Source of the DNA: Nitrosophilus alvini
GTDB lineage: Bacteria; Campylobacterota; Campylobacteria; Campylobacterales; Nitratiruptoraceae
DNA: 64,000 bases
Direction: 5' to 3'
Assembly: GCF_015100395.1 (NCBI RefSeq)
Contig: NZ_AP022847.1
Coordinates: forward strand, 1,633,501-1,697,500
Numbering within the stretch: position 1 is the first letter of the stretch; each line of letters begins with the position of its first letter. The notes under the pieces were generated by a model, which worked only from the letters and a program-made list of their open reading frames with translations, did not search any database and was not told where the DNA came from. The position numbers and the translations under genes are program-made. This document shows positions 1 to 64,000 of this stretch, piece by piece.

Positions 1-255
1 CGCACTGGCAATTGCAGTAGAAGCGTTTTCAAAACCTATATGAATCCAGGAAACATCCCATGATGTATACGGATAAACTGCAGTACAAACTTCAAGGCAT
101 CCTGTGGCTGTTGCAATCAGCACCGGATTATCTGTAGCATTCAAAACCTCTCTAACAATGATGTTATGAGAACATCCGGGACACATAAGATTGGCGCCCT
201 CATATCTATCGTTGGAAGTCGAAAACTCTTTTAGGTTTCTAATCTTTTTAGTCAT
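1..255 (-). CDS. porB: pyruvate:ferredoxin oxidoreductase, beta subunit (5' part)
   Basis: The first 85 codons are visible; the gene runs off the left edge. It begins MTKKIRNLKEF and continues through an MCPGC motif (Cys-x-x-Cys), then a GCLEVC stretch and the SWIHIGFENASA region. These are the N-terminal cysteines and the start of the thiamine-diphosphate domain of 2-oxoacid:ferredoxin oxidoreductase beta subunits. The beta subunit carries ThDP and a 4Fe-4S cluster and decarboxylates pyruvate to acetyl-CoA together with the alpha subunit. It starts 12 bases after the porA stop, with a GGAG-type ribosome site in the gap, so it is the last visible gene of the por operon. 2-oxoglutarate or another 2-oxoacid as substrate cannot be excluded from this fragment, but the gene order is the one known for the Helicobacter pylori pyruvate enzyme. 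Confidence 0.9.
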   Translation of the reverse strand, partial: MTKKIRNLKEFSTSNDRYEGANLMCPGCSHNIIVREVLNATDNPVLIATATGCLEVCTAVYPYTSWDVSWIHIGFENASTAIASA

Positions 256-267
256 TTTGTTCTCCTA

Positions 268-1485
268 TTAATAAAAAGAGAGTTTAGGACCTCTCAGCCC
301 TATAAACTGCTGCAAAGGATACTCACTTTTTCCACTCTTGGCACATCTGTCCAACTGCTCGTAAATATCAGTCAGGTGAGCAATAGTCGTATCTCTTCCA
401 CCCAAACCGTAAATATAGTTCAACAAAACAGGCGTTTTTCCGGACTGAAGCATCGCTGCACCAATCTCATTGAAAAGCATTCCGAACGTTCCTCCGGGTG
501 CGCTTCTATCCATAGCAGCAATAGCTTTTACATTTTTCAGAGCTTCTTGTATCTCTTTGAAAGGGAATGGTCTTAAAACTCTTATTCCCAAAACTCCGGC
601 TTTTACACCTTTTTCTCTCATCCTGTCAGCTGCAATTTCTGCACTCTCTACTGTAGTTCCAAGAGCAACGATAGCAACTTCGGCATCATCCATTTTGTAT
701 TTGTGCAGAAGATCATATTTTCTTCCGGTAAGCTTTTCAAATTCGGCAAAAACTTTCTTGATTGTACTTACTGAATTCATCAGATCGTTATGCTGTCTCG
801 CTTTATGTTCAAAATGCCAGTCTTCTTCAGTCTGAACACCGTGAGTAACCGGATTTGCAACATCTAGCATACTGTTTACAGGTTTATATTCTCCTATAAA
901 TCCGTAAGCTTCCTCATCTTGTAAAGGTCTCACATTTTGAGCCGTATGCGAACACAAAAAGCCGTCTTGATGAACCATTACAGGAAGTCTGACATTTAAA
1001 TCTTCACCTATTTTAAATGCCATAAGCGTCATATCGTAAGCTTCCTGTGGATTGTAAGAACATAGATTTATCCATCCCGCATCTCGTCCAAGATACATAT
1101 CGGAATGGTCTCCGTTAACGTTCAAAGGGGCAGCAAGCGCTCTGTTGACAACAGTAAGAACTATAGGCAGTCTCATACCGCTAGCTTGATACAATACCTC
1201 TATCATAAGAGCAAAGCCCTGAGAACTTGTTGCGGTAGCAACTCTTCCTCCGGCTGCAGCTGCACCAACACAACCACTCATAGCGCCATGTTCGCTCTCC
1301 ACCATTATAAATTCGCCGTCAACATAACCGTCGGCCAAAAATTTGGAGTAGTTTTGAACGATAGGAGTAGAAGGAGTTATGGGGTATGCTGCAACTACAT
1401 CTATCTGTGCCTGGCGAAGAGCCTGAGCAGCAGCCATATTGCCGTCCCAAACCTCCACTTCGTTTAATTGCATCTTTTCAGCCAT
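268..1485 (-). CDS. porA: pyruvate:ferredoxin oxidoreductase, alpha subunit
   Basis: This 405-residue protein is the alpha subunit of the four-subunit pyruvate:ferredoxin (or flavodoxin) oxidoreductase, a cytoplasmic enzyme that oxidises pyruvate to acetyl-CoA and CO2. Domain I begins with the AYPITPSTPI motif (about residues 33-42), followed by the SEHGAMSGCVGAAAAGGR segment that packs against the ThDP site. A second transketolase-like domain lies in the C-terminal half (IVALGTTVESAE, about 270-285). The length matches alpha subunits of the four-subunit type. The start ATG is preceded by AAGGAAAAG. It lies 38 bases after porD and 12 before porB, inside the gamma-delta-alpha-beta operon. Confidence 0.95.
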   Translation of the reverse strand: MAEKMQLNEVEVWDGNMAAAQALRQAQIDVVAAYPITPSTPIVQNYSKFLADGYVDGEFIMVESEHGAMSGCVGAAAAGGRVATATSSQGFALMIEVLYQASGMRLPIVLTVVNRALAAPLNVNGDHSDMYLGRDAGWINLCSYNPQEAYDMTLMAFKIGEDLNVRLPVMVHQDGFLCSHTAQNVRPLQDEEAYGFIGEYKPVNSMLDVANPVTHGVQTEEDWHFEHKARQHNDLMNSVSTIKKVFAEFEKLTGRKYDLLHKYKMDDAEVAIVALGTTVESAEIAADRMREKGVKAGVLGIRVLRPFPFKEIQEALKNVKAIAAMDRSAPGGTFGMLFNEIGAAMLQSGKTPVLLNYIYGLGGRDTTIAHLTDIYEQLDRCAKSGKSEYPLQQFIGLRGPKLSFY

Positions 1486-1523
1486 TTCTTTTCCTTTTAA
1501 TACATAATTTTAAAGATGTTATA

Positions 1524-1928
1524 TTATTTTTTCTCTTTTTCTGGCCAACTAGCCAAAGCCTCTTCATTGTCCGTCTGTTCCGGAAACATCAATAGAGATT
1601 TAGGATTTGTCGGACAAACTTCTACACATATACCGCACCCTTTACAGTGATCATAATCGATACCTATCATCTTTTTATCCCTGCTTATAATAGAGATATC
1701 GGGGCAGAATATCCAGCAAAATTGACAATCGATACATAGATCTCTGTTGTAAACCGGTTTTTCTACTCTCCAGTCTCCAACACTAGCCTCATGGGAATTT
1801 GTAGGTGCATAAGGTCTCTCATCCATAGTAAGATCTACAACATTTTCAACAGGCTCTGTAAAAGAGAACAGGCAAGCTCCCGGAACCAGCTCATCCCACC
1901 CCAGTTCTTTTATATCTTTGCTACTCAT
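1524..1928 (-). CDS. porD: pyruvate:ferredoxin oxidoreductase, delta (ferredoxin-like) subunit
   Basis: A 134-residue 2x[4Fe-4S] ferredoxin subunit. Two cluster motifs are intact: CIDCQFCWIFCP and CKGCGICVEVCP, each giving three close cysteines plus the distal CP cysteine that ligates the partner cluster. They carry electrons from the catalytic alpha/beta pair to soluble ferredoxin or flavodoxin. The N-terminal 60 residues before the clusters (ELGWDELVPGACLFSF) and the short acidic C-terminal tail are typical of the epsilonproteobacterial delta subunit. It starts 10 bases after the gamma subunit gene and is followed by porA. Confidence 0.93.
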   Translation of the reverse strand: MSSKDIKELGWDELVPGACLFSFTEPVENVVDLTMDERPYAPTNSHEASVGDWRVEKPVYNRDLCIDCQFCWIFCPDISIISRDKKMIGIDYDHCKGCGICVEVCPTNPKSLLMFPEQTDNEEALASWPEKEKK

Positions 1929-1938
1929 TATTCATCCT

Positions 1939-2496
1939 TTATTTGACTTCGTTATATGCTCTCTCTATCGCAGCCATATTAGCATCGATGATTTTCTGCG
2001 GAAATTTAGATAAAACTTTTTTCATTGCATTTTGAAAATAATCCAACTCAAACATTCCCGATACTTTCATCAATGCTCCAAGCATAGGAGTATTTGGTAT
2101 CGCTCTTCCAATCGTATCAAGAGATATTTTCATACAATCCACTACATAAACATCTTTTCCTTCAAGTTTCGGCTGAGCTTTTATAAGCTCTTCTTTAGAA
2201 AGGTGAGTCGTGATTATATATTTTGTGGTCTCTTTTTCGTTTGCTGTAATATCTGCTGTATATGTAAGACCCGGGTCAATAACAAGAACATAATCGGGCT
2301 TCATAAATTTTTCATGATTCAATATCGGCTCTTCATCAACTCTGTTGTATGCCGTCATCGCAGCACCTCTTTTAGCTGAACCGTAAAATGCAAATGCCTG
2401 TACATATTTGCCGGTATTTGCAACTACATCCGCCAAACCCTTTGCTCCGGTAACGGCTCCCTGTCCGGCCCTGCTGTGCCATCTTATCTCTAACAT
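1939..2496 (-). CDS. porC: pyruvate:ferredoxin oxidoreductase, gamma subunit
   Basis: The gamma subunit of the complex, 185 residues from the preferred start. The signature MLEIRWHSRAGQGAVTGAKGL opens the protein and is the usual N-terminus of the family. An in-frame ATG seven codons further upstream (2517) would add MTIEGAE. I prefer 2496 because GAGGGAGCTGAA lies directly before it, whereas the upstream ATG lacks a ribosome site. The gene heads the operon gamma-delta-alpha-beta, called porCDAB in Helicobacter pylori. The gamma subunit is structural and helps bind CoA in the homologous single-chain enzymes. Confidence 0.92.
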   Translation of the reverse strand: MLEIRWHSRAGQGAVTGAKGLADVVANTGKYVQAFAFYGSAKRGAAMTAYNRVDEEPILNHEKFMKPDYVLVIDPGLTYTADITANEKETTKYIITTHLSKEELIKAQPKLEGKDVYVVDCMKISLDTIGRAIPNTPMLGALMKVSGMFELDYFQNAMKKVLSKFPQKIIDANMAAIERAYNEVK

Positions 2497-2530
2497 TTCA
2501 GCTCCCTCAATAGTCATAGTTAGTCCGACT

Positions 2531-2536
2531 ATTGTA
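2531..2536 (-). promoter_or_regulatory. candidate -10 element of the por operon
   Basis: On the minus strand the gap between the HAD gene and porC reads TTACAATAG, giving a TACAAT -10 about 35 bases before the preferred porC start. No good -35 is visible, which is common for the vegetative sigma factor of this phylum. A small inverted repeat (AGGAGA/TCTCCT) follows the HAD stop and separates the two transcripts. The call is by inspection only. Confidence 0.4.
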
Positions 2537-2591
2537 ATGAAGCAGGACTTAAAAGCAGCTTTATTTTTGGCCTATAAGGAGATAATTTCTC

Positions 2592-3254
2592 CTATTTAAA
2601 AAGGTCTGTATTTTCGACTTTACGTATCAATTCCACAGCTTCTAAAACGCCTTCTTTTACATATTTTGAGCACCTTCTTAGCTCTCTTTCATTTCCGTAT
2701 CCGCAAAGAACGGCAATGCTACTTATAGTAGCATCATTTGCCGACTTTATGTCAAGGCAGGTATCTCCTATCATCCAGGTATGCTCTTTTCGGGCATCTA
2801 TTTTATGCATCGCTTTAAGTATAGGTTCGGGGTGAGGTTTTGGATGTATAACATCTTCTCTGCCGATGAGGACTTCAAAAAAATGCATAATTTTCATATG
2901 CTCCAGAAGCTCTGCCGAATATTTTGCGGTTTTTGTTGTAACTACGCCTAAAGTTGCAAAGGAAGAGGCGAGTTCGACAGCCTCTCTTGCCCCAAAAAGC
3001 AGGGAAGTCTTTTCTTTAGATATAACTCTATAGCGTTCTTTGTAGGCATCTACATAATTTTGCACCATCTCTTCGGCAACTCCGAGATGTAAAAACATAA
3101 AGTCAAGCGGATGCCCTATCAGAGAGAGGATCTTCTCTTTTTGGGGAACTTTTACATCAAATTTGCCGAAAGCATAAGCAAAACTCTCCAATATGGCATC
3201 AGTTGAATCAATCAACGTACCGTCTAAATCAAATAAGATTGTAATTTTTTTCAA
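2592..3254 (-). CDS. HAD-family phosphatase, phosphoglycolate-phosphatase-like
   Basis: A 220-residue haloacid dehalogenase-type hydrolase. Motif I is DLDGTLIDS at about residues 9-17 (nucleophile Asp9, acid/base Asp11), motif II is VVTTKT near 104-109, motif III is the lysine in HPKPHPEP near 137, and motif IV is GDTCLDIKSAND near 163. An alpha-helical cap lies between motifs I and II, as in Gph/PgmB-type enzymes. Proteins of this type dephosphorylate 2-phosphoglycolate or other small phospho-metabolites; the substrate cannot be read from sequence. It sits just upstream of the por operon on the same strand, the same neighbourhood I recall for Cj1477c in C. jejuni. Confidence 0.85.
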   Translation of the reverse strand: MKKITILFDLDGTLIDSTDAILESFAYAFGKFDVKVPQKEKILSLIGHPLDFMFLHLGVAEEMVQNYVDAYKERYRVISKEKTSLLFGAREAVELASSFATLGVVTTKTAKYSAELLEHMKIMHFFEVLIGREDVIHPKPHPEPILKAMHKIDARKEHTWMIGDTCLDIKSANDATISSIAVLCGYGNERELRRCSKYVKEGVLEAVELIRKVENTDLFK

Positions 3255-3285
3255 AACTAACCTCTAATAACCTTCTAAGCCAAAA

Positions 3286-4785
3286 TCAAGGCTTAATCCA
3301 ATCTATCTCATTATGGAATATTCCTACTATAGAAGGTTCAATCGGTGTTATTTTTCTGTTGACAACAGTTATAGAGTTAGGAATGTACAAAAAGAGATAC
3401 GGTTTATCGTCGGCTATGAGTTTAAATATTTTTTTATATACTTCTCCAAGCTTTTTTCTGTCTATTATACTCTCAGCTTCGCTTATCAGTCGGTCGACTT
3501 CTTCGTTTTTATATCCTACCAGATTGAATCCTCCAGGCTTATCTGAATCGCTGTGCCACAAAGGATAGGCATCCGGAGTAAGTCCCAGACTCCAGCCAAG
3601 CAGAATCGTCTCAAAATTTCTCGGATGAACCACAGTATTCAAAAACGCCTGCCACTCCATAGCTTTTATCTTTACTTTCACACCTATTTTTGCCAGCTGA
3701 TACTGAATAATCTGCGCTGCATAGAGTCTTATGGAGTTGTTTGAATTTGTTGCTATCTCAAATGTTAACGGATGCTTTTCATCGTATCCTGCCTCTATTA
3801 AAAGCATTTTCGCTCTTTTCAGATCCGGCTTCAAAGGTTTTATATTATCATTATAGGCAAATGTTCCCGGCAGAAAAGGGCCCGTACAGACACGACCGTG
3901 TGAAAAGAAAAGAATATCCACCAACTCTTTTCTGTCTATTGCAAGACTCAACGCTTCACGCACTCTTTTATCTTTGAATTTCTCTTTTTTCAGATTGAAT
4001 CCCAGATAGGTATATCCATGACTTATCTGCTCTACAATTTTATAATACTCCTTGAATTTTTCGTCTATCTGTCTCTCATACTGTAGCGGAGATAGTCCTC
4101 CCACATCCAATTTGTGCGATTTGAGCATAAGAAACTGTGTCGAGGGGTCTGGTATAAAATGGTAAACTATCTTATCTATATATGGTTTGTGTTCAAAATA
4201 CTCTTCGTTTGCCACAAGTTCTATATCGGAAGATACGGAAAAGTTTTTAAGTTTATACGGCCCGGTCCCTATAGGTTTTTGGTTAAAACTGCTTGTCATA
4301 AGATCTTTTTCATCTCTCAAAACATGCTCAGGCAAAATTCCCATCATCCAGGTTTCCAAAGCTTTAAAATAGGGTTTTTTATATACAACCTTGATTGTCA
4401 AATCATCAATCGCTTCCACACTCTCTACAAATCTGAATTCGCTTGCATAAGGGGTAAATACTTTGGGAGATATTATTGTTTTATAGGTAAAAACAACATC
4501 TTTTGCACTGAACTTCTCTCCGTCATGCCAGTAGACATTGTCTCTTAGTTTGAAAATAAGAGTTCTGTCGTTTTCGAAATAGAAACTCTTTGCAAGATCA
4601 CCTGTAACATTGCCGTTTTTGTCATACTTTACAAGACCGTTGAAGATATGGCTTGCTATGGTACTGCTTGCACTGTCGGTAGCTAAAATGGGATTTATTC
4701 TGCTGGGACTTGCGGAAATTGAGAGATGAAGAGTCGAGGCAAAAATATATACTGTAACAGATAGGAAAAATATAAAGAGTCTCAT
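3286..4785 (-). CDS. extracellular solute-binding protein, family 5 (peptide/nickel type)
   Basis: A 499-residue periplasmic substrate-binding protein of the oligopeptide/dipeptide/nickel ABC importers (SBP_bac_5). It has an N-terminal signal sequence (RLFIFFLSVTVYIFAS) followed directly by the family start LHLSISASPSRINPI. Other family features are the HDGEKFSAKDVVFTYK motif near residue 100 and RVREALSLAIDRKELVD near 280. It has no lipobox, so it is probably soluble in the periplasm. No permease or ATPase gene lies next to it, so its transporter must be encoded elsewhere. Whether it binds peptides, nickel or another ligand is not decidable here. Confidence 0.88.
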   Translation of the reverse strand: MRLFIFFLSVTVYIFASTLHLSISASPSRINPILATDSASSTIASHIFNGLVKYDKNGNVTGDLAKSFYFENDRTLIFKLRDNVYWHDGEKFSAKDVVFTYKTIISPKVFTPYASEFRFVESVEAIDDLTIKVVYKKPYFKALETWMMGILPEHVLRDEKDLMTSSFNQKPIGTGPYKLKNFSVSSDIELVANEEYFEHKPYIDKIVYHFIPDPSTQFLMLKSHKLDVGGLSPLQYERQIDEKFKEYYKIVEQISHGYTYLGFNLKKEKFKDKRVREALSLAIDRKELVDILFFSHGRVCTGPFLPGTFAYNDNIKPLKPDLKRAKMLLIEAGYDEKHPLTFEIATNSNNSIRLYAAQIIQYQLAKIGVKVKIKAMEWQAFLNTVVHPRNFETILLGWSLGLTPDAYPLWHSDSDKPGGFNLVGYKNEEVDRLISEAESIIDRKKLGEVYKKIFKLIADDKPYLFLYIPNSITVVNRKITPIEPSIVGIFHNEIDWIKP

Positions 4786-4821
4786 AACACAAAGCCTTGA
4801 ACGGGAATTAACAATTCATTG

Positions 4822-5226
4822 TCACTTAACAGCTTTTACAGGCTTTTTGGACCTTATCCAGGCATATATGCCCCCACCAAGATCTGCGGCTTTTTTATAT
4901 CCTAATTTATCGGCAAGAAAGTTTCCGACCACTTTTGTTCTGCTGCCCGTTCTGCAGACAAGAACAAAAGGCATATCTTTTGAAGGAACGACTTTTGCAA
5001 ACTCTTTCATAAATCTGTTCAAATCATAGCCGCCTCTTTCATCAAAAAACATAATAAGCCTGCTGCCGGGAATTATACCTGTGCTTTTCCACTCCTGAGG
5101 CGTTCTGATATCAATAATAGGAACCTTTTGTTTTTTGAGTTTTTCCACCTCTTCTACAGAGAGCGTTTTGACTCCCGCTGTTAGGAGAATAGGCAAAAGT
5201 GATAGTAAAAAGATTATATTTTTCAT
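4822..5226 (-). CDS. periplasmic single-domain rhodanese-like protein
   Basis: A 134-residue protein with a signal peptide (MKNIIFLLSLLPILLTAG) and one rhodanese domain. The active-site loop VCRTGSRT carries the cysteine that accepts sulfane sulfur; IIDIRTPQEWKSTGIIPGS is the usual first half of the domain. I use the internal ATG preceded by AAGG rather than an ORF start 41 codons upstream, because the longer version would overlap rpsI and add a non-signal extension. Periplasmic rhodaneses take part in sulfur transfer or detoxification; the actual donor is unknown. It lies about 60 bases downstream of rpsI and may be cotranscribed with it. Confidence 0.85.
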   Translation of the reverse strand: MKNIIFLLSLLPILLTAGVKTLSVEEVEKLKKQKVPIIDIRTPQEWKSTGIIPGSRLIMFFDERGGYDLNRFMKEFAKVVPSKDMPFVLVCRTGSRTKVVGNFLADKLGYKKAADLGGGIYAWIRSKKPVKAVK

Positions 5227-5287
5227 AAGGTTGCCTTTTTGATAGGTAGAAACATTTCGGGCATAAGCCCGAATGTATGGAAGAGTA

Positions 5288-5677
5288 TTATCTTTTTGAG
5301 AACTGAGGACTTCTTCTCGCTTTGTGTTTTCCGTATTTCTTTCTTTCAACTACCCTCGCATCTCTTGTCAAAAGACCCTGAGGCTTCAAAATAGATCTGA
5401 AAGATTCGTCAAAAGCTGTAAGCGCTTTTGATATCCCGTGCTTAAGAGCGTCTGCCTGTGCAGAGTATCCGCCGCCGAATGTTGTTGCAACGATATCTAC
5501 GCTTGACTCCTGCTTTGTAAGAGTCAACGGAAGTCTTACTCTTTTCTTTATAGCTTCATGGCCGCCTAGCCACTCATCCAAACTCATGCCATTAACAATG
5601 ATTTTGCCGCTACCCGGCGTTAACCAAACTTTTGCTATTGCTGTTTTTCTTTTTCCCGTTGCATATACTTTAGCCAT
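5288..5677 (-). CDS. rpsI: 30S ribosomal protein S9 (uS9)
   Basis: A 129-residue ribosomal protein. It begins [18 protein letters not shown] and ends with the strongly basic [16 protein letters not shown] tail that reaches towards the P-site tRNA. It starts three bases after the rplM stop, the universal L13-S9 pair. Confidence 0.98.
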
Positions 5678-5680
5678 CTG

Positions 5681-6100
5681 TTATCCCTTTACCTGTGCTG
5701 TGTGCGGATGCTCGCTTCCAGCATAAACTTTCAATTTTTTAAGCATCTGTTTTCCGAGTTTTGTTTTCGGAAGCATACCCCGTGTAGCAAGTTTAAATAG
5801 TTTTTCCGGATTCTTTTTTAGAAGATCTTCGAGTTTTTCACTTTTAACACCGCCAAAATAACCAGTATGTCTATGATACTCTTTGTTTTCCAGCTTGCTT
5901 CCGGTAAACTTGGCTTTTGATGCATTTATAACAACAACAAAATCGCCACAGTCAACATGCGGTGTATAAGAAGGCTTATGTTTGCCTCTAAGTATCGTTG
6001 CGATCTTTGTTATGAGTCTACCGAATGTTTCTCCTTCGGCATCCAAAACAATCCAATCTCTTTTAACCTCTTCAGGTTTTACCATTTTAGTAAACTTCAT
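5681..6100 (-). CDS. rplM: 50S ribosomal protein L13 (uL13)
   Basis: A 139-residue protein with the family blocks [37 protein letters not shown] and [27 protein letters not shown]. It precedes rpsI. The 98-base gap upstream (6101-6198) contains CTAAAAT on the minus strand about 25 bases before the start, a possible -10 for the rplM-rpsI transcript. Confidence 0.98.
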
Positions 6101-6198
6101 GTGCCCAAACCTTTATAGCTTTTTGAGAATGTGATTTTAGAACAGTTTTTATTAAAACTAACTTAATTTAAGTACTTTTTAAAGTTTTCTTCTTTTGC

Positions 6199-8922
6199 CT
6201 ATATCTTTTCTATTAATATTTCATCTCGTAAAAGATATACTATCACACCACAACATCTATTACCTGTTATAGAAGAAACAGCCGACACATACTCCGTGAC
6301 CTGTTTTATATGGCTCTCTCTTTCATTATATGAGCTTTTGTAGTCTATAACGGTATATCCTTCACTGTTTTCAACAAGAAGGTCAATCTGCTTTGTTTCG
6401 CCATTAAATAGCAGCGGTTGTTCTTTTAAAATCTCACCCTTTATAAGATTCAAAAAATCACTATTTGATAGAAGCATAGTCACTCTTTTTTCTATCTCTT
6501 CGAAACTCTGGCTTGTCAAAAATCCGCCATATCTGTTAAATGCAGCTTCCATAGCGGTACCAAGAGTTTTTATATCGTTTAAATCAATCATTTCCAGTAC
6601 GTAGTGAAGAGCCTGTCCAAATAGAACCGAACTGAAATCTTTGCTCTTTGTATCTTTGTCGCTCTTTTTATTCTGCGGGCCGTAATACTCTTTTTCATAT
6701 TCAAATTTTTCATGCTCTTTTTTCTCCGCCGATTTTACTGAAACCTCAAGCCTACCTTTTTGTATCTCTTCAAGCCCCAATCTGTCAAAAACAGAATTTT
6801 TCTCTTTTTTCAAAACGATCAACGAATGTTTTGGCCTTGTAAAAGCGACATAGAGGGCATTTAGCTCATCTTCGGCCTTGAGTAGATTCTCTTTTTGAAG
6901 AGCTAAATTATATAGCTCATCCACATTCTCTCTTCCTCCCATATTTTTATAGACTCTTTTGAGTTCAATTTCATCATAATCGAATATTATCGGGTCCCCT
7001 CCGCCTCTTTTTATTCCAAACCTGTCCATAAGCAGAACATGCCCAAACTCGAGACCTTTGGATTTGTGCACCGTAAGCACTTTTATACCTTTAGCCGAAG
7101 AGGGAACAATGCTTTCATCTATGGTTTCCAGCGAGAACAGAAAATCTCCCAGAGTACTGTATGTTGTACTTATCTCCAGAAGTTTAAGCAGATTCTCGTC
7201 GCCGTCAAAAAGATTGAAATCGTTTAAAATCCTTTTTATAAGCAGAGGAAGCCTCTTTTTCAGTCTCTCATAACTTTCCATATCAAATGAGATATCTTCA
7301 AGTCCGAATGAGGCTTCAAAGTTTTTCAGGTAGATCTCCTCTTTGAAATATATATATTTCAAAAACTCCACAACTGCTCTGACTCTCTCTTCATGAAGCA
7401 GTCTCATACTGCTTTCGCTCAAAACCGAAACACCCGGCAACTCATTTTTGATCTTCTCTTCTACGGCAAGACAGTCATCATTTTTAAAACAGAGAATCGC
7501 TATATCGTTTTCGTCAACTCCGGCATCTAGAAGGGCTTTTATCTCTTTTGTCATATTTCTTAGCAAATCATCGCTCTGCTTAACTTTTACAAACCCCTCT
7601 TTTTTGCTCATCGCCTCCTGCCTGACAAATCCTATGCGTCCTTTGTCATATAGAGGTTTGAATATCTCATTTACAAACTCAACAATCAGGCGATCACTTC
7701 TGAAATTTTGTGCCATCGGAACTACCCGGACGCAGTAGCGCTTCGCTACATACCCAAAAAGCTCTTTAAAACCTCCTCTGAATCGATATATAGACTGCTT
7801 GACGTCACCAACGTAGAAGAATGTCCTGAAACCGCTTCGCCCCTCGCCTGACGCTATCTCTTCGACAATAGGCTCAAGCAGCCTGAACTGCAAAAGACTC
7901 GTATCCTGAAACTCATCTATAAGGAGGTGGTCTATTTTGGAATCGAGTCTGAAATAGAGAAAATCGTTCTCTATTTTTTCTCTGAGAAGAGTTTTTGAAA
8001 AATTGAGTATATCGCTGAAAACCACTCTGTTGTTTTTCGTTTTATATAGAAAATTGACCTCTTTGAAAAGTAGAAAAAGATCGAAAAGCTCAAGAAAAAA
8101 ATCCGCCTCTTTCGCATCGAAATATCTTTTAAGATGCTTTTTTATCATCAAAAGATATTCATCCATCTCCTCTCTGTAACATTTGTTGAATGGACTTCTG
8201 CTGTATTTGAGACTCTCTTTTGCAATCCAACTTTTTTTCGCAATTTTTTCTATACTCTCTTCATTTAGCATATTCTTTAGCTTTACGCCTATCTCTTCAC
8301 ACTCAAAAACAGCCTCTTTCAATATGTTGAAATATCTCAGTACCTCTTTTTTGAAAAAAGAGATATCGCTTTTTTGAAACTCAAACGAAAAATCTTCGCC
8401 ACTCTCATAAAGCAAAACAAACAGCGAGAAGATATCTTTGAGTCTCTTCTCTTCAAGCAGGGCAAGACGCAGAAGTGAGTCAATTTTTCCCTGTTTATAG
8501 GCATATTTTAAGAAAAGAAAAATTATCTCATCTCTATCCTCTGCCGAGGATATGGAAAAATCGGGAAGTAAAGAGGCATACGAAGAGAACTTTCTCAAAA
8601 CTTTTGCAAAAAAACTGTCAATGGTTACAATTTTCAGATCTGCTTTTAAAAACTTTTTGTATATATATGGCTGCTTTTTGAGAATCTCCTCTTTTGCAAT
8701 ACCTGTATCTTCGCTGATTTTTTCCAGTTCTGCTGAATCTTTCAAATTTTTCAGCGTATACGCTATCCTCTCTCTCATCTCGTTTGCAGCTTTATTTGTA
8801 AAGGTGAGTGCCAGAATTCTGTCGGGTAACGCTCCTGAAAAAAGAAGCCCTATGTATCTTACAACAAGAGCAAAAGTCTTTCCCGTACCGGCACTTGCCT
8901 CGTATGCCAAAAGTTTTTCCAT
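6199..8922 (-). CDS. addA: AddA-type helicase-nuclease (RecB-like UvrD/Rep helicase)
   Basis: A 907-residue superfamily 1A helicase with a C-terminal nuclease. Motifs in order: Walker A ASAGTGKT near residue 9, motif Ia LTFTNKAANEM, motif II DEFQDTS near 335, motif III GDVKQSIYRFRGG, motif V TVHKSKGLEF, motif VI ALYVAFTRPK. The C-terminus shows a PD-(D/E)xK nuclease: GQALHYVLEMID, then IDLLVENSEGYTVIDYKSS. With AddB it would process double-strand ends for RecA loading. The start is the ATG that overlaps the addB stop as TGATG, preceded by GGAAGAG; the longer ORF version adds only five codons. The 5' coupling to addB indicates one transcript. It is shorter than Bacillus AddA (about 1230 residues), as usual in this phylum. 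Confidence 0.9.
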   Translation of the reverse strand: MEKLLAYEASAGTGKTFALVVRYIGLLFSGALPDRILALTFTNKAANEMRERIAYTLKNLKDSAELEKISEDTGIAKEEILKKQPYIYKKFLKADLKIVTIDSFFAKVLRKFSSYASLLPDFSISSAEDRDEIIFLFLKYAYKQGKIDSLLRLALLEEKRLKDIFSLFVLLYESGEDFSFEFQKSDISFFKKEVLRYFNILKEAVFECEEIGVKLKNMLNEESIEKIAKKSWIAKESLKYSRSPFNKCYREEMDEYLLMIKKHLKRYFDAKEADFFLELFDLFLLFKEVNFLYKTKNNRVVFSDILNFSKTLLREKIENDFLYFRLDSKIDHLLIDEFQDTSLLQFRLLEPIVEEIASGEGRSGFRTFFYVGDVKQSIYRFRGGFKELFGYVAKRYCVRVVPMAQNFRSDRLIVEFVNEIFKPLYDKGRIGFVRQEAMSKKEGFVKVKQSDDLLRNMTKEIKALLDAGVDENDIAILCFKNDDCLAVEEKIKNELPGVSVLSESSMRLLHEERVRAVVEFLKYIYFKEEIYLKNFEASFGLEDISFDMESYERLKKRLPLLIKRILNDFNLFDGDENLLKLLEISTTYSTLGDFLFSLETIDESIVPSSAKGIKVLTVHKSKGLEFGHVLLMDRFGIKRGGGDPIIFDYDEIELKRVYKNMGGRENVDELYNLALQKENLLKAEDELNALYVAFTRPKHSLIVLKKEKNSVFDRLGLEEIQKGRLEVSVKSAEKKEHEKFEYEKEYYGPQNKKSDKDTKSKDFSSVLFGQALHYVLEMIDLNDIKTLGTAMEAAFNRYGGFLTSQSFEEIEKRVTMLLSNSDFLNLIKGEILKEQPLLFNGETKQIDLLVENSEGYTVIDYKSSYNERESHIKQVTEYVSAVSSITGNRCCGVIVYLLRDEILIEKI

Positions 8923-11261
8923 CAATCTCTTCCACAAACTATTTTATATGGGCAGTATCGGCAATTTTTGAAATCCTGTGTCATAGAAAAATCGACCTCG
9001 CCTTTTTCAAGACTTTTCAAAGTCTCCTTAAGCAGACCCATTTTCTCTCCAAAAAACTTCTCCTCTTTCAACTTCCCGTCTTTCAGGTCATAATAACAGA
9101 CTTTTTCTATCTCTCCGTAACCTAAAGAGAGTAGATAATAAAACTCAAGTTGAAAATCGACAACTTTTTCTTCTTCATATTTTGCCGGCAATTTTATATT
9201 TCCGCTTTTATAGTCTATTACATAAAACCTGCCGCTTTTGCTATCTATTCGGTCTATTTTGCCTTCCAGAACAAATCCTTCAAAAGAAGCGGTCAGATAT
9301 TGTTCCGTTTTAAATACTCTGTACCCCGCCTCAAATCTTTTGATTTCATTTTCACAAAACGGTTCGATTTTTTTTGTCCAGATATCTGTCAAAAATCGCA
9401 TGTACATATTTGATTTGTCCGTTAGTTTTTTCATCTCAGTTTCAAACTCTTTTTTGAGTTCGGCTACACTGAAATATGCATCTTTTTTCCTGTAAACATT
9501 TTTGAGTGCTTCATGAAGAATATTGCCCACTTCATTTTCAGCGACTGCTTTTGTAGGCATTTCAGCACTTTTAAGATTTTTGATATATTTATAGTAAAAC
9601 CTTCTTTTGCACTCCAGCAGGTCTTTTAGTTTCGTAGCGGAAATTTTCTCTTTTTTGAAATCGTAATAGAGTTTTATCTCTTTGTTGGTTCTCTTTTTGG
9701 GGGTATTGACAGAAAAAAGTGTTCCTGCAATCTCTTTTTCAGCATAACTCTTTTTTTCAAAAAAGCCGAACTCCTCTATAAGCCTGGAAGGAGAATCAAT
9801 ATCGTTTTTCACATAACAGACCGCACATTTTTTGGCTTTTCTAAAAAGTTCGTAGTAGTAATATTTCTGAAGATTTTCTCTATCATTTCGGGTTGGAAGA
9901 TTTGCCGATCTTCTGACTTTCGAATCCAAAAATATATCTTTTTCGCTCGGCTTTGGCACAATCCCTTCATTGAAATCCGGGATAATCACCCCTTCAAAGC
10001 TGCATCCTCTGCTCTCAAGAAGCCCCATTACTGTTATCTTTCCCCCCTGTACATCGTCAATCGACCTCTTTTGCAGTCTATTTAGAAAAATCCTAAGTTT
10101 TTTTGCGAAAGTATACTCTTTCATCACACCAAACAGTATTTTGAACTTCTCTATCTCATCTTCAAAAATTTCCCTCTCTTCCGCTTCGCTTTCAACCGCA
10201 GCTTCGACAACTTTTCTAAATTCATCAAAACCTGTACGTTTAGATGATATTTGCAGAAAATTTTCTGCAATTTCGGATAGAGACTCTTTTTCTATTTCAG
10301 TTTGGTTTTTTATAGACTCCCTATCGTTTATATACTCCAAAAGAAGAGTGAGCTTTTTATATGTAGATGTGGAGGAGTAGTCAAATCCCATTGCAAAATT
10401 GAGGTTGCGGGGCAGATCAAACAGATAGAGATACTCTTTGAAATTTTCGTCCGGCAAAATTACAGCAATATCTTCAGGCTTAATGCCGCTTTTCACAAAA
10501 TCGTATATTTTTTTCTTTACAAATCCCGTCTGGGAGATTCTGTTTTTAAAAGATACAGCCTCTGCCGGCTTGGGCAAATTGAGTGCTTTTTTTTCCAATA
10601 TCTCTTTGTTTGTCAAATCAAGGCTGTAGGAAAAGCCGACTTCAAGAGTTCCAAAGCCCAGTTTTTCCAACTTTTGGCTCATTTTCTCATTGAAGCCGTT
10701 AGCCGTATAATTTATAAAGAAGTCTCTCTCTTTTGAAATAGAATCAAACAGTTCAAGTTCAAAATTGGTAGCAAAACCTTCAAGATACAACTTTACATAC
10801 TCTATCTGACCGATAAAATTTCTGTTCAACCTGTAAAGGGAGGGAATCTGAAATCTGTCAAAAAAAGAGTATTCTTCAAGAAGCTTTTCGTATCTTCTTT
10901 TAAGTTCCTGAAGGATATCAAGATGCTCGCTGTACTCTGCATATATATCGGTTATATAAAGTGAAGATATATCGACCTTTTCAACTGAAAGCTCTTCAAA
11001 AAATCTGAAAAAAAAATCGCTGTTTTTAAGAAATTTGAAAAAATCACGCTCTATTTTAAGTTTTTTGAAGTCATCAAAATCTGCAGCCCGCCCCAGCAGT
11101 ATAACTCTCGTATCTTCGTCAACCGCCTTTTTTCCGGGAACGATAACGGATCTTTTTATAAACTCATCTATCGTTACCATTTTGGGCAAAAAAACATTCC
11201 CTTTTGCCTGAAGCCTTGCACGTTCCTGCCTGATAGCTCTAACTGTAGGGAAAATAAGCAT
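8922..11261 (-). CDS. addB: AddB-type nuclease subunit with iron-sulfur motif
   Basis: A 779-residue protein of the AddB/ATP-dependent nuclease subunit B type. The N-terminal two-thirds is a degenerate helicase-like region without a clear Walker A motif. The C-terminal third carries a RecB-family nuclease: GNILHEALKNVY, EGKIDRIDSKSGRFYVIDYKSG (catalytic Asp and Lys in DYK) and QLEFYY. A cysteine at LLECKRRF plus CRYCPYKIVC at the extreme C-terminus form the four-cysteine staple known to hold a 4Fe-4S cluster in AddB. It starts 35 bases after ccoH, and its stop overlaps the addA start. The pair replaces RecBCD for double-strand-break repair. Confidence 0.86.
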   Translation of the reverse strand: MLIFPTVRAIRQERARLQAKGNVFLPKMVTIDEFIKRSVIVPGKKAVDEDTRVILLGRAADFDDFKKLKIERDFFKFLKNSDFFFRFFEELSVEKVDISSLYITDIYAEYSEHLDILQELKRRYEKLLEEYSFFDRFQIPSLYRLNRNFIGQIEYVKLYLEGFATNFELELFDSISKERDFFINYTANGFNEKMSQKLEKLGFGTLEVGFSYSLDLTNKEILEKKALNLPKPAEAVSFKNRISQTGFVKKKIYDFVKSGIKPEDIAVILPDENFKEYLYLFDLPRNLNFAMGFDYSSTSTYKKLTLLLEYINDRESIKNQTEIEKESLSEIAENFLQISSKRTGFDEFRKVVEAAVESEAEEREIFEDEIEKFKILFGVMKEYTFAKKLRIFLNRLQKRSIDDVQGGKITVMGLLESRGCSFEGVIIPDFNEGIVPKPSEKDIFLDSKVRRSANLPTRNDRENLQKYYYYELFRKAKKCAVCYVKNDIDSPSRLIEEFGFFEKKSYAEKEIAGTLFSVNTPKKRTNKEIKLYYDFKKEKISATKLKDLLECKRRFYYKYIKNLKSAEMPTKAVAENEVGNILHEALKNVYRKKDAYFSVAELKKEFETEMKKLTDKSNMYMRFLTDIWTKKIEPFCENEIKRFEAGYRVFKTEQYLTASFEGFVLEGKIDRIDSKSGRFYVIDYKSGNIKLPAKYEEEKVVDFQLEFYYLLSLGYGEIEKVCYYDLKDGKLKEEKFFGEKMGLLKETLKSLEKGEVDFSMTQDFKNCRYCPYKIVCGRD

Positions 11262-11296
11262 CCATGCCCTTTGGGTAGCTTTTAAAAAGTGTACCG

Positions 11297-11791
11297 CTAT
11301 TCTTTGGGGATATCCAGAGTTGAGAGTTTATATGTTTTGAAACCTTCCACATCAGGCAGCTTCACTTTCGCAATAATATTCCATCTGCCTTCCAAATCCA
11401 GATCAACCTCTGCTACATATCTGTCGCCAATATATTTCGCGTCAATTTTTTTGTCATATTTTACAGTCTCGGGCCGTGTTACAAGAAGACTGACTTTAGC
11501 ATTTTCAACAATATTTCCGGATTTATCAAAAAGTTTGAAAACTATCCGGTTTTTACCAAGTTCAAGTTTTTCGTTCTCTATAGCCAATTTATAATTTTTA
11601 TCAAAAATCTGCTGCTTTTTTAAAATATCGTTAATATTATCATCAACTGTATGGTAGTTCAACATATAACTGTTGTCCATTTCCACAGGATTGTCAATTG
11701 CAGCTTTTATTGTCCAGCCCACAAGCCCTGCCGAAAAAAGAACAAGACCTATTATAAAGTGCGGCCAGTAGTTTTTGCTTTTTTCTGTCAT
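11297..11791 (-). CDS. ccoH: FixH/CcoH-family cbb3 oxidase assembly protein
   Basis: A 164-residue single-span membrane protein. One transmembrane helix (about residues 12-32, FIIGLVLFSAGLVGWTIKAAI) is followed by the family segment NSYMLNYHTVDDNINDI and a periplasmic beta-rich domain (NRIVFKLFDKSGNIVENAKVSLLVTRP...). FixH/CcoH is needed for stable assembly of cbb3 oxidase. Its start overlaps the stop of the upstream TPM-domain gene by four bases (ATGA type), which couples it to the cco cluster. Family recognition rests on layout, context and the short conserved motif rather than strong similarity. Confidence 0.75.
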   Translation of the reverse strand: MTEKSKNYWPHFIIGLVLFSAGLVGWTIKAAIDNPVEMDNSYMLNYHTVDDNINDILKKQQIFDKNYKLAIENEKLELGKNRIVFKLFDKSGNIVENAKVSLLVTRPETVKYDKKIDAKYIGDRYVAEVDLDLEGRWNIIAKVKLPDVEGFKTYKLSTLDIPKE

Positions 11792-12399
11792 TTTTTTGCA
11801 AATCTCCCATATAGATATCTTATCAAAATCAGAATGATCGTACCATAGAAAAAGAGCTTCAGTACATCATATACATATCTGTTGTCACTACCTACGGATG
11901 AGGCCAGTTCAACGCCATAAGATGATGATACCTGGTCTACAATATCTGCATATCCGTTCAGCAATGCAGCCTGAACATTGGCTTTACCGCCCTTTTCCTG
12001 GGTAAGGAGAGGCAAAATCGAACCTTTCCAAGGTAGTGGACTGAGCACTGTCTCTTTGTCAAATCTACTTTTCACATCATCTGAACTAATAATATCTATT
12101 TTTTTATCATTTAAAGCAATGGTTAACAATATAAAAGGCGGCTTTAAACTTTTGCTAACATTTTCTTCATACTCTTTAAAATTGGTGCCGCTTATGTGGT
12201 TAACTGCTACAATATAGACAGAAACGCCGGTTTTTTCCTGAAGCTCTTTTCCCATCTCATCTATTTTCATGACAGTTTTTTCGGGCAGTATATTGTCATT
12301 TTTCAGAATGAAATCGGAAGCGTTGAGAAAGCCGGTTAGAAGAAAAAAAAGAAAGGGAGCCAAAAGAGCTCCTTTCTTAAATTTAAAACTTTTTGACAT
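11788..12399 (-). CDS. TPM-domain membrane-anchored protein, unknown role
   Basis: A 203-residue protein with an N-terminal signal/anchor (LAPFLFFLLTGFLNAS), a periplasmic domain resembling the TPM (TLP18.3/Psb32/MOLO-1) fold (KIDEMGKELQEKTGVSVYIVAVN, then PFILLTIALNDKKIDIISS), and a C-terminal transmembrane helix (LFFYGTIILILIRYLYG). TPM domains in other proteins assist membrane-complex repair or act as phosphatases; no catalytic role can be claimed here. Its start follows the stop of the 33-residue gene without a spacer (TAAATG), and it overlaps ccoH, so it is co-translated within the cbb3 cluster. A role in oxidase assembly is inference from position. Confidence 0.7.
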   Translation of the reverse strand: MSKSFKFKKGALLAPFLFFLLTGFLNASDFILKNDNILPEKTVMKIDEMGKELQEKTGVSVYIVAVNHISGTNFKEYEENVSKSLKPPFILLTIALNDKKIDIISSDDVKSRFDKETVLSPLPWKGSILPLLTQEKGGKANVQAALLNGYADIVDQVSSSYGVELASSVGSDNRYVYDVLKLFFYGTIILILIRYLYGRFAKK

Positions 12400-12501
12400 T
12401 TAACCTACATACGCATGAAAAGGTGTAAGAACTGCCCATAATGTTATAAGAGCAGAAATCAGCAGCATAACTCCGATTATCGCTTCAAACTTATCAACCA
12501 T
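12400..12501 (-). CDS. 33-residue single-span membrane protein in the cbb3 cluster
   Basis: This small open reading frame starts MVDKFEAIIG and ends PFHAYVG. It consists of a short acidic N-terminus, one hydrophobic helix of about 21 residues (AIIGVMLLISALITLWAVLTPF) and a five-residue tail. It is supported as a real gene by a near-perfect ribosome site, AAGGAGG, five bases before its ATG, and by direct TAA-ATG abutment with the following TPM-domain gene. It resembles in size and layout the small accessory subunits of terminal oxidases (CcoQ, CydX, CcoM types), but I recognise no family. It could stabilise the oxidase or be a translational coupler for the next gene. Confidence 0.75.
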   Translation of the reverse strand: MVDKFEAIIGVMLLISALITLWAVLTPFHAYVG

Positions 12502-12548
12502 AACGGCCTCCTTTTGAATAGTTGTATTTTAACATATTTCAAGAATAT

Positions 12549-14006
12549 CTATTTTGTACCCTTCATTTTCTTTTCAACAATGTCCCACCTGGGGTAGACA
12601 AAGACAGTTTTTCTGGTGACGGATATTTTCGGGTCGTCAACAGCATACGCTCTGATGGTAATAGGAATAGGCGTATCTTTTCTGCTCTCTTTTACCAGAG
12701 GTTTTCTGGCATAGAGTATAACTATCTTTTTAACCTTTTTACCCGCTATCAGATTGAAAGGCTTTTTGGGTCTTTTTATAGCTATATCTTTATTGTCCGC
12801 TATCTCGAAATAGTACCTGTGGTCTTTTGTATCTGTATTCTGAAACAAAAATACATATGAGTTCTCCACTCTTCCGTCCGCTGTTATTTTGTACAGCTGG
12901 CTCGTTCTGTTTATGTTAAGGAGCATACTCTCTTTTTTTGTCCCCATCCAGAAGAGTGCTATTAGAACTATGGTAAGAGCCACAAGGTATGCTATCACTC
13001 TGAATCTGAATACTCTTGTCTTTCCTCCGCTCTCAAGAGCGTGGTAGCTTGTCCATCTGATAAGGCTCTCTTTTCCCAGTGCCCCCATCACTTTGGTACA
13101 TGCGTCTGCGCACTCGAGGCAGTTGATGCACTCAAGCTGCATACCCTTTTTTATATCTATATGGGTAGGACATACTCGCACACAGCTGTCACAGTATGTA
13201 CACTCTGCCTCCGGGTCTTGTTCCAGAAGCTCTTTTCTGTTTTTTACTCTTTTGACTATCTGGTGTGTCTGGGGATCCTCTTCATATATCTTACCGCCTC
13301 TTTTATAGTCGTATACAGTCTGGAAGGTATCATCATCGTACATTACCGACTGTACTCTTGCGTATGGGCAGATATAGATACAGAAATTCTCCTTTATAAA
13401 CACGATATCTGCTATTAAAAAAAGTGCCGTACTTATCCAAAAACCCATAAGTATCGGATGATCGCCCGGGTTCTGGATATATTGGAAAAACTCCTCGGGC
13501 GGTATGAAATACCATAGAAAATCCGCCGCCGCTACAAATGCAAGAACGGACCACAGAAGTATAGCTATCAGTTTTTTTGCCTGATTTGAAGGTTTACTCA
13601 TATCAGGCTCTATCTGTTTATTATCTATTCTTTTTCTCAGTCTAAGCAGTTTAGTCTCGAACAGATCTCTGTATATAACCCGAAATATAGTCTGCGGACA
13701 TGCCCATCCGCACCACACTCTTCCCCCCAGTGTGGTTAGAAAAAATATCCCCAAAAACAGCAGCAGAAGCACGAATGGCATAAGGTACAGCTCCTGCATA
13801 TCGAATCTGACGAAAAACAGATGCAGTTGCTTCTGATCGAAATTCAGCAAAAAGAAATGGTTGCCACCTATCTTTATAAATGGCAATACTAGTGCTATTA
13901 TCGTTATAGCCCCGTAAAACAAATATCTCTTGTATCTGTATGGCACCCACCCTCTTAGGTAGTCGCTGGTTTTCATCTTTTTTGCATCTGCTGCTGTCTG
14001 GGTCAT
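12549..14006 (-). CDS. ccoG: cytochrome c oxidase accessory protein CcoG (FixG/RdxA family)
   Basis: A 485-residue polytopic membrane protein with ferredoxin clusters. Features in order: transmembrane helices around residues 29-48 and 75-95, the GRVWCGWACPQTIF motif near 95-108, further helices near 155-175 and 190-210, two 4Fe-4S motifs (CTYCDSCVRVCP near 270 and CINCLECADAC near 293), a helix near 335-355, and a C-terminal Ig-like periplasmic domain. CcoG proteins reduce Cu(II) to Cu(I) for cbb3 oxidase assembly in Rhodobacter. The gene follows the DUF4006 gene by a few bases and belongs to the cco transcript. Confidence 0.93.
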   Translation of the reverse strand: MTQTAADAKKMKTSDYLRGWVPYRYKRYLFYGAITIIALVLPFIKIGGNHFFLLNFDQKQLHLFFVRFDMQELYLMPFVLLLLFLGIFFLTTLGGRVWCGWACPQTIFRVIYRDLFETKLLRLRKRIDNKQIEPDMSKPSNQAKKLIAILLWSVLAFVAAADFLWYFIPPEEFFQYIQNPGDHPILMGFWISTALFLIADIVFIKENFCIYICPYARVQSVMYDDDTFQTVYDYKRGGKIYEEDPQTHQIVKRVKNRKELLEQDPEAECTYCDSCVRVCPTHIDIKKGMQLECINCLECADACTKVMGALGKESLIRWTSYHALESGGKTRVFRFRVIAYLVALTIVLIALFWMGTKKESMLLNINRTSQLYKITADGRVENSYVFLFQNTDTKDHRYYFEIADNKDIAIKRPKKPFNLIAGKKVKKIVILYARKPLVKESRKDTPIPITIRAYAVDDPKISVTRKTVFVYPRWDIVEKKMKGTK

Positions 14007-14012
14007 TTAAAT

Positions 14013-14279
14013 TTACTTCTCTACAAACTGATATTTGTGTTTAGTATCACCGCCTACCGGTTTACCGTAAATAACAACATGTTTTTCATTTTCGAGATCC
14101 GGACCGTACATTTTTATACTCATCGGATCTTTTATCTCATATGCCTGCTGCGCGGTAGCATTTTGTGTTTGCAATGCAAGCGTAGACAAAAATGCCAATA
14201 TGGAAAGAAGCAGTACAACTGCGATTAACATTCCGCCTATGCCGTGAAGTCCAAATACGTTTCTATTGGTGTTTTCCAT
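14013..14279 (-). CDS. DUF4006-family small membrane protein
   Basis: An 88-residue protein starting MENTNRNVFGLHGIGGMLIAV. One transmembrane helix spans about residues 14-35; the rest is a charged periplasmic tail (YEIKDPMSIKMYGPDLENEKHVVIYGKP). This is the DUF4006 type found directly after ccoP in Campylobacterota. The start is chosen at the ATG preceded by AAAGGAGATAAA; the longer ORF would overlap ccoP. Function is not known; a role in cbb3 oxidase assembly or stability is inferred from its constant position. Confidence 0.82.
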   Translation of the reverse strand: MENTNRNVFGLHGIGGMLIAVVLLLSILAFLSTLALQTQNATAQQAYEIKDPMSIKMYGPDLENEKHVVIYGKPVGGDTKHKYQFVEK

Positions 14280-14289
14280 TTTATCTCCT

Positions 14290-15117
14290 TTACTCGCCAA
14301 GTGATAGGATATATATGCCTACCGCTTTTTCCTGTACCGGAGTCAATCTTCCTTTAAAAGAAGGCATAGTACCGATATGTCCGCCTATTTTACCTCTTTT
14401 AAGAACTTCCGAAACAAAAGCATGTGTACCATATTGAGTTAGGTCAGGAGCCATTCCTCCCATTCCTTTCCCATCTGGGCCGTGACAACTTGCACAGTAT
14501 GTTGCAAATACCTCGGCGCCTTTCCCTTCACCTTTAAGTCCGCTTGCAACATATTCCGCAACTGCATCTATCTCAGCATCATCTTGAACAAGTCCCCCCG
14601 GCATCTCTCCCATAGGAAAGCCAAGACCTTTGGAGCCGTTTTTAATAGTATCTATTACACCTTGCTTATGTCCCCACTTTGTCAAGTCTCCTGCTTTTCC
14701 TTCGATCCCGGTGGCATCTATACCGTGGCATGGTGAACACTGTACAAGAAAAACGCCTTCACCCATACCCATCAGATCTTCCTGAGTCGGATTGGCCCAT
14801 TTGCTTTCAAATCTTGCCGTATGTGCCGCAACCTCTTCGTTATACTCTCCTATCTGTGAATATGCATTTAAAGGATATCCCACAAACCAATACCAGAATC
14901 CCCAGATAATAGTTCCCATAAATGCAAGAGACCAGCCTATAGGAGAGTTGTTTTTGTATTCGCCTATTCCATCCCAGTTTTCATCTTTCAGTTTACCTTC
15001 AGATTTTCCCTCTTTTATATCTTTAAAGTACTTGCCGACTACCCCGACCGTGAGTATCAGGATAACAGCAGCACCAAGCAATGCTAAGGCGTTGACGTTA
15101 TCACTTAGCCAGTTCAT
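14290..15117 (-). CDS. ccoP: cbb3 cytochrome c oxidase, dihaem subunit III
   Basis: A 275-residue membrane-anchored dihaem cytochrome c. Two N-terminal transmembrane helices (about 8-28 and 60-82) are followed by two class I cytochrome c domains with haem sites CSPCH (127-131) and CASCH (208-212). The methionine ligands are probably in the GEMPGG and GTMPSF segments. CcoP passes electrons from periplasmic cytochrome c to CcoO/CcoN. The start lies directly after the ccoQ stop. Confidence 0.95.
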   Translation of the reverse strand: MNWLSDNVNALALLGAAVILILTVGVVGKYFKDIKEGKSEGKLKDENWDGIGEYKNNSPIGWSLAFMGTIIWGFWYWFVGYPLNAYSQIGEYNEEVAAHTARFESKWANPTQEDLMGMGEGVFLVQCSPCHGIDATGIEGKAGDLTKWGHKQGVIDTIKNGSKGLGFPMGEMPGGLVQDDAEIDAVAEYVASGLKGEGKGAEVFATYCASCHGPDGKGMGGMAPDLTQYGTHAFVSEVLKRGKIGGHIGTMPSFKGRLTPVQEKAVGIYILSLGE

Positions 15118-15336
15118 TTACTGCTCCTTTTTATCATTTGCTTTTTCATCGCTTTTGATCTCCTCGACAGGAGGAGATCCAGGCTCATCATCAAGTGCGA
15201 TTTTTCCATATTTTTCATAATCTCTTAGACCCTTCTTTTCACTTCTGTACAGATGCACTATATATCCGTACAAAACTAGAGTCAAAAACACTACAAAGAA
15301 AAAATAGGCATAAGCCTGTATCTCTCTTAAGTCCAT
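15118..15336 (-). CDS. ccoQ: cbb3 oxidase small subunit CcoQ
   Basis: A 72-residue protein with one transmembrane helix (AYFFFVVFLTLVLYGYIVHLY, residues about 10-30) and a charged cytoplasmic tail (RSEKKGLRDYEKYG...). It sits between ccoO and ccoP, where CcoQ always lies. The family is poorly conserved in sequence; layout and position carry the call. CcoQ stabilises the association of CcoP with the CcoNO core in other bacteria. Confidence 0.87.
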   Translation of the reverse strand: MDLREIQAYAYFFFVVFLTLVLYGYIVHLYRSEKKGLRDYEKYGKIALDDEPGSPPVEEIKSDEKANDKKEQ

Positions 15337-15340
15337 CTTT

Positions 15341-16024
15341 TTATTTCAACCTGTTCAGATATGCAATAAGAGCGACAATCTCTTTTATCTGACCGTTTTT
15401 GAATGCATCTTTTACATCCTGGTTTTTCATCTGTGCTACTATCTCTGCCGCCTGTTTTTTTGCATTCTCAACCGCTTCTTCATAACTGCCGAGCGGTACA
15501 TCGATTTTTCCGTCGCCGTCAATATCTGTATCATAAGGAACATTGAACACCTTTTTGACTGTCAATGCCTCAGCATATGCCGTTTCTATATCAGTATCGT
15601 TTTTAAACATATGCTTATATGCAGGCATAATAGAACCGGGAACAACAGAAGTGGGATCCCACATATGGTTTTCATGCCAGTCCGTCGTTCTGTAGTTTCC
15701 TACCCTGTGAAGATCGGGACCAGTTCTTTTAGAACCCCAAAGGAAAGGTCTGTCATATGCATACTCTCCACTGAGACTGTACATTCCGTATCTATCCGTT
15801 TCAGATTTAAAAGGTCTGATAAGCTGCGAATGACACGCATTACAACTATCTTTTATATAAACCTGCCTTCCTGCAAGCTCAAGTACCGTATATGGCTTCG
15901 TTCCCACTAAAGGTCTTGACTGCTGTGCAAAATCAGGCAATATCTCGATAAGTCCCGCAAAAGCGATTACTACAAATACACCAACCGCAAAGAAAAAGGG
16001 ATTTCTTTCTAACCATCCAAACAT
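15341..16024 (-). CDS. ccoO: cbb3 cytochrome c oxidase, monohaem subunit II
   Basis: A 227-residue membrane-anchored monohaem cytochrome c. An N-terminal helix (about residues 9-29) is followed by the haem site CNACH (61-65), the family segment QLIRPFKSETDRYGMYSLSGEYAYDRPFLWGSKRTGPDL and HMWDPTSVVPGSIMPAY with the methionine ligand. A short insertion, DTDIDGDGKIDVPLG, resembles an EF-hand-like calcium loop, also seen in some epsilonproteobacterial CcoO. It is followed after four bases by ccoQ and preceded by ccoN. Confidence 0.95.
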   Translation of the reverse strand: MFGWLERNPFFFAVGVFVVIAFAGLIEILPDFAQQSRPLVGTKPYTVLELAGRQVYIKDSCNACHSQLIRPFKSETDRYGMYSLSGEYAYDRPFLWGSKRTGPDLHRVGNYRTTDWHENHMWDPTSVVPGSIMPAYKHMFKNDTDIETAYAEALTVKKVFNVPYDTDIDGDGKIDVPLGSYEEAVENAKKQAAEIVAQMKNQDVKDAFKNGQIKEIVALIAYLNRLK

Positions 16025-16034
16025 TCATACCTCC

Positions 16035-17501
16035 TTATGCTGCCATCGGTGAAGCAAATTGAGGTTCTTTCTCAATCGCTTTTGACGCCGTCATAGTTTT
16101 ATAGAAATTATAAGCCCACATAAACAGACCAATAAAGTACATCAAACCGCCTATTGCTCTTAATGTATAGTATGGATGAAGAACTGTAACAGTATCTATG
16201 AAAGAGTAGGCAAGGTTACCATACTGGTCAACAGCTCTCCACATCATACCCTGTGTAATACCTGCAATCCACATGCTTGAGAAGTATAGAACTATACCGG
16301 TTGTCTGCAGCCAGAACTGCATCTCAAGAAGTTTTTTGCTGTAAATCTCTCTTTTGTAAAATCTCGGAGCCATATGCATTAGGGCAGCAATTATCATAAA
16401 TCCTACCCATCCGAGCGTTCCGTCATGAACGTGTCCTGGAATCCAATCGGTAAAGTGTGCAAGTGCGTTAACAGATTTGATTGACTGAATCGGCCCTTCA
16501 AGAGTACTCAACATATAGAACGTTGAAGCAAGAACCATAAATTTGATTAAAGGATTCTCTTTAAGCTGATTCCACTCACCTTTCATGGTAAGAAGCATGT
16601 TAAGAGCACTTCCCCAGGACGGAAGAATCAACACAACAGAGAAAATAGAACCCATTGTCTGCATCCAGTCCGGAACTGTAGAGTAGATAAGGTGGTGTCC
16701 GCCTGCCCAAAGATATACAAACATCAATCCCCAGAAGGAAAGAAGCGACAGTTTATAAGAATATACAGGCTGTCCTGACTCTTTAGGTAGGAAATAATAG
16801 ATCATAGCGATTATCGGAGTCGTGAAAACAAACGCAACTGCATTGTGTCCGAACCACCACTGAACCATCGCATCATTTGTTCCTGCGTACCATGAAACGG
16901 AGTGCAACCAGCTTCCGTATCCTGTAACAAGTCTTGTAGGTACTTCCATATTATTGAAAAGATATAGCATCGCAACTGCAAGAAATGCTGCTATATAATA
17001 CCAAAGAGAGATATAGAGAGTCTTTTCTCTTCTTATTCCTATAAGTCCAAATATACTTACACCCCAAAGAACCCACAGTACAACGACCAGAATATCGAGT
17101 GGCCATTCAAACTGTGCATACTCTTTTGATGTTGTTACTCTGAAAAGTAGAGATACAACAGCCAAAAGAGCAGTAATAAAATAGATCCAGAAATGGACTT
17201 TTCCAATAGTCATAAGAAACTTGGACTCTGCCATTGATACTTTAAGGACCCTCTGTCCTACATAATACCATGTGGCAAATATACCGCTGACTGTAAATCC
17301 GTATGCCACAACATTTGTGTGGATTGGTCTCAGTCTGCTAAAAAGACTGTATTCTCCGAAAATATAGTTAAGTTCGGGAAAAGCCAACTGGAAGGCGATC
17401 AGAACGCCAACGCCCATACCCAGAATTCCGAACAAAATGGTCAGATAGCTAAACCATTTTGCAACAGTATAATCATACTCAACTGCAGGATTGTGTTGCA
17501 T
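16035..17501 (-). CDS. ccoN: cbb3 cytochrome c oxidase, catalytic subunit I
   Basis: A 488-residue haem-copper oxidase subunit with about 12 transmembrane helices. Key metal-ligand regions are visible: RLRPIHTNVVAYG (low-spin haem His), WWFGHNAVAF (CuB His and the cross-linked Tyr region), AGGHHLIYS (two CuB His) and HVHDGTLGWVGF (high- and low-spin haem His). The reaction is reduction of O2 to water with proton pumping at very low oxygen. It is the first gene of the cco operon; AAGGAGGAGC precedes the ATG. The operon lacks the copper ATPase CcoI and CcoS, which are expected elsewhere in the genome. Confidence 0.97.
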   Translation of the reverse strand: MQHNPAVEYDYTVAKWFSYLTILFGILGMGVGVLIAFQLAFPELNYIFGEYSLFSRLRPIHTNVVAYGFTVSGIFATWYYVGQRVLKVSMAESKFLMTIGKVHFWIYFITALLAVVSLLFRVTTSKEYAQFEWPLDILVVVLWVLWGVSIFGLIGIRREKTLYISLWYYIAAFLAVAMLYLFNNMEVPTRLVTGYGSWLHSVSWYAGTNDAMVQWWFGHNAVAFVFTTPIIAMIYYFLPKESGQPVYSYKLSLLSFWGLMFVYLWAGGHHLIYSTVPDWMQTMGSIFSVVLILPSWGSALNMLLTMKGEWNQLKENPLIKFMVLASTFYMLSTLEGPIQSIKSVNALAHFTDWIPGHVHDGTLGWVGFMIIAALMHMAPRFYKREIYSKKLLEMQFWLQTTGIVLYFSSMWIAGITQGMMWRAVDQYGNLAYSFIDTVTVLHPYYTLRAIGGLMYFIGLFMWAYNFYKTMTASKAIEKEPQFASPMAA

Positions 17502-17514
17502 GCAGCTCCTCCTT

Positions 17515-17554
17515 AATTTTGGTCACAATTTTGTCACTACAATTTAGAATTATA
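17515..17554 (-). promoter_or_regulatory. ccoN promoter with 11-base-spaced direct repeat
   Basis: On the minus strand a TATAAT -10 lies at 17554-17549, about 48 bases before the ccoN start. Between it and the ribosome site the sequence GTGACAAAATT is followed 11 bases later by GTGACCAAAATT (plus-strand GTCAC at 17533-17537 and 17522-17526). Two direct half-sites one helical turn apart are the usual layout for an OmpR-type response regulator, and such a gene lies immediately upstream. The rest of the 268-base gap (17555-17769) is AT-rich; a weak AAGC-CCCAA-GCTT hairpin followed by T residues near 17690 may end the regulator transcript. Confidence 0.5.
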
Positions 17555-17769
17555 GTAGAGTTTATATATCATAAAGCTTAAATACATAAGAAACTATCTA
17601 TCAGTTTTATATAAGACAATATTAAGGAAAACTGCAAAACAACGAATTGTAGGTTATTGTTATTTTATTTATTATCTATAATTATAAAAAAGCTTGGGGC
17701 TTATGTCTGAGAGTTAAATAACTATAAAAGTTTGATATTAATTAAAGCAGGGTTACTGTTTATACTATT

Positions 17770-18465
17770 TCACTCTTTTATCTTATATCCGATTCCCGGG
17801 AAGTTTTTTATCAATGTTTTGGAACTTTTTTGTCTCACTCTCTTAACCAGTGCTCTAAGAGCAGCTTCAGTAAAAATATCATCCTGCCATACAGTTGAAC
17901 GTATCTCTTCGATCGTAACAACTCTTCCAAGATTTTTTGCAAGAAGTTCAACAAAGAGGAGTTCTTTTTTTGTAAGTATTATAGGCTCTTTTTTTGAATT
18001 TAAGAGTTCTCTTTTTTTCATATCAAAAACAAATCCCTCACCCAGGTTCACAAAAATATTTTCTTTATATAGTCCTTCTGCAATTTCACATAAAACATCA
18101 AGCAACTTCTCCGGTGTAAAAGGTTTTACGAGATATTTATTTACACCTACATCAATCGCTTTGAAAAGCCTCTCTTTTTCGCTATATGCCGTTAACAAAA
18201 GAACAGGGGTGTTTTTTGATATCTGTTTGATCTCTTTTGCAAATTCAAGACCGTTGGTACCTGGCATTTCGATATCTGTTACTACTATATCAGGTTTTTT
18301 CGACATAAAAATTTCCATTCCTTCCTGTGCATCGGAAGCGGTATAAAAATTTTTAAAGTCACCGGAGAGAACATCTTTTAAAAGCTCTCTAATATTTTTT
18401 TCATCCTCCACATATAATAGAGATAACTCTTTAAGCAGTTTTTTGCAATTTTCCATCTTTCTCAT
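17770..18465 (-). CDS. OmpR/PhoB-family response regulator
   Basis: A 231-residue two-component regulator. The receiver domain (about residues 12-125) has the acidic pair in YVEDE, the phosphorylation Asp in VVTDIEMPG near 62, and Lys in YLVKPFTP near 113. The C-terminal winged-helix DNA-binding domain (about 140-231) shows LTKKELLFVELLAKNLGRVVT, RALVKRVRQK and GIGYKI. The start overlaps the kinase stop by 35 bases (or 26 with the internal ATG at codon 4), so the two are translated together. Its position next to the cbb3 operon matches C. jejuni Cj1491c, which I recall as the regulator of the butyrate-responsive BumSR system. That correspondence is from gene order only. Confidence 0.92.
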   Translation of the reverse strand: MRKMENCKKLLKELSLLYVEDEKNIRELLKDVLSGDFKNFYTASDAQEGMEIFMSKKPDIVVTDIEMPGTNGLEFAKEIKQISKNTPVLLLTAYSEKERLFKAIDVGVNKYLVKPFTPEKLLDVLCEIAEGLYKENIFVNLGEGFVFDMKKRELLNSKKEPIILTKKELLFVELLAKNLGRVVTIEEIRSTVWQDDIFTEAALRALVKRVRQKSSKTLIKNFPGIGYKIKE

Positions 18466-20134
18466 ACTCCAAAGGTAGTTTAATTATAAATTCTGCACCA
18501 TCATCATGATTTCTGGCTTCAAGAGTACCGTTCATACTCTGTTCAATAATCATTTTTGACATATAAAGGCCTATGCCGGTTCCTTGTTTACTATGTTTGG
18601 TAGTAAAATATGGTTCAAAAATTTTATCAATAATCTTTTTATCAATCCCTCCTCCGTTATCTTTTATAAAAATTTCAACAAAATCTTTTTTCCCGTTGCC
18701 TGTCTGCTCACTCTTGGTTTTCACACTTATTTCTATCTTTTTGTTTTCAGGATTTTTCTGATTTAATACATCTTTCGCATTATTTATTATATTGACAATT
18801 ACCTGAGAAAATTCATTGGAATATCCCTCTATGGAGATATTTTTCTCTATATCCATTTTTATCTCGATTCCACTTTTTTCAAGACTTCCTTCAACTATTG
18901 TCAAAGAGTCTTTTATAACCTTTTCTATATTGAAACTCTCTTTCTTCTTGTTGGGTTTGAAAAAATTCTGAAAATCACTTATAGTTTGGGACATTCTTTC
19001 TATGATAGAGTTGCTTTTTTCATACAGAGTCTGCATCATTTTCTTATCTAATGTATTCTCATCATGTCGCTTTTTTATGTTATATAGTAAAATTCCAAGC
19101 TCCATAAGCGGCTGTCTCCACTGATGAGCTATATTTCCTATCATTTCGCCCAAAGAAGCAAGACGCGCCTGCTGAAACATCAGTTTGTCTTTCTGTCTGT
19201 TTTTCTCAACCTCTTTGATTACTCTTTTTTCAAGAGTAAGATTGAGTTCTCTTAGTTTTCTTGTCTGCTCCTCGACTCTTCTTTCAAGTTCGCGATTGAG
19301 TTTTTCCAGGTCCTCTTCTTTTCTTTTCAACCTCTCCTGAAGTTTGACCGATTCGGTTACATCATATCTTATTGCTACAAATTCTACAATTTTGCCGTTT
19401 GAATCCACTATCGGCACTACAGTTGTATTCACATAAAAAGTACTTCCGTCTTTTGCTCTGTTTTTAACTGTGCCTTTCCAGATTTTTTTTGAAAGAATTG
19501 TATTCCAGAATTTTTCATACACCTCTTTCGGAATATCAGGATGTCTTACGATATTGTGATTTTTGCCTATTAACTCTTCTCTTGAATATCCCGATATTTT
19601 GCAAAATTCGTCATTTACATAGGTAATTATGCCATTGATATCCGTTTTTGAAACTATATTGCTACTGTCTATAGCCTGTTTATATTGATGCAGCAGAAAA
19701 GTGTTATAGCTTCTGGCTTTTTCCAGAAAAATTTTTGTTTCCGTCTCTTCAAGAATCTCATGAAGTTTTTTTATATCGACGGGTTTCAACAGATATCTGT
19801 CAACTTTCGCCTCAATAGCCTCAAGAAGACAGTCCGTACTTTTATTGCCAAAAAGTATAATCGGAACATGTTTATTTATTTTTCTAATCTCTTTTGCCAT
19901 AGATATGCCGTCCATTTCGGGCATCTTTGTATCGCTGATTACGATATCCGGTTCTGTTTTTTCAAAAATTTCCAATCCCTCTTTTCCGTTTGATGCTACA
20001 TGAATTTTTGGAAAATAGAAGTTCAGAACAGGTAGCATCTTTTTTTGTTCCAATACCGAGTCTTCTACATAAAGCAGAGTAAATTTTCTAAGCGGTCTGC
20101 GCGTAAGTTTTATCTTTTTCATTTTCAGTGACAT
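18431..20134 (-). CDS. hybrid-type histidine kinase: receiver, Aer-like PAS, HisKA-type core
   Basis: A 567-residue cytoplasmic sensor kinase without transmembrane segments. Order: receiver domain (about 15-130; phospho-acceptor Asp68 in VISDTKMPEMDG), PAS domain (about 155-262), coiled coil (about 262-325), phospho-acceptor motif NIAHQWRQPL with His337, and a HATPase domain with N-box IINNAKD, G1 DNGGGID and G2 GTGIGLYMSK. The PAS contains NIVRHPDIP and KNRAKDG, the signature of the FAD-binding PAS of the aerotaxis receptor Aer, which suggests redox sensing. Its start overlaps the upstream membrane-protein gene by 10 bases. Next to a terminal-oxidase operon, a role in adjusting respiration is plausible but unproven. 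Confidence 0.9.
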   Translation of the reverse strand: MSLKMKKIKLTRRPLRKFTLLYVEDSVLEQKKMLPVLNFYFPKIHVASNGKEGLEIFEKTEPDIVISDTKMPEMDGISMAKEIRKINKHVPIILFGNKSTDCLLEAIEAKVDRYLLKPVDIKKLHEILEETETKIFLEKARSYNTFLLHQYKQAIDSSNIVSKTDINGIITYVNDEFCKISGYSREELIGKNHNIVRHPDIPKEVYEKFWNTILSKKIWKGTVKNRAKDGSTFYVNTTVVPIVDSNGKIVEFVAIRYDVTESVKLQERLKRKEEDLEKLNRELERRVEEQTRKLRELNLTLEKRVIKEVEKNRQKDKLMFQQARLASLGEMIGNIAHQWRQPLMELGILLYNIKKRHDENTLDKKMMQTLYEKSNSIIERMSQTISDFQNFFKPNKKKESFNIEKVIKDSLTIVEGSLEKSGIEIKMDIEKNISIEGYSNEFSQVIVNIINNAKDVLNQKNPENKKIEISVKTKSEQTGNGKKDFVEIFIKDNGGGIDKKIIDKIFEPYFTTKHSKQGTGIGLYMSKMIIEQSMNGTLEARNHDDGAEFIIKLPLEYEKDGKLQKTA

Positions 20135-20814
20135 GTATGAATAGATGCGTTTGGATCAAAAATGAACCAATATCCTTTATATATTATATAAAATCCATAT
20201 AAGATTATAACAACGGAAGCTAATCTAATCATTAAATTTCTAAAATTGCTGCTTTTCAAAAATCCTGCAATTGTACCAAGCCCGAAAAGAACGGGAATAG
20301 TGGAGAGTCCGAAAATTGTCATAACTATCGCACCCCAAAAAGGCGAACCTGTAGCGGCTGCAGAGGCTGCAAAGAAATAGACAAGTCCGCAGGGAAGAAA
20401 TCCGTTGAGCATACCAAGAAAAAAGAAACTTGGAAGCGTTTTTGAATGTATCAGTTTTGAAAACAGTTTTTTAAAAAAGGTATATTTTGTAAGAGAGACC
20501 TCTATAGAAGTCAAAAATTTAAGATTCCCTGTCAATGAGATACCCATCAAAACCATAAAAAGACCGATTGCCAGATAGAGTGCACCCTGTGTTTTGGCAG
20601 AAATCAGCAGAATACTTCCCAAAAATCCAAATACTGCACCTATAATAGCATAAGAAAAAGTTCTTCCGGTATTGTAAATCAGATGTGCCAGAAGAGAGTT
20701 CAGTTTTCCTTTGGACGGATCTACTTTCGCTGTCGTATACGCTATGACAAATCCCCCGCACATCCCTATGCAGTGCCCAAGACTACCCAAAAAAGCAACA
20801 GTGACTATACTCAA
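20125..20814 (-). CDS. UreH/SafE-like polytopic membrane protein (possible metal transporter)
   Basis: A 229-residue protein with about six transmembrane helices. The N-terminus holds the motif GSLGHCIGMCGGF, hallmark of the UreH-like/sulfite-exporter-related family in which HCxGMCGG is conserved; NGFLPCGLVY marks the internal repeat. The C-terminus ends HTCH. Cysteine/methionine motifs inside the membrane and constant association with cbb3 genes suggest copper or nickel transport for metalloenzyme assembly; this is inference. No ATG is available: the frame is open only from a TGA 51 bases upstream, and TTG at 20814 or ATT/ATA just before it must be the start. AAAGGATT lies about 25 bases before the TTG, favouring a start slightly upstream. 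Confidence 0.75.
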   Translation of the reverse strand: MSIVTVAFLGSLGHCIGMCGGFVIAYTTAKVDPSKGKLNSLLAHLIYNTGRTFSYAIIGAVFGFLGSILLISAKTQGALYLAIGLFMVLMGISLTGNLKFLTSIEVSLTKYTFFKKLFSKLIHSKTLPSFFFLGMLNGFLPCGLVYFFAASAAATGSPFWGAIVMTIFGLSTIPVLFGLGTIAGFLKSSNFRNLMIRLASVVIILYGFYIIYKGYWFIFDPNASIHTCH

Positions 20815-20918
20815 AAAATCAATAGTCTCTATAAAGAATCCTTTTTTAAAAGTTTGAAGTCAAAAGAGAAGGCTAAAATCTACCCTCTCCCTTACTTCAT
20901 CCCATAAAGGAAATTATA

Positions 20919-22973
20919 TCAAAATCTGTAGTTTAAATTTGCATATATGTATCTTCCCGGTTCATTTATAAGCAGAGGTGCAGTATCTCCTACAAGAGCT
21001 CTCCCAACATATGTATTGTTTGCCGCATAAGTTTTATCGAAAAGATTATCGATACCAGCATTTACCCTGAGTGAGTCGGTTATCTCTTTGCCCGCTTTGA
21101 GATTTACTACTCCCCAACCGCCGACAGCCTGTTCTCCGTTATCTTCATCATAACTGCTGTAACCTTTCTGTGCAACCCCTTCGATACTTCCAAACCAGTC
21201 GCCATTATCGTATGTAATAGCAACTCTTCCTCTAAGAGGAGGGATTTGGGCCATATCCTCATCAGTCTGTGTAGCACTTGGTTGTGTATCTTTTTTACCT
21301 CTTTGGTATGCAATAGAACCTTCAAGCGAAATCTCATCTGTAAGAAGTGCAAATGCGGAGATATCTCCTCCATATATATGGGCATCTATATTTGCCCAAG
21401 TAAGTGTGTTTCCTTTTTTGTACGCGTATATATAGTCTTTCAGATCGCTGTAAAAAAGAGTTCCTCTAAATTTTACATCAGCAATTTTTGTTTCGAATCC
21501 AAGATCTACTTCTCTGTTTTTCGTCTCTTTGAGATCAGGATTTCCTTGTCTCATCCACATCCCACTCATATACATTATCGCATATAGCTCCTGTGCATCC
21601 GGCACCCTGATACCCTGTCCGAAGCCTATAAATACGGAACTATCTTTCGAATAGTTATATTTGGCAACCAGATTTGCGCTGAAATTATTGTATGTCTTGC
21701 TAGTTTTACCTGCAAAATAGTTTTGTATATCCGCTATTGATACGATAGTAGGATCATCAAGATTGTTTGCATCGATATCTGTTTTATCGTATCTTGCGCC
21801 TACTTTGATAGTATAGTTTCCGATATTTTTGACCGCTTTTGCAAAAAGGGCTCTGTTTTTAGTATCAACGTCGGGAATTCTTACCTGTACAGGATTTTCG
21901 GCTGGTTCGCGCAGATACATACCGTTCCAGTTTCTAAGAGATGTATCCACTCCCACTTTCCATTTCACACCGGAAGCAGCAAAAGAGTTTTCGATTTTCG
22001 TACCCTTTATAGTACTTCTAACCCTGTGAGTTCCATATTTCATAGGATTTGATGAGGCATTTCTAAATTCGGTTCCCATATCGTGTCTTACATGAGAATA
22101 GTAAGCTTTCACAGCAAGTTTGTCAGAATATTCTGAAAGATTTTTTATTACATACTCTCCGTTCGCCATTACAGTTTCGTCAAGTTGCGCATCCATCTTG
22201 AAAGCGGGATACAAAACATCGGTTGCTTTGTCTTTGTAAACACTCAGTTTCGCCTCCTGATTGTCTGCTACTGAAATATTGGCTTTGGTCCATAATATAT
22301 CTCTTTTATACGCTTTTTTATCTTTATATTCAGGTTTATAGGCATCATCTGCCGTCGCACCCAAAGCTTCAATATTCTGTTGGGCAAGAGTTTTGCCGTC
22401 GCCGTCTTTGTACTGATCACTGGACTCACGGGAGTAACCCATCAGTATTTTTATTTTGTCGTCTCCAGCATTTCCGGTAACAGATATTTTTTTATAGTCA
22501 AAACTTCCTGCGGTCAAAGAGAGCTCCCCTTCAAGACCTTTTTTGGGATCTTTAGTCTTGACATCGATCACTCCTCCCATACTTCCAAAGTTCTCAACAT
22601 CAAAAGGTCCCTCTTTTACAACAACCGTATCTATCTGGGAAGCGGATATGTGCATAGAAGGAGGATCCATTCTGTTGGGACATCCACCGTAGATTTTGGC
22701 TCCGTCAATCAAAACATTTATATCATCTCTTTTGAAACCTCTAAGAAGCAGATCGTTTCCTATCGCACTGGCTCTTACAAGATTTATTTCCGGAAGCGAT
22801 TGAGATAGTATTTCAGCCAGGTCCTGCTGTCTTGTAAACTCTATCTCAACTGCACTTACCTCTTTTTCAACACTCCTTTCGGCTTCGCTTTCTATTATCA
22901 CCTTTTCTACTGTAACGCTTTGGGCAAAAAGTGCGGAACCAAGAACTAGTGACAGTACGATTTTATTTCTCAT
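20919..22973 (-). CDS. oprC: TonB-dependent outer-membrane copper receptor, OprC/NosA-like
   Basis: A 684-residue outer-membrane receptor. It has a signal peptide (RNKIVLSLVLGSALFAQS), a plug domain (about 45-140, with LLLRGFKRDDINVLIDGAKIYGG) and a 22-strand-type barrel ending in ...YANLNYRF with the terminal Phe. The plug holds CPNRMDPPS: Cys98 and Met102 form CxxxM, and the barrel holds HDM with His297 and Met299, i.e. HxM. In OprC of Pseudomonas aeruginosa a CxxxM-HxM site binds copper, and CPNRMDPP is typical of OprC/NosA. It would import copper with TonB-ExbBD energy. It lies upstream of the cbb3 operon and its two-component system. AGGAGC precedes the ATG. I see no clear Fur box in the AT-rich leader. 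Confidence 0.85.
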   Translation of the reverse strand: MRNKIVLSLVLGSALFAQSVTVEKVIIESEAERSVEKEVSAVEIEFTRQQDLAEILSQSLPEINLVRASAIGNDLLLRGFKRDDINVLIDGAKIYGGCPNRMDPPSMHISASQIDTVVVKEGPFDVENFGSMGGVIDVKTKDPKKGLEGELSLTAGSFDYKKISVTGNAGDDKIKILMGYSRESSDQYKDGDGKTLAQQNIEALGATADDAYKPEYKDKKAYKRDILWTKANISVADNQEAKLSVYKDKATDVLYPAFKMDAQLDETVMANGEYVIKNLSEYSDKLAVKAYYSHVRHDMGTEFRNASSNPMKYGTHRVRSTIKGTKIENSFAASGVKWKVGVDTSLRNWNGMYLREPAENPVQVRIPDVDTKNRALFAKAVKNIGNYTIKVGARYDKTDIDANNLDDPTIVSIADIQNYFAGKTSKTYNNFSANLVAKYNYSKDSSVFIGFGQGIRVPDAQELYAIMYMSGMWMRQGNPDLKETKNREVDLGFETKIADVKFRGTLFYSDLKDYIYAYKKGNTLTWANIDAHIYGGDISAFALLTDEISLEGSIAYQRGKKDTQPSATQTDEDMAQIPPLRGRVAITYDNGDWFGSIEGVAQKGYSSYDEDNGEQAVGGWGVVNLKAGKEITDSLRVNAGIDNLFDKTYAANNTYVGRALVGDTAPLLINEPGRYIYANLNYRF

Positions 22974-23126
22974 GATAGCTCCTGAAATTTTTTCTTTATT
23001 ATTGCAAAAGAAAGTTAAATATGTTTTAAATTAAATATTATTTTAATCACAATTTAATAATAAATCTCCTGCTTTTTAAACGGCAAAACTACAAATTTTG
23101 TATAGTTTCACAGTAGTTATAAATAA

Positions 23127-23157
23127 AAAAGTGTTGAGAAAAAATCTCAACACTTCA
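23127..23157 (-). terminator. Rho-independent terminator of the carA transcript
   Basis: Perfect 11-base stem AAGTGTTGAGA/TCTCAACACTT with a five-A loop; on the minus strand the stem is followed by TTTTTTATTTAT. It lies 90 bases after the coiled-coil gene that ends the carA transcript. The rest of the gap (22974-23126) is the AT-rich upstream region of the copper receptor, with TAATAT-like -10 candidates but no operator I can name. Confidence 0.85.
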
Positions 23158-23246
23158 AAAAGGAGTGAGGAATGCAGTTGCAGTCGGGTATGATTACAAA
23201 TACTATTTTAATACAAGTGTGTTAATTTAGTATTAAATAAATAGAA

Positions 23247-23471
23247 CTATTTTTTACATCTTAAAAGTTCGATAGATTTTATCTTCTCTACCCTCTTTTC
23301 AAGCTCTTCTAGCTCTTTTAAATTTTTATCGCATCTCTTTTGAAGCTCAATTTTTTTTTCTTTGAGAAACTCAAGCTGTTTTTCTATCGTATCCAGACCT
23401 ATGGCACACTGTTTTGCAGCCTCTTCTTCTTTTTCAATAACCCATTCGGTCAGTTTTTTGATAAATTCCAT
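23247..23471 (-). CDS. small coiled-coil protein, unknown function
   Basis: A 74-residue highly charged protein that is almost entirely helical. Residues about 28-70 (IEKQLEFLKEKKIELQKRCDKNLKELEELEKRVEKIK) show a continuous heptad pattern. There is no signal peptide or membrane segment. Its ATG overlaps the carA stop as TGATG, with AGGAGT just upstream, so it is translationally coupled to carA. I recognise no family. Confidence 0.7.
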   Translation of the reverse strand: MEFIKKLTEWVIEKEEEAAKQCAIGLDTIEKQLEFLKEKKIELQKRCDKNLKELEELEKRVEKIKSIELLRCKK

Positions 23472-24619
23472 CAGATACTCCTATTCTTTTTACACTCCAC
23501 TACAGCCTTAGCAAACTCTTCGAACACATATGCACTTTCATGAGGACCTGGACTGGCTTCAGGATGATGTTGTACCGAAAAAATCGGAGAATTTTTATAT
23601 TTTAGTCCTTCTATAGTATTGTCAAAAAGATTCATATGTGTAACTTCTGCAACCTCTTTTATATTTTCAGGAACATTATAGTTGTGATTTTGAGCTGTTA
23701 TCTCCACTCTACCCGTTTTGACATTTTTAACAGGATGGTTTCCTCCGTGATGACCGAATTTGAGTTTGAAAGTAGGATATCCGTGCGAAATGGAAAGGAG
23801 CTGATGTCCAAGGCATATGGCAAACATAGGTATTTTTGCATCAATAAGTTTTTTTATCTCTTTATGCTCATCTTTAAGAAGAAGCGGATCGCCCGGTCCG
23901 TTAGATAAAAAAACTCCGTCAATTTCACCTTTTTCGTATTTTTCTATCAAGTCCTCTGCTTTAAAGTTATGAGGAACTACTTCTACTTCGAGACCTGCTT
24001 GGGTTAAATTATTGAGTATATTTCTTTTTACCCCGAAATCTATAGCGATGATTTTAGCCTTCGGTTTCGGAGGCGCTTTATAACAGAACTCTTTTGCATC
24101 ATATGTTGCACTTTTATGCAGATAGCTTTTCTTTGTACTTACCTCTTTGATATAGTTTATCTCTTCAATTCTCGGGCTTTGGCTTAGTATCTTTTTCAGC
24201 TCACCCGCATCCGATATTTCGGTTGAAGCTATCATCATCATAGAGCCTTCTTCTCTGAGAACCTTTGTCAAAAATCTGGTATCTATATCTGTTATTCCCA
24301 TAATATCAAATCTTTTCAAAAAATCTTCAAGTGAACTCTGGGCTCTGAAATTGGAGTATCTTTTCTGATAGTTTCTTACGATTATTCCTTTTGCATATGC
24401 CCCGGCACTCTCCATATCATCAGCATTGGTTCCCACATTTCCGATTTCTGGCATCGTAAAAGTTATAAACTGGCCGGCATAGCTCGGATCACTCACAATC
24501 TCCTGATAGCCTGTCATTGACGTATTAAATACAATTTCGCCGGTTCTCGTTCCCTCTGCTCCAAAACTTCTGGCTTCCAAAAATATCCCGTTTTCAAGAT
24601 ATACCCATACTTTTTTCAT
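23471..24619 (-). CDS. carA: carbamoyl-phosphate synthase, small (glutaminase) subunit
   Basis: A 382-residue subunit that hydrolyses glutamine and channels ammonia to CarB for arginine and pyrimidine synthesis. The N-terminal CPSase domain has EIVFNTSMTGYQEIVSDPSYAGQ; the C-terminal class I amidotransferase has GVFLSNGPGDP, the nucleophile in FAICLGHQLL and the catalytic His in VQHHPEASPGPHES. I use the ATG preceded by GGGAGATTAT; the frame is open seven codons further, but without a ribosome site there. It follows the DUF507 gene; carB is not in the window. Confidence 0.96.
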   Translation of the reverse strand: MKKVWVYLENGIFLEARSFGAEGTRTGEIVFNTSMTGYQEIVSDPSYAGQFITFTMPEIGNVGTNADDMESAGAYAKGIIVRNYQKRYSNFRAQSSLEDFLKRFDIMGITDIDTRFLTKVLREEGSMMMIASTEISDAGELKKILSQSPRIEEINYIKEVSTKKSYLHKSATYDAKEFCYKAPPKPKAKIIAIDFGVKRNILNNLTQAGLEVEVVPHNFKAEDLIEKYEKGEIDGVFLSNGPGDPLLLKDEHKEIKKLIDAKIPMFAICLGHQLLSISHGYPTFKLKFGHHGGNHPVKNVKTGRVEITAQNHNYNVPENIKEVAEVTHMNLFDNTIEGLKYKNSPIFSVQHHPEASPGPHESAYVFEEFAKAVVECKKNRSI

Positions 24620-24678
24620 ATAATCTCCCAATTTTCCCATCTTTCAAAAGCGTCAATCACCATATATTAACCAAAATT

Positions 24679-25230
24679 CTACAGCATACCTCTTCTTTTC
24701 AGTTCATCTTCATACATTTTTTGAAAAACCATCTCAAACTCTTCAGAACCGGGTATCAGCTTTCTTTTATAATGCGATATCTTTTCCAGAACAGCCTCTT
24801 CTATATCCTCATATGTCCCTATATAATCCATTATCGCATTAAAAATGATATTTTTTACTTTATTTTCCGGTACATCATACCTTATAAGGTCGTCTTCATA
24901 TAGTCTGTCCAGTATTTTATGGGCAAGATCATTGTATCTGTCCTCAAAATCAAGTATCACACCATATTCCGGTGCCAGTTTTTTCTTTATCATCCAGAAA
25001 AGCTGTTTCGGATCCGCAAGCATAAACTCTATCTCTTCTTCATTTTCTTCTATAATCTCTTTGACTCTCTCTTCTAAAGCAGCCTCTTTTTTAAGATCAT
25101 CCTCAAGAAGTTCTTTGGCCGCTTCAGCTACAGGCTCAATGCCTTTTGTCATTGTTACAAATCCGCTTTTTGCAAGGTCTATCGCTATCTTATTCGCTAC
25201 ATACGGCGCATGAGGCAATCTAAGTCTCAT
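24679..25230 (-). CDS. DUF507-family protein
   Basis: A 183-residue soluble, mostly helical protein starting MRLRLPHAPYVANKIAIDLAKSGFV, which is the typical opening of DUF507. It has two similar halves, each with a conserved hydrophobic helix pair. The function of the family is unknown; it is restricted to a few phyla including Campylobacterota. It lies between purA and carA, 56 bases after purA, and I recall the same order in C. jejuni. Confidence 0.82.
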   Translation of the reverse strand: MRLRLPHAPYVANKIAIDLAKSGFVTMTKGIEPVAEAAKELLEDDLKKEAALEERVKEIIEENEEEIEFMLADPKQLFWMIKKKLAPEYGVILDFEDRYNDLAHKILDRLYEDDLIRYDVPENKVKNIIFNAIMDYIGTYEDIEEAVLEKISHYKRKLIPGSEEFEMVFQKMYEDELKRRGML

Positions 25231-25286
25231 ATTTTCTCCTGATTTGAGGTAGGAAGTCAGAGTTTTTCAGACTCCGGCTCTCCTGT

Positions 25287-27388
<2,102 letters not shown>

Positions 27389-27392
27389 ATCT

Positions 27393-28490
27393 CTATCCAA
27401 AATATATTTTATTGAAAACAGCATTAGCCGTTCCGTCGTAAACTCTTCGACCTATCCTCTCAAGAGCAAGCTCTATGCTATTTACAACCCATGCGGCTTC
27501 ATAATGCTCTATAAGCCCCATATGATTGATTCTGAAAATTTTTCCCTTTAGATGGTCCTGACCCCCGGCAATATTCACTCCAAACTCTGTTTTTAAAATT
27601 TTTCTTATATCTTCGCTATTTTCGTCTATAATGGCTGTCATAGCATTTGCCGGTGTTTTGGGATATATTTTGAGTCCTATCGCTCTTAATGCTTCTCTTG
27701 TAGCTTCTGCTCTTTTTGCAGTCACCCTATAAAGGTTATCAAGCCCTGCTTTCTCAATAGTTTTCAGAATTTCACCAAGGCCTATTATGAGAGTAGTAGC
27801 TGCCGTATATGCAGTAGTACCGGTTCTCTGTTTTGATATTTCGCTTGCCAGATTGAAATAGTAGCCTCTGCCATTGCCTATCTTTTCCACGGCCTTAGCG
27901 CTGAGCCCAACCATGGCAAGACCGGGTGGAAGCATAAGCGCTTTTTGGCTTCCTGCTATCAAAGCATCGATGTCACTTACATCTATAGGCTCCACTCCCA
28001 CAGCCGTTATACCGTCTGCAACTATCGTAATATCTCTTATTTTTTTCGCCTCTTTTGCTATCTCTTCAACCGGATGCCTGAGTCCTCCAGCACTTTCGCA
28101 TATCTGAATAAAAAGCGCATCTATATCCTCATCACTCTTTATCGCTTCAATTACCTCATCTACATCTGCCGGCGTATCCCACTCATAGCAGAGCTCCGTT
28201 ACGGGAATATTATATGCCCTGGCTATTTTTGCAAACCTTCCGCCGAATTTTCCGGCATTTATGACCAAAGCCTTTTTTTGGCAAAGATTTATAACGGTGC
28301 TTTCCATAGCGCCGGTGCCTGTTGAAGCAAGAATAACACACTCTTCGGTGCCAAAAAGGTTTAAAAGTCTCTCTCTTGTATCTTTAAAAATTTCCGTAAA
28401 TTCAGGGGTTCTATGATGTATGGTTTTCTGAGCCATTGCTATTCTGACATGTTCCGGAACAGGTGTGGGACCGGGTGTAAAAAGAAGCAT
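27393..28490 (-). CDS. class V aminotransferase, serine/alanine-glyoxylate type
   Basis: A 365-residue PLP enzyme starting MLLFTPGPTPVPEHVRIAM. The Schiff-base lysine is in ALIAGSQKALMLPPGLAMVGLS (GSQKAL), the PLP-binding Asp in IVADGITAVG, and the phosphate-binding region at ASTGTGAMESTV. Family members include serine-glyoxylate, alanine-glyoxylate aminotransferases and the aspartate-type enzyme of some archaea; in this phylum the gene is usually called a soluble hydrogenase small subunit or aminotransferase without tested substrate. The start is the ATG after AAAGGTTGAGT. It is the first gene of the run to purA. Confidence 0.88.
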   Translation of the reverse strand: MLLFTPGPTPVPEHVRIAMAQKTIHHRTPEFTEIFKDTRERLLNLFGTEECVILASTGTGAMESTVINLCQKKALVINAGKFGGRFAKIARAYNIPVTELCYEWDTPADVDEVIEAIKSDEDIDALFIQICESAGGLRHPVEEIAKEAKKIRDITIVADGITAVGVEPIDVSDIDALIAGSQKALMLPPGLAMVGLSAKAVEKIGNGRGYYFNLASEISKQRTGTTAYTAATTLIIGLGEILKTIEKAGLDNLYRVTAKRAEATREALRAIGLKIYPKTPANAMTAIIDENSEDIRKILKTEFGVNIAGGQDHLKGKIFRINHMGLIEHYEAAWVVNSIELALERIGRRVYDGTANAVFNKIYFG

Positions 28491-28594
28491 ACTCAACCTT
28501 TCAATAAAAATAATCAAATTTTGGGCTGAGTATATCAAATATTGGTTTAGGAGCGGATAAATTTAAAATCTAATAAGTAGAAAGGGGAGATTAA

Positions 28595-28620
28595 AATAAG
28601 CCGGAAGAGTCCGGCTTATT
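28595..28620 (-). terminator. hsp20 terminator overlapping the stop codon
   Basis: Perfect 11-base stem AATAAGCCGGA/TCCGGCTTATT with a four-base loop. On the minus strand it is followed by TTTAAT. The ascending arm contains the hsp20 TAA, so the stop codon itself lies in the hairpin. Confidence 0.85.
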
Positions 28621-29050
28621 TTACTTCGATTTTTTTGGAGCCTTCTTTTTCTGCAACTTTTGGAATTGTTATATGCAAAACACCGTCTTCAGTTTTTGCC
28701 TCTATGTGTTCTACGTCTGCATCGTTTGGTAGCGTAAATTTTCTTTCAAATTTTCCGAAAAAGCTCTCTGTCCTCACATAGCCTTTATCTTTTTCCTCTT
28801 TTTTGAACTTTCTTTCACCTGAAATAGAGAGGACATTATCTTTTACATCAACATGAATATCTTCTTTTTTGACACCGGGAAGGTCTACCTCAACATAATA
28901 CGCCTTTTCATCCTCTTTTTCATTAACAGCCGGAGCCCAAACGGTAGCGCCTGAAGTGGATGGTACTGTACCCTTTTCAAGTTCCAGCATACTTGCTATT
29001 CTTCTTTCGATATCTCTGAGTTCTTTGAACGGATCGATGATTGGCAACAT
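28616..29050 (-). CDS. small heat-shock protein, Hsp20/alpha-crystallin family
   Basis: A 144-residue ATP-independent holdase chaperone. The N-terminal arm (MLPIIDPFKELRDIERRIASML) is followed by the alpha-crystallin domain (about 38-135; YYVEVDLPGVKKEDIHVDVKDNVLSISGERK) and the GVLHITIPK strand. The IxI motif expected at the C-terminus appears as the variant KKIEVK. An ideal AAAGGAGG ribosome site, a consensus promoter and its own terminator make it a monocistronic, strongly expressible gene. Confidence 0.95.
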   Translation of the reverse strand: MLPIIDPFKELRDIERRIASMLELEKGTVPSTSGATVWAPAVNEKEDEKAYYVEVDLPGVKKEDIHVDVKDNVLSISGERKFKKEEKDKGYVRTESFFGKFERKFTLPNDADVEHIEAKTEDGVLHITIPKVAEKEGSKKIEVK

Positions 29051-29079
29051 GGTAACCTCCTTTATCGGTTAAGTTTTTA

Positions 29080-29120
29080 TTGCTAATGAAATTATAGCAA
29101 CTTTAGTCGATATTTGTCAA
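29080..29120 (-). promoter_or_regulatory. consensus sigma-70 promoter of hsp20 with overlapping inverted repeat
   Basis: The minus strand shows TTGACA (29120-29115), an 18-base spacer and TATAAT (29096-29091), a full consensus promoter. This is unusual here, where most -35 boxes are not recognisable. The inverted repeat TTGCTA-N9-TAGCAA (29080-29100) lies across the -10 and is a candidate repressor site. It does not match the CIRCE (TTAGCACTC-N9-GAGTGCTAA) or HAIR elements. Confidence 0.75.
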
Positions 29121-29168
29121 TGTTTTTAAACTGGTTTATTTAGTTTTTTTGAGAGCACTATAGTTACT

Positions 29169-31019
29169 TTATTTATCAACAACCCTTCCTATTTTTTTAT
29201 AAAGATCCCAATAATAGAGGGTAAACTCTCTTACCTGGCGGTCAAGCGGAAGATATATACCATTCTCTTTGGAGACAAACATTGAGAGAAACTCTTTGGC
29301 ATCTCTTTTAGGCAGATAAAATTCGCCCGCCATCTTTTTATAAATCTTCAGATACCACTCTTTGAGCTTTTCATACCCACTTTTCGACAGATTAGTCTGA
29401 AGCTTTTTGTCAAACTTTAAAACTCCGCTTGAAAACAGACCTGTCAAATGCAGAAGCCCCTCAACATAATATGGTTCCACTTCCGAAGTTTCCATCCATG
29501 CTATAAGCCCAACCGCTCTTTTTACCGTATCCTCCAAAACATATCTCCATAAATCATCCTCCTCTGCAAGAAAAAAAGATACAAGCCCGCCCAAGGTAGC
29601 TTTGAACTCTTCCATATTTTTAAACTGTCCTGTTTTATTCATTACAGTTTCGCTATCCTCATCCATCCAGAGTATATGGCCGTACTCATGCCCTATGGTT
29701 GTTATTTCATAAATTTTGTACCAGATATCAGGTTTTTCAAAAACTTCTCTGAACTTCTTTGCCAGATTATCACCAAAAACTTCTTTGGTTATCTTCATAG
29801 GAGGTTTTGCTTTTTGCGTCTGAAGTATCATATCCGCATACGCAAAAATCTTTTTCCCGTACTCTTTTGAAACCGTCTCGTCATTAGGCACCACCTGCGC
29901 TGAAAAAAGACCGTTAAATTCCGCTCCGTAGAAAAAAAGAGGTCGTCCTATGTATAGTTGCACTCTGTTCAGATTTTCAAGAGTGTTGTTATAGATATCT
30001 ATCTGTTTTGCCCCAGCTACTTCGTTGAAAATCTTGTCGAACATATATTTTATCCGATTTACCCGCTCATTGACGGTAAATTTCGGATTTGCAACTCTAA
30101 TATCCCATTCAAGAGCAACAGCTTTTCTATATCTGTCCTCATAATATTCGAGCGGATGTCCGATCTGAACAGGAGACGTTATCTTCATCCAGCACCTGTC
30201 AACATCTGCCCACCTGCTTATTAGCAAATCCGGGTCTTCTTCTTTTAAAGCTGTTACTATCGCACTTAAATAATCTATCCATTCGTTTTTGAGATTAAAA
30301 ACCTCGTCATCGTAATTATGTAATCTCTTTATAAACTTTTCGACTCTTTTTACAACCTCTTTTACCTCCTCTTCAAAAGCTTTTGCATATGAAACTCTCT
30401 CAAATCCCTTATCGCAGATTCTCAGCACCGAATAGCACCTGTCACCTTCACATCCCTCGGGGCCCGGGTCCAAAAGCCTCTTTTCGTTAAGCATCTCAAA
30501 AATCTTCTCTTCATCCCCGTTAAAAAGTCTGTAAAGCTCCCTGTTTGTTCCGTTGATAATCTGTGCAACCCATGATGACTGCCATGAGCTGAATGCAAGA
30601 CCGGTTTCGTGTGCACCTTTTATGATTTCGCGATAAAAAGGAGTTAGAAGCTTTTCATCCTCTATCTTTTTCAAAATTTTCTCAAATCTGGAGATATAAA
30701 AATCGGCCACCCAAAGGTAAGCTTTCTCTTTCGCCTCTATAACCTCCTCTTCGTCAAATCCTTTCTGTTTGAAAAGCTGTACCAAAAGATCTTCTCGTAG
30801 ATTTACTATTCTGTTTATGGCAGCAAGCCTGGATTCGCCGTCGATGTCCAGTCCAAGCATATTCAAAAAATCATCCACTGTATATTCCAGTTCAACTATC
30901 TCATCATCTAAAATAGAAGTGCGGTTTTTTAGAATATCATAGAATCTTTGCAGCTCTTTCTGGTCCTCTTCTATCAGCTTATACAAAATCTCTAGCTCTT
31001 TGTAAAACCCCTCTTTCAT
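29169..31019 (-). CDS. ciaB: CiaB-family protein, putative zinc metallopeptidase
   Basis: A 616-residue soluble protein without signal peptide or membrane helices, similar in length to Campylobacter CiaB (about 610 residues), the 'invasion antigen B' that is also found in non-pathogenic relatives. The N-terminal two-thirds is helical and charged. At residues 444-448 it carries HEYGH (HExxH) inside [16 protein letters not shown], followed 22 residues later by [11 protein letters not shown], a helix with two glutamates (470, 471). This is the metal-site arrangement of zincin peptidases and resembles the HExxGH...EExxA pattern of dipeptidyl-peptidase III (M49). The family name comes from recognition of overall sequence; the peptidase role is inference. 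It overlaps rdgB by four bases. The name should not be read as evidence of virulence. Confidence 0.65.
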
Positions 31020-31633
31020 TTATCCTCCCCGGTATCTCTTTTTAAAATTTTCAGTATCTTTTTAGCAAGGTTCAAAGCTTTTGACCTGTGCGAAATTTTC
31101 TTTTTTATATCTTCGTCAAGTTCTCCCAGAGTTTTATCGTATCCTTTTGGTATAAACATAGGATCGTACCCAAACCCCTTATCGCCTCTTGGTTTGTCTA
31201 TAACATCTCCATACATCCAGCCGTGTACCGTAAATATACCCTCTTTTGAAGCAATGGCAACAGCTGCGCTGTAGTAGGCGGGAGTTTTTTCTAATCCGAC
31301 TTTTTTCAGTTTATTTACAAGTTTTTGAAGATTTTCTTTATCAGAAGCGCCGGGACCTGCAAATCTTGCGCTGTAGATGCCGGGGATATTTCCGAGGGCA
31401 GGAACGGTTATTCCGCTGTCATCGGATATAACAACAGCCTCCGGGAAACTATCCTTTATCTTTTCATATATTGTCTGGGCTTTTATTACAGCATTTTCTT
31501 TAAAGCTCGAACCGGTCTCTTCAATTTCTAAATCTTCTAGTACCTCTTTATATGGAATAACATCTTTGTAATGCAACAGATTTTTAATCTCTTCAATCTT
31601 ACCTTTGTTTGAAGTTGCTAAAATAACTTTCAT
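31016..31633 (-). CDS. rdgB: non-canonical purine NTP pyrophosphatase (RdgB/HAM1)
   Basis: A 205-residue enzyme that hydrolyses ITP, dITP and XTP to keep them out of nucleic acids. Family blocks: [80 protein letters not shown] and the ISHRSKAL motif. The ATG after AAAGGTACAAAA is used; an ORF 19 codons longer lacks support. Its stop overlaps the ciaB start, so the two form one transcript. Confidence 0.95.
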
Positions 31634-31645
31634 TTTTGTACCTTT

Positions 31646-31655
31646 ATTATATAAT
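31646..31655. promoter_or_regulatory. symmetrical ATTATATAAT element between rdgB and the transporter
   Basis: The palindrome ATTATATAAT contains a TATAAT on each strand and lies between two divergent genes. It could serve as a shared -10. On the minus strand it is only 12 bases from the rdgB ATG, which would make that transcript nearly leaderless; on the plus strand it leaves a leader of about 55 bases. Confidence 0.4.
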
Positions 31656-31716
31656 ATCCGCCTACAATAAATTTTATGAAATTTTATCATTAATAAAACA
31701 AAAAAGGAATTTTTGT

Positions 31717-33051
31717 ATGAAGCAGATAGTCAGGAAAGTTTTGCCTTTAAGCCTGATAGTTGGACTCAGATTTTTCGGTCTTTTTATCGTTTTATCTGTA
31801 CTCTCACAGTATGCACTGAGTTTAAAAGGCGCTACAGCATTTTTGGCAGGGGTTGCCGTGGGAGGATACGCTCTGACCCAGGCGGTGTTGCAGGTACCTT
31901 TTGGAGTTCTCAGTGATAAAATAGGAAGAAAAAAGACTATCCTTATCGGGCTCCTGATATTTGCCGCCGGTTCGGTAATATGTGCCTTAGCTGATAATAT
32001 ATATTTGCTGCTTCTAGGTAGATTTTTGCAAGGGGCCGGAGCTATCGGTTCGGTTGTAACCGCAATGATAGCAGATCATGTAAGGGAAGACCAAAGAGCC
32101 CATGCTATGGCTGTCATGGGAATGGTAATTGCTCTTAGTTTTGCGGTAGCGATGGTTTTCGGACCTCTGATAGGCGGTTTCTATTCTGTCAGTGCGCTTT
32201 TCTGGCTTACTGCCGCTATGGCAATCGGCGCACTTGTTATTCTCTTTACAGCAGTTCCAGAGCCCCCAAAAATTATCCACTCATACAGTGAGGAGGAGGC
32301 AAAGATAAAGCATGTTTTCAAGGATAAAGATCTGGTAAGAATGTATATCACTTTTCTTTTTCACAGCTCTACCATGGCAATCGCCTTTTTTATCATACCG
32401 ATACTTCTAAAACAAAAATTCGGCATGGGACCCGAAGAGTACTGGAAAGTATATATTCCGGCTGTAATATTCGGAATACTAGCCATGGGACCTGCCGCGG
32501 TATTCGGTGAAAAATATTCAAGAGGAAAAGAGGTTTTTATCGTCTCTGTTCTTTTTATTGCAGCAGCTTTTGCTCTTATGGGGTTTTCGGACTCTCTTTT
32601 ATGGTTTGCGGTCGGTGCAGTATTCTTTTTCATAGGATTTAATATGTTTGAACCTCTTTTGCAGAGCTTTGTATCAAAGTTTGCAAAAGTCCACCAAAAA
32701 GGTGCTGCTTTAGGCGTAGCCAATACATTTGCATATATAGGGATATTTATAGGCGGTGCTGTCGGAGGTCTTTTATACCAATACTTTCAGGAAACCGGTA
32801 TTGCTATTTTTGTTCTTGTAGTATGTCTGTTTTGGATAGTTTGGATATCCGGTATGAGAAATCCTGGTCTGAGAGGAAATATATTCCTTCCTTTTGACAA
32901 ATATGACAAAGATAAGGTTGACGGACTTAAAGTGATTGAAGGCGTAACCGATTTTTATATCAACGAAACGGAAAAAATTATAGTTATAAAATATGATAAA
33001 GAAAAAGTTGATGAGAAGTATATAAGTGAGTTTTTGAAAAAGAATTTGTAG
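31717..33051 (+). CDS. MFS transporter with C-terminal YAM-like domain (YajR type)
   Basis: A 444-residue major facilitator of the DHA1 type with 12 predicted helices. Motif A between helices 2 and 3 reads [27 protein letters not shown] is in helix 4 and [11 protein letters not shown] is motif C in helix 5. After the last helix a soluble domain of about 60 residues follows ([28 protein letters not shown]), predicted as a ferredoxin-like beta-alpha-beta fold. This is the layout of E. coli YajR, whose YAM domain has the same position. The substrate is unknown; a proton-driven drug or metabolite efflux function is the family expectation. The ATG preceded by AAAAAGGAAT is used rather than an upstream start 27 codons earlier. 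Confidence 0.85.
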
Positions 33052-33065
33052 GTTTGTTATCGGTG

Positions 33066-33097
33066 TATTGGGGAAGAGCGGACTTCGTTCCCCAATA
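33066..33097. other. intergenic stem-loop between convergent genes
   Basis: Perfect 10-base inverted repeat TATTGGGGAA/TTCCCCAATA with a 12-base loop, in the 54 bases between the transporter stop and the moeA stop. Neither strand has a T-run after it, so it is not a classical terminator; it may act as a 3'-end barrier for both transcripts. Confidence 0.6.
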
Positions 33098-33105
33098 ACG
33101 GCAAA

Positions 33106-34320
33106 TCAACTGTTTATAATCCAGACTCTGACTTTCTCACCGGCTTCTTTGTCCCCCTCATCAGGAGAGGTAGCCAAAAGTGCGGTATGTTCTCCGGTCA
33201 TATTTGTCAAAATAGCACTTGAGCCCTCTCTTTTGCCTTTGAAATCAACAAAATACTCTCCCTCTTCAAGATAGAGATTGCAAGCGGTAAACTCTGTTTT
33301 ACGGCTTTTTTTGGTAAAGTTTTCCTTGAGAGTAGCTTTAACGATTTTGGGTCTAAATTCGGCTCCCTGCATTCTGTATATAAGAGGCAGAACATAGACC
33401 ATAAAAGTAACGGTACTTGAAAATGCAAATCCCGGAAGCCCAATTATTATCTTATTTCCCTTGACAGCCACCATCACATGCTGTCCCGGTTTCATCACAA
33501 CGCCCTTGAAAATTACTTCGGCTCCGATTTCATCTCTTATCACATCTTTTACAAAATCGTAGTCTCCAACGCTTACTCCGCCGGTAGTTACAACTATATC
33601 GGCACTCTTCAGTGCTGTTTTCAAAGAGTCGGTGATGCTCTGCCTGTCGTCTTTCACAGCTCCCATCTGGATAGGCTCGGCACCGTGAAGAGCAGCGAGC
33701 GCTTCGAGAGTATAGTTGTTGGAACTTCTTATCTGGGCACTGTTTTCCCTCTCTTGCCCTACTTCAAGTACTTCGCTTCCTGTCGCCAAAATTGCAACTT
33801 TTGGTTTTTGAAAAACGCTCACCTGCACGATATTGAGACTCGCAAGGACTCCAATTTCTGCAAAAGAGAGCCTTGAACCCTTTTTCAAAAGGATCTCTCC
33901 CTCTTTATAGTTCTCTCCCACAGGCCTGACACTGAAACCTTTTTTGACAGGCTCTTTTACAACAATATACTCTCCCTCAACCTCCACATTTTCTATCGGT
34001 ATCAAGGTATCTGCACCTTTTGGCATCAGCGAACCGGTAAAGGTTTTTATACAGACGCCTTCTGAAACCTCACTTCTGATACGGCTTCCGGCAGGATTTT
34101 TGTCTATAATTTTTATCTTTCCGCTCTTTTGGTCTTCAAACCTGATAGCATAACCGTCCATAGCGGATGTGGGATATTCCGGCGAATTTTCTTTGGCTTT
34201 TATATCCTGTGCAAGAAACCTCTTCAAAGCATCGTTTAGATAAAGTTTTTGTATCCCGGTTGTCTCTATTTTGATATTGTTCAGTTTTTTTATAGACTCT
34301 TCATATGAGATAAATCCCAT
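33106..34320 (-). CDS. moeA: molybdopterin molybdenumtransferase MoeA
   Basis: A 404-residue enzyme that inserts molybdate into adenylylated molybdopterin. Family blocks include SAMDGYAIR (about residue 50), GTGSEVLEVG as ATGSEVLEVGQ (about 180), TTGGVSVGDYDFVKDV (about 245), KPGQHVMVAVKGNKIIIGLPGFAFS (about 280) and a C-terminal MoeA domain IV. The canonical 'GLPGNP' reads GLPGFA here. GGGGGAAC precedes the ATG. It ends the moaD-moaE-moeA group, which indicates use of Mo- or W-cofactor enzymes such as nitrate reductase or formate dehydrogenase encoded elsewhere. Confidence 0.93.
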   Translation of the reverse strand: MGFISYEESIKKLNNIKIETTGIQKLYLNDALKRFLAQDIKAKENSPEYPTSAMDGYAIRFEDQKSGKIKIIDKNPAGSRIRSEVSEGVCIKTFTGSLMPKGADTLIPIENVEVEGEYIVVKEPVKKGFSVRPVGENYKEGEILLKKGSRLSFAEIGVLASLNIVQVSVFQKPKVAILATGSEVLEVGQERENSAQIRSSNNYTLEALAALHGAEPIQMGAVKDDRQSITDSLKTALKSADIVVTTGGVSVGDYDFVKDVIRDEIGAEVIFKGVVMKPGQHVMVAVKGNKIIIGLPGFAFSSTVTFMVYVLPLIYRMQGAEFRPKIVKATLKENFTKKSRKTEFTACNLYLEEGEYFVDFKGKREGSSAILTNMTGEHTALLATSPDEGDKEAGEKVRVWIINS

Positions 34321-34328
34321 TGTTCCCC

Positions 34329-34769
34329 CTATATTTTCAAAATTCCGCTGCCGCTTATTTTGGTACTTCTGTCTCTTGCATAGACTCTTTTTCCCTCTAT
34401 TACATCATATTTCCATATAGGCGCTCTTGCTTTGAAATCTTCCACAAACTCTTCTATCATCTCAAGAGCAACCCTTCTTTTCGGAGAAAACACGGCAGCC
34501 ATATATGAAGAGGTGTGTACAGGAACATCGCCTACAGAGTGTGCCATTTTCAGATATGCTCCTTTTTTTTTCGCACGCTCCTGCCATTCGTTGAACCAAC
34601 TGTTCAGTATCGGCTCATACACGTCAAAACTCAAAGCTTCTATGCCATCTTCTTCACGAACAGTCCCCACAAAGGTTATATATGCTCCGTAGTTTTTAAC
34701 ATCAGCCCATTTTCGCCATTTTGAAAAAATCACATCAACATCTAAAGGTCCGTTATAAAGCTCCAACAT
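34329..34769 (-). CDS. moaE: molybdopterin synthase catalytic subunit MoaE
   Basis: A 146-residue large subunit of molybdopterin synthase. Family blocks: GAYITFVGTVREEDG, ALSFDVYEPI, HSVGDVPVHTSSYMAAVFSPKRR and IWKYDVIEGKRVYAR with the catalytic lysine region. It converts cyclic pyranopterin phosphate to molybdopterin with sulfur from MoaD. It lies between moaD and moeA on the same strand, with 8 bases to moeA. Confidence 0.95.
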   Translation of the reverse strand: MLELYNGPLDVDVIFSKWRKWADVKNYGAYITFVGTVREEDGIEALSFDVYEPILNSWFNEWQERAKKKGAYLKMAHSVGDVPVHTSSYMAAVFSPKRRVALEMIEEFVEDFKARAPIWKYDVIEGKRVYARDRSTKISGSGILKI

Positions 34770-34827
34770 TCATTGCCTTTTTGATTATTCGTATATAAAT
34801 GTATTGAAAAAATTGCAAATAGTTGTT

Positions 34828-35052
34828 TTATCCACCGCAAACCGGAGGAAGAAGAGATACTCTGTCTCCATTTTTAAGCTCGATATCAAGCGAATCGACT
34901 ATTTTATCATTCACGGCAACAGCACACTCTTCAAGCCATTTTTCGATATCTTTGTCATCTTTGAGCTTCTGCGCCACCTCTTTTAGATTCGATGCATCCA
35001 CCTCAATTGCTTCTTTGCCGATAGGGCCCAAAAATTCAATTTTGACCATCAT
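34828..35052 (-). CDS. moaD: molybdopterin synthase sulfur carrier MoaD
   Basis: A 74-residue ubiquitin-fold protein ending in the required GG (PPVCGG), whose C-terminal carboxylate is adenylylated and thiocarboxylated before sulfur transfer in MoaE. AAAAGGGG precedes the first of two adjacent ATGs. It is the first gene of the moaD-moaE-moeA transcript. The 58 bases to moaE hold nothing recognisable. Confidence 0.93.
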   Translation of the reverse strand: MMVKIEFLGPIGKEAIEVDASNLKEVAQKLKDDKDIEKWLEECAVAVNDKIVDSLDIELKNGDRVSLLPPVCGG

Positions 35053-35096
35053 ACACCCCTTTTATCTGACATTAGGATAGATAATTATATCCAATT

Positions 35097-35105
35097 TGGT
35101 ATAAT
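35097..35105 (+). promoter_or_regulatory. extended -10 promoter of mqnA
   Basis: TTTGGTATAAT places an extended -10 (TGGTATAAT) whose last T is only six bases before the mqnA ATG. A start site at the usual distance coincides with the ATG, so the message would be leaderless or nearly so. No purine-rich ribosome site lies before the ATG. Confidence 0.65.
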
Positions 35106-35111
35106 ACCCCC

Positions 35112-35759
35112 ATGATTTTTGCGAAAATAGACTATATAAACCTTTTACCTCTATATCTTTTTTTAAAAAAATATATTAGAAGCTCCGCTACAATTGCGAC
35201 GATAGAGCATAAAAAAGGAGTACCCTCACAAATAAATATCTCTTTTAAAAAAAGAAAGATAGATGCTGCAATTATTTCAAGTGTCGAATCAAAAGGGTAC
35301 AGATGCACAGATCTTGGTATCGTTGCAAATAAAAAAGTTCTGAGCGTTCTTGTATGCGAAGGAGAAAACAGAGAAGATATCGAATCAAATACATCAAATG
35401 TTCTTGCAAAAATTCTTGAACTTGAAGGCGAAGTGCTTATAGGAGACAAAGCACTCAAAAAATATTTCGAAAACTGCAAATGCAAAGATCTTGCCGAAGA
35501 GTGGTATAACAGATACAAACTCCCATTTGTTTTTGCCAGACTCTGTTTTCACAGTAACGAAAAGTTCTTTAAAAAGATGAGCAGAGATTTTTTAAAAAGA
35601 AAAGTAAAAATACCTCAGTATATACTCAAAAAATATGCCAAAAGAAGTGGTCTTACCACAAAACAGATAAGTTTTTATCTGAAACATATAGATTACAAAA
35701 TAGATGCAAAGGCAAAAAAGTCATTAAAAAAATTTATACATCTATCAAAAAAAATTTAA
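35112..35759 (+). CDS. mqnA: chorismate dehydratase MqnA (futalosine pathway)
   Basis: A 215-residue protein with the MqnA opening MIFAKIDYINLLPLYLFLKK, followed by IDAAIISSVES, LSVLVCEG and EGEVLIGDKAL. MqnA removes water from chorismate to make 3-enolpyruvylbenzoate, the first step of futalosine-dependent menaquinone synthesis. The fold is that of periplasmic-binding proteins but the protein is cytoplasmic. It is somewhat shorter than Streptomyces or Thermus MqnA, as seen in other Campylobacterota. mqnD lies 26 kb away in the same window. The lysine-rich C-terminus (KIDAKAKKSLKKF) is species-specific. Confidence 0.87.
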   Translation: MIFAKIDYINLLPLYLFLKKYIRSSATIATIEHKKGVPSQINISFKKRKIDAAIISSVESKGYRCTDLGIVANKKVLSVLVCEGENREDIESNTSNVLAKILELEGEVLIGDKALKKYFENCKCKDLAEEWYNRYKLPFVFARLCFHSNEKFFKKMSRDFLKRKVKIPQYILKKYAKRSGLTTKQISFYLKHIDYKIDAKAKKSLKKFIHLSKKI

Positions 35760-35793
35760 TTTGTCACTTATTTACTTCTCCTCCTTTTTTCAT

Positions 35794-35835
35794 TATAATA
35801 TATTCGAATACATAAATTACTGCTCTTTATAAAGA
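35794..35835 (+). promoter_or_regulatory. promoter and palindrome before the peroxidase gene
   Basis: TATAAT at 35794-35799 gives a -10 about 45 bases before the preferred start. In the presumed leader, TCTTTATAAAGA (35824-35835) is a perfect 12-base palindrome ending six bases before the ATG, where a ribosome site would be expected. No -35 stands out. Confidence 0.5.
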
Positions 35836-35841
35836 TTGCCG

Positions 35842-36771
35842 ATGATACGACTGTTGTCATTTTTTTTCATTTTTTTTATAACAATACTCTATGCTGTTGA
35901 ACCAATCGTCCCTATACCTGAAAGCATTGAGTACAAAAAAGATAAAGCCCTTTTAGGAAAACTTCTGTTTTTTGATCCGCTTCTTTCTGCCGATAAAAAA
36001 ATATCCTGCGCAAGCTGCCACGATTTTGATTACGGAGGTGCAGATCCGAGAGATTTCTCCATAGGCGTTTACGGTCGAAAAGGGGTTGTCAACTCTCCTA
36101 CAGTGCTGAACTCCGTATTTAATTTCAGGCAGTTTTGGAACGGCAGAGCAAAAGATCTAAAAGAACAGGTGATTGAACCTCTTTTTTCTCCGGTAGAGAT
36201 GGGTATGACAAAAGAGCTTGTCGAAGAGAGGCTAAACTCTTCAAAGCTTTACAAAAAAGAGTTTAAAAAAGTCTACAAGACAGAGGTAATAACTCTGGAT
36301 ATGGTAATAGATGCGATAGCAGAGTTCGAAAAAGCGCTTATAACTCCCAACTCTAAGTTTGACAGATTCTTAAAAGGAGAGATAAAACTTTCTACCGAAG
36401 AGGAAAAAGGGTATCTTCTTTTCAAACAACTTGGCTGTATAACATGCCATAACGGAATTAACCTGGGTGGAAACTCTTTTCAAAAAATAGGCGCAATCAT
36501 TCCCTATCCAAGAAAAAAATCTGCTCAGGACAGATATGAGGTTACAAAACGTGAATTTGACAAAAACAGATTCAAAGTTCCTACACTTAGGAACATTATC
36601 CTGACAGCCCCGTACTTTCATGATGCCAGTGCAAAAACACTGTATGATGCTATAGATAAAATGGCTTATCACGAACTTGGAGTAAAACTCACATGGGAAG
36701 AAAAAAACTTTCTGATTGCCTTTTTGGCCACTCTTACCGGCGAAAAACCCAAAATACTGGATGAAAAATGA
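35842..36771 (+). CDS. di-haem cytochrome c peroxidase (CcpA/MauG family)
   Basis: A 309-residue periplasmic protein with a signal peptide (LLSFFFIFFITILYA) and two haem c sites: CASCH (56-60) in the peroxidatic domain and CITCH (199-203) in the electron-transfer domain. FRQFWNGRAKDLKEQVIEPL and TLRNIILTAPYFHDASAKTLYDAI are family blocks. It reduces hydrogen peroxide with electrons from cytochrome c, protecting a microaerobe. The start is the ATG; a TTG two codons upstream is the alternative. The last four bases overlap the next gene (ATGA). Confidence 0.93.
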   Translation: MIRLLSFFFIFFITILYAVEPIVPIPESIEYKKDKALLGKLLFFDPLLSADKKISCASCHDFDYGGADPRDFSIGVYGRKGVVNSPTVLNSVFNFRQFWNGRAKDLKEQVIEPLFSPVEMGMTKELVEERLNSSKLYKKEFKKVYKTEVITLDMVIDAIAEFEKALITPNSKFDRFLKGEIKLSTEEEKGYLLFKQLGCITCHNGINLGGNSFQKIGAIIPYPRKKSAQDRYEVTKREFDKNRFKVPTLRNIILTAPYFHDASAKTLYDAIDKMAYHELGVKLTWEEKNFLIAFLATLTGEKPKILDEK

Positions 36772-38855
36772 ATCTGAATTTCAAAATCATATCTGCTCTC
36801 TTTGCCGGTATTTTCGCTGTAGGGATGCTGATATATTTTAACAGTTTTACGAAAAACTATTTTGAAAGAAACAATGATATAGTAAAGATTATTAACTCCT
36901 TGGAAAGAGAAGAGATAAAGCTTGACTATGAAGTACTCAAAAGCAGTGTTTTTTTATATACAAATTTCGATATCATCGCAAAAACGGAAGATAAACTTTT
37001 CAGCTTAATCAATAAAATAAAAGACCATCCTCATTTTACAAAGGACCACCAAAAATCATATAAACAGCTCATCTTATATGAAGAGTCTCTAAACAAAAAG
37101 ATTGAGGCGATAAACGATTTTGAAACACTGAACGCTTCTATAAAAAACTCCAGCATGTATCTTACAACCCTGCTCAACAGATCATTTTCGGTTTTTAATT
37201 CTGCTGATCCAAAACAAAGAGAATACCTAAACAGAACAGTTTCTGTTATATCTTCCATATTTTTGGCAAAAAACAGTTTTGACAGCGACTTTCTCAAAAA
37301 TATAGAGGATCATCTATTTTATATGAAATCAATTGACTTTGTCTCTGCCAAACAGAGAGAATTTAACAATCTTTTGCAGGCACACCTTAGACTCTTTCTA
37401 AACTATTTTCCAAAATACAAAGAACTTCTGGATACTATTATGCAATCAGAGAGTAAAAAAATACTCGATAATCTGGAAAAGACATTTATAAAAACTGCAA
37501 ATGATGAGCTTAAAGTAGTTACACTCTTCAGTACATTCCTGATACTTCTTTTCATATCCAGCATAGGAGTAATCATCTATTTTCTTTATTTGACCGAAAA
37601 AGAGAACATCAGATTGAAAAGATTGCAAAAAGATCTGCAAAAACTAGCCACAACAGATGCTCTAACCGGTCTTAAAAACAGATTTATTCTGGAAAAAGAT
37701 AAACTAAAAATCAAAAATCCGGTTTTTATGATAGTAAATATAGACAAGTTCAAACATTATAATGACTTTTACGGTATAAAAGCCGGCGACTATGTTTTAA
37801 AAGAGGTTGCAAAAAGAATAAAAGAGACGGTTCCTTCTACCCTTAACGCCGGATTTTACAGGATAGGAGGAGACGATTTCGGTATTCTTTTCGAAAACAG
37901 CTCAAACATAGACATTGAGTCGCTGGCAAAAAATATCATCGACTATTTCAGAACAGACAAAATAGTCTATCAAAATATAGATATGCATATATCGGTAAGT
38001 ATAGGAATCACCACTCAAAAACCTCTGATAGAAAAAGCCGATATGGCACTGAAATATGTCAAAAAAGACCATAAATCCGATTATGCAATATATGATGACA
38101 ATTTCGGATTTTACGAAAAGATAGAAGAAAACCTGGAAAAAACGAAAATATTGAAAGAGGCTATAGAAAAAGATAAAATAGTTCCCTGTTTTCAACCCAT
38201 TATTGATAACAAAACAGGCGATGTGGTCAAATTCGAAGCATTGGGCAGAATCGAAAGTGACGAAAATGAACTTGTCACGGTATATGATTTTCTAGATATT
38301 GCAAAAGAGGCAAAACTTTATGAACTTATCACACACTCTATGCTGATAAAATGTTTTGAAAAATTTGCCGTTCACAAATATGAGTTTTCAGTAAACCTCT
38401 CTATGGAAGACCTTACGAATAAAAGGACTATGGATCTTTTGAAAAATCTGCTAAACACCCATCCTGAAACAGCAAAAAGAGTAACGTTTGAACTACTCGA
38501 AGCCGAAGCAATAACAGATTATGATGTTTTAAAAGATTTCACAGCTTTGGTAAAATCCAAAGGGGCAAAAGTTGCGATTGATGATTTTGGCAGCGGATAT
38601 TCCAACTTTGAACATATTCTAAATATCGATATCGATTACATAAAAATAGACGGCAGTCTTATAAAAAATCTGGATAAAAACAAAAACGCAAAACTTATTG
38701 TGGAAACGGTTGTCGCTTTTGCAAAAAAGGCAGGAATAAAAACCGTTGCGGAATATGTGCACTCTGGCGAAATTGCCAAAATAGTAAAAGAGATGGGAAT
38801 CGACTATTCACAAGGATATATTTACAGTAAACCTGAAAAAAACCTGCAATGCTAA
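36768..38855 (+). CDS. membrane-bound GGDEF/EAL cyclic-di-GMP protein
   Basis: A 695-residue signalling protein. A transmembrane helix (about 7-25), a periplasmic helical sensor region (about 28-245) and a second helix (about 252-275) precede a GGDEF domain (about 290-450) and an EAL domain (about 465-690). The GGDEF site reads GGDDF, a mild variant; no RxxD inhibitory site is present. The EAL domain keeps FEALGRI, NLSMEDL, ELLEAEAI, DDFGSGYSNFEHI and KIDGSLI, so phosphodiesterase activity is likely. It overlaps the peroxidase gene by four bases; linkage of c-di-GMP signalling to peroxide defence is a possibility from position only. Confidence 0.92.
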   Translation: MNLNFKIISALFAGIFAVGMLIYFNSFTKNYFERNNDIVKIINSLEREEIKLDYEVLKSSVFLYTNFDIIAKTEDKLFSLINKIKDHPHFTKDHQKSYKQLILYEESLNKKIEAINDFETLNASIKNSSMYLTTLLNRSFSVFNSADPKQREYLNRTVSVISSIFLAKNSFDSDFLKNIEDHLFYMKSIDFVSAKQREFNNLLQAHLRLFLNYFPKYKELLDTIMQSESKKILDNLEKTFIKTANDELKVVTLFSTFLILLFISSIGVIIYFLYLTEKENIRLKRLQKDLQKLATTDALTGLKNRFILEKDKLKIKNPVFMIVNIDKFKHYNDFYGIKAGDYVLKEVAKRIKETVPSTLNAGFYRIGGDDFGILFENSSNIDIESLAKNIIDYFRTDKIVYQNIDMHISVSIGITTQKPLIEKADMALKYVKKDHKSDYAIYDDNFGFYEKIEENLEKTKILKEAIEKDKIVPCFQPIIDNKTGDVVKFEALGRIESDENELVTVYDFLDIAKEAKLYELITHSMLIKCFEKFAVHKYEFSVNLSMEDLTNKRTMDLLKNLLNTHPETAKRVTFELLEAEAITDYDVLKDFTALVKSKGAKVAIDDFGSGYSNFEHILNIDIDYIKIDGSLIKNLDKNKNAKLIVETVVAFAKKAGIKTVAEYVHSGEIAKIVKEMGIDYSQGYIYSKPEKNLQC

Positions 38856-38864
38856 AGGCGTAAT

Positions 38865-41800
38865 ATGAAACCAAAAAGCAATATCGAAAAAGCCTGTAGC
38901 GAAATTTTTGCCACAGAAGATCTTCTATTGGATGAAAAAATTTTCGAAACCGTGGAAAAGGATAAACCAAAAGCACTTTTTGTCTACGAAAAAGAGACTA
39001 CTTATCTAAAAATATTTTCGAAGGAGAGGATTCATATCTCTCATATTATTCCGCTTTTGCATGATATCGGGTTCGAAGTGATAGACGAAGTATCCTTCAG
39101 TATTTCAAAAAAGGGCGAAACTTTCTTTGTAAATAGATTCAAAATTTTAACAGATACCGAAAAACTTGAAAAATCCGAAAAAAATGTTATCGAAATTATA
39201 GAAAAAACACTGAGCATGGAACTTTTCAAACATTGCAGACTATATGCATTCGCTCTGAAAGAAAACATGAGTATCAGTGAAATTCTGCTTCTGAAAGCTC
39301 TTTTGAGCTATGAAAATCAGATAGTTCTAGAGTTCAACGAAGCGGTAATTCTGAAAACATTTCTAAAACACCACTCGTTGATAAAAGATATGGTTGTTTT
39401 CTTTAAACTGATGTTTCAGCCAAATATAGATAAAAGAGCGCAAAAGATAAAAGAACAGAAAAAAAGGATTGAAGAGAGCCTTAAAAATATAGATCATATC
39501 ACCGAAGACAAAATTCTCAAAATTCTCTACAAAATCATTACCCATATGCTGAGAACAAACTATTTTCTGCAAAAAGAGTATATAAGTTTCAAAATAGACA
39601 TCAAAGCCCTTGAAGAGTATCTTTTGGGAATCCAGCCCTCTATAGAAGCCTTTGTATTTCACAGAAATTTCCACGGTATACATCTTAGGATGGGGCCTGT
39701 CAGCAGAGGGGGCATAAGATGGAGTGACAGATTTGAAGACTATCGCGAAGAGATAAAGTCCCTGATGAGCACACAGGAAGCAAAAAACGCTATCATCGTT
39801 CCATCAGGGGCAAAAGGGGGATTTGTAATATTCAAAGAAAACGCCTCTTTGACAAAAAAAGAGTTTAAAAATATATATTCAATGTTCATTGAAGGTCTTC
39901 TGGACCTTATAGACAACAAAAAGGATTCGCAAATCATAAAAAACCCAGATGTCATATCCTACGACAAAGAGGATTTCTATTTTGTGGTGGCTCCGGACAA
40001 AGGAACTTCTGCTATGAGCGATACCGCAAATGAGATAGCTTTGAAAAGAGGTTTCTGGCTTAAAGACGCATTTGCAAGCGGCGGCAGCAAAGGCTATAAT
40101 CACAAAAAACTGGGTGTAACCGCAAAAGGCGCATGGAAATCGGCCCAGAGACACTTTATGAAAAAGGGCATAGATATATATAAAGACTCTATCAGTGTAG
40201 TGGGCACAGGTTCTATGCGAGGTGACGTTTTCGGAAATGCAATGCTTATAAATCCTAACATAAAACTGCTTGCCGCAATAAGTGGCGATGAAATATTTAT
40301 AGACCCTGCCCCAGATACAAAAACTGCCTTTAAAGAGAGAAAAAGGCTCTTTGAAGAGAAAAAAGGGTGGTCCGATTATGATAGGAAAAAGATCTCCAAA
40401 GGGGGAGGAGTTTTCAAAAAATCGGCAAAAAAAATAAGCCTATCCGAAGAGATAAGAAAAATGCTCAAAATCTCAAAAGAGAGCATTTCAGGTGAAGAAC
40501 TGATAAAAAGAGTTTTATGCCTGAAAGTGGATATGCTTTTTATAGGCGGTATTGGCACCTACGTAAAATCCAGCGACGAAATCAATCTATATCTGCCCGA
40601 TAAGGAGAATGAAAACTACAGAGTCGACGCTTCAGACCTTAAAGCTTTTTCTGTGTGTGAAGGTGGAAACCTTGGATTTACAATGAAGGCAAGGATAGAG
40701 TATGCAAGGAAAGGTGGTGCTATAAATCTTGACAGTATAGACAATTCAGCCGGTGTCGATACCTCTGACCATGAAGTAAACCTGAAAATTGTTTTAAATG
40801 AACTGCAAAATAAAGGTGTTATTGATGAAAAAGAGCGCATAGAGACCCTTTTTCATCTTACTGATAATGTTTTAAATTCCGTCTACTGGAACAACTATCT
40901 ACAATCTCTTGCAATTACACTCGATGAGATTCGTTCGCAATATGATAGAAAAAGTTTTATAAAAACGATAGAGATTCTGGAAGAAAATATAAAAATCTTC
41001 AAAAGGAGAGATTTCAGCATTCCCAAAACAAATGACTTTGATACAGTTGTTACAAAAAACGGAACTATAGCCAGGCCCGTTTTGGGTATATTGCTCTCCT
41101 ATTCCAAAATTTTTCTAAAACAGGTGCTTTTAAAAAGCGACTTTTTAGATACTCCTTTTTCAAAACACTACCTGTATAAATATTTCCCCAAACCGTTTGC
41201 TTCCGTTTACGAAAAAGAGATCTCAAGTCATCCTCTTTATCGTGAAATAACCGCTACAGTAATAGCAAACAAGATCATCAACCACAGAGGCAGTTCTTTT
41301 ATCGCCGATTATGATGTTTTGGGCGAAAAAAAATTTATAGAAAAGATAAAATCCTATTTGATTGTAAACAGGCTTCTTGGGATTAACGATATAAGATATG
41401 AAATCTTCAGAAGCGATTTCGAAGTTCCGGCAAGATTGCAGTATAAACTTTTACTCAATATCGAAAACAGTATAGATTTCAGTGTGGAATGGATGTTGAA
41501 AAATTTTAAAACACCCGAATTTGAACCTTCCAATATACTAAGTTATACAAAAGAGATAAAAGAACTTATGGAAAGTGCCGAGAAAGAGATCAACATTACT
41601 CAGTTTATAAAAAACCGGCCAAAAATCAATCTCTTCTTCTCTTTGCTCGACTATCTGAAATTTATAGTTGCCGTTATATATATAAAAGAGGACTCTTCAT
41701 ATACATTCAAAGATATTGCTACCCTTTTTATGAAGATTCTCACAAGATTCAAGATTGTGGAAATTCTTGAAATTATCGGATCATTCAAACCCGCAACCGA

Positions 41801-42050
41801 AAAAGAAAAAGCGGTAAAAAAACAGCTTCAGTATCTGCTTGAATTTTTTGTAACAAGAATAACGAAAAAATGTTTTCCCTATGCAGGAACAACCGTTAGC
41901 TTGGAAGATGCACTGGAAAGATATATAGAGAGCAAAGAACTGGAGTTTGAAAAGATATTTACAGAAATAGAGAAGTTTACAGACTCATCAAACCAGAGTC
42001 TGCCTTATTTGACCTATATAGTAAATATACTCGTTTTAAGTGTTATTTAA
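38865..42050 (+). CDS. NAD-specific glutamate dehydrogenase, large (GDH-115-like) type
   Basis: A 1061-residue enzyme of the large NAD-dependent glutamate dehydrogenases (Bac_GDH), which deaminate glutamate to 2-oxoglutarate. The catalytic core starts near residue 270: GPVSRGGIRWSDRFEDYREE, then VPSGAKGGFV near 310 with the catalytic Lys, FASGGSKGYNHKK near 400 and the NAD-binding VVGTGSMRGDVFGNAML near 440. About 270 residues precede and 450 follow the core. This is far shorter than the 180-kDa type (about 1600 residues) and fits the 115-kDa type. It begins 9 bases after the GGDEF/EAL stop. Its 3' end overlaps that of the convergent malic enzyme by 15 bases. Confidence 0.9.
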   Translation: MKPKSNIEKACSEIFATEDLLLDEKIFETVEKDKPKALFVYEKETTYLKIFSKERIHISHIIPLLHDIGFEVIDEVSFSISKKGETFFVNRFKILTDTEKLEKSEKNVIEIIEKTLSMELFKHCRLYAFALKENMSISEILLLKALLSYENQIVLEFNEAVILKTFLKHHSLIKDMVVFFKLMFQPNIDKRAQKIKEQKKRIEESLKNIDHITEDKILKILYKIITHMLRTNYFLQKEYISFKIDIKALEEYLLGIQPSIEAFVFHRNFHGIHLRMGPVSRGGIRWSDRFEDYREEIKSLMSTQEAKNAIIVPSGAKGGFVIFKENASLTKKEFKNIYSMFIEGLLDLIDNKKDSQIIKNPDVISYDKEDFYFVVAPDKGTSAMSDTANEIALKRGFWLKDAFASGGSKGYNHKKLGVTAKGAWKSAQRHFMKKGIDIYKDSISVVGTGSMRGDVFGNAMLINPNIKLLAAISGDEIFIDPAPDTKTAFKERKRLFEEKKGWSDYDRKKISKGGGVFKKSAKKISLSEEIRKMLKISKESISGEELIKRVLCLKVDMLFIGGIGTYVKSSDEINLYLPDKENENYRVDASDLKAFSVCEGGNLGFTMKARIEYARKGGAINLDSIDNSAGVDTSDHEVNLKIVLNELQNKGVIDEKERIETLFHLTDNVLNSVYWNNYLQSLAITLDEIRSQYDRKSFIKTIEILEENIKIFKRRDFSIPKTNDFDTVVTKNGTIARPVLGILLSYSKIFLKQVLLKSDFLDTPFSKHYLYKYFPKPFASVYEKEISSHPLYREITATVIANKIINHRGSSFIADYDVLGEKKFIEKIKSYLIVNRLLGINDIRYEIFRSDFEVPARLQYKLLLNIENSIDFSVEWMLKNFKTPEFEPSNILSYTKEIKELMESAEKEINITQFIKNRPKINLFFSLLDYLKFIVAVIYIKEDSSYTFKDIATLFMKILTRFKIVEILEIIGSFKPATEKEKAVKKQLQYLLEFFVTRITKKCFPYAGTTVSLEDALERYIESKELEFEKIFTEIEKFTDSSNQSLPYLTYIVNILVLSVI

Positions 42051-43322
42051 AAGCACGCCAGTCTCTTCTGTTCTTTTTTTAAGATCTTTTTTATATCTCT
42101 CAACATCAAAATTATCTACCTTTGCTACTTTCGTTTTGACTGCAGCAGCGGCCACAGCCGAAGAGACTTCTGTCAAAAGTCTCTTATCGAAAGGTATGGG
42201 AATAATATACTCTTTTGAAAATTTAAACTCTTTTTTGTAAAGCTTTTTTATCTCTTCTGAAACATCTTCCCTTGCAAGCCTTGCCAAAGCATATGCAGCA
42301 GAGAGCATCATCTCATAATTTATAGACCTGCTTCTTACATCCAATGCTCCCCTGAAAAGATAAGGAAATCCCAGAACGTTGTTTATCTGATTTGGAAAAT
42401 CGCTTCTTCCGGTCGCTATAATAGCATCAGGTTTCACCTCCAAAACAGCATCCGGCATAATTTCAGGAATAGGATTTGAACAGACAAAGACAAGAGGTTC
42501 TTTTTTCATTAAAGATATATCCTCTTTTGTTATAGCCTTCGGTATGGATAGCCCAAGGACCATATCGGCATCCTTGAAAGCATCTGTTCTGCTAATCTCT
42601 TTGGGATATGCGAACTCTTTTTTAAAAGGGTTTAAATCATCTCTTTCTTTATGAACAACTCCCCTGCTGTCAATCATTATAATATTTTCGACTCCCAGAT
42701 GCCTGTACATTCTTGCACTCGCTATTGCGGCGGCACCGGAACCCACTATAACCACTTTTATCTTTGCCAAATCTCTGTTTGTCAGGAAGCAACCATTTAT
42801 CATTCCTGCAGTTGTCACGATGGCGGTACCGTGCTGATCGTCATGCATAACCGGAATATCCAACTCTTTTTTGAGCTTCTCTTCGATATAGAAACATTCC
42901 GGCGCTTTTATATCTTCCAGATTGATTCCTCCGAATGTGGGAGAGATTGCTTTTACGATATCCACAAATTTTTCGGGATTTTTCTCATCTATTTCTATAT
43001 TGTATGCATCGATATCGGCAAATTTTTTAAATAGTACAGCTTTGCCTTCCATAACCGGTTTTGCGGCAAGGGGACCGATATCTCCAAACCCTAGAACCGC
43101 AGTACCGTTTGTTATAACTCCTACTAGATTTCCTTTTGTGGTGTATTCATAGACGGCATCAGGATTTTTCACTATCTCTTCACAAACAAATCCCACTCCC
43201 GGTGTATAAGCGATAGAGAGGTCTCTTTGGGTTTCGAAAGGTTTGCTCGTGCATATCTTCTTTTTACCGGGTCTTCTTTCTTTATGGTATAGCAATGCCT
43301 CTTTTTTGGTAATCTCATCCAT
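42036..43322 (-). CDS. malic enzyme (oxaloacetate-decarboxylating)
   Basis: A 428-residue short-type malic enzyme that converts malate to pyruvate with NAD(P)+. Blocks: [16 protein letters not shown] (Tyr), [35 protein letters not shown] with catalytic Lys, [12 protein letters not shown] metal site, [10 protein letters not shown], and the nucleotide-binding [27 protein letters not shown]-like C-terminal domain is absent. The start is the ATG that overlaps the gltX 3' end by eight bases; a TTG two codons upstream is less likely. The coenzyme preference is not decided here. Confidence 0.94.
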
Positions 43323-44706
43323 TTTCAAACTTTTTTATCAGCATCTCTATTCTCTTTACAGTCTCCTCTTTCCCGATTATAGACATAATCTCATCAAGCC
43401 CGGGACCCGTCAGCTTTCCTACAAGAGCCAGTCTTAAAGGCTGTCCCAGTTTTCCAAATCCTATGTTTTTTTCGTTGAGATATTTTTCCATAATTTTATG
43501 ATAGTCGCTTGGAAGATGAAGCTCCTGTGCATCTTGAAGCTCTTTTTCAAATCCTTTCAAAATATCTTTCCATTCGCCCTTTATCGCCTTTTTTACACCT
43601 TTTTCATCATATTCTCTGGGGTCTTCCAGTATCATCTTTATCTGCTCGGCAAGCTCTTTTATCGTCTTTGCCCTCTCTTTTACGGCATCGAGGATAATTT
43701 CTCTTTTATCATGCCCCAAAAGGTATATGCCAAAATCTTCCAAAAGTTTCGACAGTCTTTCATTGGAAGAGTTTTTAATATAGTGTGAGTTAAGCCACAA
43801 AAGCTTGTCAAGATTGTAACTAGAAGCCGATTTGTTTATATCTTTCGGGTCAAAAAGCTCTATCATCTCTTCTTTGCTGAATATCTCCTGATCACCGTAA
43901 CTCCATCCGAGTCTTACAAGAAAATTGAGAAGCGCCTCAGGCAGAAAACCCATCTCTTTGTATGCCATTACATCAAGTGCCCCGTCTCTTTTTGAGAGCT
44001 TTTTGCCCTGTTCGTTGCAAATCATCGGTACATGATAAAATTTTGGAATATCAAAACCCAAAGCTTCATATACAAGTATCTGCTTGGGTGTATTATATAG
44101 ATGATCATCTCCTCTTATAACCTCTGTCACTCCCATCAAAGCGTCATCAACTGCCACCACAAAATTATAAGTGGGGGTTCCGTCACTTCTTGCTATGATA
44201 AAATCATCCAATTCTTCTGCCGTAATGGCAATAGTCCCTTTCACGCCATCTTCAAAAACCATCTCACCTTCAAGAGGCGCTTTTATCCTGACAACCGGTT
44301 TCACATCTTTTGGAGGAGTACCTGTAAAGTCCCTGTATCTTCTGTCGTATCTGGGTCTCTCTTTTTTTGCCATCTGCTCTTCTCTTAAAGCATCCAGCTC
44401 CTCTTTTGTCATATAGCAGTAGTATGCTTTCCCCTCATCTAGCAGTTTTTGTATATATCTTTTATATATATCAAATCTTTTTGACTGATAGGCAACATCA
44501 CCATCATATTCAAGTCCCACCCAGTCAAACGCTTTGAGTATGGCTTTTGTAGCCTCTTCTGAATTTCTTGAAAGGTCGGTATCTTCTATTCTTAATATAA
44601 ATTTTCCACTGTTTTTTCTCGCCCAAAGATAGTTAAAAAGTGCAGTTCTAAGCCCACCTATATGGAGATATCCTGTAGGACTGGGAGCAAATCTGGTAAC
44701 AACCAT
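43315..44706 (-). CDS. gltX: glutamyl-tRNA synthetase
   Basis: A 463-residue class I aminoacyl-tRNA synthetase. The HIGH motif is GYLHIGG (about 14-20), the Glu-specific RFAPSPTG opens the protein, and the KMSKS loop is KLSKRDG (about 240). The anticodon-binding all-helical domain follows. Campylobacterota carry two gltX genes, one of which may charge tRNA-Gln for later amidation; which one this is cannot be decided by eye. AAGGATTTTT precedes the ATG. Order with malic enzyme and the SurA-like gene matches C. jejuni from memory. Confidence 0.95.
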   Translation of the reverse strand: MVVTRFAPSPTGYLHIGGLRTALFNYLWARKNSGKFILRIEDTDLSRNSEEATKAILKAFDWVGLEYDGDVAYQSKRFDIYKRYIQKLLDEGKAYYCYMTKEELDALREEQMAKKERPRYDRRYRDFTGTPPKDVKPVVRIKAPLEGEMVFEDGVKGTIAITAEELDDFIIARSDGTPTYNFVVAVDDALMGVTEVIRGDDHLYNTPKQILVYEALGFDIPKFYHVPMICNEQGKKLSKRDGALDVMAYKEMGFLPEALLNFLVRLGWSYGDQEIFSKEEMIELFDPKDINKSASSYNLDKLLWLNSHYIKNSSNERLSKLLEDFGIYLLGHDKREIILDAVKERAKTIKELAEQIKMILEDPREYDEKGVKKAIKGEWKDILKGFEKELQDAQELHLPSDYHKIMEKYLNEKNIGFGKLGQPLRLALVGKLTGPGLDEIMSIIGKEETVKRIEMLIKKFENG

Positions 44707-44765
44707 AAAAATCCTTTTATATATTTTAATCCTGGCTTTATTTTAATCAATTATTAGTTAAAAGG

Positions 44766-44774
44766 TGGTAAAAT
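44766..44774 (+). promoter_or_regulatory. extended -10 promoter of dapD
   Basis: TGGTAAAAT is an extended -10 about 36 bases before the dapD ATG, in the 103-base gap between divergent gltX and dapD. The start site would leave a leader of about 28 bases that holds an AGGAG ribosome site. Confidence 0.55.
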
Positions 44775-44809
44775 CAGCAACTAACATAATTTAACAGGAG
44801 AAAACGGTA

Positions 44810-45619
44810 ATGAAAGAGATAATTGAAAAACTGTGGGAAGAGAGAGAAAGCATAAATACAAACTCAAAAGCAGAAATAAAAGATGCCATACAGCAAACAG
44901 TTGCGATGCTTGACCGCGGAGAGCTTAGGGTTGCCGAGAAGCAAAATGGCGAATGGAAGGTAAATGAATGGGCAAAAAAAGCGGTTCTGCTCTATTTCAA
45001 AATAACAGATAACAAAATTCTTGACGCAGATAATACAAATGTATATTTCGATAAAGTTCCTACAAAGTTTGCCGGCTGGAGCGAAGATGACTTCAGAGAG
45101 GGAGGTTTCAGGGTTGTTCCGGGAGCGATAGTAAGATACGGAACGTTTATAGGCAAAAATGCAATACTTATGCCAAGTTTTACCAATATCGGAGCATATG
45201 TAGACGAAGGAACAATGGTCGATACCTGGGCTACAGTGGGAAGCTGCGCCCAGATAGGAAAAAACTGCCATCTCAGCGGAGGGGTAGGTATAGGCGGGGT
45301 TCTTGAACCTCTTCAGGCAAATCCGGTTATCATAGAAGATAATGTATTTATAGGTGCAAGAAGCGAAATAGCCGAAGGGGTTATTGTCAGAGAAGGAAGC
45401 GTAATATCCATGGGATGCTATATAGGCGCGAGTACAAAGATATATAACAGAGCAACCGGAGAGATTTTATACGGTGAAATTCCTCCTTATAGTGTTGTAG
45501 TGCCCGGAACCCTTACCAGCAGTGACGGAAAAACACAGACTTATGCCGTAATTATCGTAAAACAGGTAGACGAAAAAACAAGAAGCAAAACATCCATCAA
45601 CGACCTTTTGAGAAGCTGA
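44810..45619 (+). CDS. dapD: tetrahydrodipicolinate N-succinyltransferase
   Basis: A 269-residue left-handed beta-helix enzyme of the succinylase branch of lysine/diaminopimelate synthesis. [70 protein letters not shown] covers the hexapeptide repeats with the catalytic Asp and Glu region, and [20 protein letters not shown] is the C-terminal block. The length and sequence are of the E. coli type, not of the longer actinobacterial type. Confidence 0.96.
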
Positions 45620-45691
45620 TGGCTTTTGAAAAAATCGGGCGCCTTTAAAAATATATTTAGCCCATACATCTATATCGATTGAAGGACTTTT

Positions 45692-46522
45692 ATGAAAAAA
45701 TTTTTGGCAGCGCTTCTGTTTACGTTATCATCTCTTTTTGCCGGTCTTGTTGACGGCATTGCGATCGTGGTAAACAACGAGCCTATAACGATGTATGAGA
45801 TAGTCAAAACTTCAAAGATTCTTGGAGTAAACAAAGAGAAAGCTGTCGATATACTCATACAGAAAAAACTCGAAGATGCAGAAGTCAAAAAACTCGGTCT
45901 CAAAGTAGACGATTTCGAGCTTGAAAAAGAACTCGAAAAGTTTGCTGCACAAAACTCTCTTACGCTATCTCAGCTGAAAAATATAATAAAGCAAAAAGGT
46001 CTGGACTTGGAAGAGTATAAAGAAGAGTTCAAAAAACGGCTCCTCAAAAAAAAGCTTTACTCCAAAATCGCATCTGCAAAAGTATCGAGACCGGAAGAGG
46101 AAGAGATAAAAAGATATTACGACTCTCATATTGAAGAGTTTTCTGCCCCGAAATATGTTGAAGTTGTAAAGTATATGTCAACCTCAAAAAAAGCGCTTGA
46201 AAATCTTGTCAAAAACCCTCTGGCATCAATTCCGGACGTGCAAAAAGAGGAAGAAAAAGTAGATCTGTCCACTGTAGGAAGCCAACTTGCCTTTTTACTG
46301 ACCGAGACGAAAGAGGGCTCTTTTACTCCCATAATACCCGTAGGCAAAGATTATATAGTTCTTTTTGTCAAAAAGAAGATCGACAACCAACCTATCAGCT
46401 TTGAAAAAGTAAAAAATATGGTTATCGCCAAAATAATGGAAGCAAAAAAAGAAAAAGCTGTTAAAGAATACTTCGAAAAACTGAGAGCCTCTGCAAATAT
46501 AAAAGTCTACAGACTTCCCTGA
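45692..46522 (+). CDS. periplasmic SurA-like chaperone with degenerate parvulin domain
   Basis: A 276-residue secreted protein. A signal peptide (MKKFLAALLFTLSSLFA) is followed by the SurA_N helical chaperone domain (about 20-145; GIAIVVNNEPITMYEIVK, then IKRYYDSHIEEF) and a short parvulin-like domain (about 155-250). Most parvulin catalytic residues are not recognisable, so chaperone rather than isomerase function is likely. It matches C. jejuni Cj1289 in layout and in position between gltX and accC. It helps outer-membrane proteins fold. The start has AAGGAC before the ATG. Confidence 0.85.
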   Translation: MKKFLAALLFTLSSLFAGLVDGIAIVVNNEPITMYEIVKTSKILGVNKEKAVDILIQKKLEDAEVKKLGLKVDDFELEKELEKFAAQNSLTLSQLKNIIKQKGLDLEEYKEEFKKRLLKKKLYSKIASAKVSRPEEEEIKRYYDSHIEEFSAPKYVEVVKYMSTSKKALENLVKNPLASIPDVQKEEEKVDLSTVGSQLAFLLTETKEGSFTPIIPVGKDYIVLFVKKKIDNQPISFEKVKNMVIAKIMEAKKEKAVKEYFEKLRASANIKVYRLP

Positions 46523-46550
46523 TAAAAGAGGCGCCAAAGCCTCTTTTATC
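46521..46550. terminator. bidirectional terminator between the SurA-like gene and accC
   Basis: Perfect 12-base stem GATAAAAGAGGC/GCCTCTTTTATC with a six-base loop, beginning at the last bases of the SurA-like stop and ending three bases before the accC stop. The A- and T-rich outer arms give U-tails on both strands, so it can serve both convergent genes. Confidence 0.85.
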
Positions 46551-46553
46551 AAT

Positions 46554-47894
46554 CTATTTCAAAAACTTCTCGTCTATATATTTAGTATCGTAGTTGTTTG
46601 ATATGAAGTCGGGATTGTCCATCATTTTTTTGTGAAAATCTATTGTGGTTTTTATACCTGTTACTTCAAACTCTTCAAGAGCCCTTTTCATCTTTGCAAT
46701 CGCCATTTTCCTATCTTCACCCCAGACTATAATCTTTGCTATCATTGAGTCATAATAAGGAGGAACAATATATCCTGCATATACATGCGTATCGAGCCTT
46801 ACATCTTTTCCGCCGGGAGATATCCATGTCTTTATCTTGCCGGGGCTAGGAATAAATTTAACAGGATCTTCCGCATTTATTCTACACTCGATTGAGTGTC
46901 CTTTGAGTTCGAAGCTATCTTGGGAAAAGAGTTCTTCTCCTTCCGCAATCCTTATCATCCACTCTATTATATCTATTCCACTGACCATTTCACTCACTGG
47001 ATGTTCAACCTGAAGTCTTGTGTTCATCTCCATAAAATAGAAGTTCTTGTCACTGTCAACAAGAAACTCTATTGTTCCGGCCCCTTCATAGTTTACATAC
47101 TTTGCAGCTCTTATAGCGGTATCTAGAAGCTCTTTTCTCTTTTCCTCATCTAAAAAAATCGCAGGAGACTCTTCGAGCATTTTCTGATGTCTTCTTTGCA
47201 AAGAGCAGTCTCTCTCTCCTATATGGACCACATTTCCGTGACTGTCTGCAAGAATCTGCACTTCTATATGTCTCGGACTTTTTATAAACTTTTCCATATA
47301 TATCGTTCCGTCGCCAAAGGAGCTTATCGCCTCGCTCTCGGCTGCCAGAAAGGCGTTTTCTATATAGCTTTCATCTTCTACGACTCTCATTCCTCTTCCA
47401 CCGCCTCCGGCAGCAGCTTTCAAAATAACCGGATATCCTATCTCTTTTGCTTTTTTCTTTGCATCCTCTATATCTTTTATAGCCCCTTCACTCCCAGGTA
47501 CAACAGGAACCCCCGCCGCTCTCATAACCTCTTTCGCTTTTGATTTGTCACTCATAAGAGACATCACCTCAATGGAAGGACCGATAAATTTTATCTTATG
47601 AAGATTGCATATTTCCACAAACTGCTGGTTTTCGCTCAAAAATCCGTACCCAGGAAATATCGCATCACATTCGCTTAGCTCAGCCGCACTGATGATAGCG
47701 GGAATGTCGAGATAGCTTTCACTGCTTTTTTCGGGACCTATACATATCGCAGCATCAGCCAATTTCAAGTAGTGCGCATCCTTATCCGCTTTTGAATAGA
47801 CCGCGATAGCTTTTTTGCCCATCTCTTTTATTGTTCTTATGGCTCTTAGGGCAATCTCACCTCTGTTGGCAACAAGAATTTTTTCTATCGCCAT
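46554..47894 (-). CDS. accC: acetyl-CoA carboxylase, biotin carboxylase subunit
   Basis: A 446-residue ATP-grasp enzyme that carboxylates biotin on AccB for fatty-acid synthesis. ILVANRGEIALRAIRTIKEMG opens it; the glycine-rich loop is AAGGGGRGMRVV; EKFIKSPRHIEVQILAD, HIGERDCSLQRRHQK and MEMNTRLQVEHPVSEMVSG are catalytic blocks; GHSIECRINAEDP marks the C-terminal domain. It follows accB without spacer. Confidence 0.96.
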   Translation of the reverse strand: MAIEKILVANRGEIALRAIRTIKEMGKKAIAVYSKADKDAHYLKLADAAICIGPEKSSESYLDIPAIISAAELSECDAIFPGYGFLSENQQFVEICNLHKIKFIGPSIEVMSLMSDKSKAKEVMRAAGVPVVPGSEGAIKDIEDAKKKAKEIGYPVILKAAAGGGGRGMRVVEDESYIENAFLAAESEAISSFGDGTIYMEKFIKSPRHIEVQILADSHGNVVHIGERDCSLQRRHQKMLEESPAIFLDEEKRKELLDTAIRAAKYVNYEGAGTIEFLVDSDKNFYFMEMNTRLQVEHPVSEMVSGIDIIEWMIRIAEGEELFSQDSFELKGHSIECRINAEDPVKFIPSPGKIKTWISPGGKDVRLDTHVYAGYIVPPYYDSMIAKIIVWGEDRKMAIAKMKRALEEFEVTGIKTTIDFHKKMMDNPDFISNNYDTKYIDEKFLK

Positions 47895-48362
47895 TTAAAC
47901 CCTTTCAACCAAAAAGAGCGGCATATCATACTCTACAGGCTGGCCGTCTTCGGCAAGAATCTCAAGAATCTTGCAGTCAAAATCGGCCTCTATCTCATTG
48001 AAAATTTTCATAGCTTCGATAATGGCTATAGTCTGTCCCTTTGATACCACATCTCCCACTTTTACAAAAGGTTCGGAATCGGGAGATGGTGCTCTGTAGA
48101 AAGTTCCCACCATAGGAGAAGTTATGAATTCGCCTTTTTTCTTTTCAGTCTCAATCTCTTTTTGCTCAGATGTCTGAGCAGGCACAGGAGCAGGAGCAGT
48201 TGCCGGCTGTGCAGCTGCAATCTGCTGAGCCGCGGGAGCAACCTGTACCGCTTCACCGCCTTTTTGAAGCGTTATAGAAAATTCATTCTCTTTTATCTTT
48301 ATTTTACTGAGTCCGCTTTTATCAAATATTCTAATCAGTTCTTTAATCTCTTTAAAGTCCAT
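47895..48362 (-). CDS. accB: biotin carboxyl carrier protein of acetyl-CoA carboxylase
   Basis: A 155-residue carrier. An N-terminal helical part ([21 protein letters not shown]) is followed by an Ala/Pro/Gln-rich linker (about 38-70) and the biotinyl domain (about 78-155) with the target lysine in [11 protein letters not shown]. The usual second residue after the lysine is Leu or Met; here it is Ile. GGAG lies before the ATG, and accC follows directly. Confidence 0.95.
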
Positions 48363-48403
48363 TTTTTCTCCTAAAGTATTGTCTGAAACGCTTGATAAAG
48401 GTA

Positions 48404-48412
48404 TGCTATAAT
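48404..48412 (+). promoter_or_regulatory. extended -10 promoter of dcd
   Basis: TGCTATAAT, an extended -10, lies 43 bases before the dcd start in the 93-base gap between the divergent accB and dcd. No -35 at a standard distance is visible. Confidence 0.6.
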
Positions 48413-48455
48413 ATCATAATTTTTTAAAGAGAATTATAAATTCAGGAAAAAAATA

Positions 48456-49016
48456 ATGGGACTCAAATCGGACAGTTGGATAAGAGAAAAAGCTTTAAAA
48501 GAGGGAATGATAGAACCTTTTTGCGAGGATCAGGTAGGACGGGGAGTTGTAAGCTACGGCCTAAGCAGCTACGGTTACGACATAAGAGTTAGTGATGAAT
48601 TCAAAATTTTTACCAATGTCAATGCTGAAGTTGTGGATCCAAAACATTTTGATGAAAGAAACGTTGTAGATTTCAAAGGAGATGTATGTATAGTACCTCC
48701 GAACTCTTTTGCTCTTGCCAGGACCGTGGAGTATTTCAAGATTCCCCGAAATGTCCTTGCCATATGTCTTGGCAAAAGCACATATGCAAGATGCGGAATA
48801 ATAGTCAACGTAACTCCTTTTGAGCCGGAATTTGAAGGACATATAACCATAGAAATATCAAACACAACTCCTCTTCCTGCAAAAATATACGCAAATGAAG
48901 GAATCGCCCAGGTTCTCTTTTTTGAAGGTGACGAACCATGCGAAGTAAGCTATAAGGACAAAGCCGGAAAGTATCAAAAGCAGACAGGAATCACTCTGCC
49001 CAGAATTTTAGGCTGA
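48456..49016 (+). CDS. dcd: dCTP deaminase
   Basis: A 186-residue trimeric enzyme converting dCTP to dUTP for thymidylate synthesis. Blocks: [34 protein letters not shown] as [30 protein letters not shown], and [31 protein letters not shown] with the catalytic Glu. The product dUTP implies a dUTPase elsewhere. It lies on the plus strand after accB, as in C. jejuni. Confidence 0.96.
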
Positions 49017-49029
49017 TTTTGGTTTTTTC

Positions 49030-50013
49030 ATGATAACAGTCGACTTCCATACTCATCTTTTGAGTCCGGAAGTGGAATTTGACAGATTTTTTGACAAAAT
49101 AGCGATAGCCCTTTTTGCCAAAAATATGGGCTATGAGAGAAAAAGGCTCTTTACTGAAGGGTATGGGTATTACATATTCCGTTTTCTTCAGCTTTTGAAA
49201 GAATCAAAATATATCGAAAAAGCTGTTCTTTTCGGTATAGATGCAAAATATGACAAAAAAGGCAGATTCCTCTCAAAAAACAAAACGGCATGTGCTTCTA
49301 CGGATGATGTTCTTTCGGTATATGAAAAAAACAGAGACCTCATCATACCTTTTATGTCAGTAAATCCATACAGACCGGATGCGCTGAGTCTGCTTGAAAT
49401 CTATGCCGAACGAGGATGCAGAGGCGCAAAATTTCTGCAAAACTACTGGCAGATAGATACAAACGACCCTTCTTTAGTTCCCTATTATGAAAAACTGAGA
49501 GATCTCTCTTTGCCGCTTATTATTCATACCGGACTGGAAATTGCGATTGAAAGCAACAAAAGATATGAAAAGACAGATATGCTCAGACTCCCTTTGGAAA
49601 CGGGAGTAAAAGTTATAGCGGCTCATATGGCCTGCGGACATGTGGAGTACAAACTTCTTTTCTGGAGAAATTTCAGCCAAAATCCGCGTTTTTTCAATAA
49701 AGAGTATTTCAAACTCATTGAAATGCTTGAAATTTACGAAAATCTCTACGCAGACCTCTCCTCCATGCTCAATCCTCTCAAAGCGAGAGTTCTTCGCCAT
49801 CTCTCAACTCAGAAACATATCCACAGCAAGCTTCTCTTCGGAACCGATTTTCCGATTCCAATTATTGTTGAATTTATGCCTTTGGATATTGACAGGCATA
49901 GAAAAAAAAAGATAGCAGCAATTAAGAACCCTTTCGACAGATACACGGAAGTCTTTGTAGAGATTTTTGGCAAAGAGAGCGAGATATTTACAAATTGGAA
50001 AAAGCTTCTATAA
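49030..50013 (+). CDS. amidohydrolase-family (amidohydrolase_2) metal-dependent hydrolase
   Basis: A 327-residue TIM-barrel hydrolase. Visible metal-site residues: DFHTHLL (HxH, about 5-9), IIHTG (about 165), AAHMACGH (about 195) and the barrel Asp in LLFGTDFPIP near 275. The family includes decarboxylases and lactone hydrolases; the substrate is unknown. It starts 13 bases after dcd. Its last six bases overlap the convergent asnB. Confidence 0.8.
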   Translation: MITVDFHTHLLSPEVEFDRFFDKIAIALFAKNMGYERKRLFTEGYGYYIFRFLQLLKESKYIEKAVLFGIDAKYDKKGRFLSKNKTACASTDDVLSVYEKNRDLIIPFMSVNPYRPDALSLLEIYAERGCRGAKFLQNYWQIDTNDPSLVPYYEKLRDLSLPLIIHTGLEIAIESNKRYEKTDMLRLPLETGVKVIAAHMACGHVEYKLLFWRNFSQNPRFFNKEYFKLIEMLEIYENLYADLSSMLNPLKARVLRHLSTQKHIHSKLLFGTDFPIPIIVEFMPLDIDRHRKKKIAAIKNPFDRYTEVFVEIFGKESEIFTNWKKLL

Positions 50014-51804
50014 AAACTCCTTTTCAAACCAGCGACAATAGATATAGAGTGCCCATGCATGCTGTTTGAATCTGCCTCTTTGCGCCTGGGCCAGCAAAAA
50101 ATCTATCTCTTCTTCTTTAAAGATCTCCGCTTTTTTGTTTACCCCTCTTATACGCTCAAGTTCATTGGCGCTGTTCAGCCACTCGATGAATGGATAGGAA
50201 AAACCTTTTTTCTTTCTGTATACAATATCTTCGGGAAGATATTTTGATGCAATTTTTTTCAAAAGATATTTGGTATTGCCGTCACCAATCTTCAGTTTCG
50301 GGTCTATGCTGAAAGAGAGTTCGACCAGTTTTTGGTCTATCAGAGGAGTTCTAACCTCCAGTGAGTGAGCCATACTGATACGGTCTAGCTTGGTAAAGTA
50401 GAGCTCTCCAAGATGCACTTTTATATCCAAAAAGCTCTGCCACGAAACTTCATCCTCAAGGCCGGAATTTTCATACTCTTCTATATATCTTTTTATATAC
50501 TCCAGCGAATCGTTGTCTTTGACATTCTGTTTGAGAAGTCTGTTTTTTTGAAGATCGGTAAAAATCTCGGAGCTGGTTCTAAAAAGCACGCTCCCCTCAA
50601 ATACCCTTTTATACCACTCCCACTCTTTGTTTACGGAAAAATGTTTTTTAAAATAGTTTCTGAGCCAGTTTTTGTATTTAAGCTCTTTGGCTTTTGCAAT
50701 ATCCAGAAATTCGAAATACTGCCTATACCCCATAAAAAGTTCGTCTCCACCGTCACCGCTTAAGACGGTTTTTATACCGTTTTCATGCACAAAGCGCGAC
50801 AGATGCCACAACGGAACTGCCGCAGGATCGGCCAGAGGCTCGTCAAGATGGTATATAACATCATCCAAAGCTTCAAAAAAATCGTTTCTGTCGATTCTTA
50901 TTTCGTGATGATCAGTATCGAGATGCCTTGCAACCCTCTTGGCAAATCCCAGTTCGCTGTAACTTTCATACTCTTTGTAGCCTATACTGAAGGTTTTCAG
51001 GCTGTTTTCAAGTTTCTTTGCCACTGCAGCAACCAAAGAGCTGTCTACTCCACCGCTCAAAAATGCTCCAACCTCCACATCACTGACAAGCCTGTATTCA
51101 ACCGCCTCTTTTATATGATCTTCTATATGCTTTAATGCCTCTTTTTCTTCAAAAATTCGCGGCTTGTTCAAAAAAGTGTAGTATCTGTTCTCTTCCAAAT
51201 TCTTTGTATCGTATACAAGAGATGAAGCGGGCAAAACTTTGCATATCCCGGCATAAAATGTCATTGGAGATACTGAAGTCCCGTAGGAGAGATAGCATAA
51301 AAGAGCTTTTTTGTTCTCTATTTTTGACGAGAGATAGCTTTTTATCGATTTTATCTCCGACGCAAAGATGAAACTATCCCCGTCTTTGGCATAAAAGAGC
51401 GGTTTTTTACCGAATCTGTCTCTGAAAAGATAGAGCTTTTCACCGTCATACAGAGCAATAGCGAACATTCCTCTAAGATAATTGACAAAAGAGACTCCCC
51501 ACTTTTTAAACGCAGCTATTATAACTTCCGTGTCAGAATCTGTCGTAAAAGGAAAATCTAGTCTGAGTCTTAGCTCTTTATAGTTGTATATTTCTCCGTT
51601 GAATACAACCGTTATCTCCTCTCTTTGCATAGGCTGATCGGCTCTGCGTCCGGGATCGATGATAGAAAGCCTGGTGTGTCCCAAAAATATCTTTTCGTCT
51701 TTATAAAATCCCCTGCTGTCAGGACCCCTGTGTGTCAGCAACGAAAGAGATTCAAATGCTCTTTTCTCATCATATTTTCCAAAAACTCCAAATATACCGC
51801 ACAT
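50008..51804 (-). CDS. asnB: asparagine synthase (glutamine-hydrolysing)
   Basis: A 598-residue enzyme with an N-terminal class II glutamine amidotransferase domain and a C-terminal synthetase. The start must be the ATG followed by TGC, since Cys2 (MCGIFGVFG) is the nucleophile; this ATG shares its A with the upstream stop (TAATG). RGPDSRG, FNGEIYNYKELR and DSDTEVIIAAF belong to the amidase domain, and the ATP-binding PP-loop SGGVDSS lies near residue 250. Such AsnB-like proteins also amidate sugars or peptidoglycan precursors. The neighbouring DegT-like gene fits a modification rather than a plain asparagine-synthesis role, but this is undecided. Confidence 0.92.
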   Translation of the reverse strand: MCGIFGVFGKYDEKRAFESLSLLTHRGPDSRGFYKDEKIFLGHTRLSIIDPGRRADQPMQREEITVVFNGEIYNYKELRLRLDFPFTTDSDTEVIIAAFKKWGVSFVNYLRGMFAIALYDGEKLYLFRDRFGKKPLFYAKDGDSFIFASEIKSIKSYLSSKIENKKALLCYLSYGTSVSPMTFYAGICKVLPASSLVYDTKNLEENRYYTFLNKPRIFEEKEALKHIEDHIKEAVEYRLVSDVEVGAFLSGGVDSSLVAAVAKKLENSLKTFSIGYKEYESYSELGFAKRVARHLDTDHHEIRIDRNDFFEALDDVIYHLDEPLADPAAVPLWHLSRFVHENGIKTVLSGDGGDELFMGYRQYFEFLDIAKAKELKYKNWLRNYFKKHFSVNKEWEWYKRVFEGSVLFRTSSEIFTDLQKNRLLKQNVKDNDSLEYIKRYIEEYENSGLEDEVSWQSFLDIKVHLGELYFTKLDRISMAHSLEVRTPLIDQKLVELSFSIDPKLKIGDGNTKYLLKKIASKYLPEDIVYRKKKGFSYPFIEWLNSANELERIRGVNKKAEIFKEEEIDFLLAQAQRGRFKQHAWALYIYCRWFEKEFL

Positions 51805-52604
51805 TAAAAACTGCAACTCCTGTAACTGTATTCTTCAACCGTTTCAAAAAGAGATTCTATAACCTCTTCGCAAAGTGGAATAGAGAGTTCGCTCTTGTAT
51901 AACTCTTCGCTCACAGGAAGAGGTTTTGAATTGAAAAGTGTCAATTTGTATAGAGGCTTGTAATGAACCGTTGCTTCAAAACCTTTTTCGACAAGTTTTC
52001 GGACAATATCCTCTTTGGGGCAATACAAAGAGGGTTTTAAAAAAATAGGATAGAACTCTTTGAGTGTTCGGTTTCCTATATGCAAAATATCGAAATAAGG
52101 AGTTTTCGCAAACTCTTTTTCAAACCTCTCCAAAACCTCTTTTTGTTTTTCAAGTTTCTCTTCGATATCGGGTATATCGACATTTTCGGCTTCGATATCG
52201 ATTCCGGCTTTTTTTATATCAAAATTCCAAAGCCTTCCTTTCTCAATACCGCCCTTTACAAAAATCTCCAACTCTTTTGCAAGAGTTTCGTCCCTGGTAA
52301 AAATAGCAGCAAAATCTCCGAAATCAACAATATGCGCTTTTGCTTCCCCGATTATCGCTCCACGGTTTTGAAAAACAAACAGGGCATCATTTGGTATAAA
52401 ACTTTCAAAGAAGAGGTTTTGTATATCGCTTTTTGACGAAAAATCTATCTTTACATCTTCAAGTTTTATTCTAATTCCCAAAAATTCCGGGACTGTGGCA
52501 AACCAACTTGGAGCATTCGCGGGTATTGAGATATCTTTTACACCCGCAACTTTCAAAAGCGCCATATAAGCAGTCTGTGAGTTTGAGCAGAAAATCTTTC
52601 TCAT
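51804..52604 (-). CDS. shortened DegT/DnrJ/EryC1-like protein lacking the PLP lysine
   Basis: A 266-residue protein whose sequence follows the DegT aminotransferase family in several parts: CSNSQTAYMALLKVAGV resembles the SGTAALHLAL block, ISIPANAPSWFATVPEFLG the next strand-helix, and the C-terminus FEATVHYKPLYKL...LPVSEELYKSELSIPL the family end. Family members have about 370 residues. Here the N-terminal 50 or so residues are missing and the loop that holds the Schiff-base lysine (SFHxxKxxxxGEGG) is shortened to FGDFAAIFTRDETLAKEL. Catalysis by the usual route is unlikely. It lies in a coupled cluster: 3 bases after the small secreted gene and overlapping asnB. Confidence 0.65.
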   Translation of the reverse strand: MRKIFCSNSQTAYMALLKVAGVKDISIPANAPSWFATVPEFLGIRIKLEDVKIDFSSKSDIQNLFFESFIPNDALFVFQNRGAIIGEAKAHIVDFGDFAAIFTRDETLAKELEIFVKGGIEKGRLWNFDIKKAGIDIEAENVDIPDIEEKLEKQKEVLERFEKEFAKTPYFDILHIGNRTLKEFYPIFLKPSLYCPKEDIVRKLVEKGFEATVHYKPLYKLTLFNSKPLPVSEELYKSELSIPLCEEVIESLFETVEEYSYRSCSF

Positions 52605-52607
52605 ATC

Positions 52608-52967
52608 TTATTTCAAATTATCTGTTTTTCTCTTTTTCCACTCCCAAAGTTCTCTGTTTTTTATCTTTTTTACCGGACTTCCTACCGCATTTTTGCTGTA
52701 GTCTATTTTTACTATTTTGCAATTCGATTTTACATGAATTTTTCCAAAACCTTTCGGATTTTTCATAATTATCGCCATTCTTTCTACTCTGCCTGATGAA
52801 CTTTTGATAGTTCCCTCAGCATAGCGGTTTGCCTGTTTTATCTCCACACTGCACTCTTTTCCCTCAAGAATTATATCTACCCATTTAGCTTTTTGGGGCA
52901 CAACGCTTTTTGTATCCGCATACAGGAAAAACGTAAAAAAAACCGTGATTATAACTATTGCCTTCAT
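52608..52967 (-). CDS. small secreted protein, unknown function
   Basis: A 119-residue protein with a signal peptide (MKAIVIITVFFTFFLYA) and a predicted beta-rich periplasmic domain. It contains two cysteines (GKECSVEI and KSNCKIVKI) about 40 residues apart that could form a disulfide. The C-terminus is lysine-rich. I recognise no family. AAGGATGG precedes its ATG, and the next gene starts three bases after its stop, so it is cotranscribed with the DegT-like gene and asnB. Confidence 0.7.
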   Translation of the reverse strand: MKAIVIITVFFTFFLYADTKSVVPQKAKWVDIILEGKECSVEIKQANRYAEGTIKSSSGRVERMAIIMKNPKGFGKIHVKSNCKIVKIDYSKNAVGSPVKKIKNRELWEWKKRKTDNLK

Positions 52968-53101
52968 TATCCATCCTTTTTGATAGTTTCCGAATACGGG
53001 AATATTCCGCTTTTACCCGAAATATTTTATTATTATAATTAATGTTAGCCAAAATTTTGCAAATATGATAGAATTGCACAAAAAATTTTCAAGGCAGACC
53101 C

Positions 53102-55306
53102 GTGAAAAACAAAAACCTTATAATAGTCGAGTCACCGGCAAAAGCAAGAACTATCAAAAATTTTTTGGGAAAAGATTATGAAGTTATCGCTTCCAAGGGA
53201 CATATAAGAGACCTTCCAAAACACAGTTTCGGTATAAAAGTTGAAGAGGGAAAGTTCGAACCCCAATACAGAGTGGACAAAGAACACTCCGCAGTTGTAA
53301 AACAGATAAAAGAGCTCGCAAAGAAAAGTGACAGGATTTTCATAGCAACGGACGAGGACAGAGAGGGTGAAGCTATCGGTTACCATATCGCAAAAGCTAT
53401 AGGAAAAGACCCGGAAAAACTGCCAAGGATTGTTTTTCACGAAATCACGAAAAATGCCATAACACATGCTTTGGAAAATCCGAGAACCATTGATATGGAC
53501 AAAGTAAATGCTCAGCAGGCGAGAAGACTTCTTGACAGAATAGTAGGCTACAAACTCTCACCGCTTCTTTCATCCAAAATCCAAAGAGGACTCAGTGCCG
53601 GGCGTGTTCAGTCTTCTGCTCTGAAACTCATAGTTGACAGAGAAAGAGAGATAAAAGCGTTTGTTCCCCAGGAGTACTGGAGCATAGACGCGGTATTCAA
53701 CAAAAGTATCGATGCATCTTTAGTCGAGTTTAAAGACAAAAAAATAGAAAAAATGAGTATTAAAACCGCCGATGTGGCTAAAAACATTGTAAAGACCCTC
53801 AAAGGCGAAGAGTTTAAAGTTGCAAAAATAGAGAAGAAAAAAAGAGTCTCCAAAACACCTCCGCCTTTTATGACATCCACACTTCAGCAAACAGCCTCCA
53901 GTCAACTGGGATTCAGCCCCAAAAAGACGATGATGATAGCACAGAAACTTTATGAAGGCGTTCAAACCGACAAAGGAATAACCGGTATCATAACTTATAT
54001 GAGGACCGACAGCCTCAATATAGCAAAAGAGGCACAAAATAGCGCAAGAGAGCTCATAAAAAACAGATACGGGGAAAAATACCTTCCCAAAAATCCCAAA
54101 ATATATACAACAAAATCGAAAGGTGCACAGGAAGCTCACGAGGCTATCAGACCCACTATGATAGACTTCACTCCGCAAGCTGCTGCACAGTATCTCTCAA
54201 AAGACGAACTAAGACTCTATACGCTCATATACAACAGATTTTTGGCATCTCAGATGGAAGATGCGATATTTGAAACACAAACCATCTATTTCAAAAGCGA
54301 TAGCGGAACCTTCAAAGCAAGCGGAAGGAAACTGGTATTTGACGGTTTTTATAAAGTTCTGGGTACCGAAGACAAAGATAAGCTTCTTCCCGAGCTGAAA
54401 GAAGGAGAAAAAGTCGAACTTACAAAAATCGAAGCAAACCAGCATTTTACAGAGCCTCCTGCAAGATACTCCGAAGCTAGTCTCATAAAAAAACTCGAAT
54501 CTTTGGGGATAGGAAGACCAAGTACATACGCTCCTACTATAGCGCTTCTTCAGGCAAGAAAATATATAGATATAGAGAAAAAACAGCTTATTCCTACCGA
54601 TATCGCATTTAAAGTTATAGAGGTTCTGGAAAAGCATTTCAGTGAAATAGTGGACAGCTCCTTCACTGCAAAAATGGAAGAGGAACTAGACGAGATAGCA
54701 GAGGCCAAAAAAGAGTGGCAAAAGGTTCTTCTTGAGTTTTATGAACCCTTTATCAAACAGATTGAAGAGGGAAAAAAAGAGATAAAAAGTCAGAAAATCG
54801 CAATTCCACTAGGCAGAAACTGTCCGCTGTGCGGAGCCGAACTTGTAAAAAGAAGCGGCAGGTTCGGGGAGTTTGTCGCCTGCAGCGCATATCCAAAATG
54901 CAAATATACAGAACAGATAGAGAGTGAGGATAAAAAAGAGAGCAAAAATGAGGAGACTACCGATCAGATTTGCGATAAATGCGGTGCTCCTATGGTGGTA
55001 AAACAGGGACCCCGAGGCAAATTCCTCGCCTGCAGCGCATATCCAAAATGCAAAAATACAAAACCTTTGAACGATCCCAAAAAACTCTCCGTAAAATGTC
55101 CCGAGTGCGGCGGAGAGATACTGGAAAGATATTCGAAAAGAGGTAAATTTTTCGGATGTTCGAACTATCCGGAGTGTAAATTCATCTCCAAATACGAACC
55201 GACTGAGAAAAAATGCGAAAAATGCGGTTATATGACGGCAAAAAGGACATATAGGGGCAAAGAGGTTTATGAGTGTATAAAATGTAAACATAAAGAAGAA
55301 GCCTGA
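53102..55306 (+). CDS. topA: DNA topoisomerase I (type IA)
   Basis: A 734-residue enzyme that relaxes negative supercoils. The Toprim domain has IVESPAKARTIKNFLG and DEDREGEAIGYHI; the active tyrosine is in GIITYMRTDS (about residue 300). Four C-terminal four-cysteine zinc ribbons follow from about residue 575 (CPLCG, CDKCG, CPECG and CEKCG). The start is GTG after AAGGCAGACCC; TATGAT 33 bases upstream is a possible -10. The first two zinc ribbons share a nearly identical DNA segment, described separately. Confidence 0.96.
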   Translation: MKNKNLIIVESPAKARTIKNFLGKDYEVIASKGHIRDLPKHSFGIKVEEGKFEPQYRVDKEHSAVVKQIKELAKKSDRIFIATDEDREGEAIGYHIAKAIGKDPEKLPRIVFHEITKNAITHALENPRTIDMDKVNAQQARRLLDRIVGYKLSPLLSSKIQRGLSAGRVQSSALKLIVDREREIKAFVPQEYWSIDAVFNKSIDASLVEFKDKKIEKMSIKTADVAKNIVKTLKGEEFKVAKIEKKKRVSKTPPPFMTSTLQQTASSQLGFSPKKTMMIAQKLYEGVQTDKGITGIITYMRTDSLNIAKEAQNSARELIKNRYGEKYLPKNPKIYTTKSKGAQEAHEAIRPTMIDFTPQAAAQYLSKDELRLYTLIYNRFLASQMEDAIFETQTIYFKSDSGTFKASGRKLVFDGFYKVLGTEDKDKLLPELKEGEKVELTKIEANQHFTEPPARYSEASLIKKLESLGIGRPSTYAPTIALLQARKYIDIEKKQLIPTDIAFKVIEVLEKHFSEIVDSSFTAKMEEELDEIAEAKKEWQKVLLEFYEPFIKQIEEGKKEIKSQKIAIPLGRNCPLCGAELVKRSGRFGEFVACSAYPKCKYTEQIESEDKKESKNEETTDQICDKCGAPMVVKQGPRGKFLACSAYPKCKNTKPLNDPKKLSVKCPECGGEILERYSKRGKFFGCSNYPECKFISKYEPTEKKCEKCGYMTAKRTYRGKEVYECIKCKHKEEA
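54876..55060 (+). repeat. 35-base near-identical repeat in adjacent topA zinc ribbons
   Basis: Bases 54876-54910 and 55026-55060 differ at only one position and are exactly 150 bases (50 codons) apart. Both encode the (V/L)ACSAYPKCK(Y/N)T part of consecutive zinc ribbons. Codon identity, not only protein identity, points to a recent duplication or gene conversion. Confidence 0.85.
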
Positions 55307-55330
55307 AACAGGAATTGGGAATTTTAAGAT

Positions 55331-55852
55331 ATGAAAGTAGGAATCCTCTCAGATACACACAGACGTCTTGATCTTGCAGAAGATGCTATAAAATTTTTGG
55401 TCAAAGAGGGGGTAAAGGCTCTGATTCACGCCGGAGACATAGAACTTCCGGAGACTCTTCAAATGCTTGAAGAGACATCTCTTCCCTATACGGCGGTTTT
55501 TGGAAACAACGACCGACATCTTTTTCATCTGCAAACCAGATACAATATACATAAAGAGCCATACTATTTCAAAATCAAAGATACAACATTCAAACTTATG
55601 CATCTGCCCTTTTATCTAACTCCGGACAGCGATATAGTCATATACGGACATCTGCACAGATTTGAATATCAAAAAACTGATTCCTGCCTCTATCTGAATC
55701 CTGGTGAAGTATGTGCAAGAAAGAAACCGAGATCCGAATGCGCCATTCTGGATATTGATAATAGATACGAAATTATATATTGTTATAAAGAGTTACCTGA
55801 TAACATTTGGATAAAAGAGAGTATAAAAACTGCAGATCCGGAGAATTTATGA
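55331..55852 (+). CDS. YfcE/MJ0936-type metallophosphodiesterase
   Basis: A 173-residue single-domain calcineurin-like phosphoesterase. Metal-binding motifs: LSDTH (about 6-10), HAGDIE (about 36), FGNND (about 56), MHLPF (about 92) and YGHLHRF (about 107). LNPGEVCARKK is the conserved end. YfcE and MJ0936 cleave phosphodiesters in vitro; the in vivo substrate is not known. Its stop overlaps the bioB start (ATGA). Confidence 0.88.
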   Translation: MKVGILSDTHRRLDLAEDAIKFLVKEGVKALIHAGDIELPETLQMLEETSLPYTAVFGNNDRHLFHLQTRYNIHKEPYYFKIKDTTFKLMHLPFYLTPDSDIVIYGHLHRFEYQKTDSCLYLNPGEVCARKKPRSECAILDIDNRYEIIYCYKELPDNIWIKESIKTADPENL

Positions 55853-56691
55853 AAAAAGTTTTTTTATGTGCCATATCAAATATTTCCAGCGGCAGATGCC
55901 TTGAAGATTGCAGGTTCTGCACTCAGAGCGTGAGATATAAGGCCGATATCCAAAGATATGAGCATAAACCGATAGAGACAATCGTAAAAGAAGCAGTTGC
56001 AGCAAAAAAAATGGGAGCTTTGGGTTTTTGTCTGGTAACTTCGGGCAAAGGAATAGATGATAAAAAGCTGGAGTTTGTATGCGAAGCGGCAAGAGCAGTA
56101 AAAAAAGTCGTGAATGATTTCAATCTTATAGGATGCTGCGGTACAGCCGATGTTGAACAACTCAAAGAACTCAAAAGTGCCGGCATAGACAGCTATAACC
56201 ACAATCTTGAAACCCACAGAGATTTTTATAAAAAAATCTGTTCAACCCATGAGTGGGATGAGAGATATCAGACCTGTCTGAATGTAAAAGCGGCAGGACT
56301 CAAACTCTGCAGCGGAGGAATATTCGGTCTTGGAGAGAGCAAAGAGCAAAGAGTTGAGTTTCTTGAGCAGATAAAATCACTGAGCCCTGACTCAACACCT
56401 ATCAACTTTTATCATCCAAATCCATCTTTACCGCTTGAAGCGAAAATCCTGGAAGCTGAAGAGGCCTTGTCCATCGTAAAACTTGCCAGAGAGATACTGC
56501 CGGATGTGAAACTGATGGTTGCAGGCGGAAGAGAGATAACTCTTAAGGATGAATGGTATAGAATATTTGAAATGGGAGCCGATGCGATAGTTATAGGCGA
56601 CTATCTGACAACAAAAGGGAATGAACCGCACAAAGATATAGAAACGATAAAATCACTTGGACTGGAAATCGCCGTAACCTGCCATGAATAA
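55849..56691 (+). CDS. bioB: biotin synthase
   Basis: A 280-residue radical SAM enzyme that inserts sulfur into dethiobiotin. The SAM-cluster motif is CLEDCRFC (CxxxCxxC, about residues 15-22) in NISSGRCLEDCRFCTQSV. Cysteines of the 2Fe-2S site lie in LIGCCGTA and LKLCSGGIFGLGE. The family usually has about 310-345 residues; the shorter form lacking the N-terminal extension is typical for Campylobacterota. The start is the ATG after GGAG that overlaps the preceding stop. Biotin supports AccB in the same window. Confidence 0.93.
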   Translation: MKKVFLCAISNISSGRCLEDCRFCTQSVRYKADIQRYEHKPIETIVKEAVAAKKMGALGFCLVTSGKGIDDKKLEFVCEAARAVKKVVNDFNLIGCCGTADVEQLKELKSAGIDSYNHNLETHRDFYKKICSTHEWDERYQTCLNVKAAGLKLCSGGIFGLGESKEQRVEFLEQIKSLSPDSTPINFYHPNPSLPLEAKILEAEEALSIVKLAREILPDVKLMVAGGREITLKDEWYRIFEMGADAIVIGDYLTTKGNEPHKDIETIKSLGLEIAVTCHE

Positions 56692-57850
56692 CGAAATAAC
56701 TATAATAATAACAATATCACTTTTGATATTTGCCACTCCTTTCATTTCAAAAATCACAAGACTTCCTACAAGCGTGTTGGAAATAATTCTTGGCTCCATA
56801 GCCGGTTTTATGGCACTCTTACCACATATCGAACTTTTCGAGCTTTTGGCGGAATTTGGATTTTTATATCTTATGTTTTTAGCAGGCCTTGAAGTTGACC
56901 TCAAAAAAGTTTTTACAACCCAAAAAGATATAATCTATAAAGGTTTGCTCTATCTTGCCACTTTGTACATTTTAGCTTTTGCTATATCGAAATATATGAA
57001 ATTCAGTGATATTTTTATTGTTGTTATGCCTCTGATATCGGTTGGCCTTATAGCCGCATTGAAAAAGGAGTATGGCAAAAATCTTACCTGGCTAAATATC
57101 TCTATGATAATAGGTTCACTCGGAGAAGTCGTAAGTATTGCCGCACTTACACTTGTAAGCGCGGGTCTTCAGTTTGGTTTCGGCATAAAGTTTTATGAAA
57201 CGATATTTTATCTATCAATGTTTCTGCTTCTGATTCTCGGTGCATTCAAATTTCTACAGATTCTGTTTTGGTGGTATCCTGAACTTAAAACCACACTTAT
57301 GCCCAAAATCGACAGCGAAGAGCAGGATATCAGGCTGAGTATGGCTCTTCTTTTTATATTTATCGCTATTATGCTCTATCTGGACCTTGAAGTTGCATTC
57401 GGCGCATTTATCGCGGGTATTTTTATAGCTACTTTTTTCGAACACAAAAAAGCGCTCCCCCATAAACTCTCATCATTTGGTTTCGGTTTTCTTGTTCCTA
57501 TATTTTTTATCTATACAGGAAGCTCTTTCAAACTGAGTGCACTAACAATGGAAGGGTTGCTTTTGCAGGCTCTTTTGATAACGGTTCTAATGACTGGTAT
57601 AAGAATCATCGCTTCAATGAATTTTATAAAAATTCTAGGGCTAAAAGACAGCATTCTTTTTGGGCTCTCTCACTCAATGCCTTTGACGCTTCTTGTAGCA
57701 GTTGCCACACTTGCATACCATACAAAAAGTATAGATGAGTTTCACTATCTGGCATTCATACTGGCAAGTCTTTTCGAAGTGTTGTTTGTTATGATCGCAA
57801 TCAGACTGCTGCAGAAAAAAGAGAATATCACCAAAAACGAAAAAACCTGA
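56684..57850 (+). CDS. cation:proton antiporter, CPA2 (KefB/NapA-like) family
   Basis: A 388-residue membrane protein with about 12-13 helices. The family segments include LPTSVLEIILGSIAGFM, EFGFLYLMFLAGLEVDLKKV and the discontinuous-helix region LDLEVAFGAFIAGIFIATFFEH, with acidic residues for cation/proton exchange. It lacks the C-terminal KTN/RCK domain of KefB/KefC, which suggests a plain Na+(K+)/H+ antiporter. It overlaps bioB by eight bases, and ends four bases from the convergent AMIN gene. Confidence 0.87.
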   Translation: MNNEITIIITISLLIFATPFISKITRLPTSVLEIILGSIAGFMALLPHIELFELLAEFGFLYLMFLAGLEVDLKKVFTTQKDIIYKGLLYLATLYILAFAISKYMKFSDIFIVVMPLISVGLIAALKKEYGKNLTWLNISMIIGSLGEVVSIAALTLVSAGLQFGFGIKFYETIFYLSMFLLLILGAFKFLQILFWWYPELKTTLMPKIDSEEQDIRLSMALLFIFIAIMLYLDLEVAFGAFIAGIFIATFFEHKKALPHKLSSFGFGFLVPIFFIYTGSSFKLSALTMEGLLLQALLITVLMTGIRIIASMNFIKILGLKDSILFGLSHSMPLTLLVAVATLAYHTKSIDEFHYLAFILASLFEVLFVMIAIRLLQKKENITKNEKT

Positions 57851-57853
57851 GGA

Positions 57854-58285
57854 CTATTTGCAAAATACCTTATATCCCAAATCAGTCTTTTCAGCCTCCG
57901 GGTTGCAGCCTTTTCTAGGAGTTATTGCAATGCGGTAGTAATTTTTATGGCTTCCTATTTCCACTTTTTTGAAATTTTCGTTTTGCAGGTCGATTTTCTT
58001 CGTGTAAAAACTGTTTTTACGCCTGAAATCCAAAACAGTTTTTAAAGGATTTTTTACAGTAAAAACTCTGATTGCTCTATCTTTTGTTTGGATAATGATG
58101 CTTCTGTTGTTATCCAAAATCTCTAAAAATGAGAATATTTTTATTTTTTGGACACTCTGAGGCTGTTGTTTTGTTTCAGACAAAGGGGGCTCTTTCTGGA
58201 ACTGTTCGGCTTTTACAGGCTCAAAAGGGTTTTCTCTGGCAAACAGCATAACGGCAGCCAAAAACAAAATAGTATATTTTTTCAC
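57854..58285 (-). CDS. AMIN-domain-like secreted protein
   Basis: A 143-residue protein with a signal peptide (MKKYTILFLAAVMLFA), then a low-complexity Glu/Gln-rich linker, and one AMIN-like beta domain (about 50-140; KIFSFLEILDNNRSIIIQTKDRAIRVFTVKNPLKTVLDF). AMIN domains target periplasmic proteins to peptidoglycan or secretin complexes. It overlaps the FtsB-like gene by four bases, which places it with division proteins; I recall the same order after eno in C. jejuni. Confidence 0.72.
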   Translation of the reverse strand: MKKYTILFLAAVMLFARENPFEPVKAEQFQKEPPLSETKQQPQSVQKIKIFSFLEILDNNRSIIIQTKDRAIRVFTVKNPLKTVLDFRRKNSFYTKKIDLQNENFKKVEIGSHKNYYRIAITPRKGCNPEAEKTDLGYKVFCK

Positions 58286-58548
58286 TGACCCGGCTCCAGT
58301 TGTTTAAGTTCAAAATACTCTTTTTGGAGTTTTGCATTCTCCTGTTTGAGCCTGTTTACCTCTTTTTTAAGGAGCTTTTCTTGCTCCTGTAGTTCAAAAA
58401 GCACCTCTACGGAGTTCTTACCAAAAAGAAGCGTCCCTATATAGAGTCCTAGCAGCACAACTGCAACTACAGCTCCAAAAATTTTCAGAAACCAGAAAAA
58501 TGTCTCTTTAAAACTTTTGGAGCCTAAATCGTCAAGTATTTCTCTCAT
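58282..58548 (-). CDS. FtsB/DivIC-like septum formation initiator
   Basis: An 88-residue bitopic membrane protein: a short cytoplasmic N-terminus, one helix (about 20-42, WFLKIFGAVVAVVLLGLYIGTLLFG), and a periplasmic coiled coil (about 48-82, LFELQEQEKLLKKEVNRLKQENAKLQKEY). This matches FtsB/DivIC, which scaffold the divisome. The gene follows eno by 26 bases, the common eno-ftsB order. Confidence 0.8.
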   Translation of the reverse strand: MREILDDLGSKSFKETFFWFLKIFGAVVAVVLLGLYIGTLLFGKNSVEVLFELQEQEKLLKKEVNRLKQENAKLQKEYFELKQLEPGQ

Positions 58549-58574
58549 AGGGACGCACTGATTTTATCAGCTTT

Positions 58575-59843
58575 TTAACCAAAAAGCTCACGGCCTATAA
58601 ATTCCGCATAGCCCAAATCTCTTGCTATCTCAATAAGCCTGTTATATTTTGCATTTCTCTCACCCCTGGCAGGAGCGCCTGTTTTTATCTCTCCGGTATT
58701 GAGTGCAACAGCAAAATCGGCTATAAACGCATCTTCGCTTTCGCCGCTTCTGTGGCTCATAACGCATCTATAACCGTTTCTTTGAGCAAGCCTGACCGTC
58801 TGCATTGTCTCACTTACACTTCCTATCTGATTCGGTTTTATCAAAATAGAGTTTGCTATTTTTTCATCTATCCCTTTTTGCAATATCTCTTTGTTTGTTA
58901 CAAACAGATCGTCACCTACAAGCTGTATTTTGCTGCCCAGTCTATCCGTAAGGATTTTCCATCCTTCCCAGTCATCTTCACTAAGCCCGTCTTCGATGGA
59001 TACAATAGGATACTTGCCGCAGAGCTCTTCATAATATCCAACCAGCTCTTCGGCTGTGAGTGTTCTATTTTCACCCTCCAGCCTGTATCCTTCCTCACAT
59101 ACAAGTTCACTGCTGGCAACATCCAGAGCAATTGATATCTGTTCGGATGGTTTGTATCCGGCTTTTTCTATAGCTCTTATAATATATTCGATGGGTTCGG
59201 CATTATTTTTAAGATTGGGAGCAAATCCCCCTTCATCTCCCAACGCTGTATTGTGACCGTCAGATTCCAGAAGTTTTTTCAATGTGTGATAAACTTCGGT
59301 ACTTGCTCTCAAAGCCTCTTTAAAGTCGTCAAAGCCGTTTGGCATTATCATATATTCCTGAAAGTCCACATTGTTATCGGCATGCGCACCGCCGTTTATG
59401 ATATTAAGCATAGGTGTGGGAACTACAACGGCATTAGAGCCTCCCAGATATCTGTAAAGAGGTAGTCTCAAACTCTTTGCCGCTGCTCTTGCTACAGCCA
59501 TAGAAACACCCAGGACGGCATTTGCTCCAAGTCTGGAATAGTTATCAGTACCATCCAACTCTTTCATTATTGCATCAATTTCAGCCTGATTATATGGTTC
59601 CAATCCTGTCAACTCGTCGGCAATGGCAACTTCTACATTTTCACACGCTTTCAAAACGCCTTTTCCCAAAAATCTTTCATCTTTGTCTCTAAGCTCCAGC
59701 GCTTCTCTTTTCCCTGTACTTGCACCGCTTGGCACTATCGCGCTTGCCACGGTACCGTCACTGAGTATTACAGTGGCTTTTACGGTAGGATTGCCCCTGC
59801 TGTCAAGAACTTCATCTGCTATAATATTATCAATATAAACCAT
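58575..59843 (-). CDS. eno: enolase
   Basis: A 422-residue enzyme interconverting 2-phosphoglycerate and phosphoenolpyruvate. Blocks: [75 protein letters not shown], and the catalytic lysine in [16 protein letters not shown] with [19 protein letters not shown]. It lies 79 bases after recA, with a heptamer-type repeat in the gap. Confidence 0.98.
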
Positions 59844-59862
59844 TATCTCCCCTTTTTATAAC

Positions 59863-59890
59863 TCGTAATTCGTGACTAGTGATTCGTAAT
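59863..59890. repeat. four tandem degenerate heptamers between recA and eno
   Basis: Consecutive units TCGTAAT, TCGTGAC, TAGTGAT and TCGTAAT read without gap (consensus TCGTRAY). The array lies in the 79-base recA-eno spacer, just upstream of the eno ribosome site GGGGAG. Confidence 0.7.
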
Positions 59891-59922
59891 CGGTTGCTTT
59901 AGTCCTCTCTATAACAACCGAC

Positions 59923-60954
59923 TCAATCTTCTACCATCTCATTTTCAGGCACTTCAAGAGCTTTATCTATCCCCATACTCTTTTTTATCTGCTCTTCTAT
60001 CTCCGAAGCGACTTCCGGATGCTCTTTGAGATAGGCTTTTACGTTTTCTCGTCCCTGTCCCAGTTTTTTATCCTTGTAGCTAAACCATGCACCGCTTTTG
60101 TCTATGATATCAAGTTTTACGCCATAATCAACGATCTCACCCTCTTTGCTGATACCCTCTCCGAACATTATGTCAAATTCCGCCTGCCTGAACGGAGGGG
60201 CTACCTTGTTTTTGACAACTTTCGCTCTTACTTTGTTCCCTATCTGATTTTCACCCTGTTTGAGTGTGGCGATTCTTCTCACATCAATTCTAACAGAAGC
60301 ATAAAATTTCAAAGCATTTCCGCCGGTTGTGGTTTCAGGCGTTCCATATCCCATAGCCCCTATCTTCATCCTTATCTGATTGATGAAGATAACGGTGGTA
60401 CTCATTTTATGAAGAACTCCGGTAAGTTTTCTAAGAGCCTGACTCATCAGCCTAGCCTGCAGCCCCATATGGCTGTCGCCCATTTCGCCTTCGATTTCGG
60501 CTTTGGGAGTCAGAGCCGCAACAGAATCTATCACTATCACATCGATCGCACCGCTTCTGGCAATGGTTTCAACAATATCCAGAGCCTGCTCGCCGAAATC
60601 GGGCTGAGAAACAAGAAGGTTATCAACATCAACTCCCAGATTTTTCGCATAAAGAACATCCAGAGCATGTTCCGCATCTATAAAAGCACACACGCCCCCC
60701 TGCTTCTGCGCTTCGGCAATTATTTGAAGGGCCAGTGTGGTTTTTCCCGAACTCTCGGGTCCATATATCTCAATGATTCTTCCTTTTGGCACCCCGCCTA
60801 TACCGAGAGCCAGATCGAGTCCCAAAGACCCGGTACTTATAGAGTCGATTGGCACTATCTCTTTTTCGCCCAGTTTTACAAGCGCACCTTTTCCGAATGC
60901 TTTGTCTATCTGTTTTATCGCAAGTTCAAGTGCTTTTTGCTTGTTTGCATCCAT
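59923..60954 (-). CDS. recA: recombinase A
   Basis: A 343-residue strand-exchange ATPase. Walker A is GPESSGKTT (about 66-74), Walker [13 protein letters not shown] (about 140), and loop L1/L2 regions are [21 protein letters not shown] and [29 protein letters not shown]. The acidic C-terminus is [16 protein letters not shown] precedes the ATG, and TAAAAT at 60990-60985 is a plausible -10. No LexA-type box is evident, in line with the absence of LexA in many members of this phylum. AddAB in this window would load it. Confidence 0.98.
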
Positions 60955-61036
60955 TTAATCAACCTCATTATTAAAATTATCAATATTTTATCCTTTTTTG
61001 ATTAAAATATGAATAAATTATCATAAAAGGCAACCG

Positions 61037-61900
61037 ATGTCTTGTTACAGTGTGGCCCACTCCCCCGATGCAGACGATATTTTTATGTTTTATGCCATAA
61101 AATTCGGATGGGTGAGTTCAAAAAACATACGATTTGAAAACATAGCACTCGATATAGAGACCCTAAACAGGGAAGCTCTCAACTCTTTTTACGATATAAC
61201 GGCAATCAGTTTCGCACTCTATCCTTTTATAAAAGAGGAATATGCTCTTTTGAGAACGGCTGTCAGCTTCGGAAACGGCTACGGACCGAAGCTGATAAAG
61301 AAAAAAGGCAAAAAGCTCAAGAAAAATTTCAGGGTGGCTCTGAGCGGGAAATATACAACCAACGCTATGCTTTTTCGTATAGCATATCCGGAAGCCAGGA
61401 TCACATATATGAATTTCCTCGATATAGAAAAGGCGGTCCTCGAAGAGAAGGTTGACGCAGGTGTTCTGATACATGAGAGCATACTCGATTTTGACGAAAA
61501 CCTGGAAGTGGAGTGTGAGCTTTGGGATATATGGGAAGAGCTGAGCGGCGGTTCTCTTCCTCTTCCTCTTGGAGGAATGGCACTTAGACGCTCTATCCCC
61601 ATACTTAAGGCCATTGAGGCGGAAGAGATGCTCATCAAAGCTGTGGAAGTGGCAACGAAAAACAAAGAGATGCTCTCAAAAATGCTTATTGAAAGAGATC
61701 TTGTCAGAATAGATGATAAAAAACTCGATATCTATCTTGGTATGTATGCCAACGAAGAGTCTGCGGTAATGAACGAAAAACAGTATATGGCACTGAATCG
61801 GCTCTTTCAAATAGGCTTCGAACACGGATTTTACAAATGTCCTATAGATGCAAAAGAGTATCTGATACCGAAAGAGTATAAAGAGTTCAGGTTTTCCTGA
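61037..61900 (+). CDS. mqnD: 1,4-dihydroxy-6-naphthoate synthase MqnD
   Basis: A 287-residue protein of the periplasmic-binding-protein fold that converts cyclic dehypoxanthinyl futalosine to 1,4-dihydroxy-6-naphthoate. It starts with the family signature SVAHSPDADDIFMFYAIKFGW, with further blocks YDITAISFALYPFI, SFGNGYGPKLIKKKG, AGVLIHESIL and LPLGGMALRRSI. AAAAGGCAACCG precedes the ATG. Together with mqnA it shows use of the futalosine route to menaquinone. Confidence 0.92.
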   Translation: MSCYSVAHSPDADDIFMFYAIKFGWVSSKNIRFENIALDIETLNREALNSFYDITAISFALYPFIKEEYALLRTAVSFGNGYGPKLIKKKGKKLKKNFRVALSGKYTTNAMLFRIAYPEARITYMNFLDIEKAVLEEKVDAGVLIHESILDFDENLEVECELWDIWEELSGGSLPLPLGGMALRRSIPILKAIEAEEMLIKAVEVATKNKEMLSKMLIERDLVRIDDKKLDIYLGMYANEESAVMNEKQYMALNRLFQIGFEHGFYKCPIDAKEYLIPKEYKEFRFS

Positions 61901-61902
61901 AC

Positions 61903-61944
61903 GTAAAAAGTGAAAGTTAAAAATATGGAATATTGAATTGGGAA
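61903..61944. repeat. six tandem degenerate heptamers running into the murB start
   Basis: From just after the mqnD stop the sequence divides into GTAAAAA, GTGAAAG, TTAAAAA, TATGGAA, TATTGAA and TTGGGAA. The last unit contains the TTG start of murB. The array fills the whole 37-base spacer. Similarity among units is loose, so chance in AT-rich DNA is not excluded. Confidence 0.5.
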
Positions 61945-62714
61945 AAAAGATTATAGATTTTTCTAAATACAGCTCCATAAAAATCGGGCCGAAAGTTGAA
62001 GTGTATATAATCGAAAAGATAGAAAAGGATAATGAGCAGCTCTTTATAATAGGCGGCGCAAACAATCTTTTGGTATCTCCAAATCCCCCAAAAATCGGTA
62101 TCTTATCCAAAAAATTTGATTATATAAAAATCAAAAATGATACTCTCGTTATAGGCGGTGCAACCCCTAGCGGAAAAATTCTCTCTTTTTGCAAAAAGCA
62201 TAATATAAAAGGTTTTGAATTCCTGACTAAACTGCCCGGGACTCTGGGTGCAATGGTCAAAATGAATGCGGGCGTAAAAAACTATGAGATAGGAAAATCT
62301 CTTTTGTGGATAAGAACCTATCGGGGCACTGTTCCAAAAAAAGAGATAAACATAGACTATAGAATAACAGATATTGAAAATATTATCTATGAAGCCGCTT
62401 TTAAGATAGAGTATGGATTTGATACCGCTCTGCAAAAAAAGCTGCTCGATTTAAGAAAAAATCAACCAAAAGAGCCTAGCCCTGGCAGCTGTTTCAAAAA
62501 CCCGCCCGGCGACTATGCGGGAAGACTTATAGAAGCGGTGGGACTTAAAGGATATACCGTAGGCGGCGCCGCTTTCAGCGAAATACACGCCAATTTTCTT
62601 GTAAACAGAGGAGATGCCTCCTTTGAAGATGCGATAAAACTGATAGAACTTGCAAAAAAAAGAGTTTACGAAAAGTTTGGAATTGTTTTAAAAGAAGAAG
62701 TTGTTATATTGTAA
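61938..62714 (+). CDS. murB: UDP-N-acetylenolpyruvoylglucosamine reductase
   Basis: A 258-residue FAD enzyme that makes UDP-MurNAc for peptidoglycan. FAD-binding blocks are FIIGGANNLLV and KLPGTLGAMVKMNAGVKNYEIG; the catalytic serine lies in PSPGSCFKNPPGDYAGRLIE and the acidic catalytic residue in the final KEEVVIL. It is a short type II enzyme without the type I insertion. No in-frame ATG exists; TTG at 61938 is the best start, with GGA nine bases upstream. It would begin at the end of a heptamer array that fills the spacer to mqnD. Confidence 0.9.
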   Translation: MGKKIIDFSKYSSIKIGPKVEVYIIEKIEKDNEQLFIIGGANNLLVSPNPPKIGILSKKFDYIKIKNDTLVIGGATPSGKILSFCKKHNIKGFEFLTKLPGTLGAMVKMNAGVKNYEIGKSLLWIRTYRGTVPKKEINIDYRITDIENIIYEAAFKIEYGFDTALQKKLLDLRKNQPKEPSPGSCFKNPPGDYAGRLIEAVGLKGYTVGGAAFSEIHANFLVNRGDASFEDAIKLIELAKKRVYEKFGIVLKEEVVIL

Positions 62715-62726
62715 TACCTATAAATA

Positions 62727-62752
62727 AATTTGCAGCCTAAAGGCTGCAAATT
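62727..62752 (-). terminator. terminator of tpx, between convergent murB and tpx
   Basis: An 11-base perfect stem AATTTGCAGCC/GGCTGCAAATT with a four-base loop. On the minus strand it is followed by TATTTATAGG; on the plus strand no T-run follows. It lies about 50 bases after the tpx stop. Confidence 0.7.
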
Positions 62753-62801
62753 CCCCCTATGTAGCCCCGAAGCTGTTGCCTCGGGCAAATAATTTAGAAT
62801 A

Positions 62802-63317
62802 TTATTTGTTTGCTGCAGCTTTTGCAGCTTCTATAGCCTCATCGTAGTTTGGCTCTTCAGTAATTTCCGGAACAAGCTGCTTATAAACAACAGTCCCGTC
62901 TTTTCCGATAATAAATATGGCTCTGGCAAGAATACCTGCCAGAGGACCTTCCTCTATAAGAACTCCGTATTTTTCCCCAAACTCTTTGTTTCTGAAATCT
63001 GATGCAACTGTCAGATTTTCCACACCTTCTGTGGAGCAGAATCTCTTGGATGCAAAAGGAAGATCCATAGAAACAACAGTTACATCAACACCCTCTATGT
63101 TAGCAGCAGACTCATTGAATTTTCTTGTCTCAGTTGCACATACCGGAGTATCCAGAGAAGGAACGACAACTATCATCTGTACCTTCTCCTGAGCTCCTCC
63201 GACCTTTTTTTCAGAAAGATCCGTTGCAACTACTGTAGCTTCCGGCGCCTTATCGCCTACATTTATTTCATTTCCAGATAATTTTACTTCATTACCTTTA
63301 AGTTTTACTGTTGCCAT
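62802..63317 (-). CDS. tpx: thiol peroxidase (2-Cys peroxiredoxin, Tpx type)
   Basis: A 171-residue peroxiredoxin. The peroxidatic cysteine is in VVVPSLDTPVCATETRKFN (TPVC, about residue 60) and the resolving cysteine in SKRFCSTEGVEN (about 94), the spacing of Tpx. VELTD-type blocks at the N-terminus (ATVKLKGNEVKLSGNEINVGDKAP) confirm it. It reduces peroxides with thioredoxin in the cytoplasm or periplasm, adding to the di-haem peroxidase in this window. It is a single gene with its own terminator. Confidence 0.96.
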   Translation of the reverse strand: MATVKLKGNEVKLSGNEINVGDKAPEATVVATDLSEKKVGGAQEKVQMIVVVPSLDTPVCATETRKFNESAANIEGVDVTVVSMDLPFASKRFCSTEGVENLTVASDFRNKEFGEKYGVLIEEGPLAGILARAIFIIGKDGTVVYKQLVPEITEEPNYDEAIEAAKAAANK

Positions 63318-63376
63318 AATTACCCCTCATCATAAATTTTGTAACAAAATTATAACTAAATAGGATAAAAAATGTC

Positions 63377-64000
63377 TTAATTAAAAAACGAGGATTTAGG
63401 TTTAACTTTCAGGGAAAGTGGATCGCTGAAGTCTTTTCTTTTGTAGGCCTCTATAGCACATCTTCCTATCATTGCGGCATTGTCAGAACAGTACTTTAGT
63501 TCGGCAAAGCTTATATCAATACCTCTTTTTTCACACTCTTTTTCAAAAATCTCTCTTACTTTAAGGTTCGCACTCGCGCCTCCGACTATAGCAAAAGAAG
63601 AAGCAGGGAATATATCGAGCACTTTTTTTGTTTTATGCAAAAGATGCTCTATAGCAGCTTTTTGAAATGAGGCGGCAATGTCGGCCTTGTCCTTATCGGT
63701 CAATCTGCCTATCTCTTCTATGGTCCTTCTGACCGCATTTTTAAGCCCCGAATAGCTAAAAGCTATTTTCGGTGAGTTTTTCAAAGGGACAGGAAAAGCA
63801 AATCTGTTTTCATCCCCTCTTCTTGCAAGCTCTTCTATAACAGGCCCACCCGGATATCCTAGCCCCATCATTTTTGCCACTTTGTCAAAACTCTCTCCGA
63901 AACTGTCATCCATAGTCGTTGCCAAAACTCTTATGAGATCATAGCTTTGGACATCTATCACCATTGTATGTCCGCCGGAGACTAGAAGAACCGTTTTTGG
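63377..64000 (-). CDS. tsaD: tRNA N6-adenosine threonylcarbamoyltransferase TsaD (3' part)
   Basis: The last 207 codons are visible; the frame stays open to the right edge, so the ATG at 63964 is internal. The visible part begins PKTVLLVSGGHTMVIDV with the conserved SGGHT metal/nucleotide block, followed by DDSFGESFDKVAKMMGLGYPGGP, FSYSGLKNA, VGGASANLKVRE and the Asp in KYCSDNAAMIG. TsaD transfers the threonylcarbamoyl group to A37 of ANN-decoding tRNAs. It ends 59 bases after tpx starts. Confidence 0.95.
   Translation of the reverse strand, partial: PKTVLLVSGGHTMVIDVQSYDLIRVLATTMDDSFGESFDKVAKMMGLGYPGGPVIEELARRGDENRFAFPVPLKNSPKIAFSYSGLKNAVRRTIEEIGRLTDKDKADIAASFQKAAIEHLLHKTKKVLDIFPASSFAIVGGASANLKVREIFEKECEKRGIDISFAELKYCSDNAAMIGRCAIEAYKRKDFSDPLSLKVKPKSSFFN

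Follow-up and report, generated by a model that had tools for sequence, protein, structure and literature searches.

Genes at the locus

The analysed window is a 64,000-nt stretch of contig NZ_AP022847.1 of Nitrosophilus alvini, a bacterium of the vent type, and all coordinates given here are positions in it. On the minus strand it contains a gene for a TonB-dependent receptor, followed by a membrane protein gene, a kinase and regulator gene pair, the cbb3 oxidase genes ccoNOQP and the gene encoding CcoG. A preliminary description of this DNA had listed the kinase, the regulator, the oxidase and CcoG in this order, which is borne out by the open reading frames, the profiles and the TIGR02745 match. 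The features of the locus are as follows.

23128..23156, minus strand: terminator-like 12-pair stem with a T run, in the gap that separates the receptor gene from the carA side (site scan; no commoner than in shuffles)
20919..22973, minus strand: OprC-like TonB-dependent receptor, 684 aa (open reading frame, profile, alignment, tree, structure search)
22668..22682, minus strand: CPNRM codons (residues 98-102, with Cys98 and Met102), the half of a putative copper site that lies in the plug (sequence, alignment to OprC CxxxM, invariance)
22194..22196, minus strand: Met260 codon; this fifth Met is kept without exception both in the clade and in five copper receptors of proteobacteria
22077..22085, minus strand: HDM codons (residues 297-299, with His297 and Met299), the half of the putative site that lies in the barrel (alignment to OprC HxM, invariance)
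20839..20843, minus strand: Shine-Dalgarno sequence AAGGA, 6 nt before the proposed AUA start (from sequence)
20125..20832, minus strand: DsbD_2 membrane protein with HCIGMCGG, LPCG and HTCH (profile PF13386; AUA start proposed)
18431..20134, minus strand: receiver-PAS-histidine kinase, 10-nt overlap with the end of the DsbD_2 gene
17770..18465, minus strand: OmpR-type response regulator (open reading frame, profile)
16035..17501, minus strand: ccoN (open reading frame, profile)
14290..16024, minus strand: ccoO, ccoQ and ccoP (open reading frames, gene-order comparison)
12549..14006, minus strand: CcoG (TIGR02745 score 490 bits, cut-off 316.7)
11297..12399, minus strand: TPM-domain protein and FixH-like protein, after ccoG (neighbourhood comparison)

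Promoter-like and terminator-like sites in general were no more frequent than in shuffles.

The OprC-like receptor

The copper ligands of OprC are Cys143, Met147, His323 and Met325 (PMC8610252). In a phmmer alignment these residues correspond to Cys98, Met102, His297 and Met299 of the window receptor, and the four positions are invariant among its relatives in two alignments (17/17 and 77/77). The earlier suggestion that CPNRM and HDM form the two halves of an OprC-type CxxxM-HxM site is supported by this alignment and by the invariance. The paired motif was found neither in the other five TonB receptors of the genome (nine receptors were compared in all) nor in BtuB, FepA, FhuA and CirA of E. 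coli. Met260 is likewise invariant, and the remaining Met positions above the site, compared with the methionine track of OprC, vary.

Among solved structures OprC is the top match to the receptor in both sequence and fold, and the 28 top structural matches are all OprC chains. The receptor scores 234.2 bits against NCBIfam TIGR01778 and does not reach the equivalog cut-off of 472.45; two other clade members score 168 and 192 bits. In the tree, the receptor clade and the proteobacterial copper receptors are joined at 100/99, as sister groups and not one nested in the other. Since the score lies far under the copper-receptor cut-off, the family is regarded as a sister clade and not as an equivalog. 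A siderophore or vitamin B12 receptor is ruled out by the curated-model scores, the tree position and the structure matches, in agreement with the OprC/NosA-type assignment made at the outset. The evidence supports the prediction of an OprC/NosA-like copper receptor, which belongs to a Campylobacterota clade standing as sister to OprC/NosA.

The receptor has the TonB fold, the plug CxxxM, the barrel HxM and the further invariant Met in common with OprC of P. aeruginosa and NosA of P. stutzeri (TIGR01778, PDB 6FOK, PMC8610252). It differs from them in being only about 20% identical across the full chain, in belonging to its own well-supported clade with an NCBIfam score under the cut-off, and in the ties of this clade to cbb3 or nos genes, some lineages also having their own ExbB/ExbD/TonB. 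To our knowledge, no client enzyme has been assigned to OprC.

CrtA (BfrG) of Bordetella pertussis is another TonB receptor for copper and has been connected with heme-copper oxidases; it imports chelated Cu(II), has no conserved Cys or Met, and its gene is followed by PepSY_TM genes (PMC12914433). This connection of CrtA with oxidases has been recognised only recently. The likeness to the window receptor lies in the proposed supply of copper to respiratory oxidases; neither the lack of conserved Cys and Met nor a PepSY_TM gene in the next position is seen in the window. The CrtA example raises the question whether the window receptor might take a copper chelate (a chalkophore or another organism's complex), or a soft metal such as silver, in place of free copper ions. 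A larger part of the protein outside the ligand region, only about 20% identical to OprC, would allow this. However, all ligands for ionic copper of OprC are kept, in contrast to the CrtA proteins, and we consider a chelate or soft-metal substrate improbable.

Gene order, distribution and the kinase-regulator pair

Throughout the Nitratiruptoraceae, the receptor gene lies between carA and the (DsbD_2-HK-RR)-ccoNOQP block. The core order carA-DsbD_2-HK-RR-ccoNOQP occurs without the receptor in other families (L142, L145, L152). The receptor is thus interposed relative to the core order, as had been described, but the arrangement is family-wide, and a local insertion in this genome is rejected by the same placement across the whole family. 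The Hydrogenimonas-type genomes have the order carA-receptor-ccoN with a receptor of a different lineage, and the slot between carA and ccoN is empty in a receptor-less genome (G209). A single clade of cco-adjacent receptors was rejected by the AU test. An old shared location between carA and ccoN may have been kept in two receptor lineages, with transfers elsewhere.

The DsbD_2 protein, characterized by HCxGMCGG, tracks the cbb3 oxidase across the Campylobacterota: its presence and that of ccoN agree in 74 of 80 genomes, which were selected and not random and are uncorrected for phylogeny. None of the 15 genomes without ccoN contains the receptor, a count from chosen genomes that is likewise uncorrected for phylogeny. 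A link of the receptor to copper respiration, anticipated in the preliminary description, is visible in the gene neighbourhoods of several lineages.

The imported copper might also go to the cell at large or chiefly to NosZ, the adjacency of the receptor gene to cco being an inherited or chance order. The genome of N. alvini carries NosZ away from the locus. In most other families the receptor gene is not adjacent to cco: it directly precedes nosZ in one genome (G228), lies between DsbD_2 and NosL at another locus (L085), and stands among housekeeping genes in Sulfurimonas and Sulfuricurvum. Against this, the slot between carA and ccoN is filled by receptors of two distinct lineages and is empty in the receptor-less genome. 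Nor does NosZ as client explain the receptor distribution, as no clear association is seen in the free-living families, where by our own count NosZ occurs in about 17 of 30 receptor-positive and 12 of 24 receptor-negative genomes. Of the alternatives to a receptor serving mainly the cbb3 oxidase, general or NosZ use is unlikely, though it deserves more weight than the chelate.

The pair found at this cco-adjacent position in C. jejuni is, going by the gene order, presumably BumSR. The BumSR system senses short-chain fatty acids, and the BumS PAS domain conserves Ser20, His51 and Asn83 and has Leu68 in place of Trp, within a PAS group whose Ser, His, Trp and Asn residues are tied to FAD binding (PMC11796366). 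Compared with this published description, the window kinase is similar in its cytoplasmic PAS domain with equally spaced Ser, His and Asn, and differs in an extra N-terminal receiver and in the Trp where BumS has Leu68. It keeps Ser162, His193, Trp210 and Asn225, which fits the FAD-type ancestor described in the same study, and its PAS domain looks flavin-type.

The preliminary description had inferred a copper route from the outer membrane to the oxidase under shared control; on this view, the kinase-regulator pair would sense copper. The genes are co-directional, the DsbD_2, kinase and regulator genes overlap, and in four other loci a different kinase or regulator directly precedes the receptor (L079, L085, L114, L146). 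However, the pair belongs to the core cco block even where the receptor is lacking, the PAS domain keeps the FAD-linked Trp, and in one genome (G006) the pair is missing while receptor and oxidase are kept. The proposal is not supported, and a copper-sensing pair that jointly controls receptor and oxidase is improbable.

The DsbD_2 gene and the proposed copper route

The membrane protein with HCIGMCGGF and a C-terminal HTCH, noticed earlier next to the receptor, was confirmed from the translation of the reading frame. It scores 179.5 bits against Pfam PF13386 (gathering cut-off 24.9). Its structure model is too poor to be informative, with CcdA only among the noise matches. A small protein of 152-188 aa encoded before DsbD_2 at three loci (L085, L149, L153) has no Pfam match. 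The DsbD_2 protein is most likely a cbb3-associated inner-membrane accessory that handles thiols or copper for oxidase assembly. In the C. jejuni cbb3 cluster, ccoNOQP is likewise followed by accessory genes and cbb3 assembly needs copper delivery; the study says nothing of a TonB receptor or of Cj1491-Cj1494 (PMC8267372). A search of the open-access literature turned up no account of the receptor clade, Cj1493 or the conserved start codon described below.

Translation of the DsbD_2 gene probably starts at an AUA codon (20832-20830, minus strand), and not at the first canonical start, a TTG at 20814, six codons downstream. The homologous codon is AUA, AUU or AUC (AUH) in 31 of 33 sequences from two families, the Nitratiruptoraceae and the Arcobacteraceae-type (relocated copies excluded), each time behind a Shine-Dalgarno-like sequence, so that only its third position varies, between A, U and C. 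CarA and HisZ, whose window-annotated starts are too long, were left out of the start-codon control. At the sequence level, a start other than ATG, GTG or TTG is thus conserved in relatives. The Campylobacteraceae proper combine the same gene block with canonical DsbD_2 starts, which shows that the arrangement does not depend on AUH.

The TTG in the window, and an out-of-frame ATG just before AUH in some f15 sequences, would fit a later canonical start or a frameshift, with AUH at codon -18 being a conserved isoleucine in a stretch that is untranslated or read differently. Four observations speak against it. In at least a dozen sequences, the reading frame from its upstream stop as far as HCxGMCGG is free of ATG, GTG and TTG, which leaves no canonical start ahead of the conserved first helix. 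The 17 codons of this stretch show a coding pattern, with differences of 0.20, 0.04 and 0.58 at positions 1-3. Other lineages have ATG, GTG or TTG at exactly the same codon, and the Shine-Dalgarno-like sequence is spaced for codon -18. A later start or a frameshift is therefore very unlikely.

Conserved non-canonical start codons are also found in infC (AUU or AUC) and in Streptomyces sigR (GTC), both repressed by IF3 (PMC5472188). The DsbD_2 protein differs from these as a respiratory accessory membrane protein, for which IF3 dependence is inferred only. The infC gene of this genome itself apparently starts with TTG. The proposed AUA start, rare and conserved, could limit the amount of DsbD_2 protein, and we propose that it leads to low, IF3-sensitive translation. 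The gene overlap may hold down the kinase level too.

We propose that the receptor imports copper in a TonB-dependent manner, the metal being held between the plug (Cys98/Met102) and the barrel (His297/Met299) and released into the periplasm by TonB action. The periplasmic copper would serve mainly the cbb3 oxidase encoded nearby, and probably also NosZ encoded elsewhere. The DsbD_2 protein, translated from AUA, would act as the inner-membrane accessory of the oxidase. This account as a whole, an OprC-sister importer feeding cbb3 together with an AUA-started accessory, is likely. A further proposal is tentative and has somewhat less than an even chance of being correct: the conserved AUH start in the Nitratiruptoraceae and the Arcobacteraceae-type would make DsbD_2 and the overlapping flavin-type kinase an IF3-gated control point of copper-oxidase assembly, and a copper receptor would have joined the oxidase locus on more than one occasion.

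How copper passes the Gram-negative outer membrane to reach oxidases is poorly known. A widespread OprC-like clade that recurs beside cbb3 or nos genes offers natural client assignments to test. If true, the conservation of AUA, AUU or AUC as a start would add to the few such cases known besides infC and sigR. Gene callers would then tend to drop the first membrane helix of DsbD_2, and whether IF3 controls a respiratory accessory would become directly testable.

Putative copper site and family of the receptor

The locus lies on the minus strand of the window. In the order of transcription it comprises carA, a gene for a 74-aa protein, a gene for a 684-aa TonB-dependent receptor, the DsbD_2 membrane protein gene and a receiver-PAS-histidine kinase gene. 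The kinase gene is followed by those for an OmpR-type regulator, ccoNOQP, a DUF4006 protein, CcoG, a TPM-domain protein and a FixH-like protein.

23247-23471, minus strand: 74-aa protein, between carA and the receptor
20919-22973, minus strand: OprC-like TonB-dependent receptor

The 74-aa protein shows 50-68% identity across Nitratiruptoraceae and has no match in Pfam or NCBIfam.

The preliminary description had proposed a copper site formed by Cys98, Met102, His297 and Met299, and these residues are found at the positions named. OprC is the first match of the receptor among solved structures (phmmer, 1.7e-33); in this alignment CPNRM falls on the plug motif of OprC and HDM on the HxM of its barrel. 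The copper ligands of OprC are Cys143, Met147, His323 and Met325 (PMC8610252). Receptor relatives, 432 in all, were taken from 16 genomes and 80 named GTDB loci. The four residues and Met260 are invariant across alignments of 17 and 77 sequences; in the larger set the conservation of NRM is partly built in by the search pattern, outside which Cys98, Met260, His297 and Met299 lie. The AlphaFold2 model of the receptor has a pLDDT of 88.9, and 28 OprC chains rank ahead of all other structural matches.

The proposed family placement is borne out by a 37-row tree, in which the Campylobacterota receptors stand apart from BtuB, FepA, FhuA, CirA and the five other receptors of the genome, and are joined by the proteobacterial copper receptors at 100/99. 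The paired copper motif is absent from these nine other receptors. The NCBIfam copper-receptor model is the best-scoring one, yet it gives just 234 of 472 bits; because of this, it is assigned to a sister clade of OprC/NosA rather than counted as an equivalog. Two receptors from MAGs named Gammaproteobacteria (L095 and L124) nest inside the Campylobacterota clade, by horizontal transfer or binning error; in L095, ExbB/ExbD-like genes lie downstream.

Gene neighbourhood and distribution

The order carA-receptor-DsbD_2-kinase-regulator-ccoNOQP is kept in nearly every intact locus of the window's family, called Nitratiruptoraceae from named loci. DsbD_2 is missing at its place in two genomes and the kinase pair in one. 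The same block occurs without the receptor in the Arcobacteraceae-type family f15 and in family f11 (L142, L145, L152). In Hydrogenimonas-type genomes (L051, L096, L126, L151) the receptor stands alone in the gap between carA and ccoN, which measures about 280 bp in the receptor-less genome G209 (L150). A single clade of Hydrogenimonas and Nitratiruptoraceae receptors was ruled out by the AU test (log-likelihood difference 219, p 1.7e-72). The receptor may have come to the oxidase locus more than once, or two lineages may have retained an ancient linkage. Both readings are compatible with a functional link to the oxidase and neither proves it.

Elsewhere, in genome G228, the receptor is flanked by regulator, kinase and TonB genes on its upstream side and by nosZ and NosD genes downstream. 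The order in Sulfurovum (L085) is regulator, kinase, small protein, DsbD_2, receptor and NosL. At five other loci the receptor adjoins ExbB and ExbD genes, and in Sulfurimonas and Sulfuricurvum it is placed among housekeeping genes. As a matter of gene neighbourhood, the suggested link between the receptor and copper respiration is supported by the cco block in Nitratiruptoraceae, the carA-ccoN gap in Hydrogenimonas-type genomes and nosZ or NosL in other lineages.

Locus L030 (G000:C1:1075000-1094000, 5750-13174) encodes a second TonB receptor of 726 aa that lacks the copper motif. Downstream of it come genes for a further DsbD_2 protein, two NapH-like 4Fe-4S membrane proteins and a 2-hydroxyglutaryl-CoA dehydratase D-component. 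L103 and L114 have the same cluster next to their OprC-like receptor.

Of 397 Campylobacterota genomes, about 145 have orthologue-grade receptors as counted from listed rows, spread over families f1 (that of the window), f4-f7, f9, f14 and f15; f10 and f11 lack them and gave only weak matches to other receptors. DsbD_2 is present in 377 of the 397. Within 80 genomes picked to take in most of those that lack DsbD_2, 60 have DsbD_2 together with ccoN and 14 have neither (raw tally without phylogeny correction). The six exceptions are five draft assemblies that have ccoN alone and one draft that has DsbD_2 alone. Genome G220 contains NosZ and lacks both ccoN and DsbD_2. The receptor was found in none of the 15 ccoN-less genomes, likewise without phylogeny correction.

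The DsbD_2 protein and the kinase

HCxGMCGG and the Pro-Cys-Gly of LPCG are invariant in nine close DsbD_2 relatives. The C-terminal tails vary in sequence and are mostly rich in His, Met or Cys (HTCH, HHMAH, HHSH, HHMHMMQMKMH). These motifs and tails would fit a role in thiol or copper handling. A small protein of 152-188 aa without a Pfam match is encoded directly upstream of DsbD_2 in Sulfurovum and f9 (L085:8764-9222, L149:6581-7078, L153:6984-7550). The DsbD_2 matches of genomes G219, G273 and G357 carry in-frame stops near the end, and that of G385 (L200) has several inside; these are possibly broken copies or matches extending beyond the stop.

In the kinase PAS domain, Ser162, His193, Trp210 and Asn225 align with the spacing of Ser20, His51, Leu68 and Asn83 of BumS. 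The PAS Trp is tied to FAD binding in the BumS-type group, and BumS of C. jejuni is reported to have Leu in its place (PMC11796366). The window kinase, in contrast, keeps the Trp; therefore a flavin-based redox sensor seems to fit better than a copper sensor. The idea of shared copper control is not supported, since the FAD-linked Trp is kept and the block exists without the receptor in f15 and f11. In the draft genome G009 (L039/L053), among the few of the family with an ATG DsbD_2 start, the kinase and regulator genes are in pieces.

Start codon of DsbD_2

The unusual proposed start codon of DsbD_2 is the most surprising part of the locus. TTG at 20814 is the first canonical start that the window offers, and no Shine-Dalgarno sequence stands ahead of it. 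An ATA codon (20832-20830) is found six codons further upstream, behind AAGGA and a 6-nt spacer. Counted back from HCxGMCGG, this ATA is codon -18, where the canonical start falls in f4, f6, f7, f9, f14 and Sulfurovum.

Proposed AUA, AUU or AUC (AUH) starts of DsbD_2: homologous codon, SD-like sequence upstream
20830-20843, minus strand: window
Other loci: L037, L038, L040-L042, L045, L046, L054-L058, L076, L142, L152, L156-L169, L172, L173, L196, L198-L200

These starts were found in Nitratiruptoraceae, in f15 and in two genomes besides. Codon -18 is ATA in 8, ATC in 3 and ATT in 1 of 12 sequences of the window's family, and ATT in 9, ATA in 8 and ATC in 2 of 19 sequences of f15. The comparison set of 28, made up of other lineages, relocated copies and exceptions, has ATG 25 times, GTG twice and TTG once. 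At least 12 DsbD_2 sequences contain no ATG, GTG or TTG from the in-frame stop to the motif. Over the 17 codons ahead of the motif, differences in f1 amount to 0.20, 0.04 and 0.58 at positions 1, 2 and 3, which is a coding pattern; the first two positions of codon -18 are invariable in f1 and f15. All 31 AUH genes are preceded by an SD-like match spanning 4 nt or more, whereas the same rule finds it before 17 of the 28 canonical genes. Seven control genes from these loci, among them the receptor, CcoN, CcoO, CcoP and PurA, invariably begin with a canonical codon where one is expected.

The AUH starts accompany the carA-cco block in f1 and f15. Within the block, L039 (same contig as L053) and L083 are the exceptions of the window's family that begin with ATG, as do the DsbD_2 copies outside the block in genomes G008, G354 and G184. 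Campylobacteraceae proper have canonical starts although the gene is inside the block, and genome G177 has ATC though its copy is outside. On the DsbD_2 tree, parsimony requires at least five changes of start type; well-supported branches make two of these unavoidable.

Non-canonical starts of infC and Streptomyces sigR are repressed by IF3 (PMC5472188). By analogy, IF3 may repress the DsbD_2 start likewise, and the AUH codon would hold DsbD_2 and the overlapping kinase gene at a low level. Gene callers are likely to truncate DsbD_2 where its start is AUA, AUU or AUC.
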